Shown one piece after another: positions 1 through 64,000 of a DNA stretch of 64,000 nucleotides. A program made the translations under genes and the position numbers. Source of the stretch: Malus domestica (taxonomy: Eukaryota > Streptophyta > Magnoliopsida > Rosales > Rosaceae); the NCBI RefSeq assembly GCF_042453785.1, contig NC_091662.1, positions 2,113,001 through 2,177,000 of the forward strand. The letters are read 5' to 3'. Within the stretch, counting starts at the first letter, position 1; every line of letters begins with the position of its first letter. The notes beneath the pieces were generated by a model. The model did no database searches. It had not been told where the DNA came from and worked only from the letters and a program-made list of their open reading frames with translations.

Positions 1-1060
1 AAGTTTCGGTATTGCCAAAAGTTCAGTTGGCATGGTATGGTAATGGTCATTGCCATTTTGTTTTGGGACAAATTTTTTTTTTTTTTAACCCAATTGAAGG
101 GCAAAACTTTTTTTTTTGGGTACCTTTATCTCATACATTGTAGATTGAATTAATCTATTATTCATCATTCACAATTCACACACACAATAATTCAAATGAT
201 GCATCAAGATTCACAATGAAAATTAAGCTTACAATCCAAATAGAAGTTACAAACCAAAACAAATAGAAGTTAACAATCCAAATAGAAATTAAAGTTTCAA
301 ACCAAATTAAAATTGGAACTAAACTTCAAAAAGTAGAATTCATTAATCAATTATTCAAGCTTGAAATGTCGAAGTTTTTGGAGGAGGCATTGAACTTGTA
401 AAAGATTGAGCTTGTGTCAAGCCTACATTACAAACAAAGAAAACATATTAATTAATAGCAAGAAAAATTAAAGTTGAAAATCATTTAATAACAAATTTAC
501 TAAAAAAATTAAAGCATATCTTTCTTGTTTCCTCTTCTTTTATTTCCTTGTAAAATTGAAGCATATATTCCGTTGGTTCCTTGTAAAAGTTTACTTCATC
601 TGCCATAAGTCAACCACTAGTATACACTAGTGCCTCTACTATTTTAGGAGTCAAGGATGCCCTAAAAGGGTCCACAACCCTCCTTCCTAGGCTAAATGCA
701 TTTTCACTAGCAACGGTAGAAGTGGGGTTTACAAAGATATCTTGGCTATTTGTGAAAGAATTAGGAACTCTTTTGTGTTTGATTTCCACCATTTCAAGAG
801 ATCAAAGTCACCAACAACAATACTAATATAAGTAGGGTTTTATTTTCAAATTATTGGAATATTATAAATATGTGTTATATAATTATCTATTATATAATTT
901 ATAATTTATATATTATATTGTATTTTCAGTACGGTACGGTAATACCGTAGTAATGGTATCCATTATTAATACTGTACCATGAAATTTTGGTACGGTATAA
1001 TACCGTACAATTACCAATTGACACAAACACGACAATTTGGCAAAAAAATTCAACCCTAGG
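1..1060 (-). mobile_element. hAT transposon relic (3' end of transposase)
   Basis: A reverse-strand reading frame at 610-792 encodes the C-terminal hAT dimerisation signature: a TSTVASENAFS core, then GRRVVDPFRASL and a PKIVEAL stretch. In hAT transposases this block mediates dimerisation and lies near the protein's end. No BED zinc finger or catalytic core is seen here; it would lie beyond base 1 or has been lost. The flanking sequence at 920-1,020 is rich in iterated GGTACGG/TAATACCGTA motifs, typical of subterminal repeats in such elements. The exact right border, near 1,060, is not proven because no target-site duplication can be matched inside the window. The copy is non-functional as seen. 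Confidence 0.65.
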
Positions 1061-1817
1061 AATACTACTAGACCGTAGTACTAAGTGAAAATATTGTATA
1101 ATTTAGATTAACAATAATTTAGAAATTTTGTTTTTGTCGGATAGAAATTTTTGGTAATTTTATTTTTAGTACTACCTTAATTTTTAATAATTATTATTTA
1201 CAAATTTACAACTAAGGCTGCGCAAATCCAGCCGAAAATAACTCCAAATCTAGCGTTATACATGAAGCGCATAAGCAGATAGGCTTATCAGTTGTATAAG
1301 GTGATACACGATTATAAGGTGATACGCACTCTAATATAAGCAGATGGACCTATCACTCCGCTTATCAGTCTAAATACATCTCATCTCGTTCACGCTATTT
1401 TATTTGTCTGCTATCGTTTCTCTCTCTAAACCTTTTTTCTCCTCCAAATCCCTAATCTCTATCTTCTTCTTTCTTCTTCTCCTTCTCCATATAAATACCT
1501 GACTCCAAAGCACCAAAACAAAGAGAGCTAGAGAGAGAAACTAGAGAGAGAAAGCTTTCAAGCCCTCCGATCTGAGCCATCGATATCATTAAGGTACCTC
1601 CTTTTCCTTCTCATTTTTCCTCGGATTTCGTTAATTTTCCAAATTTTTGAGCTTTTATTCTTTTGTTGATTGATTTTCGGAACTGAAAATTATATGTTGA
1701 ATTATTTGAATTTTGTGTGAAATATTGGAAATTTTGAGTTGTTGTATTGGTGAATTGGAGCAGGAGGGTTTAGATCTTTGCCTAAATTAGGGTTTTGGCA
1801 GGAGTTCAGGGACGACG
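1061..1817 (+). promoter_or_regulatory. Promoter and 5' leader of the TPR4-like gene
   Basis: A TATA-type box (tataaata, 1,490-1,497) follows a long pyrimidine tract (about 1,417-1,488), a usual arrangement in dicot core promoters. Transcription would start near 1,520-1,530. A leader intron is plausible: donor after 1,593 (AAG|gtacct) and acceptor before 1,764 (cag|gaggg). This splicing is inferred from consensus sites only. Confidence 0.5.
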
Positions 1818-4800
1818 ATGTCCTCGCTTAGCAGAGAGCTCGTTTTTCTCATACTTCAGTTTTTGGATGAAGAGAAATTCAAAGACAGTGTTCACAAGTA
1901 TGCTCAATTTATGTACTTTATTATTTTTTTGTATTAATTTATGGATATTTATATATAACTGTATGTTTGTTAGGTGGTTTTAATTTAGTTTAATTTGTTT
2001 CGATTTTCGATTAATTTTGCTGTGATTGTTGTGGGTGTGGAGGTTGGAGCAAGAGTCAGGGTTTTTCTTTAACATGAGGTACTTTGAGGACATGGTGACA
2101 AATGGAGAGTGGGAGGAGGTGGAAAAGTATTTGTCTGGTTTCACGAAGGTTGATGATAATCGATACTCTATGAAGATTTTCTTTGAGATTCGCAAGCAGA
2201 AGTACCTTGAAGCTTTAGACAAGTACGTGTTTTGGATTGTTGTTTCTAATCAAATTGGCGTTATGGTTTAATCCATGTCGATTAATTTACTCCATTTAAA
2301 GTTATATTTTTTTTTTTGCCCCATATGATTCAAAACTGAATAAATGATTGTTGTAGGCGGGATCGAGCAAAAGCTGTGGACATTTTAGTTAAGGACTTGA
2401 AAGTTTTTGCAGCATTTAATGAGGAACTTTTTAAGGAAATTACACAGTTGTTGACTTTGGAAAACTTTAGGTGAGAACAAATTGTCTTGTGCTGTTGACA
2501 GTTGTTATAGGCGGCTAGTTCACGTTTCTGTAATCTCTATGACCTGACATGTATTTGGGCATGCATTACTTTTCAGGGATAATGAACAGTTATCTAAATA
2601 TGGTGATACTAAGTCTGCAAGGAGTATAATGCTTGCTGAACTGAAAAAGTTAATAGAGGCTAACCCATTGTTTCGTGATAAACTTCAATTTCCTACCCTG
2701 AAGAACTCGAGACTGCGTACTCTTATTAATCAGAGGTTTTTGAGAAGCTTCTGCCTCCTGTGTCTGAGACTACATTTTTTCTTGCTTTAATTTTAAGATA
2801 TCTGGTTACCTAAATTTTGTGTCATGAAAACTGCAGTTTAAACTGGCAGCATCAGCTTTGTAAGAACCCAAGGTCTAATCCAGACATAAAGACCCTGTTT
2901 GTAGACCACAGTTGTGGACAACCAAATGGTACCAGGGCTCCATCTCCTGTCACTAATCACTTAATGGGGGCAGTCCCTAAGACAGGGGGTTTCCCTCCAT
3001 TGGGTGCTCATGGGGTAGGTAGAACACCAAATATATTGTTTTGATATGAGGTCAAACTGTCTCTAAGTTGAAGACTGACTCTGTGTGTATATGTATGTAG
3101 CCCTTTCAGCCCACACCAGCTGCTCTTCCAACATCTCTTGCTGGATGGATGGCAAATCCATCACCTGTACCTCATCCCTCAGCTTCTGCTGGGCCTCTTG
3201 GGTTGGCCGCAGCTAACACTGCAGGTACTATAGCAAAATGAATGTTTCTGGAGCATTTAGCGATGAAGTTTGACATTTTCTTATGGTTAGCTTGTATTGT
3301 TCTTTTGTCTGAAATTTTTATATGACATGTTAGCTTTATTCTTTTTGTTCTCCTATTTAACATGTTTTTTGCTATTGTAGTAATTTTCTTAAATTTGCAA
3401 CTGTTTTTCTCGTGTAATATATTTACCATCATTGCAGCCATCTTGAAGCGCCCTAGAACTCCTCCTACCGGTAACCCAACTATGGACTATCAAACAGCAG
3501 ATTCTGAGCACATTCTAAAGAGATCAAGACCTTTCGGGATAACGGATGAAGTATAAATCTATCCTTAATTTTTGCATATTCTGATTTATCTGATGGAAGT
3601 CTGAGTTATATTGCTAAATCTGAAGTTTGCCTTTCTTTTGATGTATATTCTTTTGACTCTGTAATATAAAGAAATAAATTTATTTCAGTTTTAAAGAAAT
3701 AAATTTATTTCAGTTATTCAAATTCAATTTCCTTAACATATTGTTTCATAAAAGGTAGGTAGAGAAATTGTTCCTTCAAAAGGTCGGTAACAAATGGTAA
3801 GTTTAGATTATGCAAAATACTAGAACATGGCTGATGAGGAAGTATGCATAACGGAATTAAAAGAAATTTATTCTTATAAACATGATGCAAATGGTCCTCC
3901 GGTTCCCTTTTTTATGAGCAGTCACAAGTTTTATGCCAAAGATCTGTATAGCTTTATTTTACAGAAAATTTTTAAGTTTCAATTTCTTAATGTATATAAT
4001 CGATTCTATATTAACTCAATTTCTAACAGGCCAATAATCTGCCAGTAAATATGCTGCCTGTTGCATATCCTAATCAGAGCCATGGTCAGAGTTCCTACTC
4101 TTCTGATGACTTGCCCAGGTCTGTTGTTATGACTTTAAGTCCAGGTTCAACTGTCAAGAGTATGGATTTCCACCCGGTGCAACAAATTTTACTTCTTGGT
4201 AAGCTCCAGAGAGCTGATCTCCATTCCACTCGTTGTAAAATATTGTTTTTGTATATATTTTTTATTTCGTTCTTTCAAATGTTGAATTATAGCTTTTCTT
4301 ATAGTAATAAGCAATTTTATCATTTCAGTTGGAACAAACACGGGCGATGTCATGATATATAAGCTACCAAGCCAAGAAAAGATTGATATTAAGAACTTCA
4401 AAGTCTGGGACCTTGGAGCATGTTCAGGGGCACTGCAGGTTTGGCTTTTGATATTCTGTAGTATCGTATGGATTTTTTTTTAAGTAGTCCTTATAATGAA
4501 ATAACTCCGCCTATGTCTTACATGGCCGGTCCCAAGCCCGGATAAAGGAGGAGGGGGAGGGCGTCAGGTAGTCGACAGCCGGCACTCCATGATCACGTCG
4601 AATCCTTATGAAAATGAATCCAGAACAAAATCGCGCTAAAGCTAGGGCGTCACCCGTAAGTGGCGCGCTGTGTGGCCCGAGCACAGTGATAAGTGAGCAA
4701 GGGTCGCTGTATCTCCATCGGCACCCGGATGCAGTGTTAAATGAGCAAGGGGGTCATAGAAACTTCTTTTCGAACGACTCCACTCAAAGTTGTTTGGGAG

Positions 4801-7800
4801 CATATGCTCCTATCAACTTTACCCGGGACACACAAAAGAAGTACTTTGATCCTATTAGACGGGGGAGGGTGAAGAAGCTAGGACAGAAGGGTAGAGTTCA
4901 AGAGAGCAAAATGCGTTTAGGAACGTGGAATATAGGAACCTTAACGGGAAAATCTATGGAAGTAGTGGAAGTTATGGTGAGGAGAAGGATAAATATTATG
5001 TGCCTACAAGAAACTAAGTGGGTTGGTAGTAAGGCAAAGGATCTAGAAAACTCAGGGTTTAAACTTTGGTATTCGGGCACAAATAGAACGAGAAACGGTG
5101 TTGGCATCATCGTGGACAAGACCTTGGTACAAGATGTTGTAGATGTCAAGAGGGTAGGAGATAGAATTATGGCAATCAAGATTGTAATAGGACAAGAACT
5201 TATCAATGTGATTAGTGCGTACGCACCTCAAGTAGGGTTGGATACGAGTTCGAAGGAGAAATTTTGGGAAGATCTTGGAGACTTGGTGCAAGGAATTGCT
5301 CAGACGGAGAAGTTATTTATAGGAGGAGATTTAAATGGACACGTGGGCAGGGAGACAGGCAACTATGGAGGTTTTCATGGTGGCCATGGTTTTGGGGAGA
5401 GAAACGAGGATGGGGAAGCTATCTTGGATTTTGCAATGGCATATGATCTCTTCTTAGCCAACACCTTCTTTAAGAAGAGAGAAGAACATGTGATCACCTA
5501 CAAGAGTGGGTCGTCAAAAACACAAATAGATTTTCTTCTAATGAGGAAAGGGGATCGTATAACTTGTAAGGATTGCAAAGTTATACCAGGAGAGAGCGTG
5601 GCTAATCAACATCGCTTGTTGGTGATGGATGTACATATCAAAAGAGTAAGACAAAAGAACAAGACTTGGAAGTGCCCAAGAACTAGATGGTGGAATCTAA
5701 AAGAAGAAAAACAAGCCATTTTCAAAGAGAAGGTAATCACCCAATGTGTGTGGGATAGAGAGGGGGAAGCTAGCCAAATGTGGGATTCCATGGCTAGTTG
5801 TATCCGAAAAGTAGCAAAAGAGGTATTAGGAGAGTCCAAGGGCTTTGCCCCACACCAAAAGGAATCTTGGTGGTGGAATGAGGAGGTACAAACAAAGGTG
5901 AAGGCTAAGAAGGAATGTTGTAAAGCCTTATACAAGGAGAGGACCGATGAAAATGGTGAAAGGTATAGAAAAGCGAAGCAAGAGGCGAAGAAAGCTGTCA
6001 GAGAAGCTAAGGTAGCGGTTTACGACGATATGTATAAACGACTAGATACCAAAGAAGGAGAGTTGGATATCTATAAACTAGCTAGAGCAAGGGAAAAGAA
6101 GACAAGGGACCTAAACCAAGTGAGGTGCATCAAGGATGAGGATGGAAAAGTTCTTGCTACAGAGAACGCGGTTAAAGACAGATGGAGAGGTTATTTTCAT
6201 AATCTTTTCAATGAAGGACATGAAAGGAATGCTTCTTTAGGGGAGTTGAGTAACTCAGAAGAGTGTAGAAACTACTCCTTTTATCGTCGAATCCGGAAGG
6301 AAGAAGTGGTTGTAGCTTTGAAGAAGATGAAGCATAGAAAAGCAATAGGCCCAGACGATATACCAATCGAAGTGTGGAAAGTTTTGGGAGAGACAGGTAT
6401 AACATGGCTCACTGACCTTTTCAATAGGATTTTGAAAACGAAGAAGATGCCAAATGAGTGGCGAACGAGCACTTTGGTGCCTATCTACAAGAATAAGGGC
6501 GACGTACAAAATTGCATGAACTATAGGGGTATTAAGCTAATGAGTCATACAATGAAGCTCTGGGAGAGAGTCATTGAGCATAGATTGAGGCAAGAGACAC
6601 GGGTTTCGGACAACCAATTCGGGTTCATGCCAGGGCGCTCAACCATGGAGGCAATCTATCTCTTACGAAGATTGATGGAAAGATATAGAGATGGGAAAAA
6701 GGATTTACACATGGTCTTTATAGATTTGGAAAAAGCGTATGATAGGGTCCCAAGAGACATTCTTTGGAGGATTTTAGAGAAGAAAGGAGTACGAGTAGCA
6801 TATATCCAAGCTATAAAGGATATGTATGAAGGAGCAAAGACTGCCGTAAGAACTCATGAAGGACAAACCGAAAGCTTTCCCATAACTGTAGGATTACATC
6901 AAGGCTCATCCTTAAGTCCTTACCTTTTTGCGTTGGTAATGGATGAGTTAACAGGACATATTCAAGATGATATTCCTTGGTGTATGCTTTTCGCAGACGA
7001 TATAGTGTTGATAGATGAAACTCAGGAAGGGGTAAATGCAAAGCTTAACCTTTGGAGAGAAGTGTTGGAATCTAAAGGTCTTCGCCTAAGCCGATCAAAG
7101 ACAGAATATATGGAGTGCAAGTTCAGTGCAAATGGAGGCCAAAACGAGTTAGGGGTGAGGATCGGAGATCAAGAAATACCAAAGAGCGACCGTTTTCGTT
7201 ACCTAGGATCTATCTTGCAAAAGAACGGAGAATTAGATGGAGATCTCAACCATAGAATACAAGCTGGATGGATGAAGTGGAAGAGTGCATCCGGCGTGTT
7301 GTGTGACCGCCGTATGCCACTGAAGCTCAAGGGAAAATTTTATAGGACGGCAATAAGGCCGGCGATGCTGTATGGCACAGAATGTTGGGCAGTGAAACAT
7401 CAACACGTACACAAAATGGGTGTAGCGGAGATGAGGATGCTTCGTTGGATGTGTGGGCACACGAGAAAGGATAAGATTAGGAATGAGGATATCCGGGGTA
7501 AAGTAGGAGTAGCCGAAATTGAAGGAAAGATGAGAGAAAATCGGTTACGGTGGTTTGGACATGTGCAAAGAAGGCCTACTGACGCTCCGATTAGAAGATG
7601 CGACTATGGGACAGAGGTTCAGGGCCGAAGGGGTAGAGGAAGACCTAGGAAAACTTTGGAAGAGACTCTAAGAAAAGACTTAGAGTACTTGGATCTAACG
7701 AAGGACATGACACAGGATCGAGCACAATGGCGTTCTAAGATTCATATAGCCGATCCCACTCAGTGACTTGGATTTTCCAAGTCTCCAACCAAGAAGTTTT

Positions 7801-10800
7801 CCTCACTCGGGAAATTAAGGGAACACTACCCCAACCTACATGCTCCACTCAGAAAGCTTCAACATACAAGCTTCAACAAAAGAAAATTCAAAGAACTTAG
7901 CGAAGAAGGCTTTGGTGTATTTAACACAATACGTTGAAATGAAGGAAAGCTTATTTATTGATATCCCCGATAAACTACAAATATGTACATATACATGAGT
8001 CAAAATAAACACACAAGAGGGAGCCTTCACAAAGGTTGCTTAGGAGAAGTCTCAGCAGTCGGTAGAGCCCCAGAAAGAGAAGGCACCGGAGGGGGATCAT
8101 TTGGAGCCTCAGTACTGGACAAAACCCTAGAAGGAGGAGGCATCAGAGGTTGATCATTTGGAGCTTCATTACGCGGTACAGCCCCAGAAGACGAAGGCAA
8201 TAAATGCCTTTGGAACAAACCCACAAATCTTTGATGATCAAGTAAAACCTGACCATCAGTTTCCTTCATCTGGTCAAGCTTCCTCTTCATGTTTGTAGCA
8301 TAGTCATGTGCGAGCCGGTGCAACTGTTTATTCTCATGCTTGAGCCCTCTAATCTCCTGTTTGAGACTCATCACTTCAGCCGCCAATGATTCAACTTGGC
8401 GGGTTCGAGCAAATAGGCGTTGGGCCATATTAGACACAGAACCTGCACACTGAACACTGAGAGCCAGCGAATCCTTAACAGCTAACTCATCAGACCGTTT
8501 GGAAAGTAGTCTGTTATCTTTGGGAGTGAGAAGGTTCCTGGCCACCACCGCAGCGGTCATATCATTCTTCATCACGGAATCCCCAACGGTAAGAGGACCA
8601 GTTGGGGAGACGAAGGATGGGCGCCATATGTTGTCTGGAGAAGGCGGGGCTGCCTCTTCAACAAGGTTCAAGTCAAAACGACGGTCGGAGGGGCCAGACA
8701 TTTTCAAAGGTGTTGAAGAGAGAAGAGGTCGGACAAATCAAGATCTTAGAAGTGCAAGAATGAAGCTTCTACTGGTGGAGATTCAAGTGTGCTTTGGAAC
8801 TTAATGCCAGCCCCTATAAAAATCTGCACTCGACGGAGCTTCAGAAATCAAAGAGGCGCCTGCTCAGAAATCGAAGAGGCGTTTGCTTTCTCAAAAGTTG
8901 GGCTGCTTAGAGATCACGAGGGTTGATCTCAGAAATCGAAGAGCCGTTTGCTTTCTCAAAAGTTGGGCTGCTCAAAGACCACGAAGGCCGATCTCAGAAA
9001 TCGAAGAGGCGCTCGCTTTCTCAAAAGCTGGGCTCCCTAGAGACCACGAGGGCCGATCTCAGAAATCGAAGAGGCACCTACTTTTCCAGCCTTGTCAGCA
9101 CCTGTCACACGCACACTCAGCTTTGCGGAAATTATGGGCATTCTGTCAAAGACTTCTGGGGAAGTAGAAAACACATGAATCTTACTGTTCAATCACCCAC
9201 TTCCCACACGCAACAATAGCTCATGGGTACCACAGATAACTTTGCCAAAATTCTCTGCCAAAGTTGAGCACGTGAAGCTTGCAGCTCCCACTACATCGCT
9301 CTGACCAAGAAGGGTAAAAGAATAGCAAAGAAACAGCACTAACAAAGTTTAGACCCATAAATTTTGAAGGTCTAGCTACCATATTATTACCCACAAGGGT
9401 AAAGGAACAGTACCACTGCTGGATAATTGGAAAGTCCATGTATGTCAACCTCTGTGCTTCGTGGTAAGGTAGACTAGCAAACATGCCCAACCTTTACTCA
9501 CATTCGAGAAAACACTCCCAATAAGATTGCTTGCTCCAAAATCGAAGAGGCACCGTCCTCCGAATCTAAAGAGCCAGACTCCCAACATGACTACTTTCTT
9601 AAAAATCGAAGAGAGGGTAAAGGAACAGTACCATTGCTGGATAATTGGAAAGTCCCTGTGTATCAACCTCTGTGCTTCGTGGCAAGGTAGACTAGCAAAC
9701 ATGCCCAACCTTTACTCACATTCGAGAAAACACTCCCAACAAGATTGCTTGCTCCAAAATCGAAGAGGCACCGCCCTCCGAATCTCGAGAGCCACTCTCC
9801 CAACATGATTACTTTCTCAAAAATCGAAGAGACACTGCTCCCCGAATCTCGAGAGCCAGACCCCCAGCATGATTGCTTTCTCAAAAATCGGTGAGGCACC
9901 GTTCTCGGAATCAATCGAAGAGGCGCTCGCTTTCTCAAAAGCTGGGCTGCTCAGAGACCACGAGGGCCGATCTCAGAAATCGAAGAGGCACCTACTTTTC
10001 TAGCCTTGTCAGCACCTGTCACACGCACACTCAGCTTTGCAGAAATTATGGGCATTCTGTCGAAGACTTCTGGTGAAGTAGAAAACACATGAATCTTACT
10101 GTTCAATCACCCACTTCCCACACGCAACAATAACTCATGGGTACCACAGATCACTTTGCCAAAGTTCTCTGCCAAAGTTGAGCACGTGAAGCTTGCAGCT
10201 CCCACTACATCGCTCTGACCAAGAAAGGTAAAAGAATAGCAAAGAAACAGCACTAACAAAGTTTAGACACATAAATTTTGAAGGTCTAGCTACCATATTA
10301 TTACCCACAAGGGTAAAGGAACAGTACCACTGCTGGATAATTGGAAAGTCCCTGTGTGTCAACCTCTGTGCTTCGTGGCAAGGTAGACTAGCAAACATGC
10401 CCAACCTTTACTCACATTCGAGAAAACAGTCCCAACAAGATTGCTTGCTCCAAAATCGAAGAGGCACCGTCCTCCGAATCTCGAGAGCCAGACTCCCAAC
10501 ATGACTACTTTCTCAAAATCGAAGTGAGGGTAAAGGAACAGTACCATTGCTGGATAATTGGAAAGTCCCTGTGTGTCAACCTTTGTGCTTCGTGGCAAGG
10601 TAGACTAGCAAACATGTCCAACCTTTACTCACATTCGAGACAACACTCCCAACAAGATTGCTTGCTCTAAAATCGAAGAGGCACCGCCCTCCGAATCTCG
10701 AGAGCCAGACTCCCAACATGATTACTTCCTCAAAAATCGAAGAGACACTGCTCTCCGAATCTCGAGAGTCAGACCCCCAGCATGATTACTTTCTCAAAAA

Positions 10801-13800
10801 TCGAAGAGGCATCGTTCTCCGAATCTCGAGAGCCAGATACCACAGACCACTTTTTCAAAGTGCTCTGACAGAGTTAAAACATGTGAAACTGGCAGCTCCC
10901 ACTACCGTGCTATGACCAAGCAGGGTAAAGGAATAGCATTACTACTTGTTGTTAGGGAGACTCCTATATATGTCGACCTTCATCCCCAACGGACAGGCAG
11001 ACCTGCAAAAATGCTCAACCCTTCATCATATCTGAGAGGGCACTCCCAACAAAGCCTTTCGAAATATTCAGCTTTCTTTCCCCCCGATAATACCTCTGCA
11101 AACAAGCTATACTAGAGCAAGAATATCTCATATCATCAGGGTTAAAAGCAAGAGTATCCCATATCATGCTTTTTCCCTGTTTTTTCTTTTGGCCTTGTTT
11201 TTACCTGCAAGACAAGGAGAAAGAGAGCAATCAGTCAGCACTTGGAATCAAGCTTCCAGCCAGGAACTGACTGCCTGGAACCCCTTACCTGATTACTTAC
11301 CTGGCATTGCTCTCGAGTACTCATCTTCAACATCTTATGTTTCCAGGGAAGATTCCGCATCTGCTTGAGGAACAGATAGGGCAAGTGCGAAGGATACAAG
11401 GAAGCATGTGGAGACAAGCGTAACAGCACACGTGCCGATACATCCATTACTCTGTCAAAAGCAAAAGTATCCCATATCAGCAGGGTGGAACGTACTCTAG
11501 ATTTGATGGACTTGTTTTGACCCTCAAATTCTTCAGTCGGCCTTATACTCTGGAGGAAACCAGAAAACCCTCCAGCTCAGTTCAAGAATAAGCCTGTGGA
11601 AAGTTACTTCTTCAAAAGCAAAAGTATCTCATATCATCTCTTCTCATTTTTCTTCTCTTTATCCTTCATGCTGCTGCAAGATGGGGAGAAGGTGAACAAT
11701 CAGTCGGAGCTCTGATTGCTTACCTTGTCTGTCACCTCTTTCAGCAGACCCCCTAGCTCGGCGACTTGGGGGACTCCTACTACATGGTTTGTATCGCGCT
11801 TGACCAAGCCTGAAACTACAAGTAAGCTTCAAGTGAAATTGATACATTACCTTGTGCATCTCCACCAGTTAAAGATACCACCCCTGGATGGAGGAAGAGT
11901 ACTTCCAGAGAAGATGCCACATCTACCTATGAGACAGATAAGGCAAGTCAAGACGACACCACACTCCGATACTTAGAAGTTTCGTGATTACGAGATCATT
12001 CTCCCACAATATTTCCTAATGTCATTTGTACTAAATCATTCACTCGTACTCACTAAAGGAGAGCTTGAACCTATGTACTTGTGTAAACCCTTCACAATTA
12101 ATGAGAACTCTTCTATTCCGTGGACGTAGCCAATCTGGGTGAACCACGTACATCTTGTGTTTGCTTTCCTATCTCTATCCATTTATATACTTATCCACAC
12201 TAATGACCGGAGCAATCTAGCGAAGATCACAAAAAGCGACCGTTTTCGTTACCTAGGATCTATCTTGCAAGAGAACGGAGAATTAGATGGAGATCTCAAC
12301 CATAGAATACGAGCTGGATGGAAAGAGTGCATCCGGCGTGTTGTGTGACCGTCGTAGGCCACTGAAGCTCAAGGGAAAATTTTATAGGACGGCAATAAGG
12401 CCAGCGATGGTGTATGGCAGAGAATGTTGGGTGGTGAAGCATCAACACGTACACAAAATGGGTGTAGCGGAGATGAGGATGCTTCGTGGGATGTGTGGGC
12501 ACACGAGAAAGGATAAGATTGGGAATGAGGATATCCGAGGTAAAGTAGGAGTAGCCGAAATTGTAGGAAAGATGAGAGAAAATCGGCTCTGGTGATTTGG
12601 ACATGTGCAAAGAAGGCCGACTGACGCTCCGGTTCGAAGATGTGACTACGGGACAGAGGTTCAGGGCCGAAGGGGTAGAGGAAGACCTAGGAAAACTTTG
12701 GAAGTGACTCTAAGAAAAGACTTAGAGTACTTGGATCTAACGGAGGACATGACACAAAACCGAGCGCAATGGCGTTCTAGGATTCATATAGCCGACCCCA
12801 CTTAGTGGGAAAAGGCTTTGTTGTTGTTGTTGTTGTTGTTAGTCCTTATAATGAAATAATATTGCCATCTTCATTGTCCTGTAGGCATCTTTGGCCAGTG
12901 ATTATACAGCATCAATCAACCGTGTGATGTGGAGCCCTGATGGGACACTTTTTGGTACGTGTCTGTGTCCTGGATTTTCTGAAGTAGACTTATGCTAGTT
13001 CAAATATTGTCAAGAATTAAGAAATGAATCTTAAACTGGTTATGATGACTCAAAATTCTACTGCAGGTGTTGCATACTCTAAGCACATTGTACACATATA
13101 TTCCTACCATGGTGTTGATGAGTTACGAAATCACCTGGAGGTTTATTCCATCAACCTATCCCTTCGAAGATAGTCTTCTGTCGTTTGCTCTTGTTATTTT
13201 ATTTTGTTTATATTTTGTCTCCTTATGTTTTCCTATTCTTGTTGGACATCTTATTTTCCTTTATGGGGGTAACATTGACTTACGCATTGCTGTTCTTGTC
13301 TTGTTTTCAGATCGATGCCCATGTTGGCAGCGTTAATGATCTTGCTTTCTCATATCCAAACAAACAGCTGTGTGTTGTCACTTGCGGGGATGATAGACTC
13401 ATTAAGGTTTGATCTATGACTTGACTAATTCTATTTTGATTTTGCAGGTTCAAGTTTGTAGTTAGATATGATAGTTCAATATTCTGCAGGTGTGGGATGC
13501 AACCACTGGGAATAAGCAGTATACTTTTGAGGGCCATGAAGCACCTGTATATTCAGTGTGTCCACATCACAAAGAAAATATCCAGGTACTTTCTATTTAT
13601 GTTATAGTGTTGATAACATGGAATGTAAAAACGGTATTCTTTTACCAAAAAAAAAAAAAAAAAACTAAAAGTTTCTGTTTTTTTGTAATGTACAAATTAA
13701 ATGGAGAATCTGAATCAGTTAATACTTAACCGTATGTATTTCAATCAAAGATATTAGGACACACTTTCACTAAATGGGGAATAGGAAACTAACTCATAAA

Positions 13801-15727
13801 GTAAGTAGGAAATTTTTTTGAAGGGCTCACAAAATTTGTTTTAGACTTAGTCATTAGCAACTTGATTTGATGTCTCATAGACTGCATGATTATATTGTAG
13901 TTTGTGTTAAAGTTCTTAATTCCCTACTGTTTCTTTTTCCAGTTCATTTTCTCGACGGCTACTGATGGGAAAATAAAGGCATGGTTGTATGATAATGTGG
14001 GCTCAAGAGTTGACTATGATGCACCAGGCCATTCATCTACCACTATGGCATACAGTGCAGATGGAGCAAGGTTACTTTCTGCACCCTTTACAAAGACATT
14101 GTTCTATTAGTGATGTGATATTAAGTATTTATCTGTTATATTATGATGGGTCTTTGTATCTTCTCTGAACACATAGGTTGTTCTCGTGTGGGACTAATAA
14201 AGAAGGGGATTCATACTTGGTGGAGTGGAATGAAAGTGAAGGAGCTGTAAAGCGGACCTATCATGGTCTTGCAAAGCGTACTGTTGGGGTTGTGCAGTTT
14301 GATACCACTAAAAACCGGTTCTTGGCTGCTGGCGATGAGTTCACTGTCAAATTTTGGGACATGGACAATGTTAACCTTTTGACGAGTACTGATGCAGATG
14401 GTGGATTGCCGGTAGGCATCACAACTTATTTTTCTGAATAAAACCATTCCTTCCAGATTACTCACCATGATCTTAAAAACCTGCAGGCTTCTCCCACAAT
14501 CAGATTTAACAAGGAAGGAATATTGTTAGCTGCCTCAACGAACGATGGTATTAAAATTCTGGCAAATACAGATGGACTTAGGTTGCTAAGAACTGTGGAA
14601 AGTCGCACATTTGATGCTTCAAGAGCTGCTTCTGCGGCTGCAGTGAAGGTAAAAGTTTCAACGTGGCATACCTTGTTATTATCATCAACTTAACTTATAT
14701 GCAGGCACCCTTGTTATTATCATCAACTTAACTTATATGCTTGTTTCAACTTGGCATACCTTGTTAAAATCTGTTAGCTAAATGCATCACTAATATGCAG
14801 GCACCCCCAGTAGGAACATTTGGGCCTTCCAGCACTCCTATTGGAACAAGCATTGGAGATCGAGCTGCTCCTGTGTCAGCCATGGTTGGACTGGTGAGTG
14901 TCATGATCTCTCTCATGGGTGACTAAAATTTTGGAAGCATGCTATATTAAACGATGTTATTATCATCAACTTAACTTATGTTTAATATTCAGTCTGATCA
15001 AAATGTATGTTATTATGCATAGGAAATGTGTTTGAAACTAGAAGTTCAATTTTCTTCTTCAATGGTAAAAAAAGGTGTTTTTATACGATTGTTTAACCTT
15101 CTCCTTCTCTTTCTTTGTCGATCTGTGTAGAACAATGACAATAGAAGTTTGGTCGACATTAAACCTAGAATTGCTGATGAGTCAGTAGAGAAAGCCAGGA
15201 TTTGGAAACTGACTGAAATCAGCGAACTATCACAATGCCGCTCTCTGAGGCTCCCTGATACTTTAACAGCAATGAGGGTATTAATTCTCTTCTGTCCTAA
15301 ATTGTTAAGAATTGTAGCTTTTATGGCATTATATTTTGTAGTCATTATATATTTCCTATGCCTTCGCTATTTAACAACTGTGCCTTGACTTTTATTGCGA
15401 CTTGTACTTAAAGCAAAATTAATCTGTTGAAATTATTTCTGATTTCCTTAAGAGATTTTAGTAAGATCACTGCATGGTGAATCTCTGTAATATATTCATT
15501 TGCTTTTTGTTTCTTTTAAAACGTTTTCATGAGAACTATGCATGTTTTTATCGTGAAGCTCTGACGGATTATTATTTCAGGTTTCTAGATTGATATATAC
15601 AAATTCAGGACTTGCAGTGTTGGCGTTATCATCTAATGCTGTACACAAGCTCTGGAAATGGCAAAGAAATGAACGAATACAAAAGGTATTAGATTTCCTA
15701 AAAGTTAAACTGATGGTTGCATTTATG

Positions 15728-15758
<31 letters not shown>

Positions 15759-17990
15759 ATCCTTAAGTTTTCCATTTACCAAAAAGTTGTTCTTGTAGGC
15801 CACAGCCAGTAGTCTACCGCAATTATGGCAACCTTCAAGTGGAATATTGATGACTAATGATATAAGTGATACAAACCCTGAGGATGCTGTTCCATGCTTT
15901 GCACTGTCAAAGAACGACTCTTATGTTATGTCAGCTTCAGGGGGGAAAATATCCCTTTTCAATATGATGACATTTAAGGTAGATGGTTTCCTCTAAACTT
16001 CTCTCTCGTATTGTACTGGTTGATTAAATATGCATGTCTATAAACCCTTTAATATAGCCGACCCTTAGTGGGAAAAGGCTTTGTTGTTGATGTTGTCTAT
16101 AAACCCTTTAATAGTGCTGTGCACAAGACAATCTCGCTTGAAATTGGTGATTCTGTTCCATCCTTCACAATGCTCATTCTACAATCTACTTTCCCACACT
16201 TACTGAAAACTAGAAAATTTATATCATAATATTCAATTTGCCCACCCTTATTTCCCAAATACCATTAAAACCTAATTATGGCAACATTTATGGTTTTATA
16301 TTGTTGTATTAATGTCTTGCTGTCTGAATTGCAGACAATGACAACATTTATGCCCCCACCCCCAGCTGCAACATATCTGGCATTTCATCCTCAAGACAAT
16401 AATATCATTGCCATAGGAATGGATGATTCTTCTATCCAGATTTACAATGTACGGGTTGACGAGGTGAGGTCTTTGTTCTCTGAACTTTAATTTTGCCAGT
16501 TTGTGATGATAGCTGGAATAGGGGATTGCTTACAATCTGGATGCTCCCCTTTCACAGGTTAAAACCAAGCTAAAAGGTCATCAGAAAAGAATAACAGGCC
16601 TTGCCTTCTCTCATACTCTTAATGTGCTTGTATCTTCGGGGGCTGATTCCCAGGTATGAATATTAGACAACATGCGAGTCTAGATGCACGCAATTTGCTA
16701 TGCTACTAGGCTTTAAGCATTCAACTGGGGACTATCAGAAGTAACTTATCACGAGTAGCCAAGCCAAAAGGATCAATGTAGTTTCCAGATGGTTTAACTT
16801 TCAACTTCATAGAAACCTGGTTCCCTGGAACCTGGTTAAATTTCACGTTTCATTTGAAATCATTTCATTTGTGTGACTAACTAGGAAATGCATTTCTGTA
16901 GTGCATCTCTTTAGAATTTTTTTCTCACTTAGTCCTTGCCTTGGGCCTTTACAAAATTCTTTCGGTATTTGACAATCTTTTTTGTTCAGCCAATAGTCTT
17001 TCTGTTCCTCTTCTTGATGTTGATACTGGGTTATTAAGTCATCAATGCTTTTGTTTCTCTTTGCCGCAGTTATGTGTTTGGAACACGGATGGATGGGAGA
17101 AGCAGGCTAGTAAATTTCTTCAGATGCCTAGTGGCCGGGCTGCTGCTCCCCTTTCTGATACCCGAGTTCAGTTTCACTCAGATCAGACACATTTGCTGGC
17201 AGTTCATGAAACACAGATAGCCATATATGAAGCACCAAAATTGGAATGCCTTAAGCAGGTGCCATTGCTTTTTGTGCTTAAATTTATTTTTGAGTATATT
17301 TTTATCCTGATTTATTATAAAGAATCAATTGCTGCATAGGCTTTAAAATTTAATCATTGCATATATATGCCACTGGCATAAATGCTTTGCTTGCATATGG
17401 TAAGAGCACTAGCAAGCTTTAAGATGAATTTTGCGGTGATTGTGATGTTCTGGTGTGTTTAATCGTTTGCTTTTACCTTGTTATTTGGGGTCTAATTAGT
17501 GCTGCTTACATGTTGAACTATGTTTCTCATACAGTGGGTTCCTCGAGAAGTTAGTGGTCCGATCACACATGCTGTATATTCCTGTGATAGCCAGTTAATT
17601 TATGTTAGCTTTGAAGATGGAAGTGTTGGGGTTCTCACTGCTCTTACACTTAGATTGAGATGCCGAATACTACCAACCGCTTATTTACCTCCAAATCCAA
17701 GGTACATTTTCCTGTCAATACAATACAAAGGTCCACATATGTATTTGCTTTTTCCTTTTGTAATTAACATATCTAACAACAAATTTAACAGCTTAAGGGT
17801 GTATCCTCTCGTTGTTGCGGCACATCCATCCGAACCCAACCAGTTTGCCTTAGGACTTTCAGACGGTGGAGTGCATGTACTTGAGCCATTAGAGTCAGAA
17901 GGAAAGTGGGGAACTAATCCCCCAATCGAAAATGGTGCTGGGCCTAGCGCGACATCTGGAGCAGCCGCTTCAGATCAACCCCAAAGGTGA
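1818..17990 (+). CDS. TPR4: TOPLESS-related transcriptional corepressor (TPR4-like), 25 exons
   Basis: Nuclear Groucho/Tup1-type corepressor recruited by EAR-motif proteins such as Aux/IAA, JAZ-NINJA and KIX8/9. Exons read: 1818-1897, 2043-2222, 2357-2470, 2577-2735, 2837-3014, 3101-3224, 3438-3550, 4030-4199, 4329-4438, 12884-12954, 13067-13140, 13311-13406, 13490-13585, 13943-14070, 14177-14411, 14487-14648, 14801-14893, 15131-15277, 15581-15685, 15799-15978, 16335-16463, 16559-16653, 17070-17258, 17535-17701, 17792-17990. The N-terminus [20 protein letters not shown] is the LisH part of the topless domain, followed by CTLH and CRA helices, a proline-rich linker ([27 protein letters not shown]) and two WD40 propellers. 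The end, AAASDQPQR, is family-typical. The linker fits TPR4 better than TPL or TPR2 from memory of the family. Intron 9 is 8.4 kb because of a LINE insertion; the reading frame is intact throughout. Confidence 0.93.
4608..7766 (+). CDS. RTE-clade LINE ORF: AP endonuclease and reverse transcriptase
   Basis: A 1,052-residue open frame without stops. An apurinic-type endonuclease comes first: LGTWNIGTL near residue 103, [15 protein letters not shown] and a [16 protein letters not shown]-terminal block. A reverse transcriptase follows with [41 protein letters not shown] and the catalytic FADD box (MLFADDIVL). A thumb/C-terminal region ends in [10 protein letters not shown] and IHIADPTQ. The enzymes would nick target DNA and copy element RNA at the nick. 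Length and order match plant RTE elements, which have a single ORF and no gag. All catalytic motifs look intact, so this copy could encode active protein. The 5' leader from 4,505 is rich in G and includes GGTCCCAAGCCCGGATAAAG. The true start could be upstream or at the internal Met in [11 protein letters not shown]. Confidence 0.9.
8027..8707 (-). CDS. Repeat-borne hypothetical protein with coiled coil
   Basis: A 226-residue reverse-strand frame that I cannot assign to a function. Residues about 1-30 include [17 protein letters not shown]. The middle (about residues 90-165) has heptad-like leucine spacing ([20 protein letters not shown]) predicting a coiled coil. The C-terminal 60 residues are proline/serine-rich and contain an imperfect internal repeat ([13 protein letters not shown], then [13 protein letters not shown]). 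It lies wholly inside the LINE passenger, so it is probably part of a repeat family rather than a host gene. The length and lack of stops suggest it was coding until recently or still is. No promoter or splice structure could be assigned. Confidence 0.4.
   Translation of the reverse strand: MKMSGPSDRRFDLNLVEEAAPPSPDNIWRPSFVSPTGPLTVGDSVMKNDMTAAVVARNLLTPKDNRLLSKRSDELAVKDSLALSVQCAGSVSNMAQRLFARTRQVESLAAEVMSLKQEIRGLKHENKQLHRLAHDYATNMKRKLDQMKETDGQVLLDHQRFVGLFQRHLLPSSSGAVPRNEAPNDQPLMPPPSRVLSSTEAPNDPPPVPSLSGALPTAETSPKQPL
8840..10830. repeat. Tandem and higher-order repeats with AAATCGAAGAGGC core
   Basis: Short units of roughly 65-75 bp carrying AAATCGAAGAGGC and CTCAAAAGCTGGGCTGCT recur from 8,840 to 9,075 and again at about 9,915-9,990. 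A second type with CCGAATCTCGAGAGCCAGAC and CCAACATGA recurs from 9,535 to 10,830. Both sit in a larger duplicated block with a period of about 914 bp. Confidence 0.7.
12232..12839 (+). pseudogene. 5'-truncated second RTE LINE fragment
   Basis: Begins at AAAGCGACCGTTTTCG, matching the upstream LINE at about 7,183, and covers the last 190 codons and the 3' end. An 8-nt deletion near 12,321 shifts the frame and a TGA at 12,594 interrupts it. The end reads GCCGACCCCACTTAGTGGGAAAAGGC followed by seven TTG-like units. This tail would have been the priming site for integration of the composite element. Confidence 0.85.
14672..14740 (+). repeat. 31-bp duplication in TPR4 intron 16
   Basis: The sequence CTTGTTATTATCATCAACTT plus 11 further bases occurs at 14,672-14,702 and 14,710-14,740; a shorter variant lies at about 14,957-14,980 in the next intron. 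Between the two copies, ATATGCAGGCACCC (14,697-14,710) copies the true acceptor of exon 17 (ATATGCAG|GCACCC at 14,793-14,806). Confidence 0.8.
16035..16113 (+). mobile_element. Extremely truncated RTE insertion (39 bp) with 20-bp target duplication
   Basis: TGTCTATAAACCCTTTAATA is present at 16,035-16,054 and 16,094-16,113. The 39 bp between them (16,055-16,093) are only the RTE 3' terminus: TAGCCGACCCTTAGTGGGAA followed by AAGGCTTTGTTG and a short tail. It lies in intron 20 of the TPR4-like gene, same orientation as the big LINE. Confidence 0.85.
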
Positions 17991-18463
17991 CAATCCCGTG
18001 TGCATGGCTTCCACCGAGGACCTTAGGTGCATTTCTCTCTTCCGTGATGGTCCAGTTCCTGATGTCACCATATTATATTTTTGAGGGAAAACTCTGGATT
18101 TAGGTACTATAGTTTTAGGATACTTCGATTAACCCAGTAGAATTCGTTATAGTGGCCTTTGAAGGTGAGGCAATTCCCCTCATTTAGTTTGAAGTCTCGA
18201 AGAAATGCTGCGCCGGGCGAAAGGTCGAGATCGGACGACGAGGGGGTTCAGCAAAAGATGGTAGTTGGTTTGGTTGGAGGGCCAGACTATATTATCCTTT
18301 TCTTTTCTCTGTAAGTTGCTGAGAATCTTAGAAATTAATTTAATTGTGAACCAGATATGATTTAGTCATTTTATTTTCTGTACTCTTATTTATTTTTCTG
18401 GTGATAAATAAGAAAGCGGCTTTGTTGTTGTTTATTTCCCATTGTGTAGCAGTGTACTATATT
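17991..18463 (+). other. 3' untranslated region of the TPR4-like gene and spacer
   Basis: Sequence after the TGA at 17,988-17,990. There is no convincing reading frame. AT-rich stretches around 18,330-18,410 could serve as polyadenylation region. Nothing else recognised. Confidence 0.4.
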
Positions 18464-18660
18464 GGAAAGGGATCCTCTCCTGATCCTTTCCTTCTAAGCC
18501 ATCAAGTCCGGGGATTCTGGTTGTTAAAATTTGATCAAACGGTTAAAGTTATTATAACTTTTAAAGTGAGCCTCTGTTTGTAACCGTTGGATCAAATTTT
18601 AATGATTCGGATTTTCAAACTTGGTGGATTAGGATGAAGGGATCCGGAGAGGATCCTTTC
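18464..18660. mobile_element. Fold-back MITE with GGATCC-rich terminal repeats
   Basis: The left end GGAAAGGGATCCTCTCCTGA and the right end GGGATCCGGAGAGGATCCTT are inverted copies of each other, and the interior is also largely self-complementary (AAATTTGATCAAACGGTTA against TAACCGTTGGATCAAATTT). The roughly 197-bp unit would form one hairpin. A clear target duplication was not found. Confidence 0.65.
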
Positions 18661-18689
18661 TTACTACATTGACCCGTTTGTGACAGGTC

Positions 18690-19090
18690 TCTTTCAGAAC
18701 TTTTGCTCATAAGCACTTTATTACAAGCGGTTTTACTATAAAGTATAAAGACGCTGAAATCACCTGGAATTACTCTTTCTTAAAGAAGCTTCAGGCAAAT
18801 GCTTCTTCAGAAAGTGCTTTTATTAGCCAAAAACATGTTTCTTATATTAAAGTATTTTTAAAGTGATTAAAAATGTTTTTGATGAAAATACTTTTAAACC
18901 AATCGTTGGTAAAAATCCAATTGGATTCTAGAAGCATTTTTAAGCGTTTCTTGTAAGAAGAACATATCTGGTGGTTTTTGCAAAAAGAACAGATACTTCT
19001 TCCAAAAAGCATTTAAATTGGTTTTGCAACTCAAAATCAATTCACCAAAAACGTGTTCAGTCCCTTTAAAAGAACTGCTAAGTTCAGAAC
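18690..19090. repeat. Probable AT-rich MITE between TPR4 and BRIZ1
   Basis: A non-coding stretch with repeated AGTGCTTTT/AAAAGCATTT motifs in both orientations, like short non-autonomous DNA elements common in Rosaceae. The region 47,310-47,640 has a similar composition. Borders are approximate. Confidence 0.35.
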
Positions 19091-19245
19091 GAGTCCTTAA
19101 TTATTGTTAGTTCTCCAAATATGCACTCCATGACAATTCACAGTTTACAATTAGAACAAAATTAGTTAACAAAAATTTCAGCTGAAATCGCTACATGATT
19201 CAACATGCATTCAACTACTATACACGACTTGTCGATCGCTATCTT

Positions 19246-22200
19246 CTAGTTCCGTCTCCGGCCAGATTTGGTCTGTCTTCTGGAGTTGGCAGGAGAAGAT
19301 TGCTTTGAAGGTACAGGCAATACTGTTCCGCCTTTTATGCTGTCCGAGCCCTTCATGTCATCAAGTGTTTTTTGGGCACGAATATAGACCGTAAGATCTC
19401 TAATCTGCGGTAACCATCGTTTAAACTTGTTAAGAACTTGTTAAGAACCCGGCACTACTTCTGAACACTTGAAAACTAGCACAAACTTGGAATTGCAGTA
19501 CCTGTTCTTCCAAATCGACTATCTTTTCCTCTCTTAACCTCAGCGATGCAGCTTCCCTAAAAGAACACGGAGTTTCAAATGGAAGATACCAAAACGGAAG
19601 AATTCACTGCCAGTTATAATCACAAACTAATATGTACCTCTCATCGATTTCCTTCAACTTTCTGCGCCAAGTTTCTTGGTCCTTGATGAGACTGCGGTTG
19701 ATCTAAGCAACAAACCCAAAAGCAAGCACAACAAAAATAAAAGACTGTCAGAAAAAAATGTGATTTCACTCGATAAAACAATACCTATGCCGAAACCCAG
19801 ACCAAAAGTACCATTCAAGAGGACGACATTTACAAACTCACATCTGCAACGGCATTTCTTTCCTCAAGACATTTCTCCAGTTTCGCTTGTAAATCCTGCA
19901 TCTTGGAATTTACAGCCTTCTCCACCGCTTCTGAAATTGTACTTTTCTTTTTGCTTTTGGCCTCCATAAGTAGAGATTCATAATACTGAATTTAAAGAAA
20001 CAAAACAGAGGAAAAGATTAAAGAAAATGATTGGAAATAAAAAGGATTGTAACGAGATCAACAGCCATATTAGGTAGAGGGAAAAGTAAGAACACAAAGA
20101 AGGGGTTCAGTGGGGTTTCGCGACAGCCTTACTTGTCTTTGATTCTCAAGCTGACTGGCAACAAGTCGGTTATACTCATCTACAATCTGTTTTAGCACAA
20201 CATCTAAAGTCAGCTATGTGAATAAGAGAACGAAAAATTACAGATGGTGCTAGCTAGAGTACATACAGTGTCAACTTTGCTACTATAGAGGGCTCCACTA
20301 ATTCCAGAATCAGCACTACATTCACAACCGTCAAAAGCCTCTTCCAGTGACATACAATGAGAATCTGTAAAATTTATTATTTTTCCATCAACTTTTGATT
20401 GGTTCAGGCGGTGAACATAAGCATCACCAACATAATCCCAGATCTGCTGCCTGTCCAACTCAAGAGAATAGCAATGTTGCGTATCCTTCCAGTGCTTAAC
20501 AGCATGGCCTTCAGTATATCTGTTTCGAAGAAAAAAAAATCATCAATAACTTTCTGTGCATGATAAACTTAATCAAGACAACGTCATAGTTCATCAAGTA
20601 ATACATGAGCTATATTGCTTTCTTGCTTTGGAGACAGAAGTAACCAAAGAAGAAAGAACGATACATCAGTTTTACCTTCCACATCCTACAAAACCACATA
20701 TTATACAAATCCAGGGATTCACTGATATTCCACAGACAGAGCAAGCTGGTTTTTCATCCTGCTGCTGACATAGTCGGCAAACCTGGTGACACAGAATATC
20801 AAATCAGCAGCCATCCTTAACCATATCAAAGTTATGAAGAAGCCAATGGCAATTGAAACTGAAGTTCATAAACCCAAGACCATCACTGCTGCACAGAGGA
20901 AATTTGAAATAACTAAACACCTTTTTCTTTCTTTTAACGAAGACTGTTATCCATTTTTCTACCCAAAAGGAGGTTACAGTTGATTCTTCTTGTGTTATCC
21001 CTACCACAGTACAACAAGCTGGGACATGAACCAAGGGATTTCAAAAACTCTGAAAAGTATCCCAAAAAAAGGGCTACTTTGAGTGGGATGGTAACAAAGC
21101 TGACCCTGTAACCTCCCAACAAGACCTTTAGGTAACCACCAGGTGGTCAACAATCTGCAAAATCTTGAAGATCAACTACTAAAAGAATAGCAGCATATAC
21201 GAGGAACAACAAATATTACTACTGCAGTCACCAATGCTCTCAACCAAGATCTCTAACAAACTTAAACACGTAAAGGAAATTTTGGAACAAAGAACAACAA
21301 CTCACCTGACAAGACAAATAAGTCCATTTTGAAATGCAGGGACATTGAAACGAATGATCACAAAGTGTACTCGCTATTCCACTTGTGTCTGCATCCAATC
21401 TCTCTAACATTCAAACAAAAGTTAAACCAGGTTAGTATAAATATTGGGTATAACTGCTCTAACTTTTGGGGAAAAAAAAGAAAAAGAAAAAAGAAGCTCC
21501 CAGCACACCATAGAAAATGGCGACTCACCAAGGCAAACTGGGCAAGTGGGTAACTCAGTAAATTCATTCTCTGGAATGCCAGCTATTTCTTCTGATTCTG
21601 TGTAGTCCACAGATTGCAGAAACAGGATATGGCACAACTCAGCCTGCAAAATATCAAACCAAAGGAATGGGCAGACATAGATCACTGTGTATACGATAAT
21701 AAACCACGCACGAAGTTGAACAGACATAACGAAAGGCTCATTACCTCTCCAGGCGAATACTTCCTCCCATTAAAAGTGCTATAAAATTCACCAGCCGTGT
21801 CCCGATTCTTACATTCAATCAAAACACTGTACCTGTCTTCCATTCCATCGTTCCTAATCCAATGAAACAAACACTAACTCAGACTCTTTCGGTGACTAAT
21901 GAAACAAAAACACAACATAATGAAACGTAAATTTCAAGCAAACATTTCCTTTCAGTCCAAAGTATTGATCCTTTAGATTTTTAGCTCAAATTACAGCTCT
22001 TCATTTTCTTTTGCAATTTATTTAAATTTATTTAAATTATCAATGCAAGCTTGTGAATTAATTGAAGCAAAAACACTATCCACATTATTTTGGAAACAAA
22101 ACCCAAGTTCGCATTTTCCTCAATTTCTCTAGAAACCCAATTCAGGGTTTTGATCAAGCAACCAAACCCACAACCCCAAATCGAAAGATTCAAAATTTCC

Positions 22201-22530
22201 TCAACCATTGTACCTGATGAATACGAGTTCGAGGACATGGTCGATGCGGGAACCGCAGAAGCGGATGAAGTCGTCGAAGGAGAGGTAGTTGGGAACGGCA
22301 ACGACGAAGAGGATGGGGGAGCGAGAGGCGTGGCACGGCAGCGACGACTGTCTGATTTTTCGAAACAAATGGGCGATTCCTCTTCGCTCGCTGAATTTGG
22401 GTGTGGGGGTGGTTTTAGGGTCAGATTCAGCCGCAGCGGTGGTCTTGGAAGTTGTGACGGCGGTGAAGTCGGCGTCTTCGAGGCTGAGAGGGTGGTTGGT
22501 GTCCACTGAGTGAACTCGGAGGATGAACAT
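19246..22530 (-). CDS. BRIZ1: BRAP2-type RING/ZnF-UBP E3 ubiquitin ligase (BRIZ1-like), 11 exons
   Basis: Plant BRIZ1 and BRIZ2 form a heteromeric ubiquitin ligase needed for seed germination in Arabidopsis (family knowledge). Exons on the reverse strand: 22214-22530, 21745-21853, 21529-21643, 21306-21403, 20676-20782, 20267-20519, 20133-20186, 19842-19985, 19638-19702, 19502-19556, 19246-19404. Domains in order: an N-terminal BRAP2 (RRM-like) domain from MFILRVHSVD through FIRFCGSRIDHVLELVFIR; a RING finger from CPVCLERLDADTSG through CDHSFQCPCISKW and CQVC; a UBP zinc finger with CGFVGCGRYTEGHAVKHW and DYVGDAYVHRL; and a C-terminal coiled coil (QRQYYESLLMEAKSKKKS onward) ending SGRRRN. All RING and UBP cysteines and histidines that I can trace are present. 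The ATG at 22,530 is the first in frame. Upstream genes are divergent. Confidence 0.92.
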
Positions 22531-23595
22531 GGGATGGGGGTTGTGGGCTGACCGAGTCGACTCAGTTGGGGGAAGAAATAATAGAGAAAATGGGACCAAG
22601 ATTAACAAGCTGCTGATATTCGCGGGAAGAGGCGGTTTTTTCCTTTTGTGAGTTTTATTTTATTTTATTATTTTTAGAAATTCTCTTTTACAAATTATTT
22701 ATTATTATTTTTTCTGGATTTTCCGAGTTATTATTAAGAAGTTAAACTGATATTACTAGCAATACTCTACATATTTTTTTTAGCACATCGATATTTTTAC
22801 ACTAAAAGGATAAGAGGGAAGGGAGAGTTCGGCTAAACCACATAATGTGCAACCTAATTTAGTATCGAATTCGTCAACCACGAGATTTGTATAAATTTGT
22901 GATTTGATGCAAAACAAAGTAGCGTCGCATTTTGCATAAATTTGGCACTATGATCCATCCCTCGTACTGAAAGTGGAATTCCGTCCAAAAAAAAAAAGAT
23001 GACTAAAATGAAATTGGCCAATGAGAAATATCATTTAAAATAAAATAGTAACATACCAACCATCTTCTAATACTCATAATACGAAAACATCTTATTGATA
23101 AATATTTATTAAACAAGTGACGTGATAAATATTTATCGAACGATTGTGTTGTAAGAAAGTTTGCGTTAGACAAAAAAAAGGGTTTCTTCCGTCGTTAGAG
23201 TCCGTTACATTCACATAAGACAAATCCACCGCATTGAATATTCAACGTCGAAGAAAAAGTCGACAATCCGTCAAGTGCCGTCTAATCGTCTGATATTTAA
23301 ACCCCGTAATTAAGTGAAGGGTTTAGTCCTTAAGATTACGCGCTTTTCGAAGAAAAGCGAAGAGTGCAACAGATACTATCCCGATCGCTCTCTGCTTTCG
23401 CAGCACAGCTCCATTGAGCGATTCCGGCCGTACGGACTCAATCTCCACCGTCTACGGCGGAGACCCAAGTCAAAAGATCTCTCCTTTCATCTTCTACACT
23501 CTCGATCGGCTCCTCCGCAGCCCTGAACAGAGCAGAGGTAAAGTTACTGATAAACCCCATTTCTTGTTGTTTCTTGGATTCAATCGAGTTCATCA
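22531..23595. promoter_or_regulatory. Divergent intergenic region between BRIZ1-like and ANTH genes
   Basis: About 1.06 kb separates the two divergent start codons, so promoter elements may be shared. A TATTTAAA box at about 23,293-23,300 precedes the ANTH leader. AT-rich tracts fill 22,650-22,800. No transposon with clear ends was seen. Confidence 0.4.
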
Positions 23596-25452
23596 ATGGC
23601 GCCGAGCACAATTCGCAAGGCGATTGGGGCGGTGAAGGATCAGACAAGCATTAGCCTGGCCAAAGTGGCCGGAAACATAGCGCCGGACCTCGAAGTTCTG
23701 GTGGTTAAGGCCACCACCCACGACGAGGACCCGGCTGATGAAAAGTACATAAGGGAGATCATAAATCTGACCGCCCACTCGCGCGGATACGTCACGGCGG
23801 CGGTGGCGACTGTGTCGAGGCGTTTGAGCAAAACCCACGATTGGATTGTGGCTCTCAAGGCCCTTATGCTTGTTCATAGGGTTTTGGTTGATGGGCACCC
23901 TTCGTTTGCGGAGGAGATTGTGTCTGCCAGTCGGAAAGGAGTGCGGTTTCTGAATTTGTCGGCTTTTCGTGACGAGGCGCATTCGGGTTCTTGGGATCAT
24001 GCCGGGTTTGTGAGGTTTTATGCCATGTATCTTGAGGAGAAGGTGGAGTTTGAGGTTTATGAGAGGAAATCGAGAGGCAGGGAGGGCAGTAGTGGATTCG
24101 ATCAGGAGAGGGAGAGAGCGAATCGAGAGGAAAGGAGGGAATTTGAGTACGAAAATTATCAGAGTGATCACGCATTGGAGAGAGAGAAGAGAAGAGAGAG
24201 TAAGGATAGTACACCGGTGAGGGAAATGCGGCCGGAGAGGGTGTTGGTGCGGCTGAATGATTTGCTGAGGGTTCTTAATCGGATTTTGGGTTGCAGGCCG
24301 GCGGGTGCTGCAAAGAGTAGTAGGTTGGTGATCGTTACGCTATACGAGGTTGTGAAGGAGAGTTTTAGGCTGTATGTTGAGATATGTGAGGCATTGGGGG
24401 TGGTGCTGGATAGGTTTACTGAGATGGATTATGCGGATTGCGCTAAGGCTTTCGATTCTTATGTCAATGGGGCAAAGATGATTGATGAGCTTGTGGGTTT
24501 TTATGGTTGGTGTAAGGATATGGGAATTGCTCGTTCGTCTGAGTTCCCGGAGGTGCAGAGAATAACTGATAAGCTTTTGAAGTCGCTTGAGGGTTTCTTG
24601 AAGGGGAAGACAATGAGGCCAAAGAGTCCTGAGAGAAACAGGGAGGAGAATGTTCAGGTTGACGAGGAGGTGAAGCAGGATGTGAATTATGAGGTGAAGG
24701 CTCTTCCTCCACCGGAGATTTACACTGCTTCTCCTCCCCTGCCATCTGAAGTCCTGCCTAAGCCTTTGCAGCATCAGCCTGTGACAGAGGATTTGGTGAA
24801 TTTGAGGGATGATGGAATCACAGCTGATGAGCAAGGAAACAAATTCGCTTTGGCTTTGTTCTCTGCGGCTCCTACTGCTACTAATACAAATGGGGCCTGG
24901 GAAACATTCCCTTCAAATGGAGAGCCTGAAATGACTTCGGCTTGGCAGACACCGGCCGCTGAGAGTGGTAAAGCAGACTGGGAATTGGCATTGGTGGAGA
25001 CGGCCAGTAATCTGTCAAAACAGAAGGCTGATTTGGCTGGTGGTTTTGATTCATTGTTATTGAGTGGCATGTATGATCAAGGCGCTGTGAAGCACCATGT
25101 GAGCACCTCGCAATTGAGTGGTGGGAGTGCGAGTAGTGTGGCAATGCCGGGGGCAGGCAAGTCTGCTATGCCAGTGCTGGCTCTGCCTGCCCCGGATGGG
25201 ACTGTCCACGCAGTGGGGCAGCAGGACCCGTTTGCCGCCTCCCTCTTAGTGCCTCCTCCGTCATATGTGCAGATGGCAGACATGGAGAGGAAGCAGCATT
25301 TGCTTTCACAGGAACAACTGCTTTGGCAGCAATATGGAAGAGATGGGATGCAAGGGCAGTTGGGTTTGGCTAAGATTTCTGGCGGCTACTATGGCGGTGC
25401 TCCTCAACCGATGATGCCTCAGCCGGGAGGGTACTACTTTGCGCCCTATTGA
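23596..25452 (+). CDS. ANTH-domain clathrin assembly protein (AP180/CALM-like), single exon
   Basis: A 618-residue endocytic adaptor that would bind phosphoinositides and clathrin at the plasma membrane or trans-Golgi. The ANTH domain occupies about residues 1-310: MAPSTIRKAIGAVKDQTSIS, HDEDPADEKYIREIINLT, SRRLSKTHDWIVALKALML, then WDHAGFVRFYAMYLEEKVEF and RVLVRLNDLLRVLNRILGCRP. A basic, charged insert (about residues 155-205, ERKSRGREGSS...REKRRES) divides the domain. The C-terminal half is low complexity with clathrin/AP2-type peptides: ALPPPEIYT, DPFAASLLVPPPSYVQMADM and a DWELALVETASNLSKQKADL block conserved in plant CALM proteins. It ends GGYYFAPY. No intron is present, as in several Arabidopsis relatives such as At2g25430 and At4g32285; I cannot say which subgroup it is orthologous to. 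Confidence 0.92.
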   Translation: MAPSTIRKAIGAVKDQTSISLAKVAGNIAPDLEVLVVKATTHDEDPADEKYIREIINLTAHSRGYVTAAVATVSRRLSKTHDWIVALKALMLVHRVLVDGHPSFAEEIVSASRKGVRFLNLSAFRDEAHSGSWDHAGFVRFYAMYLEEKVEFEVYERKSRGREGSSGFDQERERANREERREFEYENYQSDHALEREKRRESKDSTPVREMRPERVLVRLNDLLRVLNRILGCRPAGAAKSSRLVIVTLYEVVKESFRLYVEICEALGVVLDRFTEMDYADCAKAFDSYVNGAKMIDELVGFYGWCKDMGIARSSEFPEVQRITDKLLKSLEGFLKGKTMRPKSPERNREENVQVDEEVKQDVNYEVKALPPPEIYTASPPLPSEVLPKPLQHQPVTEDLVNLRDDGITADEQGNKFALALFSAAPTATNTNGAWETFPSNGEPEMTSAWQTPAAESGKADWELALVETASNLSKQKADLAGGFDSLLLSGMYDQGAVKHHVSTSQLSGGSASSVAMPGAGKSAMPVLALPAPDGTVHAVGQQDPFAASLLVPPPSYVQMADMERKQHLLSQEQLLWQQYGRDGMQGQLGLAKISGGYYGGAPQPMMPQPGGYYFAPY

Positions 25453-25784
25453 CATTGGATGCCTTTCCTCCCCTGAGCAATTTACAGTTTTTGGATAAAG
25501 CTTAATGCTGCAGATACCTTCTCATGGTACTTTCTTTTGGAAGATGTTACATCTTTTTAAGGTTCCTTGCCATTGTGCTTATTTCTGGACTTACATGCAT
25601 TGTATGCAGTGATAACATAAAAAGGTTTGGGATTATATATTGAGAGCAAATTTGGGTTTTCAAATGTGTATAATTGGCTTGAGATATCGTGTCTGATACG
25701 CTACAATTTTATCACTTTAGGCATATTTATTGCTCCATAAGCTTAAAGTTTATGTAGAACGTTTAGAGATATTTTGACCAACTA

Positions 25785-25942
25785 TAATTTAAGGATAGTG
25801 CGCTACACACTGATTTTTATTTCTCGCACATTCTTGGCAATTTTTGGCCTTTCATCGTCTTTAACTAATTTCATCCGATGGTTGAAAATTCAGAGGTATG
25901 TGTGAGAAAAAAACATGTGTGGATAGCAATACCCTAATTTAA
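25785..25942. mobile_element. 142-bp MITE with 8-bp target duplication
   Basis: TAATTTAA at 25,785-25,792 and 25,935-25,942 flanks a unit whose ends GGATAGTGCGCTACACAC and GTGTGGATAGCAATACCC are imperfect inverted repeats. The internal TTTCATCCGATGGTTGAA motif resembles that of the MITE at 56,364. Confidence 0.65.
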
Positions 25943-26072
25943 AAGCTCAAGGTGTAGCAAAAATTGCATGAAAACGAGGGTTTAGATGTTTTTTCCAAAA
26001 CTTCAAAAAATAGATCACAATTCATGATCATATAGCTCACAGTTTTTTGTGAACCATAAAAAAATAGAAGTT

Positions 26073-26225
26073 TTAACGAAAAATCTACGGTACTGTTTAC
26101 TTTAACGAAAAATCACATTTTTACACTAAAAAATCAAACTTAATACTATTCATTTTACCATTTATTTTGTCTTTATCGTTAAAACTTAAAATTTTCAAGT
26201 TATTTTCATTAGTTTTTCTTTTTGT
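26073..26225. repeat. TTTAACGAAAAATCACA-type short repeat
   Basis: Contains ACGGTACTGTTTACTTTAAC, TTTTTACACTAAAAAATCAA, CATTTTACCATTTATTTTGT and CTTTATCGTTAAAACT in order. From memory this order is common in apple and pear intergenic DNA; it is one reason for the Rosaceae suggestion. Borders are approximate. Confidence 0.45.
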
Positions 26226-26472
26226 TTTTGCACTTAGGAGTGTTTTGAACTCCCTGCGTCATGAATTTTAAACTTTTTGTTGTTTTTAGTGTAAATTAGT
26301 ATTAAAATCGGTTAGCGGTTTATATTTATGGATTTTTAAAGAAAATAAATATAAAAAAATGTCTGCTACGATACATTACAAAATTCCTTAAACCCAAGCG
26401 GGTCACAGACGTTCACCAAAACCTCAACCTCGCGCCAAATCACTCCAGGGCTCAACCTCCCTCCACCTGAAC

Positions 26473-28752
26473 ATGCATCAAAACGTCGTCGTTTTGGACA
26501 ACGGCGGCGGCCTAATCAAAGCCGGCCTCGGCGGCGAGCGCGACCCCTCGGCCATTATACCCAACTGTGTGTACCGCCCGATATCCTCCAAGAAATGGGT
26601 CCACCCCTCCCCCACCGAGCCCATGGACCTCACCTCCGCCGCCGTCCGCCGCCCAATCGACCGCGGCTACCTAATAAACCCGGACCTCCAGCGCGAGATC
26701 TGGGCTAACCTCTTCTCCTCCCTCCTTCGGGTCAACCCGGCTCAATCCTACCTCCTCCTGACGGAGCCCCTCTTCGCCCTCCCCTCCATCCAACGCGCCA
26801 CCGACGAGCTCGTCTTCGAGGACTTCAACTTCTCGGCGCTCTACGTCGCGAACTCCCCCTCCCTCGCCCACCTTTGCGAGGCCAGCCGCCGCCAAATCAA
26901 GGCGCAGTACAGCCTCGTCGTCGACTGCGGCTTCTCCTTCACGCACGCCGCCCCCGTCTTCCAGAACTTCACCATCAACTACGCAGCCAAGCGGATCGAT
27001 TTGGGCGGCAAGGCATTGACCAATTACCTCAAGGAGCTCGTCTCTTACCGCTCCGTCAATGTCATGGACGAAACGTTTCTCATCGACGATGTTAAGGAGA
27101 AGCTCTGCCTTGTTTCCATGGACGTTGATCGTGACCTCCAGATTGCAAAGTACGTAGCTTTTCTTAATTTTTTTGTTAGGATTTCTGAATTTAATTTGAT
27201 TTTGGTTGTGGGTTTGTTGAAGATGCAAGAATCTCATGTCGAAAAATTGAACAATATGTAATGAGTGAGTGATTATACCCTTAATGACATCGAGGCCTTT
27301 TGTGATAAAATTCCGCCCTTGCTGTGCTAGTGGGTGGTAATGAGTGATTCGACCCATAATGGATAGTATCGGTGTTATTAGTAGTCGGCCGCTGGTCCGT
27401 TTAACTGAAATCTTGACAGGGTTTTTGTTGTTTTGAAATGGGTGTTTAGGAAACATGGGAAGGACAATCTTTTCAGGTGCACTTATGTGTTGCCTGACGG
27501 CATTACGCACACAAAGGGGTTTGTTAAGAACCCAGAGGAGGCGAAGAGATACTTGGCTTTGAGAGATGGTGACAAACTTAAAGATGTGGAGAAGATGGAT
27601 TTGGATCAGATGGAGGTTACATACAAGTTGGCGGATCGAAAGAAGATTGATTTGAGCAAGACTGTAAAATTTCCTCTCGTGTGTTTGAATGAATTGAACA
27701 ACTGCTTTGTTTGTTTACTAGTTTTGAGTGTGGTTTGGTGGTTTTCTTGTAGGAATTTGACCTGACAAATGAAAGGTTCCTAGTGCCAGAGATGATCTTC
27801 CATCCTGCTGATCTGGGTTTGTTTTGCATTCTTGTTTCTTGTTTCAATTTGGGGTTTTTGTTTACTTTTTTATGCATATATGTTGTATTATGTGTTACTG
27901 AATCAACATTATAATCTCCTCTTCGGGCTCATGTTGGTTGGCGCTTATTACTACCGGTCAGCTTTCGCAAATTGTTGATATTTGTAGAGCATAGCATTGG
28001 AAATATGTTCTTTAGGTGTTTCAATACAAAGTGATGGCGTGTGGTATAGTAATATGGGGATAGTCAGTGTTGATCTTTACTCAGTCCGTTCGGAACTATA
28101 TGCTTAGTGCGAAGGGAAGTGCTAACTTGGGCCTGTTTTCGCAGGAATGAATCAGGCTGGACTAGCAGAGTGTATTGTTCGATCTGTCACCTCCTGCCCA
28201 CCACATCTACAGCCTGTACTTTATGAAAAGTGACCTTTCAAGCTCTGCATTTTTCTTGAGGAAAATAGAAAAGAATTCGTTTTCGATACTTACTAACTTG
28301 TCTGAGTTGTGTTGGCAGCATTCTCTTAACAGGTGGAAGCACTCTATTTCCTCGACTAGCTGATAGACTGTACGGCAATGGTCACTTTTCCATTTAAATA
28401 TACAAGATCAAAATTCATACGAAAACATTCTTTCGGACTTTTAAGTTTTTATTGATATTTTGCAGAGAGAGGGAGCTGCGGCCGCTTGTTCCTGATGACT
28501 ATCCAGTGAAGATAACTCCTCAAGAAGAGTAACGTTTCTCCTTATACCTACTTGCATTTTTTCGACTTAAAAAAAAAAAAAAGATACCACTTGACGTTTT
28601 ATTAAAAAATTTCATGTTTCTCCAGCCCCATACTAAGCGTTTGGAGGGGAGGATCTATTTTAGCATCAAGCCCGGATTTTGAAGCAGTGTGTGTCACTAA
28701 GGCTGAGTATGAGGAGCTTGGTTCTGCTCGATGTCGCAGGAGATTCCTTTAA
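26473..28752 (+). CDS. ARP6: Actin-related protein 6, SWR1 chromatin-remodelling subunit, 7 exons
   Basis: ARP6 (ESD1/SUF3 in Arabidopsis) is a nuclear subunit of the SWR1 complex that deposits histone H2A.Z and affects flowering time and temperature response. Exons: 26473-27149, 27450-27663, 27753-27816, 28145-28229, 28319-28369, 28466-28528, 28626-28752. The N-terminus VVLDNGGGLIKAGLGGERDP is the actin-fold phosphate-1 loop. RPIDRGYLINPDLQREIWA, LVVDCGFSFTHA and KRIDLGGKALTNYLKELVSY are family signatures. Later exons give CTYVLPDGITHTKG, DLTNERFLVPEMIFHPADLG, MNQAGLAECIVRSV and ILLTGGSTLFPRL, and the end GSARCRRRFL is typical of ARP6. The first exon is markedly GC-rich and C-ended in codon use compared with the rest. 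Splice phases are consistent across all six introns. The gene is convergent with the WDR11-like gene. Confidence 0.94.
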
Positions 28753-29880
28753 CGAGTGCATTGAATCTTGAAGGGTATGCTATCTGAAGACCATCATCAC
28801 CTTTCACTGTAATTTACCTTGTCGTTCTGTTTGGTTGAGAAGATTATTAGCGATGGAGTTGAACTATCACCATCCGTTTTAAATTTTCTGGACAGCAGCT
28901 TTGGCAAGCAGATAGTCCACAAGGGAAAATGCAGCTAAGTGTGCGCCTGTCACTTTTTGTTGTCACCATTCACCAGTCACTGCTGAAGAAAAGGAAGTAG
29001 AAGAAGGCTTCGCGGCTTCAAGTACCAGTCACCGCTGAAGAAAAGGAAGCAGAAGCAGGCTTCGCAGCTTCAAGTACTAGCAGTGGCACGCTCGCAACTA
29101 ACACAAACTTTTTTTCCTGACGTCTTTGTTGGTAGAAATCGAGCTGGAAGATTTGAGGTTCGACCCCCTTGCCACGGAAGCCTGCCTACACTATCCAGAG
29201 AACCGATTATTGTTGTGGCCTGGATTTGCGTATCAGAGGAAGTGTGCGGGAGACGGCGACTCGTTGGCCGTCAGAAGCTGCATTCCGGTGTCTTGTAAAT
29301 CAAAGTCGTATTTGATCTCAGCTTTGCGGTCCAAATCAAGGTGAAAAACATATCGTATTAAAGCACACCCACGATTCAAGCAATTCAAAGCATTTTCAAC
29401 TGTCAGATTGAATGAATTGAAGATATGACAAAAAATTAACAAACGTGTAGAAGGTAGAATTAGGTGTTTGAATGGCACTATCGATGACATATTAGCGTAT
29501 TCCATACGAGCTCCCGCCCCTCAGCATCTTGAAAAAGAATGATTTAATAGTAAAATTCCAAATAGTATAGCATTCTATCTCTTTTCGAAACGAAGAAATA
29601 ACGGCGTTACATACATTTTCGACCACAAAAATTTCGAGATTTGTCTGATAATTTTTCTACGTTTACAACATTTTCGAGTAATATACGATATACTCCTCTC
29701 CCAGTCGATTACTATCCCAAGATATCGATTTTTCGTGTCCTGAATCCCGTAAGAGCATCATACAATACAAGGGATTTCTTCAACCTGCTTCCAATTTAAC
29801 CTACGTCGAACCGTATGCAAATGTAAAATATGGACGAGTTAAAGGACTGGATTGTAACCAAGTGACTAGGGCCGATCCTT
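28753..29880. other. Convergent 3' spacer between ARP6 and WDR11-like genes
   Basis: Contains the 3' untranslated ends of both genes. A 53-bp direct duplication lies at about 28,974-29,080: TCACTGCTGAAGAAAAGGAA recurs as TCACCGCTGAAGAAAAGGAA. Short open frames at 29,083-29,344 have no recognisable domains. Confidence 0.5.
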
Positions 29881-32800
29881 TCATTCAGCGAATGGTTGCG
29901 AGTCCATGCATAGATGCACCAGTTTCCTTTGGTATTGCCCGTAATATTCGCCGACTGCCATAACGTCTTCGCTCTCGGGGCCTAACCCAGGCAAGTAGAG
30001 CAGCTTGTCCTTGATCAAAGAACTGGATTCATCGTCGCAGTTGCCTAAATCAGAGATGAAGTTGGCATGAACTTCTCGACAAGCAAGGATGAACATAGCG
30101 GCCGTGTCAGGTTGTTGGGCCTCACGAAGTGCTGCCAATGCCTCTTGTAGTGCACCAGCTGCAACATACAAAATGAGGGCCCTCCATATGTTGTGTTCAG
30201 CGCGAAGGACGTGCGAAGCCCATCTTAGCAACACCCTGGAAGAACATTAATACGCACAGCTCAGCTACCATAACAACGAAAAACTGGGGACTAGTAACCG
30301 TGTAATTTAGCCAAAAGGTAAGCCGCAAAGATGGGGATGACCAATGAGTTTACATAAAGTGAAGACACATTATGGATTTGTGATATCAAAAGAAATATAC
30401 CGGGAAGGCGAAAAATAGCAAGCTAATCAATTAAAGTATACAGATGAAACTGGAGATGACAAAGGAGGCCTCCGAAACTTTTAAAAGAAAGCAAATAACC
30501 TTGCATAGTCGGATCCTTTTAAATGCGTAGCAGCTAAAGTCGCAGCATCTGTCCAGCACCCAGCATCTTGTAGCTGCATAACAGATGACATAGTAAATAG
30601 TACATAAAAACATCGCGTAAACCATTTTTTAGTGCATGATATCAAAAGAAATCTCACAACTTATATAACTGGGTTTACAGTAAATTTGTGTAAAGCAGAA
30701 CCTAACCTGAGAACACGCTTCCTGATACCTTCCAACAGCACAAAGAAGATGAGTACCAGAGAACGACCTGTCAGTCCTGACCATGTTGGCCGCAACAACC
30801 TAATAATATAAAAGTATCGAAAATCCTGAGACACTTAAACGACTTTATTCCAGCCATAACATGCATTTGATGTCATGAGTTGATCCAAACTACACACCTT
30901 GACGGCAAGTTCAAGGAGAGACTTTGACACGGCAGAAGAAAGAGCAACAGCGCGTAAAGCATTTGCAGAGAAGTAATTGCTCTCAGGAGGAGTGGAAAGC
31001 AATAAACTAACCGCAGCTTCTAAGTTGCCAACGGAGACAAGCCTATATCATCAAGAACATAAAGTAAATAAAAAACCTCCGAAATGGAAATTTTGCTTTC
31101 TTTTTGAAGCCTAAAGTTTTACATGTACAAGTAACTGAGCAATTTGGGTATTTGGCATGTTGCCAGAGACGAAGATGACAGGAAGGATGGAACTTGGAAA
31201 AAATTAGATTTCCTGTATATTTTCTAATGCACATATGCTTATATGCTTTCAAACATATGGAGTTCTACCAAGCAATTAAATATTTACCCAATAGCAACTA
31301 AACCAGCCAGTATCAACTCTTACTTAAACATACTCTAGCAGTTAGTTTGGCAGTTCTTCTAAGAAATAAGAATGATATTGAATACTCACTCATGTACACG
31401 ATTCTGAATAGCATCTTCTCCCTCCAACTTCTCATGCCAAGGAATACGTTCACTGGCATTTGCCCACAAATCCTCTTGCTCAAAAGCCAATAACCTGAGC
31501 TGACCTTGATTCTGCTAACCATAGAAGTCGATAAATTACAGAGATGTTCAAAGCTTATATGGAGGAAAAAATCACATAATAGTTAGAATTGATGAGCACA
31601 AGATATAGGAGAGATGTGAGGTAACGTAGCGATCTAGCTTAAAAACTTGTACAAAAACTTGAGAATAATATCATCCAGAAATGTGGCTTACCATTTCATC
31701 TTTCTTTTCCGTTCCAGACACTGACTTTCCTTTTGATGTTATCCTACTCAGCATAGATGCATCATCAATCTCTGGAACGGGTGCTGACGCAGGGGTTTTT
31801 TGTGGAGACTTGTTTACCATCTTATTCATCAAATGGTTAAGAGCACGAGGCAGTTGTAGCCAGAAAAGAGCTTCTGAGGATTCACCAAAAATTGCAGCAG
31901 CAAAAGCAAATCTCACAGAAAAACCTTTGTTGACCACCATTGCATATAATTTTGCCCTCTCATCATCCAGTATGCAGCCTGGGGAAATATAACATTTATA
32001 ATATAAGAGAAAAGAACACAAAATAGTACGATACCTAGATATAGCTCTGCATGAGTAGAAACATCACAAGAAAGACAGAGGACCCACCTTCTTTACGATA
32101 AGGTTCTAAGACTTTAAGCAGCAATTCTGGTACCACAGGGTCACCAACAGGTGGTAAATTGATCATGTAACTTCGAAGATCCTCATTGGACTTGGGAGTT
32201 CCTGGAATTTTGTGAGGCCTCTTATCTAAAGTCGTACTGCAAGTATTAAACCAAGAGGGCTCGACACCCAATTGTAAGATCACTCTTAATGCCTGTAACA
32301 AAGAAATCAATAAATTCCAGTTGGTCAAAACTGAATCTCTACTATCTTCTGTTAACAATAAAACATAAAGCAGGCTATGTGGTTATTGATTCAGAACCAC
32401 TGTCAACTTTTCCAGTAGATTCTGCTATTTTCAGTATACAATTTGGTTAGGAACTCTCTTCTAACAAGAACTAGGGCCATAAGGTTGCAGATTAGCATAT
32501 ATGAACGAACATAAAACTCCAGTTGTCAAAGGGCACAATTGACTAATAATCAACAGAACTGGAATAGATAAGATATTGCTATCATGAAATAAAATATAAG
32601 GAAAATGGAAATTAAAAATCATTGTTACCAGGGCATGTGGTGTTGGAAGCAGTATAGGAGAGCATAGAGGCATAGGACGGAACCTCTCTTTTATAGATCT
32701 GGGCTGGTGGGTATAACCAAGTTTTTTGTCAATTCTGCACAAGAGTAACATTGTTAAAAGTACAGAACTGACGACGCCCATACAGGCCATCCGCATTCCC

Positions 32801-35800
32801 CCCCTCCCCAATACTTAAATAACCTGAGATATAACGAAATTCCTCAACAAAGTTTGTAACATACATATTAATCTCAACAAGGCGAAAGCTACTATCAGCT
32901 CCAGCTATGCACAATAACAGTGGATCAGTTTTGTCAGTCCGCAAAGGCAACCAATCAAGTTCCAACACAAGGGTTCCAGGAAATTGAGGCTGTAAAAGAG
33001 AATTGGCTAATGGGTCCGGAGAATCCTGCAATTAGAAAACATGTAGAGAGTTATGGAAAAATGATAAGAAAGGTCATCTAGATAAACCATATAAATATTT
33101 CTTTTATACTTACAAGGTCAAATACTGAAAATGTATTGTCATAGAATAGTACAGCAACGCGCCCCCTACTGCGGTCTCCAGGCACAACAGGTGAGAATTT
33201 AATTCTCCGGATACCTTCTCTATGAGTGTTAAACGAAGAAGAATGTCCAGTAGTTACATCCCACCAGCGAATATTTCCTGATCTGTCCCCCATAACCTGA
33301 AAATAATTTACAGAAAATATTGAAATGATTGAGAATCTGATATAAAATACCAATTGGATGAAAAGAATACAAATTTTTTGATACATACTACATGAGGCAA
33401 CCGGTAGGCCATGGCAGTAATTAGTCCATCCGATGAGACAAATGAAGAAGAAGGCCATTTCGGTCTAGAAACAAGCAATAAAGAACCACAATGAGAAAAA
33501 CTTATTGATATGAAATAATAGTTCGTACAAGGGTACAAAGTAGAAATACACCTGAAGTCACGGATTCTTCTCCCATGAACCTCAAAAACACCAAGAGCAC
33601 CATTTGCTAGTGCAAATGCAAAGCTTTCAGAAGTGTCATCTTGAGATCCATCTGAGCTCTCTGCATTTCAGGGAAGGAGAAACTTTATTTTTGTTTAATT
33701 AAACAATCCAATAATACAGAAGTAACTCATATAGACCAAAAGCCAGTATACATATTATAGAAGTTATCAAGTAAATAAGCTCACTGGAATCAGATGATGC
33801 CTTTGTTGGAGAGGATGTCCCGTCTGATGCCACATATGTGTGATCTTTGGGGGATGATGATGATGATGATGATTGCTTAGCAGGTCCATTTTGAGCAGGT
33901 CGGGGGACTGCTGGGAGGGTCCATTCCAAAACCGTAAATGGAAGAGCCAATGATCTAAGCTACATGAGATACAGAATCAAAATCTTAACCTCTCCACTGC
34001 GAAAAGTTGTGAAATGCATAAAATAAGAAAAGGCGTGTTTTCGTAGTAGTTTGAACTTTGAAAATTGTGAGGGTTCTGTTTAATATAGTTGAAACAATCA
34101 TTTTCTGGAAAATACGTCAAGTTGGAATGTCAAATAACCAAAGAAAATAGCAAACTTACCATAATAGGACTCTTTGTCATTGCCCAAACCTCTACTGGTG
34201 CATCACGAAGCAAAATAAGAAGGTACCTGCCATTTTGTCAAAAGCATAAGCAAAATGTTACATTGTGTGGCTCAGGAAGCTATGAAGAATAACAACTGAT
34301 GTATGAAAGTAGGGGGAAGAAAAAAGAACTAAGTTAGAGACATCTGATCAAAATAGTCCAATTTACCGTATTGAGCCAACAAGCAAAAAATATTTTATTT
34401 AATATCTAAAATAGATGACGAAGTATAGTCAAAAGTGAACACTTCTAGTTTCTTTTCAGCTAAGTATCATTAAAATTTGATAAAACCAAAAACATGACAC
34501 AGAACAGAATATAGAGGACTTAACTAATAACCATAAATAAAGACAAGAATCTGGGTCTGAAGTCAACCTCCCAGAGGATGAGGCTCTTAATGCTCTTATG
34601 GGTGCACGTTCAGGCTTTTGCAAAACCCGGAATTGTCTATTTAGGCCACTTCTAGCACAGGTCACAATGAGCCTGTTGATGAAACCTCCAGATTTTTCAC
34701 TCACCTAAATATATATAAAAAAAAAGAGTCATGCTACATATAATGATCAACACACATTGATAATTATTTATAAATAGAAAAAAAGGGAAAAAAAATACCA
34801 ATCAAGGATAATGCTGAGCATAAAAGCACTAAGTAGTAGATGCATCAAACAATTAATGTGATGTTTGAATTCATCGCAATGTACCTGACTGTATGAAAAT
34901 GAAACCAGTCTAGAATTTCCAAGCCATCGTAATCCCCTAACAGTACCAGTATGAACAGAAAAACTTGCAGCGACAGCATTGGCAGAAACATCAACAACGT
35001 CAACTGTCCCACTTTGAGTTCCCAAAGCAACCAATGGAACAGCTACAACAGGATAGTTCCCCCCACCTTCATACATAATAAATTTACATGGTATCATAAT
35101 TTCTCCGAAATGATGCTAACTAAAAATATAAAATCAACATATACAGTAGATTAGTGACAAGATTAACTAACGGCCCAAAGTAGCTGTTGAAGAAGGTGAA
35201 GGTACAGCTAGCATAGTTACTGCTGAAGAAAGAAGCTGAAGCTGTCCAACTAAGCTAATCTGCATCAGTAAGTTGGCTTTGTAAGCATGCAGGCATGTAA
35301 TTTCAAATCTGCAATATCGGGGATTGGTTGCAAACTTGTATGTCATTTTGAATGAACTGAATTTACGGGTAGATATGACAGAAAGTACACAAAACAAAAC
35401 CAGCTGTGTTCTGAACTATATGCAACCATAAAAAACATATGTTATATCGCCTGTGTGCATGTACGGGTGGGCGTGTGTGTCGTTTTGGGTTATCTAATGT
35501 GTGTCGTTTTGGGTTATCTAAACAAAGTTGCGTACCAATTAATACATAGATATATTTAATAAGACGGGGAGTGGGAATTACATCTATTGATCCAAGTCAC
35601 ATCCATTATTCAAGCTATACTATATTCTCCAGCTAGAAAACCATCCAGTGAAAGCCATTAACCATGAAAAAATAAAAGTTGGAAGAAACTACAAATGAAC
35701 CTTTAGTGATAAGTCCGTATGGCTGACAATAGAATTTGAAGGTCGGTTTCTATCACCACTGATCTTTTCTATTTGTTTACCGGCTTCCATGTCAAGTCCT

Positions 35801-37370
35801 CCGGTAGAAGAAACTATAATGTTTGTATTTGTCCCAGGAACTGGCAGTTCACTAATACCCAAGTTTGTGTCATCCTTTCGATTATCTTCAAGCCCTTCGG
35901 CAGTCAAGAGCCAGTTCCATATTTTTCCATCATCAGAAATTGAGATCAAATGCGTTTTAGAAACAAGAAGAGGTTCATCACAGAAATCAAAAGGATTATC
36001 GAAATCCAAATCAGGGAAAGGAGAATGAGGTACATCATCAGAGTAAATCTTGCTGACATTCTGGAGGGTCGAATCTGATTGGGAGATGACGAGAGCAAGC
36101 AACGAAGGAGAAGGGACAGATGTGCCAATTGAAGGCATCAGCTCTTCCATTGAACACATTATGTGTACCTGCTCTCCTCTGCGCATATATACAATATGCA
36201 TAATAAGTATAATACATTACTACATTTCGGTTTTTCGATCTAAACACTTCTTAAACTTTGCCCGAAAATGGTTCAAATGATATAGATTCCAATACAATTT
36301 CACATTCTACATCCTACATTTGATCAATGGAAATTGAAAAGGCTACAATCAATCGAATTTCAAAAGACTCACTCTTTTCGGCGCCAAGTACTGAGCTTCC
36401 CGTCAAGATGAGCGCAGTAGAGGAACTCGTGATTCGGATCCGGGAGCACATCGAGAAACTTGCCGCAGCCGCGAGGCAATGTGGCAGAGAAAAGCGGCGT
36501 CTCATACTGCAAATCGAACACCACCAGCTCCCTCGGGAACGAGACGAAAAGAATGTGCCGCCACTGTGGCGAGAATGCGAACCTCACGGCGTAGATCGGG
36601 AATGCCGCCGAGGCCGACGACGAGTTCCCGGAGACTCCACCGGTCAAGTCCCTCTCCAGCTTCAGCAACTCGGTGGAGTCGGTCCGAATCTGAAGCTCCT
36701 TGATGACGACATCGGATTCCGTCTCGCCTAACACGGTGACAGAGAGCAGGAATCCTTTGAGCCCGACGACACAGAAATGGCGCGAATCGAAGGGGTCACG
36801 GCGGATGCAGGAGAGAATTTCGGGCGCCGCGTCGTATTTCCAGAAGCATCGGCCGGTGGAGCTGTTGTAGAGGGAGAGGGAGGAGAATCCGGAGATGGAG
36901 GCGAGGAGGTAGGAGTCGGGTCGGGCCTGGACCCACGCGAGGTCCTGGATGGGGAGTTTGGAGGGGGAGGAGTCGGTATCGAACCAGAGGACGGGAGACT
37001 TGAGGCGGAGGTCGAGGAGGGCGATGCGGCCCTGGCGATCGCCGGCGGCGAGGAGGAGGTGGGAGCTGGAAGGCTCGGTGGAGAGGAGGTCGCGGCGGAG
37101 AGGGAGCGGGGTCCAGCGGACGGAGGTGACGAAAGGCGAGAGAGACGATGACGTGGAGGAGGATTGGGTGGGAGGTGGCATAGGGATGCTGACAACGAGC
37201 TGCATTGAGCGGGCGTCGAGGACGGAGATGGAGCTGCCGGAGGGGAATGCGAGGAGGCCGGAGAGGCTGAGGTCGGCGGATCCGAAGTTGTTGCGGCTGG
37301 GCGGGCCCGGCAGCATGCTGTCCCAACAGTCCTGGACTGTGGACGCCGTCGAAGCTCTAGCGCTCGACAT
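29881..37370 (-). CDS. WDR11: WDR11-like WD40-repeat protein, about 19 exons
   Basis: Homologue of WDR11, a large twin-propeller protein that in animals acts with FAM91A1 and C17orf75 in endosome-to-Golgi vesicle tethering; the plant role is little known. Exon 1 (36374-37370) starts MSSARASTASTVQDCWDSML, then WD-like blades LLAFPSGSSISVLDARSM, LLLAAGDRQGRIALLDLRL and FVSFPRELVVFDLQYETPLF. Further exons: 35701-36178, 35172-35259, 34885-35066, 34568-34704, 34160-34226, about 33786-33960, 33553-33660, 33389-33464, 33114-33296, 32865-33025 and about eight more down to 29,881. They contribute GTQSGTVDVVDVSANAVA, GDRSGNIRWWDVTTGHS and RVAVLFYDNTFSVFDL. The C-terminal part is helical (AALREAQQPDTAAMFILACR, GEYYGQYQRKLVHLCMDSQP), as in WDR11. 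Exon 1 is GC-rich. Exons in 30.2-32.8 kb are approximate. Confidence 0.88.
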
Positions 37371-38835
37371 TGTTGCGTTGTGTCCGACTTTCTTCGTCTA
37401 CCGCTGCGACTTCAAGCATATCGACATTTCGGACACACAGCGAGAACAACGTTCGGTGTTTTCATCTTTATTTTATATATATAAATATTTGTAAATAGTA
37501 AATTAAATAATTAATTGTTTAGAGAAAAAAATGGGATTGAATCTGTTCTATAGACATAATGTTTTCTGTAAGTGCGGTAAAGCATCGTCTACATATTATT
37601 TGTTAAAATTATAGTTAACGTAAGGTTTCCTTTTAATTCTTCTTCATTTCTTAAAGTAGTTTTCTCTTTTATTAAGTTTTTTATAAAATGTATTTATTTA
37701 AAAAATTATTATTGACACTTTAAATTTTTATATTTAAAAAATATATTTATGAAGAATGCATACTCAGAGTGCCGATAATAATTTTTTTATTTACTTTATT
37801 ACTGTAATTTAATTAATGCTAGTTAAAATTTGGAATAGTATAAATTGTATAATATTTGTTTATGGGAGCATTTTTGCTCAACGTTAGATAAGTTTGAATT
37901 TTGAAATTCGTGTAGTGGATAAGCACAAATCTTTAAATTCAAATTCATCTAACGGTGATAAATAGGGTGGTGAGCATATACTACACTAAATGGTGGTGAG
38001 CAAAAATACACTCTTTGTTTATGTTCAAGCATTCTCACAAATAAACGACCTTGTTCTATTCAGCCTCAAGCATTACACTTCGAGTTGAATAATGAAATAA
38101 TATGCGCTTACTTTCCCAACGATGGAGGAAGTTTTTGGTATGGTTATCCGACCAAAGATTTAGCGAGTTAGACTAAGAGAGGGGTTGATAGGGCGGACCG
38201 CAAGGAATGCGCTTAGATAAGTTTTATGTTTTGATCGTACGAGTGATGTGATTCATCCGGACAGAATTTCTCCAAACATTGGGCTTGATGGCATGGTGAT
38301 GCAGAAGAGAGTCGTCGGAGTTAAGGGTCTAATCCATAACAATGGTCCAATTGAATATGATTCAATAATCCAATGGGCCTGTTTCTGTTGAAAAGGAGAT
38401 GAAAACAATGTTCATTGAATCGAATTGATATTTTCTTTGAATTTATGTGTCTGGAGAGGAATGATTCGAAGATTCGGATCATTTATTTTAAATTCTACAA
38501 CCCCCATTAGCTATTCGTCCACGTCACATAAATTAAGGTTCAGATCTCTCTCCCTCACTTTGAACTATTCAAAATTTCTCGGTCCGTCAATTCTTGAAAG
38601 CGAGGAATTCCATTGAATCAACATTTATGGCGACCAATTCAGACTATAACTTTCTCTGTGGGCCATGGCAAAATTAAAATACAATGTTGAAATTTTGAAT
38701 ACGTTTGGTACATAAAAACAAACACAAAAGAAACAATGAAATGTTTGGAAGCTTTCCTTTTCACCTGCATGACAAAGATTAAATTAAGGTTTAACAACAT
38801 TGTGGTCCTGACATTTCACTAATCATTTTGGCAGG
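37371..38835. other. AT-rich intergenic DNA upstream of WDR11-like gene
   Basis: The first few hundred bases contain the presumed WDR11-like promoter; an AT-rich run TTTATATATATAAATATTTG lies at 37,471-37,490. The remainder shows no coding signal or transposon ends that I can defend. Confidence 0.35.
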
Positions 38836-39060
38836 GTTGTACGGACAAGTATTCGATCTTCTTTGTGGGGATCCAGATATTAATTAATTGTGTCCTTTTA
38901 TTATATATTGTGCGACCGGTTTTCGTTAGGTACTATTTATATTCAATTTTAAATTAAAAATTTTAAATGATTTATAACCGCACGATACACGATAAACGAA
39001 CACAATTGATTGATCATCTAGATCCTCACAAAGAGAATACGGAGAGGATCCTATTCCGGG
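38835..39060. repeat. Fold-back MITE, copy 1 (GACCGCACGAT type)
   Basis: The left arm CTTCTTTGTGGGGATCC is an inverted match of the right arm GATCCTCACAAAGAG. Inner arms GTGCGACCGG and ATAACCGCACGAT also pair. It is related to the unit at 39,155-39,395. Confidence 0.55.
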
Positions 39061-39154
39061 TTGTACGATTAGGATAACTTTAACAATGAATATAGAGTCG
39101 AATGGTATTGTATTTAACTAATTATTTTGAGAAGGTTGTCACAAGTACAACTCT

Positions 39155-39395
39155 TTTAACCAATGGGATCATCTTCGGATTCTTTTGGTGAGGATTCTAG
39201 GGATCTGTAAATCGTGTATGTTCATCGTTTATCGTGCGGTCAGTTTTTGTCAAGTACTATTTGTATTTAATTTTAAATAAAAATATTTAAAATGATTTCT
39301 GACCGCACGATGTATAATAAACGGATATGATTAACGAATCTCAAGAATCCTCACAAAAAGGTTCCATCGAGGATATGGATTCCTCTTATAATGAA
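39155..39395. repeat. Fold-back MITE, copy 2 (GACCGCACGAT type)
   Basis: The left arm TTCTTTTGGTGAGGATTCTA pairs with the right arm AGAATCCTCACAAAAAGG. Inner arms are ATCGTGCGGTCAG and CTGACCGCACGAT. It shares its inner arms with copy 1, about 100 bp away. Confidence 0.55.
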
Positions 39396-40009
39396 TAAGA
39401 TTAGAACAGAGTTGGATGAAACTAAAACACGAGTTATGTGCTTTTGTGAGTGAGAATAATGTCCTATAAATAATGTGGTTGAACAACCTTGTTCAAGTTT
39501 ATTTTTTTAAATTGAGATGAATGTAAGTCCCACGTTGAAAACTTGATAGAACTCCAGGCTTGCTGGATTTTGGAAGTGGTTAAGTCAGAGACAGTTTCAA
39601 TGTGATTAGTACTAAGTCATAAATCCAAACTTTGAAATGTTGATTTATTCTAGGTAATGGTACTCGTAATATCTATGCATCATGATGTACGTTCTTTACG
39701 AAATTAAGGGCTAACTATCCACACTCTTGATATTGTTTCGATAAGCTGTCGGTATTACGAAACAATGGTCAGGTGTAGACCTATCATGCAATATAAGCTC
39801 TAGAGAAAGGCAACCAGCCAAAAAAACTAATACGAAAAGAAACATGTGTAGTTGTACTTGAAAGTTAGTTGGCAATTGGGACTGCTCAGAAATTGGAGAG
39901 CTGGATATATACGGCAGAAGCAGAAGGGTTCCAAGCCTCATGGTCTACTACAACCACCCACCTTTGCTTTGAGAGGTCCTTTTGCTTTGTAAAGGTATTT
40001 AGAGTGTAC

Positions 40010-40358
40010 AGCCATTTTCATAAGAGGACAACACATGATAGCTTTGTAAGTGTGGTTTCATGGCAATGTTCACTAGACCACTCATGTTACCGATTGATTT
40101 TACGGTGGAACCCTAACTTTTTTCATGGTATAAGAGTAGGTTTTACCTGCGTGTGAAGCTCAACTACCACACGTGCTTCTTGTCACCCGATTTGTGTTGT
40201 CCACATGCTAGGCTTGAAAATTCGCTACAAGTAAGAGGGCATGCTAAGAGTATCAATCCCACATGGGGAGAAAAAAAGAACCCTGCGTATGCTTATAAGT
40301 AGTTAAGCTACTTCACATATTGCTAATTGGTCTTATGGCGAAACCTCAACTTTCTTCA
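40010..40358 (+). mobile_element. TRIM-type small LTR retroelement
   Basis: The right LTR is about 40,242-40,358 (TGCTAAGAG...TTTCTTCA). The left LTR ends at 40,124 (CTTTTTTCA), directly followed by TGGTATAAGAG, a degenerate version of the initiator-Met tRNA primer site. The internal region of about 117 bp has no coding capacity and ends in a purine stretch AAGAGGGC. Order and wording match the TRIM at 49,143. The left border is uncertain. Confidence 0.55.
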
Positions 40359-40802
40359 CTTTTGGCCGTTAGATAATCCCTAACTAAAAATCTAACAACC
40401 TAAAACTTCAGTATACAAAATACACCGGAACATACTAAATAATCCACTTTGCTTTGTACTATGTAACTGCACATATATATAAATTATTCCCTTGATTTAT
40501 GAGTTCCATTAAAATGGTGGGTGAGGAGTATTTAGTTCCAAGATGCTTTCATATTTCTGCAGGTATTCATAAATATAAATTTATGATCGTACTCAAAAAA
40601 GGGTGGATGCACCCACTATGACAGTCTAATTAGCTGCCCTTGGATACATCATCCACATAATGGTAGTGCATGTCAATACTTCCATGTACCCGTCATGCCG
40701 GGCACAGGTGAACTCAACTCCGAGGGAAATTTTCGTGCCTGGATAGAGATTAGATTATGTCTCGTAATTAAGACATTATCGTAGTGGCACCGCCATTGTC
40801 AT

Positions 40803-41085
40803 TTAGGTACCATTTGGTACGTGGGACGGGACGGAACAAAGTGAGACTAGGCGTTCCGTCCCACGTTTGGTGAGCCTAAAATGGGTGGAACGTGCTGTTC
40901 CATGGGACGAGTTTTGAGTGAATTTTCTTTCGACCTCACCCCTCTTGGAACGACTCGTTCCACATCCGCGGAACACAAAATTATAACATCTCCGTCTTCT
41001 TCTTCCTCCTTGTTTCCATCCGAGGGCATCTTTGCTCTCTCTCTTCGTTCTGTCTCGTCCCATCTGCATACCAAACGATACCTTA
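40803..41085. mobile_element. Harbinger/Tourist-like MITE (277 bp) with TTA duplication
   Basis: TTA at 40,803-40,805 and 41,083-41,085 flanks 40,806-41,082. Ends GGTACCATTTGGTACGTGGG and CATCTGCATACCAAACGATACC are inverted repeats. The interior is GC-rich with GGGACGGGACGG and GTTCCAC motifs. A 3-bp TTA duplication is the hallmark of PIF/Harbinger elements. Confidence 0.7.
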
Positions 41086-42331
41086 GTACCTACACATTAC
41101 CGACTTATTAGCATTTTAAAAACTGTGTTGTGCCTACCTTGGATTGAGTTTTTGTTTATCTCATTTCCACTTTTTGAATAGGTGGCAAGCTTTTGTTATA
41201 CGACGGTGTCATGAGAATTGTATTTTGGTTACAGGACTACGTCTCTCGCTCTTCCCTCAAAGGGAGACCAACTCTTTACACAGGACATGGCCGTTGTTTA
41301 GGTTGGATGAGACCCAAATATAGCCTTATGTTTTTATGATAGACACCACATGATCGGAAACCACCCAAAATCTTCTCCAACTATACAATTAAATTTTAAG
41401 TTACTTGTAATCTCTAGTCCATTAAAAGAGTAATTCATATTCGTCAAAAAGGGGTTAATTGAATTGGTAACGATTGTTCTTTTTGCTAGAGTAAAGTCTA
41501 GCTGACATCAATTCCTTTTGGTGGGTGGTCTGTAAAAGTAAAAAAGGGGCTAACATGCCTTTGTAAGACTGTAAGTCTTCAAAGAAACTTGTAGTATGTC
41601 CTGACTCTTGAATAGAATAGCCTTCCCCTAACTTTTTTTTTAACAAAAAAAAGGTGTCATAAAGCTTATGGAATCTAAAAACTAGTATTTATCTTTACAT
41701 TCGAGATTCTGGACGATGATGATTAGTGCAACTATTTGCACATCCACATTGAGATTTGAGAAGGGGAAAAAGCCATGTTATGTGACAAATCTCTTAATCA
41801 TGATGTCCATTTCTCCTTGCTACCACAAGGTTAAAGATAGGGTGTCAATTTTCCCTTCGAGTTTGTGTCTGACCATGCTGGGCCTAGTGCTGAATGATAT
41901 GGGGGAGGGAGGGACACAATTTTACAGGCACAATTTGATGCCCACGCGCAAGGGGCCAAGGCACAATAACTCTCTCTCTCTCTCTACTTTCTCTCTCCCC
42001 TTCCTTCTTTCCCGAAGAGGGTGACCCCCCTACGCACCCAAAAGGAAAAGATTGAACATCAAAAGTATGGTAAACTCTCTGAATTATTGGGGGAAGACAA
42101 AAGCTTGGGAAAGCGACCCTTCCTCTCTCCCCCTGTACTACCCAGCAAAAAGCTGTCCCTCCCCATTGCACAATCGGGAGGGAAAGAGAGATTAAAGCAC
42201 AACTAGCCCATCACTCCACTACATGTAGGTTCTACCGTTCTAGAGTCCAGGGACTAATTTATCCTCCCACCAAAACCTACTATTTCTCTTCCTCCTTGGG
42301 ATTATTGCCCTGCTGCTGCTGCTCTGCCGAG
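41086..42331. other. Upstream region of the KIX gene
   Basis: No gene found. A (CT)n tract at about 41,970-41,998 and further pyrimidine patches may belong to the KIX promoter or leader. The leader just upstream of the ATG contains CTGCTGCTGCTGCTC. Confidence 0.35.
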
Positions 42332-43963
42332 ATGCCTAGGCCGGGCCCGAGGCCGTATGAGTGTGTCCGGCGAGCTTGGCATAGCGATAGGCACCAATCC
42401 ATTAGAGGTTCCATCATTCAGCAGATTTTCAGGTACTGGGTCCTCTTTGTTTCCATGGATTTCCTGGTAAAGGTGTCTGCTTTTTCACATTTTACTGACC
42501 GCCCACCACCTGTTTGATTAGGGTCGTCAAAGAGGTTCACAGCTCCGTAACGAAGAATAACAAGGAATGGCAAGAGAAGCTGCCTTTGGTGGTTTTCAGA
42601 GCAGAGGAAATTATGTATTCCAAAGCCAATTCTGAGGTTTTTCTCGTTTCCTTTTCGGTTTTGCATTCGCTCTTTTTGGTTGTTCCGTCGGTCATTTTTT
42701 TGCTTTGTTTTGTTGAAGGCTGAGTACATGAATCTCGACACGCTATGGGACAGAGCAAATGATGCGGTTAACACAATTATCCGGCGAGATGAGGGCACTG
42801 AAACCGGGGAGCTTCTGCCGCCTTGTGTCGAAGGTAACATCGTACTGATTTCTTTGCAGTCTGTTGAATTGAACTGTGAAATTATGCTACTGGGTTGTTC
42901 TCATTTTCAATGTCTATTAGCTCATTGCTCAAGCTTAGTTTAGTTCGTAAGAAGAGATTATTGTGCAGAATGAATACACTAGAGGTGTGATTTGTATGTG
43001 TGTTTTGGTTCCTCCTCTTTATGTTGTTCAGCTGCCCTTAATCTTGGTTGCACTCCAGTAAGAGCTTCGAGAAGCCAACGCCACAGTAATCTGAGTTACC
43101 TCACTCCAAGAGCTCAAGACCCCGCTTCTACCCCCGCTAGGGTTTTGGATAAAACTACAGATGAACGGCGCCCTCAGTTTTCTCTGCATCACTCTAGCAA
43201 TCAATTGAACTTTGCAAAAGCCTCAAATGTGAGTTCTGCGCATTTGGTCCCAGAATCTTACAGCCGCATCAACCAAAGTACTAACCTCACTAGCCCTCTG
43301 AGTTACCCTTTTGCACTTGAGAATGTTCTTGCTGGCCATAACCAGTTAGCAACAATGTCAACCAACAATCCCTTGAACTCGGGTTCAGTATATCCGTTAT
43401 ATTATGGAACTCACCATCAACCCCAAAAGCGCCAGGTCGTTCATCAGGCTCCAGAAAATACACATTCTAGGACTCTATATGTTGGTACTCCAATTGTTAC
43501 ATCAGTTATGGAGCCTACAAAGCAGAACCTTTTCTCCTCTCAAGGTGCTGAAAATGTGTCACACAGATTCACACAAGAAGTCATGGACACCCAGGAGAAG
43601 CCACGAGAAACAGAATGTGATTTATCATTGACGCTTGGTCCTGCTCTCCACCCATGTACTCAAAGAAGGTTGGCCAGTGAAATGGAAGATTTTGGTTCAA
43701 GAAATTCTCAAGAGGGGGGAAAGTTAAATGATGTTTCTTCACCGAGAAGTAAGGAATTCTGTTTCTTTCCCACAGAGACTGCTTATGATCGCGTTGAGTC
43801 CACTTCCAGTATGTGGAATTCAGAGAGCGGTCGTAGTTCTGAGGCAACTATAAGGAAGCGCAAGGCACCTTTTAGTACCAACGAGGAAGATAGACAATTT
43901 TGCTGGCAACCAGATGTCATTCCCAACAGGTTTACTGGTCGAACTACAGGGCCTGGTTTGTAG
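42332..43963 (+). CDS. KIX8: KIX8/KIX9-type adaptor protein with EAR motif, 4 exons
   Basis: In Arabidopsis, KIX8 and KIX9 link PEAPOD transcription factors to TOPLESS and so restrict meristemoid division and leaf size. Exons: 42332-42432, 42522-42636, 42719-42833, 43032-43963. The start MPRPGPRPYECVRRAWHSDR is family-specific. The KIX three-helix domain follows: GSIIQQIFRVVKEVHSSVTK, EWQEKLPLVVFRAEEIMYSK, ANSEAEYMNLDTLWDRANDA. Exon 3 gives NTIIRRDEGTETGELLPPCV and exon 4 starts AALNLGCTPVRASRSQRHSN. The long C-terminal part is disordered, Ser/Asn-rich, and contains CDLSLTLGP, an LxLxL EAR motif that would bind a TOPLESS-family CTLH groove. The ATG at 42,332 was chosen because the conserved N-terminus begins there. 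Whether it is KIX8 or KIX9 cannot be settled from this window. Confidence 0.85.
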
Positions 43964-44674
43964 ACTCTTTCCCTACTGTAGCATATATGCTTCAAAATCC
44001 GAGATGCCAATATATTGTTGAATCCTATTATGAGAGGCTCTCTTCTTATGTAGCTCTGATTGCGAAATTTATCTAGTTGATGTTAGTTGCTAGTTGCATT
44101 AGTGGAAAGATGTGAGTTGTAAATGAAACTTGAGTTGGATTCATATCGTAGAACAATGTCCTGGTATCATAACTAAAGCTTGAAACATCGAACTTCCAGA
44201 TCATTAAAGATGGAAGTAAAAAGAAGCTTCGTTTTTGCAGGACTGTGCTGTGATAAATTGTACTCCTCTCTGAAAAATTGGCATAACGGTCTGGGGCGTC
44301 CACACGGATGGCTTCTTTCCAACAACTTCTTTACCGCAGAACCCTAGAAAATTATGTCTTAGGTAACTTATTGTGCATTGTTTGATTCAGATAATAAGTT
44401 AGCCGTTCTTTTAAGCTTATATGTTGAGTAATGAGATTAAGTGCTTATCCGGCCCCATTGTGTTATCGATTTCAAGAGAAATTCTTTGCCGTTTTGCTTC
44501 GTGTATGATTTTGTCATAGATTTGCCTGATCACTAGCTGAACTCTTTGAAGGGTTTGTAAAGAAGCACTTCTTCCGGCTGGAACGATGTGTAGGGGGTTC
44601 TTTTGATACAATGTCGAATCTTCTTAATTACGAGAGAACATTCTTTTAATGTATCTCCGATGTGCTAGTGTGTT
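43964..44674. other. 3' region of the KIX gene and spacer
   Basis: No convincing coding sequence or repeat ends seen. Confidence 0.3.
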
Positions 44675-44996
44675 GGTGCTGCGTTTGGTACGTGGGACGG
44701 GACGGGACGGAACGGGACGAGGCGTTCCATCCCGCGTTTGGTGCGCCAAAAATGGGTGGAACGGGTTGTTCCACGGGACAGATTTTGAGTGTTTTTGCGT
44801 TCCACCTCCCCCCCTGGAACGGGTTTGTTCCACGTTTGTGGAACGCAATGTTTTACCATTTTAAGACAAATATACCCCATGTCTTTTTCAAAAATTACAC
44901 CTTCGTTCCGTCCCGTCCCGTCCCGTTCCGTCCCGTCCCGTTCCGTCCCGTCCCGTCCCGTTCCGTTCCGTTCCGTCTGCGTACCAAACGCACCCC
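44675..44996. mobile_element. GC-rich MITE, relative of the 40,806 element
   Basis: Ends GCGTTTGGTACGTGGGACGG and GTCTGCGTACCAAACGCACC are inverted repeats. The interior shares GGTGGAACG...GTTCCACG and TTTTGAGTG blocks with the 40.8-kb copy. The right third has expanded into CGTCC/CGTTCC simple repeats (44,904-44,979). Target duplication unclear. Confidence 0.55.
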
Positions 44997-45255
44997 AAGT
45001 GTTAGTGTTGTACTGGAGCGTAATGTACCATTCCGATGATATTGTAATGTACTACTCTGTCGATTTGAAAAAAAACTGCTTGTACACACACCTATTGAAG
45101 AAAAATTTGAGTCAATTGTAACAAAACTCAAGGTTGAAACTTTGTCGAACTAACTGAAGGTCGGAACTTTGTTCGAACGATTACATAGGACAAGTAGAAA
45201 GAACGAGAATTCACATGTAAGTGAGGAAAGAAATTATTAAAAACCAAAACAAAAA

Positions 45256-45400
45256 GTAGAAAGAGCCAATTCTCAGAGAGGAAGCACCGGAGGCTCGTGG
45301 TGGCGGTAGAGCGGAAGGAGGAGAGAGTAGGGAAATCCGACGGTGAGAGTGACCTTTTGGCCCCGCTCGTAGTTATCACCAACGGAAGAGATGAAGTAGC
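45256..45400 (-). pseudogene. Phytocyanin C-terminal fragment
   Basis: The reverse strand reads FISSVGDNYERGQKVTLTVG, matching the end of the cupredoxin domain in the neighbouring copy (FFICTVGDHREQGQKVSITV). The copper Cys and His positions are replaced by Ser and Asn, and no upstream domain remains. Confidence 0.55.
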
Positions 45401-45503
45401 TTATAAAAACTATATAATAAATGAACTTTATTGCAATATAGCTTATTTTATAAATAAAATAGAGGATTAGACGATATTAATTTCTTGGAAACGACTGCTA
45501 AGC

Positions 45504-46098
45504 TTAAGCGACGAAGGAAATTACTGCTACAAGTGTGGGGAAGAGCCCAACGAAAGTACGAAGAGTAGTGGTAGTGAGAGATGAAGCGTGGGAGGATGGT
45601 GGTGGAGGAGCTAACAGAGAAGAGGTGGTGGTTGGTGATCCAACGGTGATGCTGACCTTTTGGCCTTGCTCGCGGTGGTCACCAACGGTGCAGATGAAGA
45701 AGCGAGAACTGGTAGAATTGAGTATCGTCCTTATTCCTGGTCCCAGTACGATCCCGGGGTCACTGCAGCTATCATATTCTTCGTTTGTTGCTATTTCCCC
45801 CACATTATGGTCCCACGTTTCAGTCCAATTGAACACTGCAATGCCAAAAAATCACAACAATAAGTTTAACAACAAAGATATATAAATACTCATATGAACT
45901 TGGACACAAGAGCCAGGAATAATTAATGCCCCGGTTCGGTTAGCTGACCTAACTTACGTCTAGTTGTTACTGGAAATTGGAAAGCGCACTAACCAACTGT
46001 ATCTCCTATTTGGAATGTCTTTGAGGCAGCGCAGTCGGAGTAAACGGCGGTGTGTAAGGGCAAGCCACCGCCATACTCACCAAGCAAGCCATCATCAT
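45504..46098 (-). pseudogene. Phytocyanin-like gene, damaged first exon
   Basis: Exon 2 (45504-45835) encodes a good cupredoxin second half: VFNWTETWDHNVGEIATNEE YDSC, an ICTVGDH copper loop (Cys and His ligands) with Gln as probable axial ligand, and a hydrophobic tail. Exon 1 (about 45993-46098) gives AVYSDCAASKTFQIGDTV, properly spliced to exon 2 in phase. However, the only plausible signal peptide (MMACLVSMAVAC) is in another frame, and the first 40 or so domain residues are missing. I read this as an internal deletion with frame loss. The frame carrying the domain meets a stop before any ATG. Confidence 0.7.
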
Positions 46099-46974
46099 AT
46101 TAATATCTCTGCGACTGCCCGTTTCCTTACGCCTGGTGAATATTTTGATCGGCGTACGTGTTTTTCGGCGATCTGCAAGTACTTTTTCTTGGATCGACGT
46201 TCGTGTTTTTCTTTTTTCGTTTATAAATATGCATGCGTACGATTTATGAAATCAAATTTCTAATAAATTAACTATATATGTTGCATGTGTGGCGGGAAAA
46301 CCTTGAAAACTTTGAACAAGTTGAATATAACCCTGCATTGCCTGGTGATTTTGATGCACTCTAAAAGAAAAAGGAAAAAAATCATCAAGTTTTACCAGTT
46401 CCATCGTCCCAGAGTCAAAGACTTACGGGTTCACCGAGGGACGCCCTTGGACTCCCACACACAACCTGGTCTATGAATCTACGATTTCTTCTTTTTAACT
46501 TCTAGTTTTCAAAGAACTATTATCTATGCTTGCTATACTTTAAAGTATAAACGTGTTATTTATTCATATTATAACACGTAACTCTAGCCCCAATAACACT
46601 CAACTGAAAAATTATCTGGTAGGGAAGGAATAAAAAAGAAAACAAATTACACGTGTGAAAGATGTCTTGTCCTTGACCTTGTCCATGCCCTCCTAAAACT
46701 GATGGACTTGCTCTAAGCTGCCATTTGTATTCAGACATGCCCTGGTCTAAAAAGACTCTAATTAAGCCGACTGCAGTCGTTTGAGTTCAAGTGAGGTATG
46801 CAAAAGAGAATGTTTCCAACTTCAAATGTTTACTTAACCCTCGTCACAAACGGGTGCCAAAGCAACGTTACCGAGTTTTGTCACCTTTGCCTAATCCGTG
46901 GCTATAAGTATCATATTTTGGCTTTCTCCTTCTGCACAAATATTCAAATATCCAAATATCCAAATCACACCCTG

Positions 46975-47210
46975 ATAAGTACCGTGCCAACTGGATCGCA
47001 TTGACATGAAGCTGGCCAACGTGGCCAGAAGCTAGTCAGTAGCGTTATCGCCGGAACTAAACCTATCGTTCCTAGTCCGACTGTATCCCCACCAGCACCG
47101 CCGCCGCCAAACTCCACTTACCAGCTCTAACACCTGTTGCCACCGCTTTTTCTATTTGTTATCTCCACCATAGTCATGTCTTTCTTCTTGTACTTGCATC
47201 TAAATATTAA
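46975..47210 (+). pseudogene. Phytocyanin C-terminal relic, plus strand
   Basis: A forward frame reads GQRGQKLVSSVIAGTKPIVP and a proline-rich stretch (SPPAPPPPNST), as at the end of blue-copper proteins with arabinogalactan-like tails. A stop codon sits just upstream after TGSH and another after TYQL. It is similar to 52,170-52,325. Confidence 0.45.
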
Positions 47211-47309
47211 CTCTATAACGTGTATATTTTTTTATATCAGTAATGCTAATTGATCACATCTATGTCGAATATGATAATGCTTGTGTCCCTCACATGGGAG
47301 ACTTGCTGG

Positions 47310-47640
47310 TTTGATATTGCTGTGCTTTGAAAAAAAACTATTTCTGCTGTGATGTGAGAATAAACCGCTGTGAAATAAAGCAGCAAAGTGTTTGGTAAAC
47401 TTTTTTGTAAAAATGCTTTTGAAAAAAAAAAACAGTATTATAGTGTTTGGTAAACTTTTATGTAAAACAGATGTGAAAAAAAGCCGGTTTTTCAAAGCTG
47501 GGTTTTGCAGCTTCTTGTTTTTGGCTTTTTTTCATCCAAAATTGTGAAAAAAAGCTGAAGCTGAATGTTTACCAAACACAAAAAAGCTCCAAGCTTTTTT
47601 TTATACCAACTTTTTTGAGAATCACCTCAGTACCAAACCA
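47310..47640. repeat. AT-rich MITE-like repeat
   Basis: The motif AGTGTTTGGTAAACTTTT appears twice (near 47,387 and 47,441), and the inverted form GTTTACCAAACAC near 47,568. AAAAAAAGC/GCTTTTTT pairs allow a hairpin. Borders are uncertain. Confidence 0.45.
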
Positions 47641-48003
47641 GGTCTTACTTGTTCCCTCAATTACGATTAACGAACCTTTCTCTTTATCATCATCTAAAGA
47701 CATATCTGCAAAAAAAAAAAAATCATTCAATTTGTGATCTTTTAACCATTCACATGTATAAAATAAATGGACGGTTCATTATGAGGATGTTACTTGTTAC
47801 CAAAACCGTTGATTTACATAATCGTAAATGGGGGGACACAATCATTATCATATAAAATATATGACCGCTTTTGTTAGAAGGTGATCAACAATAACATATG
47901 GTGATGTGTGATTAATTTAAAATATATATTGTCATTGACTCACTCTAGCCGTTCTAATTTCACGTAAATTCTTTTCTTATTAGAGAAATGATACATAATG
48001 TAG

Positions 48004-48931
48004 AACAAGGCCAGGGCCGGCCCAGGCCCAGTGCAGGAGGGGCGACCGTCCAGGGCCCAAAAAAATTAGGGGCACCAAAATTATTAGGGCGGTATGTTTA
48101 TATATGTTTTTATAAGAGTATAAATTTATAAAATTTGATTCAAAGACATAGAAATTTAACTAGAAGTGGTGGTTTGTCATTTGAAAATAATAAGGAGGTC
48201 TTGGGTTCAAAACACCATGTGTGCTTATTTACTTTCCTTTTTTTTACAAATTTCTTTTTATAAGAGTATAAATTTAGAAAATTTGGTTAAAGGATCAAGA
48301 AGTTTAATTAGAAATAATGATTTTTGTTGTTTAAAATTAACAAGAGGTCCTAAGTTCGAAATGCTATGTGCATGTTTATTCTTTTCAATTTTTACAAATT
48401 TTTGTTTGGTTGGTAATTTATTTTTAGTTACTATCTAGTAGCTATGTGGGTTGTTATTTTTAAATATTCGTTTTAATTCAAGTCTAATCTTCAACAAAGA
48501 ATAATACGTAGACCAAATTTGCAAATTATATGACGTGTCATCAAAATGTTTAATTTAGTGCCCATTCATTAATAATACATATCAATTAAAGACTCGAAAA
48601 CATCATTATTTTTTAGTCCCATATTGACAAGGTTAGTAAATAAGAAAAAAACACCTCACGATTTATTCAAAAATACATTCAAAGTTCAAATGGAAAACAA
48701 AACTCATCATCTATCTACTTGTAAGCTCGAAGTTTTTTTGTTTCCCTCTCTCAATACAAAATAAATTAGTCTTTCTGTATTTCTAAATTATTGAGTTTGA
48801 AGTGTTTTTCTAAGTATAATTTTTTCGATATCTTATGTGTAAAAATAAATAATTTTCTTACATAAAGTTAGGGCACTTCTTTTTACGTCGCCCCGGGCCT
48901 CAAAAATCTCTGGACCGGCCCTGAACAAGGC
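48004..48931. mobile_element. Non-autonomous hAT element with 8-bp target duplication
   Basis: AACAAGGC at 48,004-48,011 and 48,924-48,931 flanks 48,012-48,923 (912 bp). The ends CAGGGCCGGCCCAGG and CTGGACCGGCCCTG are inverted repeats of the hAT type (CAGGG start). The interior is non-coding and contains an imperfect direct duplication (about 48,107-48,245 and 48,256-48,380) sharing TATAAATTTAnAAAATTTG and AAGAGGTCnT motifs. Confidence 0.8.
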
Positions 48932-49137
48932 ACACCACTCCATATATTAATTTAACAAAAGTTTTGTTAAGAACGTTCTATCGATCATATAATAAAAGCG
49001 TAAATCATACAGCATGGAATAAAATTATTTAAACTTGTACTGATTGACCAGGCCCAGCTCAATTGACAAAGCTAGGCTTAATTTATTGCACTGTTGGGGG
49101 CCTTATGTTCCACGTCGCAAATTGATATGTAATGGTA

Positions 49138-49445
49138 CATTTTGCGAGAATGTGAGACCAAATTATGCTAAGTGATTATAAAGAGTTGAGTTATTTTGAC
49201 AATATTGATTTTACAATGAAACCTTAATTTTTTTCATGGTATTATAGCAAGTCCGCCCATGTGTGATGTCTATTAGCTACACGTGCTTCACGTCATCTAA
49301 TTTATGTTTTCCACGTCTTAAGCTTGAAAACTCGCTACACGTGAGGGGGCGTGCGAGAATGTGAGGACAAAGTCTCACATCGGTGATGGACCACAAACAT
49401 ATTGCCAATTAATTATAAGATGGAACCTCAACTTTCTTCACATTC
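49138..49445 (+). mobile_element. TRIM small LTR retroelement, complete
   Basis: The left LTR starts at 49,143 (TGCGAGAATGTGAG) and ends at the TTTTTTCA before TGGTATTATAG, a degenerate Met-tRNA primer site. The right LTR runs from TGCGAGAATGTGAGGAC to TTTCTTCA (49,440). A polypurine GTGAGGGGGC precedes the right LTR. Flanks CATTT and CATTC fit a 5-bp target duplication with one mismatch. The element is 298 bp with no coding capacity and depends on another element for mobility. Confidence 0.7.
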
Positions 49446-49558
49446 AACGTTTCCAAAAGAAAAGAATATATATTATTGGGATGCAACTGTAGAAACAATA
49501 TCAATAAACATAATCTGCAGAAACAGCATAACATGAATTGTAAATGAAGTAAGTACAT

Positions 49559-50553
49559 TTAGTTAAAGCTAAGGAAGGAGATGACCAGTGCAGTGCAGAG
49601 GATTACGGCAACAATATTAATGCTGAGAGAAGAAGCGCCGTTCCATTCCCACCAATGATCATCATCATCATTATCTCCTGATGAAGAATAATCTCCTCCA
49701 ATTCTGATAGTCACCTTCTGCCCTAATCTACTGCAGTGACTATCTTCCGTGCATATTAAGTAACGGGTCAAGTTGGACGTCAGTACAATTCTTGTAGGGC
49801 TGGAATCATAGAAACCAAGAGGGTTATCCTTTGAGCAGCTATCGTAATCAGCCTGTGTTACTTCAGCTACTCTGTGTTCCCCGCTCCATTTGAATTCTGC
49901 AAAATGATTGAGAGATAAAGTTAAGCTGATGCTCATCAATCATAAAGGATAAACTCTCTTTCTAGGAAGAGATGATGCGCTGTGAACACCTCACTTATAC
50001 TCAAATTTCTTCGTTTTTAAATCTCACTTATGGACATTGTTGACTATTAGGGTAACAGGTGGTCCTCTAGAACTTCGATTTTAAGTCCTAACTAACAATT
50101 TTAGTCTACTTAAAACCTAAATCAAAGTGATTATTAACCAATTCGAGACTAAAATTTCTAGTCTCAAATGATGATTTTGCACCCTAAAACTTCAACCATG
50201 TTAACAAATGGGATAAAAGTTGAAGACAAATGAGTATAAATAGGATTTTCTCAACACGTACTGTTTTTAAAGACATGACGTCATGCACAAAGACGGACTG
50301 CATAAAAGGCCAATTTGAAATATGATTTAGAGGTAAGAAAGTCGGTTGTGAACTAATTAACTTACGACTTACCTATTGTATCACCAATCTGAAATCTCTT
50401 TGCGTTAGCCCAGGTGGAATAGGCAACAGAGCCAGCTGGAGGAATAGTCCAGCCTAAATCATCCCCAACTTTGTAGGTTTCAGCTGTGGCACCCTTCCAC
50501 AAGGCCACTACAACAAGAAGCAAACAACCGATCAATCCCTTCTGACTCACCAT
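49559..50553 (-). CDS. Phytocyanin (blue-copper) protein, 2 exons
   Basis: A secreted cupredoxin that would bind copper at the cell surface; the biological role of most family members is unknown. Exon 1 (50373-50553) encodes a signal peptide MVSQKGLIGCLLLVVVALW with cleavage likely after GATA, then ETYKVGDDLGWTIPPAGSVA and AKRFQIGDT. Exon 2 (49559-49896) gives EFKWSGEHRVAEVTQADYDS, with His as first copper ligand, then LICTEDSHCSRLGQKVTI, with Cys and His ligands and Gln in the axial place as in stellacyanin-like forms. A short acidic linker (GDNDDDDHW) is followed by a hydrophobic C-terminus (IVAVILCTALVISFLSF), a likely GPI-anchor signal. The intron of 476 bp lies at the position usual for this family. 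It is the only copy in the local cluster that looks intact. Confidence 0.9.
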
Positions 50554-51134
50554 TTACCCTAATCTCTTCTTTCTCTTTGGAAGTGTTTTGGTGTATGAAT
50601 CAGTTATTAATGTCAACTACTTATACACAAACAGAATAATGAGCAAAAGATAGAGTTCGCAGCGGCTGCCTTTAGGGAGGGAGTTCCTATTGTTTTCAAA
50701 TAAGGCGGCTGAAGCTAACCTTAACTGATCAGAGGTTTGACCATAATGTGTATCGACCTTTTTTCTTTTGAGAATAAAACGTGTTCTTCTGGAAGCAAAG
50801 AACAAAACATAAGGATTATTTATTGTACAACCTTAGGATATTATTAATGTGTACCAACGTTGACTAAAGTTACTGAATAGAGAAAGTGATGTACATCATA
50901 TGGCTGAAACTAGCTATCAACATTATTGTCACGGACTTGAGATCGGCAAAATTTATGAATTCAAAATGCGAGTAAATTTAAATAGATAAAAATCTAAAAT
51001 GAAAGAAAAAATATAGGGGAATTTGGGGTTGGAGACAAATAGTTAGACAAAATTACTAACAAAAAAGAGAATGAGATTATTGGAAAGGGTGTAATTAGTT
51101 CATATGGTTAAGCAATTGGGACCCAGTGGTATAG
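50554..51134. other. Promoter side of the phytocyanin gene
   Basis: No repeat ends or coding sequence recognised; AT-rich. Confidence 0.3.
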
Positions 51135-51790
51135 CTAAAAGAAAGTTAAGATTCTACCATAAACTAATTGACAATACATGGAGTAACACAACTTGTTTTT
51201 AAACCCATGTAAGATCCATTCTCCAATCAATGTGAGATTCATTCTCAACGCACTTCATCACATGCGGCGAACCCTCTTAGAAATAAAAACTAGATTTGCC
51301 TGACTCCTTCAACCTATTGGTCGAGTTACTTGTTTCCACTTGCCTTACAAGTCGAGCCTAGCATATGTGCAATACAAATTTGGTGACGTGGAGCGTGTGT
51401 GGTATTTGGGCTTGACACATGAGACAACATGCTCTGATAGCGTGAAGAAAGTTGAGGTTTCACCATAAAATCAATTAACAATATTGAGAGTAGCTCAATT
51501 TCTTATAAACTCATACAATGTCCCTTCTCTCATCAAGGAGGGATTCATTCTTAACATTCTTCTTCATGTATGGCGGATTTTCAAGCCAAACACGTGAACA
51601 ACACAAGAAATGTGATGTACGTGGATAACATGTGACCATTGGGTTTCACACGTGGGACAACCAACTCTGACATTGTGAAGGAAGTTGAAGTTCCATCATA
51701 AAACCAACTGGAAAAACGAGGAATAACCCAACTTACCTATAAGCCCATGCAAATTCTCTTCTTCCATCAATGTCGGATTCACTCTCAATA
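51135..51790 (-). mobile_element. Tandem TRIM array: three LTRs and two internal regions
   Basis: Three related LTRs of about 115 bp lie at about 51,135-51,249, 51,442-51,556 and 51,676-51,790, each with AAGTTGAGGTTTCACCATAAA-like starts and ATTCATTCTCAACA-like ends (shown here on the plus strand; the element runs in reverse). Internal regions are about 192 and 119 bp. Reverse-strand CTATCAGAGC next to the middle LTR is a Met-tRNA primer site; the third LTR has a weaker copy (GTCAGAG). Confidence 0.7.
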
Positions 51791-52169
51791 TAGGCATTGT
51801 ATGAGATGTGCAATGTTTGTTTATTCATTTATATGAATTAATGAGAATAGAGACAAGAAATTTGCATACATCAATAATGATTTGATACTTGACCACACGA
51901 TGTACCTATTTAGCTTTGTCAATTTACTGTGATAATGTGTATGCCCTTATTACTGTTGATACTCACCCCTCCACAAATATATTTTTTTGTAGGTTTACAA
52001 ATTAGACATTGGTAAGATAGACGGATGAGATCAAATTAGATAGGAGGGAAGGAATTTTATTTCTTCTTGCAGTTGTAAGAAATTATTGGTTAATTTTACA
52101 AGAGGAATTTACTTTCATCCAATTTTAGGTTCTTTTTGTTTATTTAAATTTGACTCACACTTCAAATTC

Positions 52170-52325
52170 GAAATTGCATGACAGTTATTGCTAGAACTAA
52201 CCCTGTTGTTTCTAGTCCAAAATTGCCCCCATACCCATCGTCGTCGCCAAACTCCGCTTTAGCTACGACTTCCGTTGCCACCACTTTATTTGCAATCGTG
52301 TCTACTATCATGCTATGTTATTATT
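52170..52325 (+). pseudogene. Phytocyanin C-terminal relic with GPI-like tail
   Basis: The forward frame gives VIARTNPVVSSPKLPPYPSS, then SALATTSVATTLFAIVSTIM, a hydrophobic end. It is similar in wording to the relic at 46,975. The Mutator-like element at 52,328 inserted at its end. Confidence 0.45.
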
Positions 52326-53751
52326 AAGGGTAAATTACATAGTAGCCCCTCAGGTTTTAAGTCTATTACAATCGCATACAACAACTTCAAAACATTTCAC
52401 TTTCATACCTCAACTACTATTTTATTTCAATATAGTACCTCCGTTACATTTTCCATCCATTAATCCGTTAAATGTTGACGTGACTGCCACATATATGCCA
52501 CGTGGCTGCCAAATGTTTGCCACGTGGCAAATAAAATATTTTTTTTTTTGAAAAACCCAAATTTCTCAACAAAAAAAAAAATTGAAAAAAAAATTTGAAA
52601 CCTATATCCCTTATCCCTCACCCACCCCCCAGCGAAGAAGAAAAAGGGAAAAAAAAGGGATACCCATATCCCTCACCTCTCCAGTGACCTCCCCAGAAAC
52701 CTGCAAGAAGAAGAAGAAGAAGAAGAAGAAGAGGGGAGAAAAAAAAGAAAAAAAAAAGTCAAAGAAGAAGAAGAAGGAAAAAAAAAAGGGATACCCATAT
52801 CCCTCACCCCCCCCCCCCCCCCAGCGACCTCCCCAGAAACCTGCAACAAGAAGAAGAAGAAGAAGAAGAAGGGAGAAAAAAGAGAAAAAAAAGAAAAGAA
52901 AAAACAAGCCCCAGTCTGTCCCACCCTAGCTACCCCTTTCTCCCATCCCCCATCACCCCTCCCAAAAATCCCCCATCACCCCTCCCAAAAATCCCTCATC
53001 ACCCACCCCAAAAAATTGCACCCGAGATTAGGTGGATCTACCACAAAACCAGTCCAAATCATCTCAAACTCAAAGTATTTTCAAAACTCACCCACATTGA
53101 AAATTACGAGATATTGGCGCGCGCGTGGGGGGTGGGTGGTCGCTGGGGGGAGGAAGGGATTTGGCGACGCGGTGGGGGGGGGGTGTGGTCGTCAGAAGGT
53201 AGCCCGGGGGAGGAAGGGAGATGGGTCGTGGGTCGCGGCGAGGCGGGGGGGGGGGTGTGTGGTCGCCAAAAGGTAGCCTGGGTGAGGAAGGGAGGTGGGT
53301 TGCGGCGGGGCGAGGGGGGGGGGAGGGAAGGGTTCTGGGCTTTTCTTCTTCTTCTCTTATTCTTCTTTTTCTTTTTCTTCTTCTTCTTCTTCTTCTTCTT
53401 CTCATTCTTCTTCTTCTTCTTATGTTTCAATTTTTTTTTTAGGTTTCTGGGGGGTGGGTGAGGGATGAGGGATATAGGTTTTTTGTTTTATTTTTTTAAG
53501 AAAATTCAGATTTTAAAAAAAATTAAAAAATTAATTTTATTTGCCACGTGGCAGACATTTGGTAGCCACGTGGCATATATGTGGTAGCCACATCAACATT
53601 TAACGGATTAATGAATGAAAAATGTAACGGAGGTACTATATTGAAATAAAATAGTAGTTGAAGAATGAAAGTGAAATGTTTTGAAGTTGTTATATGCGAT
53701 TGTAATAGACCTAAACCTGAGAGGCTACTATGTAATTTACCCTATTATTAA
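52319..53751. mobile_element. Mutator-like fold-back element with 9-bp target duplication
   Basis: TATTATTAA at 52,319-52,327 and 53,743-53,751 flanks 52,328-53,742 (1,415 bp). Both ends are long inverted repeats of about 210 bp (left GGGTAAATTACATAGTAGCC, right its complement). They include CCACGTGGC boxes next to the inner border. A 9-bp duplication and long terminal repeats are typical of MULEs. The interior is low complexity: GAA/AAG runs, A-rich and C-rich tracts on the left, G-rich (53,126-53,330) and TTC-rich (53,341-53,420) tracts on the right, so the interior is itself largely inverted. No transposase is encoded. Confidence 0.85.
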
Positions 53752-54134
53752 TCTATGTGCTGTAATATGATCTTACACATATCAATTGGCAGCTATTGTT
53801 GTGACTGGCTTTTGAGGCCCCCTAATTTCATTTTGGACCTTTTAGTTGAGGATTGCTTGTGACTAATTTTACTGGTTACTTGTAATCTTTGATGTACTGT
53901 CTGGATTGGGGCTGTTTTGGCTCCAATCCCTGAAGATTACCATCGCAACTTTTCAAAAAGAAAAAAAAATGCGTGACTATATGTGATGGTCACACCAAAT
54001 AACTTATCTTGAATTTTAGTTGTACCTCCACATGTGTAACATGTATCATTTTATAAATTTTTACCAATGTATTATTTGACTATTTCTGAGAAGGTGAGTT
54101 TTTCTTATCTGATAGATATGAATAATAGGCGTTA

Positions 54135-54916
54135 ATCATAACCAATGACTAAAATATCAATAATATCGCCGATATTATCGTTTTTCAGAGAGACCGATAT
54201 TTTCCCATGTATCCCCCTAATTATCGTCAAAATATCGTAATATTATCGATAATATCGCGATATATTTGATATTATCGAAACATTCGTCGTGGCTCCATCG
54301 TCGGAAAGGCAGTCGAGGCTGCGTCGTCGCAGCTGCCCATATCTCTCTCTGCAATCCAAGCTCAGACCCAAGATCTGCGCCTCCGTCGTCAGAAATGAAA
54401 AATCCATTTTCTCACCCGCTCAGGTTTGATGGATCCTCCGCTTCGTACGACCTAAACAAGGCCTCCCATTGCCTGATGGTGCTCGCCGAGAGGTGAGAAA
54501 GGGATGAGGAACGGTCCACATGTGGTGATGGTGCTCACCGGAGTGTGCGCCACTGTGGTGGAGGTCATGGTGGGGTGTGGGTATGGTGTGTCTGTGCTCC
54601 GGGAAGGAGAATTGCAGAAAGATAGTTAAATTGAAGAGGAAAAGCAAAGAAAACCATATAATAAATGAAACCCAGAAGATAAAATGTTCAATTTCTTACC
54701 TAAGATTTCAAAGAAGAAGAGAGAGAGAAGGGCAAAAAAAAAAATGCATAAAACCCTAGAGAGAGTGCGTGTTTAGGAAATTTCGCTGAGGAGTGAGGAG
54801 ATTGCTTTGCTAGAGGTTTCTGGAAAAAAGAGAAAGAGAGAGAGAGGGAGAAAGATTTCTGGGATTTTGTGTTTCAAGGAACTTCTCTCAAGGCAAGATT
54901 TTTACGGGCTGATAGG

Positions 54917-54962
<46 letters not shown>

Positions 54963-55694
54963 TGGGATACGAAAAAGAAAATGTTAGATATAGGATTGGG
55001 AGTCTCAATTTGGGACCTTGGGGAGACTTATGGGATACGAAAAAGAAAATGTCAAATATAGGATTGGGAGTCTCAATTTGGGACCTTGGGTTATGTGAGG
55101 GAGGTGAGGTTGAGGGGTCACCATGTGGTTAAAGAAAATGTTAAACACTAATTTCATTCAAAATATCTTATGTTTATTATTTTATTTTTTTAAATTAAAT
55201 TGTTTTATTTGGGAAATCCATCTTTGAGACCTTGAAAGTCTCTTTGAAGATCAGATCATGCTATATACTTGAAACTCTAACGTCACATATACTATTTTTT
55301 TGTAAAAAAAATAACATATTTTTCATGTCTTTCTTATATTGTAATAATTTATTATATATAAATGATTATGGTGTGTTTAAACTTATTTCATTAATTACTA
55401 CATATTTTCTACACTCACAATGTTTGCCAGCTCGCTATATAATCAACTTAAATCAGTTAAATCCATCATGTAATGCATTTCCTTCCAATTTTTTGTGATA
55501 AACTAATAGATAATTGACTAAATAAACATCCTGCAAAGTTTCAATAAAAATTTCCAGGTTTTTCTTACAATTTCCGTCGTTTTTATTCAATTTTTATCGA
55601 TATCGATAATATCCCGATATTTTCATCGATATTTCCGTATTTTTGGACTACCGATATTTCCGATATCATCGATATTTTATACCTTGATCATAAC
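54135..55694. mobile_element. hAT-like element with iterated ATATCG motifs
   Basis: ATCATAAC at 54,135-54,142 and 55,687-55,694 is an 8-bp target duplication. Ends CAATGACTAAAATATC and GATATTTTATACCTTG are imperfect inverted repeats. Subterminal zones (54,150-54,285 and 55,590-55,675) are packed with ATATCG/CGATAT motifs, possible transposase-binding sites. The interior holds a (GA)n tract (54,921-54,958) and an adjacent direct duplication of about 64 bp (54,958-55,090). No transposase frame seen. Confidence 0.75.
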
Positions 55695-56160
55695 GCATGG
55701 CTGGTATAGATTTACTGAGTCACAATTTATCCTCGGATTGACTAAAGTCTAAACTGAGCACGACCAAACGCATCTCAGTGGACAGAGCTGGCCTTAATTA
55801 ATTCATCCAAAAAATTCGAGAAAAAAGGCTTAAATAGATGAATTTCCTGTGGTGATAGGGTAGTCAGAATATATAGGTCATGTGGTAAAAAATTATTAGG
55901 ATTGAAACCCCTATAGTGAAGTCCGTAAGGATTGAAACTCACATGCTAACACAATGCTATCTTCTGACTGCTCTATCATCATGTGACTAATAATCCAATT
56001 AGGCCAAAAAAATAAAATCCAAAACTTTCCGAAACATTCGAGCAAATAAAACAAAGTCCAAAACTTCCAACTCTGAATGGAAAATCTTTGCTTTATTAGT
56101 AATGAAAAGAATCAATCAAAATGATGAAAACACATGAATATAAATTAGGTATTAAGTAGA

Positions 56161-56575
56161 ATTAATTAAAGCTATAGAAGAAGATGGCCATCGCAGTGAG
56201 AGAAGAAGAGGCGTTGCGGTCCCACCAGCGATCATCATCTTCAGAAATGTTGATAGTCACCTTCTGCCCTACATCACTGCGGTGAGTATCTACCGTGCAG
56301 ATGAAGTAACGGGTCACGTTGGAAGTCAGTGTAATACCGCAGGGCTGGAATCATAAAAATCAATAGGATGTGATATCTATACATCCCTTTTTATTTTTTT
56401 TCACATCTTTTTAGTTTTCGGTCATCAAATCGGATGAATTGAAAAAAATCAACAGACAGAAATTAACAAGAGATGTGTGAATAGTAAAAAAATGTGTGTG
56501 GATAGCACATCCAAAAACCAAGAGGGTTCGAATTTGAGCAGTCATCGTAATTGTTAGGACTCTTTGGGACACCAT
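56161..56575 (-). pseudogene. Phytocyanin exon interrupted by a MITE
   Basis: The reverse strand resembles exon 2 of the intact gene at 49,559 almost word for word: copper-loop DNA (CCGTGCAGATGAAGTAACGGGTCA is split over this region), GATGTAGGGCAGAAGGTGAC and CTGGAATCATAAA. It is cut between the halves by a 149-bp insertion (56,364-56,512). Only exon-2 material was found, and nothing resembling exon 1 follows before 56,800. Confidence 0.65.
56355..56521. mobile_element. 149-bp MITE in phytocyanin pseudogene
   Basis: AAAAATCAA (56,355-56,363) and AAAAACCAA (56,513-56,521) are a 9-bp duplication with one mismatch. Ends GGATGTGATATCTATACA and TGTGTGGATAGCACATCC are inverted repeats. The interior contains a CATCAAATCGGATGAATTGA motif related to the 25.8-kb MITE. 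Confidence 0.65.
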
Positions 56576-56819
56576 AGGTTACTAGTATTTATTAGGCCAT
56601 TGCTAATGTTAAGCCCACTAGACTACTAAACCCTTACTTCACAGCCTCCGCCACCCACACCTCTCTCGAATTCGAACCGACGAACCATCTCCCATCTTCA
56701 CTCCGACGAAACATCTCAACTCCCTCCACCACCCACAGCCACCCCTCTCTCTCTCTCACGATTCTCTCTCGCGATTCTCTCTGGATCCATCGCAGCATCC
56801 CCCAATCAGGTACAGTTTT

Positions 56820-56930
56820 GGAATTACTTTAGGGTTTGCAATTTAATTTTAGGGTTAGGGTTTTCAATTTAATTTTAGGGTTAGGGTTTTCAATTTAATT
56901 TTAGGGTCAGGGTTTGCAATTTAGTGGCGG
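56820..56930 (+). repeat. Telomere-like tandem repeat (TTTAGGGTTAGGG plus spacer)
   Basis: About three and a half copies of a roughly 34-bp unit with TTTTAGGGTTAGGGTTTTCA and ATTTAATT. TTTAGGG is the plant telomere unit and also the telo-box found in leaders of growth-related genes. It lies upstream of the TIR gene, possibly in a leader intron. Confidence 0.65.
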
Positions 56931-57289
56931 CGCACCGAAAACAACATTCCCTTTCTTTTTTTTAAAATTTTTTTATTTATCTTTATTTATTTATGCTTTT
57001 GGAACGGGAAACGAAAGCATGGGAACACAAGCATATGATTCTGATTTCAGTCCTTCACTTTCCATCTTGACTGATTCACTCTGTCAATGTTTCTCTGTTT
57101 CTGATTTCAATTTGGGATTTTAAATCATATGATTCTTCTATTGCTTTTGGGATATTATATGATGAGACTGATTCTTCGATTTGGATTTAGGTATTTCAGT
57201 ATCATCTGTTCGGCAACACAAGCACCCCCACTGCCATTTTTTCAGTCTGTGATCTGAACCACTGCTTTGCCATAACGGTCGATACTGCC

Positions 57290-60200
57290 ATGACAGCCCA
57301 CGAAGCCTCCTCTTCGTCCTCCTCCACTTCCAAACTCTGGAAGTACGACGTATTCTTGAGCTTCAGGGGTGAAGACACGCGCTATGGCTTCACGAGCCAC
57401 CTCCACGCGGCATTAACAGCCAGAGGGTACCAGGTCTTTATTGATGAGGACGATCTACCAAGAGGGGAAGAAATAAAAGAGAAACTGTTCCGTGCAATCG
57501 AAGAGTCGAGGATCTCTGTCATTATCTTCTCAAAGATGTATGGGGATTCGAGTTGGTGTCTTGACGAGCTGGTGAAGATCATGGAGTGTAGAGACAAACT
57601 GGGGCGACATGTTTTACCAATATTCTATCACGTTGATCCTTCGCATGTCAGGAAGCAGGACGGAGATTTAGCCGAAGCATTTCAGAAGCACGAAAAGGAC
57701 ATCCGTGAAGAAAAAGATGACAAGAAACGTGAAGCTAAACAAGAAAGGGTAAATCAGTGGAGAGAGGCTCTCACAAAAGCTGCAAATTTGTCTGGCCACC
57801 ATCTTCAAAGCGCTAATAATAGGTAATTATTCACCTGCTTTTCAAGATTTAAGTTGTAATACTCTAATTAACATAATCAATACACCTTAATCTCTCACGC
57901 TGATCCTTCACATGTCAGGAAGAGGCGGAGAGAGGCTCATACAGAAGCTACAAATTTGTCTGACCACCAAACAACTGGCAACGGGTAATCATTTACCTGC
58001 TTATTTCAAGATTTGAAACATTTTAGTGAATGACTTGATCTCTCAATTAATTAAAATGCTTAATTATATGAAGGGAAGAAGGAAAGAAAATTGTTTATGT
58101 ACCGATATCTCCTACCGAGCCTTCATTGAGTCCCACTAATGCTAACGAATTCAATTTTCAGGCGCGAAGCAGAGTTCATTAAAAAAATTATTAACGAGAA
58201 TATTTGTGAATGGCTCACTAGCACTAACGAATTACGTGTGGCCAAGCACATAGTTGGAATCGATTCTCGCGTTCAAGATATTATCACTTATCTTTCAAGT
58301 GGTGGATCAAATGATGTTCTCATGGTTGGAATTTGGGGGATGGGTGGATTGGTCAAAACAACAGTTGCCAAAGCCATTTATAACCAAATTCATCCTAAGT
58401 TTGAATTCAAAAGTTTCCTTGCCGGCATTCGCGATGCTACAAGTAAACATGATCTGGTTGATTTGCAAAAAAAACTTATTTTTGACATCTTGAAAAAGAA
58501 GCCTGAAATAAGCTGTGTTGACGAAGGTATCGACCTGATAAAACAACAATTTCGACATAGAAAGATACTTGTCATCGTGGACAACATAGATAAAGAGGAA
58601 CAACTGAATGCAATAGTTGGAAGTCATGATTGGTTTGGTCCTGGAAGTAGAATTATCATAACCACACGAGTTGAACGTCTACTGCAAGACCGAATCAGTA
58701 ATCTGCAAGACCGAATCAGTAATTTACCTCACGAAATTCTTGTCCTTATAGTGTCACTCTTGCCGCTAAAGGAAGCCGCAGCCACTAGTATCCTTTCTAG
58801 GCCATGGCGCCATGTCTGGGCATTTACTACGACTCTCAGTTTTGACGCTGTTAACTTTGAAGTAGGTGATACTTTGCACCGGTTCTTGGATCTTGAAGAA
58901 CAAGTGAGAGACCGGGAAAGCCGCCTCTACGTGAATTGGGTCGATCACGTTCTGGACCAACATAGAGGCCAATGCATTGACCGCTTCCGGGTTTGCTTTT
59001 TTCTGCAGCGCGACTTTGCAGGTTCCATTGACAAATGGATCCAATTTGCAATGGAAAAGAGGGTTCAAATACTTGAGCTGGAGCTTTTGACAGACTCAAT
59101 TGTTTTCCTTGATGATAACTACACATTTCCCCACAAACTACTATTGGGTCCGGAAGAGCAAAAGGGCCTGTTTTCTAACCTTCCAAGCCTACACCCTGGT
59201 GGATACAGTATTGCGCCTTTCGAGTCCCTCAGAGTCGTACGCTTTCAACATGTTGGTGTGACCGGTGAAACTCTTGAGTTCTTGCTGTCCAACTGTCCAG
59301 TTCTCGAACGTTTGTCGCTGAGTTTTGCCAAAGATTTAGTCAAGCTAAGAGTTACCGGCACCTCCATGGCATTGAAATATTTAGAGGTGAAGTATTGCCT
59401 TGAACTCAGCATCATTGAGATATCTGGTGCAAACATTGTCTCCTTTATTTATTGTGGACAGTTAATAGATTTGCGATTGAATAATGTGCCCCTGCTGGTT
59501 GAGGTATCCATTTACAAGTGGGGCACTTTTGCTGAATTCGTAAGGCTTGCGTTAAGTCAACTCTCATGCTGTCTTTCTCATTTAGAGACCCTGAAGCTGG
59601 ATATCAGGGGAGCGGTTAGCATACTTATCCCATGTTATTTGGTTGAGATCAAGTATTGTCGTGTCCCTAACTCAGTTGTTGTTGGCTTTCAGGTCTACAA
59701 TCAGAATCATGCGTTTCCCGCGTTATCAAATCTCAAGCATTTGGAATTATTAGTGGATGCCGACTACTCTCTGTCTCTTGGTCGCTTAGCTTCTTTCATG
59801 GAGGCAGCTCCTTACTTGCTCAATCTTGTTTTGGGGGTATGTATGTATTGTATGCCTTTGTTATTGATAGGTTACCAATGTAAAAGTTGATATATGTATG
59901 AATATGTTTTTGTGCGTCCATATGCTCTAGTCTCTCTGTTGCCTGTATTCTTGAAGAAACAAAATAATAAATAACGGGGTTTGTTTTGAATCTGGTTTTG
60001 TTTGCTTTCCTTGTTGCAGTTGGGTTTCAGTACGTCCAATGAGGACATGGAAATACCAGAGAAAGTTTCCAAACAACCCCATCACTTCCTCAAGCTAGTA
60101 GAAATAGCAGGGTATCGGGGCCACGAGTGCTGCGTAGAGCATGTCAGATACTTGGTGGAGAATGCTGTTGCACTGGAGAAGATTATTATAAATCCTGTTC

Positions 60201-60331
60201 GGTTTTGGTGTCGGCCGACGGGAATTGAGAGCAATGCCCTACTGGAGAATGAGGAAGAGAATGCAAGAGATCATGCTATCCAACACCTCAAGAAAAAAGT
60301 ACCTTCTAGTGTAGAATTTGTGTGCCTGTAG
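57290..60331 (+). CDS. Chimeric TIR / partial NB-ARC / F-box / LRR-FBD protein
   Basis: Exons: 57290-57822, an optional 57919-57984, 58162-59836, 60020-60331. Exon 1 is a complete TIR domain: KYDVFLSFRGEDTRYGFTSH, GYQVFIDEDDLPRGEEIKE, SWCLDELVKIMECRD, PIFYHVDPSHVRKQ. It includes the SWCLDEL motif with the catalytic-type Glu. Exon 3 continues in phase with the TNL linker (EAEFIKKI, IVGIDSRVQDI), a P-loop GIWGMGGLVKTTVAKAIYNQ, kinase-2 ILVIVDNID and RNBS-B GPGSRIIITTRVERLL. Here, at 58,681, it turns in frame into an F-box, DRISNLPHEILVLIVSLLPL and LKEAAATSILSRPWRHVWAF. Leucine-rich segments follow (LLSNCPVLERLSLSFAKDLV) and, in the last exon, an FBD-like end (HFLKLVEIAGYRGHECCVEH). GLPL, ARC2 and MHD motifs are absent. 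Known families would make the TIR half an immune NADase module and the F-box half an SCF substrate receptor. Whether one transcript spans all exons is inferred. Confidence 0.75.
57919..57984 (+). other. Possible phase-neutral cassette exon of the chimeric gene
   Basis: 66 bp flanked by cag and gtaatc, giving GKRRREAHTEATNLSDHQTT-like residues between the TIR and NB parts. It resembles the end of exon 1 (WREALTKAANLSGHH), including the preceding DNA, and keeps the reading frame whether included or skipped. Confidence 0.45.
58682..58723 (+). repeat. 21-bp tandem duplication at the NB/F-box junction
   Basis: CTGCAAGACCGAATCAGTAA plus T occurs twice without spacer (58,682-58,702 and 58,703-58,723), giving LQDRISN-LQDRISN in the protein. 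Confidence 0.9.
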
Positions 60332-61620
60332 GAGTGCAGCGCCGCAGTGCTTCAAAAAAATTAACGTCTACAGTGCTTTTAAAAAAAAGTATATGTATTG
60401 CGTATGTTCTTAGATTTTCTTTGCTTTTTCTCTTCTATGTGATTTCTTATTCGTTTCGTATCAGTAATGGTAATTTGTACGTCATACTCGTATTCTTGCT
60501 GTATATACTACATCACAAGGGGCATTTAAGTACTTGAAAAACACAGGTTTTATGCATTGCTGCTCCGTCTTTCTGCCCTTCATATAGGAGGAATTTTACA
60601 CGGGAACAATTTTTCTTGTTTTTGTTTTTATTGACGGTGGCAAGTTGTGGGTTGAACGCGAAATACATGTTGGATTTTGCAAATTGTTATATACAAAATA
60701 TTTTCACACTTATTTGTCGTTAAGAATCGTGTAAGGTAGAAATCATAACATAGCCATGATCAACACCGCATTCAACGCAATTAAGAGAAAAACTAATGAA
60801 TGTATCCGATTTAACACGAGATTGGAATTCATGATTAGACTAAAAATTGCTAACAAAATGTCTTGTTTCCAAGTGTTGAACACACTAATTTATATTTTCA
60901 TTTTCATCACAGACAAATACTTTGCTTGTAATCTCCTTAATACCATCTCCTCCCTCTGCTGCAAAAGGTACCTCTCTTCTGTAATCGTGTCCCCAGAAGG
61001 TGCCATCCAACGCAAAGAGCGACACATGTCAGTTCTTGCGGCATCCAGTCGCCAGGGATGCTTGTATCAATTGTGGCTTTGACAGTAGCTTGGCGAACCC
61101 ATGTAAGGCGACGCTGGGGAGGGCTGTTGATATATTTTAACTTGTGGCAATCTCTCAGGTTCAAACCTCTAGGGGGAATATCCTAAGACGCGTATGTAAT
61201 AGATTCAAGATTCCTAGTGTTAAAAACCATAACAAAATGAGCCTTACAGTGTATAAGTTGCAAGGATTTGAGACTGGAACTTGAAACACGCAAGCAGCAA
61301 TTTATTACTTCGGGGGATTCGAAAGAACATGAAGTTAATGACAAACACTCGATGGAAGGGCAACCACGAGTTAAGCAGAGGACTGTGCTACTTCTTTTGA
61401 AGATAACAGCTTTCAGGGACTGTTTTCAAGGAGAGAAAAATCGGATCCCAAATTCCCAACATACGTCTAATCTCACATACTCCAAGTTTAGACTAGTTAA
61501 AAGTTTTGCATTGAAAAGGATTTGGCTAGGCATACGTAGTATCCGGTTCGTTGCATCATCGTCGTTGTCATCATCATCATCATCTAATCTTGTTGAGGCC
61601 CAAGACTGACATCTAACGTT
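60332..61620. other. Spacer downstream of the chimeric gene
   Basis: No gene assigned. A (ATC)n/(TCG)n stretch lies at about 61,556-61,586. A weak NLRDCHKLKYI leucine-rich-like match on the reverse strand (61,080-61,170) is too short to call. Confidence 0.3.
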
Positions 61621-61677
61621 TTAACGTTTCTCTCCACCGCAACACTCAACCACTTGTGTCCACGCTAGTATCCTCTA

Positions 61678-61863
61678 TTAACTTAAGAGCCGTACGATGT
61701 GACATCTCTCTCTTTCAGCACACAACTCATCCAAACGTTTCAAACACCTTTCCAAGAAGTTAATGAACAATTCTGCACGTCGAACGAGTTCGTCTTCCTC
61801 ATGAAGATCACTGCACGAGTGGTCTAAGCCCTCATCGTCGAATCTAACACGGGGACTTCCAAA
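61678..61863 (-). pseudogene. DUF761-like C-terminal fragment cut by a copia LTR
   Basis: The reverse strand reads SPRVRFDDEGLDHSCSDLHE and DELVRRAELFINFLERC. An acidic region followed by an (A)E-x-FI-x-x-F helix resembles the end of plant DUF761-type proteins, though the match is from memory and short. The 5' side stops at 61,864, where the copia LTR begins, so the gene may have been cut by the insertion. Confidence 0.3.
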
Positions 61864-64000
61864 TGTTGGAGTATGTGGCCAAGTGGCCAACTTTTGGCTA
61901 TAAGCAATTCAAAAGAAAAAAAAACAACATGATGATGTTTCTTCCTTGTTTTGGGGAAAAGAAAAGCACACTTTGTCTAAAGTTTTTCTTTGGTCCATGT
62001 GAGAAGTCACGGGAGTCCTAGGGTTTTTAACTAGCAGCAATAGCTGCCTTTTGTTGTGGGAGAAAGGCTGTCACATAGAAGAAGAAAAGAGAAGGGAGTA
62101 GCAGAAAGTAGGATAGTGCACCATTTTATGTTTTAGTAGCCCATCTTTGTGAGAGGAAAAGAAGCTGCAGAGAGCAGAAAACTAAGAGTAGAAAGAGAAG
62201 AAAGAAAGGTGATTTTCTTTTTTTGTAGGTACTCACTCAATCAAAGTTGTATTTGTGTATTAGCTTTGAGCTTTGTATATAGAGGAAATTATTCACTATA
62301 TTTCCCTCTCTATTTGTTTCTTTGGTGAGTGAGAGCTATTGGGTGTATTGGGTTATTTGGGTTGTGAGATTGCCAACACTTTGTAAACTCCCATTTGGTT
62401 GATAGTGGATTATTGGGTGAGCTCCTACTGCTCCGAGGACGTACTCCAGTTACACTGACTGTTGAGGAACCTCGTTAAAATCTTGGTGTTCTTTAATATT
62501 TTGTTCTTGCATTTCATTTGGTAAATTTCCTGTGGGTTAGCTTGAGTTGGTTCCAACGGGTTTGGTGCTATCCTAGCACAACAATTGGTATCAGAGCACT
62601 GGTTGCTCTTGGGTACTATCTAGTTGCCAAAGATGTCAGACGGGCAAGATGAGAATCCTTTTGGAAGTAGCTCCGGGTTTGCAAGAACTACGGTGCAAAA
62701 TGCAAAGTTCGAAGTGGAAAAGTTTGATGGCACAAACAACTTCGGGATGTGGCAATGTGAGGTCAAAGATGTGTTGGCTCAACAAGATCTAATTGCCGCT
62801 TTGGGAGAGAAGCCGGAAACTATGTCGAAGCCGGAATGAGAGAAATTAAATTTGTGGGCTTGCTCTTCAATTCGGTTGTGCCTTGCAAAAACTCAGAAGT
62901 ATTTTGTGATGCGGGTGACATTAGCAAGTGTGTTGTGGCAAAAATTGGAAGACAAGTATATGACGAAGAGTGCAGAGAACCGGCTACACTTGAAGAAAAA
63001 GCTCTACCGCTTCCAATACAAAGAAGGTACAAAAATGATTAGACACCTTGATGCTTTTAATAAGTTGATTGCCGACTTATTAAATTTAGATGAGGATATT
63101 AAGGATGAAGATAAGGCCTTAATATTGTTGAATTCCTTGCCGGACTCTTATGAGCATTTTGTTACCACTATTATGCATGGTAAAGAAACTGTGAAATTTG
63201 AAGATGTGTCAAATGCCTTGATGAATTATGAAATGAGGAGATAAAAACCATGATAGTACCTCTGAAGCTTTATTTGTTAGAGGTAGATCATCGGAGAGAA
63301 GATCATCTTCTAGTAGGAAAAAATCACAGTCTCGACCTAGAGGAAACTCTAAAGGTAGAAAACCTTTGGAAAGGGATGAATGTGCCTTTTGTCGTAATAA
63401 GGGCCATTGGAAGAAAGATTGTCCTAAATTGAAGACCAAAGGCAAAGAAAGTTCTGAAGCTAATGTTGCTGAGGTTGAAACAGATTTTTCTGATTTTGCT
63501 TTAACCACTTCCTCATCATTTGATTGTGCTACTAAGTGGGTGTTGGATACGGGTTGTACTCATCATATGACTTCTCACAAGGATTGGTTTTCAAGCTTGA
63601 AAGAGTTTGATGGTGGCGTTGTGTTCATGGGAGATGACAATCCTTGCACAACAAAAGGGATTGGTACAGTTCGTTTGAAGTTGCATGATGGCATGGTTAA
63701 AGAGTTGACAGGTGTTCGGTATGTACCGAATTTGAAGAAAAATCTTATTTCTTTGGGTACTTTGGAATCCAAGGGTTTCAGGTTTCATTCAGATGGACAT
63801 ACATTGAAAGTTACTTATGGTGCACTTGTTGTGATGAAAGCTCATAGATGTGGCCATTTGTATTTATTGCAGGGAAGCACTGTGACAGGTGAAGCATCTG
63901 TAGTCTCTGAAAATATGGGCACATCTGATTCAAATACTACTAGATTGTGGCATATGAGATTAGGCCATGCCGGTGAGAAAGCTCTACAAGGGCTTGTGAA
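61864..64000 (+). mobile_element. Ty1/copia LTR retrotransposon (5' part)
   Basis: The 5' LTR runs from TGTTGGAG at 61,864 to about 62,583 (CACAACA), 720 bp. TGGTATCAGAGC at 62,586-62,597 is a perfect initiator-Met tRNA primer site. Gag begins MSDGQDENPF at 62,633. The element order gag, zinc knuckle, protease and pre-integrase domain matches Tnt1-like copia elements. The copy runs off the window end, so the integrase, reverse transcriptase and 3' LTR are not seen. It inserted next to, or into, a DUF761-like fragment. Confidence 0.88.
62633..64000 (+). pseudogene. Copia gag-protease-integrase start, interrupted by stops
   Basis: The gag core (KFDGTNNFGMWQCEVKDVL, LILLNSLPDSYEHFVTTIMH) is interrupted by a TGA at 62,837-62,839. 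The frame also changes at about 63,242, just after the gag core. Further on come a CCHC knuckle (CAFCRNKGHWKKDC, about 63,380), the protease active site WVLDTGCTHHMT (63,540) and a pre-integrase motif (RLWHMRLGHAGEKALQ, 63,942). The breaks mean that this copy cannot make a full polyprotein. Confidence 0.8.

Follow-up and report, generated by a model that had tools for sequence, protein, structure and literature searches.

An in-frame fusion of a TIR/NB-ARC receptor half to an F-box/LRR/FBD protein, predicted in the apple genome

In apple (Malus domestica), the front half of a TIR/NB-ARC immune receptor gene is joined in frame to a gene for an F-box/LRR/FBD protein. The gene lies in a 64-kb stretch of contig NC_091662.1 (64,000 nucleotides, positions 2,113,001 to 2,177,000), referred to here as the window. 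Three exons on the plus strand splice in frame to encode a predicted protein of 839 aa in which Pfam places, in order, a TIR domain, the front half of a TNL-type NB-ARC, an F-box, an LRR region and an FBD. The explanation favoured here, with a probability of roughly 0.6, is that this is a chimeric gene formed by illegitimate recombination, likely a birth-and-death by-product of two expanding families and without an established role. The features on which the argument draws are as follows, in coordinates of the window.

57290..57822, plus strand: exon 1, start codon and TIR domain (PF01582), 177 codons plus 2 nt
57554..57571, plus strand: WCLDEL motif with an aligned Glu, from alignment to the RUN1 entries
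57823..58161, plus strand: intron 1 (GT-AG), from its boundaries and phase
57888..58014, plus strand: within intron 1, an incomplete and diverged duplicate of the exon 1 3' end with its splice donor
58162..59836, plus strand: exon 2, a single open frame with the NB half, the junction, the F-box and the first part of the LRR
58337..58363, plus strand: Walker A / P-loop GMGGLVKTT, from alignment to Roq1 and RPP1
58565..58591, plus strand: kinase-2 region ILVIVDNID, from alignment
58643..58669, plus strand: RNBS-B region GSRIIITTR, from alignment; NB similarity runs on for no more than about ten residues
58682..58723, plus strand: junction, two identical in-frame 21-bp units, from repeat comparison (D5)
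58715..58819, plus strand: F-box domain, profile 1-35 of 43 (PF00646, 3.5e-6)
58949..59602, plus strand: first part of an LRR of At1g61320/AtMIF1 type, profile 1-215 of 384 (PF23622, 2.4e-27)
59837..60019, plus strand: intron 2 (GT-AG), within the F-box-derived half, from its boundaries
60020..60331, plus strand: exon 3, FBD (PF08387, 4.3e-7), end of the LRR model (PF23622, 2.5e-5) and stop codon
61186..61881, minus strand: probable broken F-box/FBD-type LRR relic (PF24758 below cut-off; shuffle-tested alignment)

The exons contribute 533, 1675 and 312 nt to a coding sequence of 2520 nt that ends with a stop codon at 60329-60331. Intron 1 begins with GT at 57823 and has an AG ending at 58161, while intron 2 begins with GT at 59837 and has an AG ending at 60019. 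An earlier, sequence-only reading of this DNA had proposed these exon coordinates, with splice phases fitting from TIR to FBD, and both proved exact. It had also put the open frame across the junction at over 550 codons; the frame of exon 2 is in fact free of stops for 586 codons (58130-59890). As a control for chance frames, 20 windows of 64 kb were simulated from a first-order Markov model, and the longest stop-free run per window ranged from 132 to 206 codons. Since 586 codons far exceed the simulated maximum of 206, a chance open frame is ruled out and the frame of the fusion is genuine in sequence. The same holds for the in-frame union of TIR/NB-ARC with F-box/LRR/FBD, the central claim of that reading, for which the Pfam matches lie above the curated cut-offs. 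The NB-ARC and a non-NLR domain, the F-box, are predicted within one exon, as expected of an NLR-ID fusion. Base composition does not cleanly part the TNL-derived from the F-box-derived half, with GC3 values of 0.52 for the TIR, 0.32 for the NB, 0.46 for the F-box and LRR and 0.48 for the FBD. A single-sequence AlphaFold2 model of exon 2 was uninformative (mean pLDDT 37.2), and a search of viral contigs with the exon 2 protein found no match.

The TIR domain is the strongest domain match of the gene (PF01582, 6.7e-51), and its best-scoring solved relatives are the TIR domains of RPV1 (2e-51) and RUN1 (1.6e-47). At the column where two RUN1 entries differ (E in 6o0w, A in 7s2z) the fusion has Glu, within WCLDEL, and this is presumably the Glu that is catalytic in TIR NADases. 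A TIR exon followed by an NB exon is the arrangement of the TNL receptors Roq1, RPP1, RUN1 and RPV1. No second full copy of exon 1 was found within the 64-kb window by blastn or tblastn. Retention of intron 1 would give a TIR-only protein of 178 aa, because an in-frame stop lies at 57824-57826. The diverged copy within this intron is 88% (D2) or 89% (D3) identical to exon 1 in the repeat comparisons; in a gapped alignment 102 of 115 aligned positions are identical, and its score of 110.6 stands against 36.2 for the highest of 100 shuffles. The copy includes the splice donor and is a possible alternative exon.

The NB-ARC domain is incomplete. Its Pfam match (3.5e-10; 40.0 bits against a cut-off of 23.5) covers only positions 4-140 of a 248-position profile, and the alignment to Roq1, the best among solved structures (2e-28), stops at query residue 178, at about nucleotide 58696 and just past RNBS-B. 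The P-loop, kinase-2 and RNBS-B regions of a TNL receptor, all three of which the earlier reading had placed in this exon, are located, GSRIIITTR being what we take to be RNBS-B and ILVIVDNID what we take to be kinase-2; the P-loop, however, is altered. Where Roq1 and RPP1 have Gly before the Lys, the alignments give Val, and GMGGLVKTT thus departs from the Walker A pattern GxxxxGK[TS]. The domains that follow RNBS-B in TNL receptors, ARC1, ARC2/MHD and the NLR-type LRR, are absent from the fusion gene. A six-frame Pfam scan of 55001-64000, with E up to 0.1, detected neither an NB-ARC remainder nor an NLR-type LRR, so the TNL is truncated and not interrupted nearby; insertion of an F-box gene into an otherwise present TNL is rejected on the same ground. 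With Walker A altered and everything past RNBS-B lost, nucleotide-switched assembly is not expected. From what is known of NLR biochemistry, the NB half should not work as an ATP/nucleotide switch, and the altered P-loop together with the missing ARC and LRR domains argue against a working NLR. Truncated receptors of the TIR-NBS (TN) class are known (cited in PMC9153377) and likewise have a TIR and an NB without the NLR LRR, but here the NB is still shorter and runs on into an F-box protein.

That F-box protein resembles the FBD-associated F-box/LRR proteins (Pfam models of At1g61320/AtMIF1 and At5g56370 type), with LRR and FBD following the F-box colinearly. The F-box had been described as complete; PF00646 scores above its curated cut-off (27.1 against 20.5 bits), and by profile coverage the domain is nearly complete. 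The alternative F-box-like model PF12937 stays below its cut-off (21 against 24.3 bits). A generic LRR_2 match in exon 2 is weak and below cut-off, the other LRR matches being to models of F-box proteins, and the PF23622 match in exon 3 (profile 285-377) is by itself also below cut-off, at 24.3 against 26.9 bits. Neither the F-box/LRR part nor the F-box alone found a match in the PDB up to E 10. The FBD lies on the far side of an intron from the main LRR match, which argues that this half was not copied through mRNA; a processed retrocopy of an F-box gene is accordingly rejected.

The two halves meet at an exact tandem repeat. Its 21-bp units, 58702 being the last position of the first (58682-58702) and 58703 the first of the second (58703-58723), each code for LQDRISN, and the repeat spans the point at which NB similarity ends (about 58696) and the F-box profile starts (58715). 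Most simply, 21 bp would have been duplicated in frame at the time of the join or after it. Judged from the domain boundaries, and not from parent sequences, the unit would mix TNL-derived and F-box-derived letters. There is no in-frame ATG from the junction to the end of the F-box, in which the gene differs from FBD-associated F-box/LRR proteins, as it does in having a TIR and half an NB as its N-terminus. Between aa 238, which lies in the NB half, and aa 475, which follows the F-box, the protein contains no Met. Exon 2 therefore offers no start at which a free-standing, complete F-box protein could begin, and a complete F-box could be translated only within the fusion or from an earlier Met that lies in the NB half. 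This rejects an independent F-box gene that initiates within exon 2.

Downstream, tail to tail with the fusion gene, lies the probable relic of a second F-box/FBD-type gene. It matches PF24758 at 6.9e-5, below cut-off, and at 0.001 in a second Pfam scan, and one of its frames aligns to the F-box half of the fusion with a score of 78, where the best of 100 shuffles reached 52. For the other two relic frames the alignment scores stayed within the range of their shuffles, and the relic is absent from the tblastn matches of the fusion protein up to E 10; at best, then, the two are distantly related. In another of its frames, 61602-61655 hints at a frameshift; this piece alone did not exceed shuffles. 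Together, the intronic copy of exon 1 and the downstream relic show that the locus bears marks of turnover around the fusion.

Besides the gene itself, blastn of the exons against the window found only the intronic copy of exon 1 and a 24-nt match at 22569-22592, and tblastn of the 839-aa protein returned nine matches at E 2.3 to 9.3, one of which is the intronic copy and none the downstream relic. Upstream of the TIR exon, at 56829-56923, is a tandem telomere-like repeat containing TTAGGGTTT, with a 26-bp spacing and three overlapping copies of 43 nt. The end of the window (62774-64000) holds the start of a copia-type element in two plus-strand frames, with gag (PF14223) and Pol_BBD above cut-off and a zinc knuckle and gag_pre-integrs below it. 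Judged by eye, a stop-free frame of 1057 codons at 4593-7766 is similar to a LINE-type endonuclease/reverse transcriptase, and open frames at 17517-37397 to TOPLESS-type WD40, clathrin-assembly (ENTH/ANTH), actin-related and WD40 proteins; the window thus looks like ordinary gene-bearing plant chromosome. A tRNA scan of the 64-kb window found none.

The combination had been put forward as a candidate for an undescribed architecture. As a class it is already described: Sarris et al. (2016) counted 93 NLR-ID genes in apple (PMC4759884), and Table 1 of that paper lists the F-box as an NLR integrated domain in M. domestica, S. lycopersicum and S. tuberosum and the FBD in B. napus and M. domestica. 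F-box domains are also mentioned on R-genes in a survey of strawberry (PMC6778783), and a study of Triticeae tabulates the F-box among NLR integrated domains (PMC8832786), while the terms 'F-box' and 'FBD' are absent from the main text of a survey of NBS genes in 34 species (PMC11126693). The exact order, TIR, half NB, F-box, LRR and FBD, was not seen in the main-text literature among the matches listed. No such fusion occurs in passages of PMC3503547, PMC6032283 and PMC9153377, and no TIR-NB-F-box-FBD gene in the titles and abstract openings among the matches listed. The gene thus belongs to the NLR-ID class already recorded and is an unusual member of it. Like the apple fusions of PMC4759884, for which Table 1 names neither architecture nor gene, it encodes an NB-ARC protein with F-box and FBD Pfam domains; it differs in having only half an NB-ARC and no NLR-type LRR.

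From this anatomy we infer a recombination origin, a promoter, transcription and activities along the following lines. Illegitimate recombination would have taken the first half of a TNL gene, comprising its promoter, TIR exon, intron 1 and the NB exon up to RNBS-B, and fused it to an F-box/LRR/FBD gene at a point shortly before the F-box. The join would have been in frame, with the 21-bp unit at the join duplicated. Any transcript would begin on the TNL side, its product consisting of TIR, half an NB, F-box, LRR and FBD. Whatever activity remained would come from the TIR, possibly also from a TIR-only product of intron 1 retention, and binding of Skp1 by the F-box might perhaps add to it. In favour of a chimera is the correctly phased, open frame of 839 aa with domain matches from TIR to FBD. 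The placing of the 21-bp unit where NB similarity stops and the F-box begins also points to it, as does the second, probable F-box/FBD-type relic downstream, and F-box and FBD fusions are on record for apple NLRs (PMC4759884). Against reading the gene as a by-product, 839 codons without a stop or frameshift fit a selected gene as well.

An artefact of assembly, in which a mis-join or unresolved haplotypes wrongly united two separate genes at 58682-58723, is unlikely. TNL and F-box families are both large and repetitive, and an exact 21-bp tandem repeat sits at the join; moreover, RNA-seq reads linked NLR and ID in only 8 of 20 expressed predicted fusions in B. rapa, against 20 of 25 in wheat (PMC4759884). 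A random mis-join, however, would rarely keep both modules in frame, on one strand and at domain edges, and the window contains no N. It is improbable, too, that the protein is a functional TIR tethered to an SCF ligase, with the F-box binding Skp1, the LRR/FBD picking a partner and the TIR brought to the ligase, there to signal upon binding of an LRR ligand or to be kept low by ubiquitination. Arg is common at the F-box position where the fusion has Pro (SRPWR), and this tells against such a role, as do the half NB and its altered P-loop. On the other side are the frame open through both modules, the aligned Glu kept in the TIR, the nearly complete F-box with colinear LRR and FBD and the report that the F-box protein CPR1 limits TNL levels (PMC9153377, PMC6032283). 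That the gene is transcribed and selectively maintained, as an NLR-type TIR in an SCF substrate receptor whose F-box LRR, on binding a ligand or effector, controls TIR signalling or turnover without a nucleotide switch, must be called distinctly improbable.

It would be very improbable for the gene to act as an NLR integrated decoy, its F-box/LRR/FBD part baiting an effector that targets F-box proteins and its TIR reporting the binding, perhaps with a paired NLR. The integrated-decoy receptors known to us keep a full NB-ARC, unlike the half with an altered P-loop found here; the Pfam scan of 55001-64000 detected no second NLR, and within the window tblastn gave no other convincing copy of a TIR or NB. 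What speaks for a decoy is that F-box and FBD have both been published as NLR integrated domains, apple included (PMC4759884). Hardly credible is a reading in which the useful product is the TIR alone, made by retention of intron 1 or by splicing from the donor that the intronic copy carries, with the F-box half a passenger. TNL genes are known to give alternative TIR transcripts, the TIR is the strongest domain match and retention would yield the 178-aa protein, but an in-frame stop within an intron is common by chance.

Co-occurrence of domains by itself makes no new receptor, and on the favoured reading, a chimera born of recombination, the gene is a clean example of two fast-evolving plant families yielding a chimeric gene. 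If it is expressed and conserved, it would be a case of an NLR fusion that has wholly lost both its switch and its sensor half, and the protein would form a natural link, within one polypeptide, between TIR signalling and SCF ubiquitin ligases.
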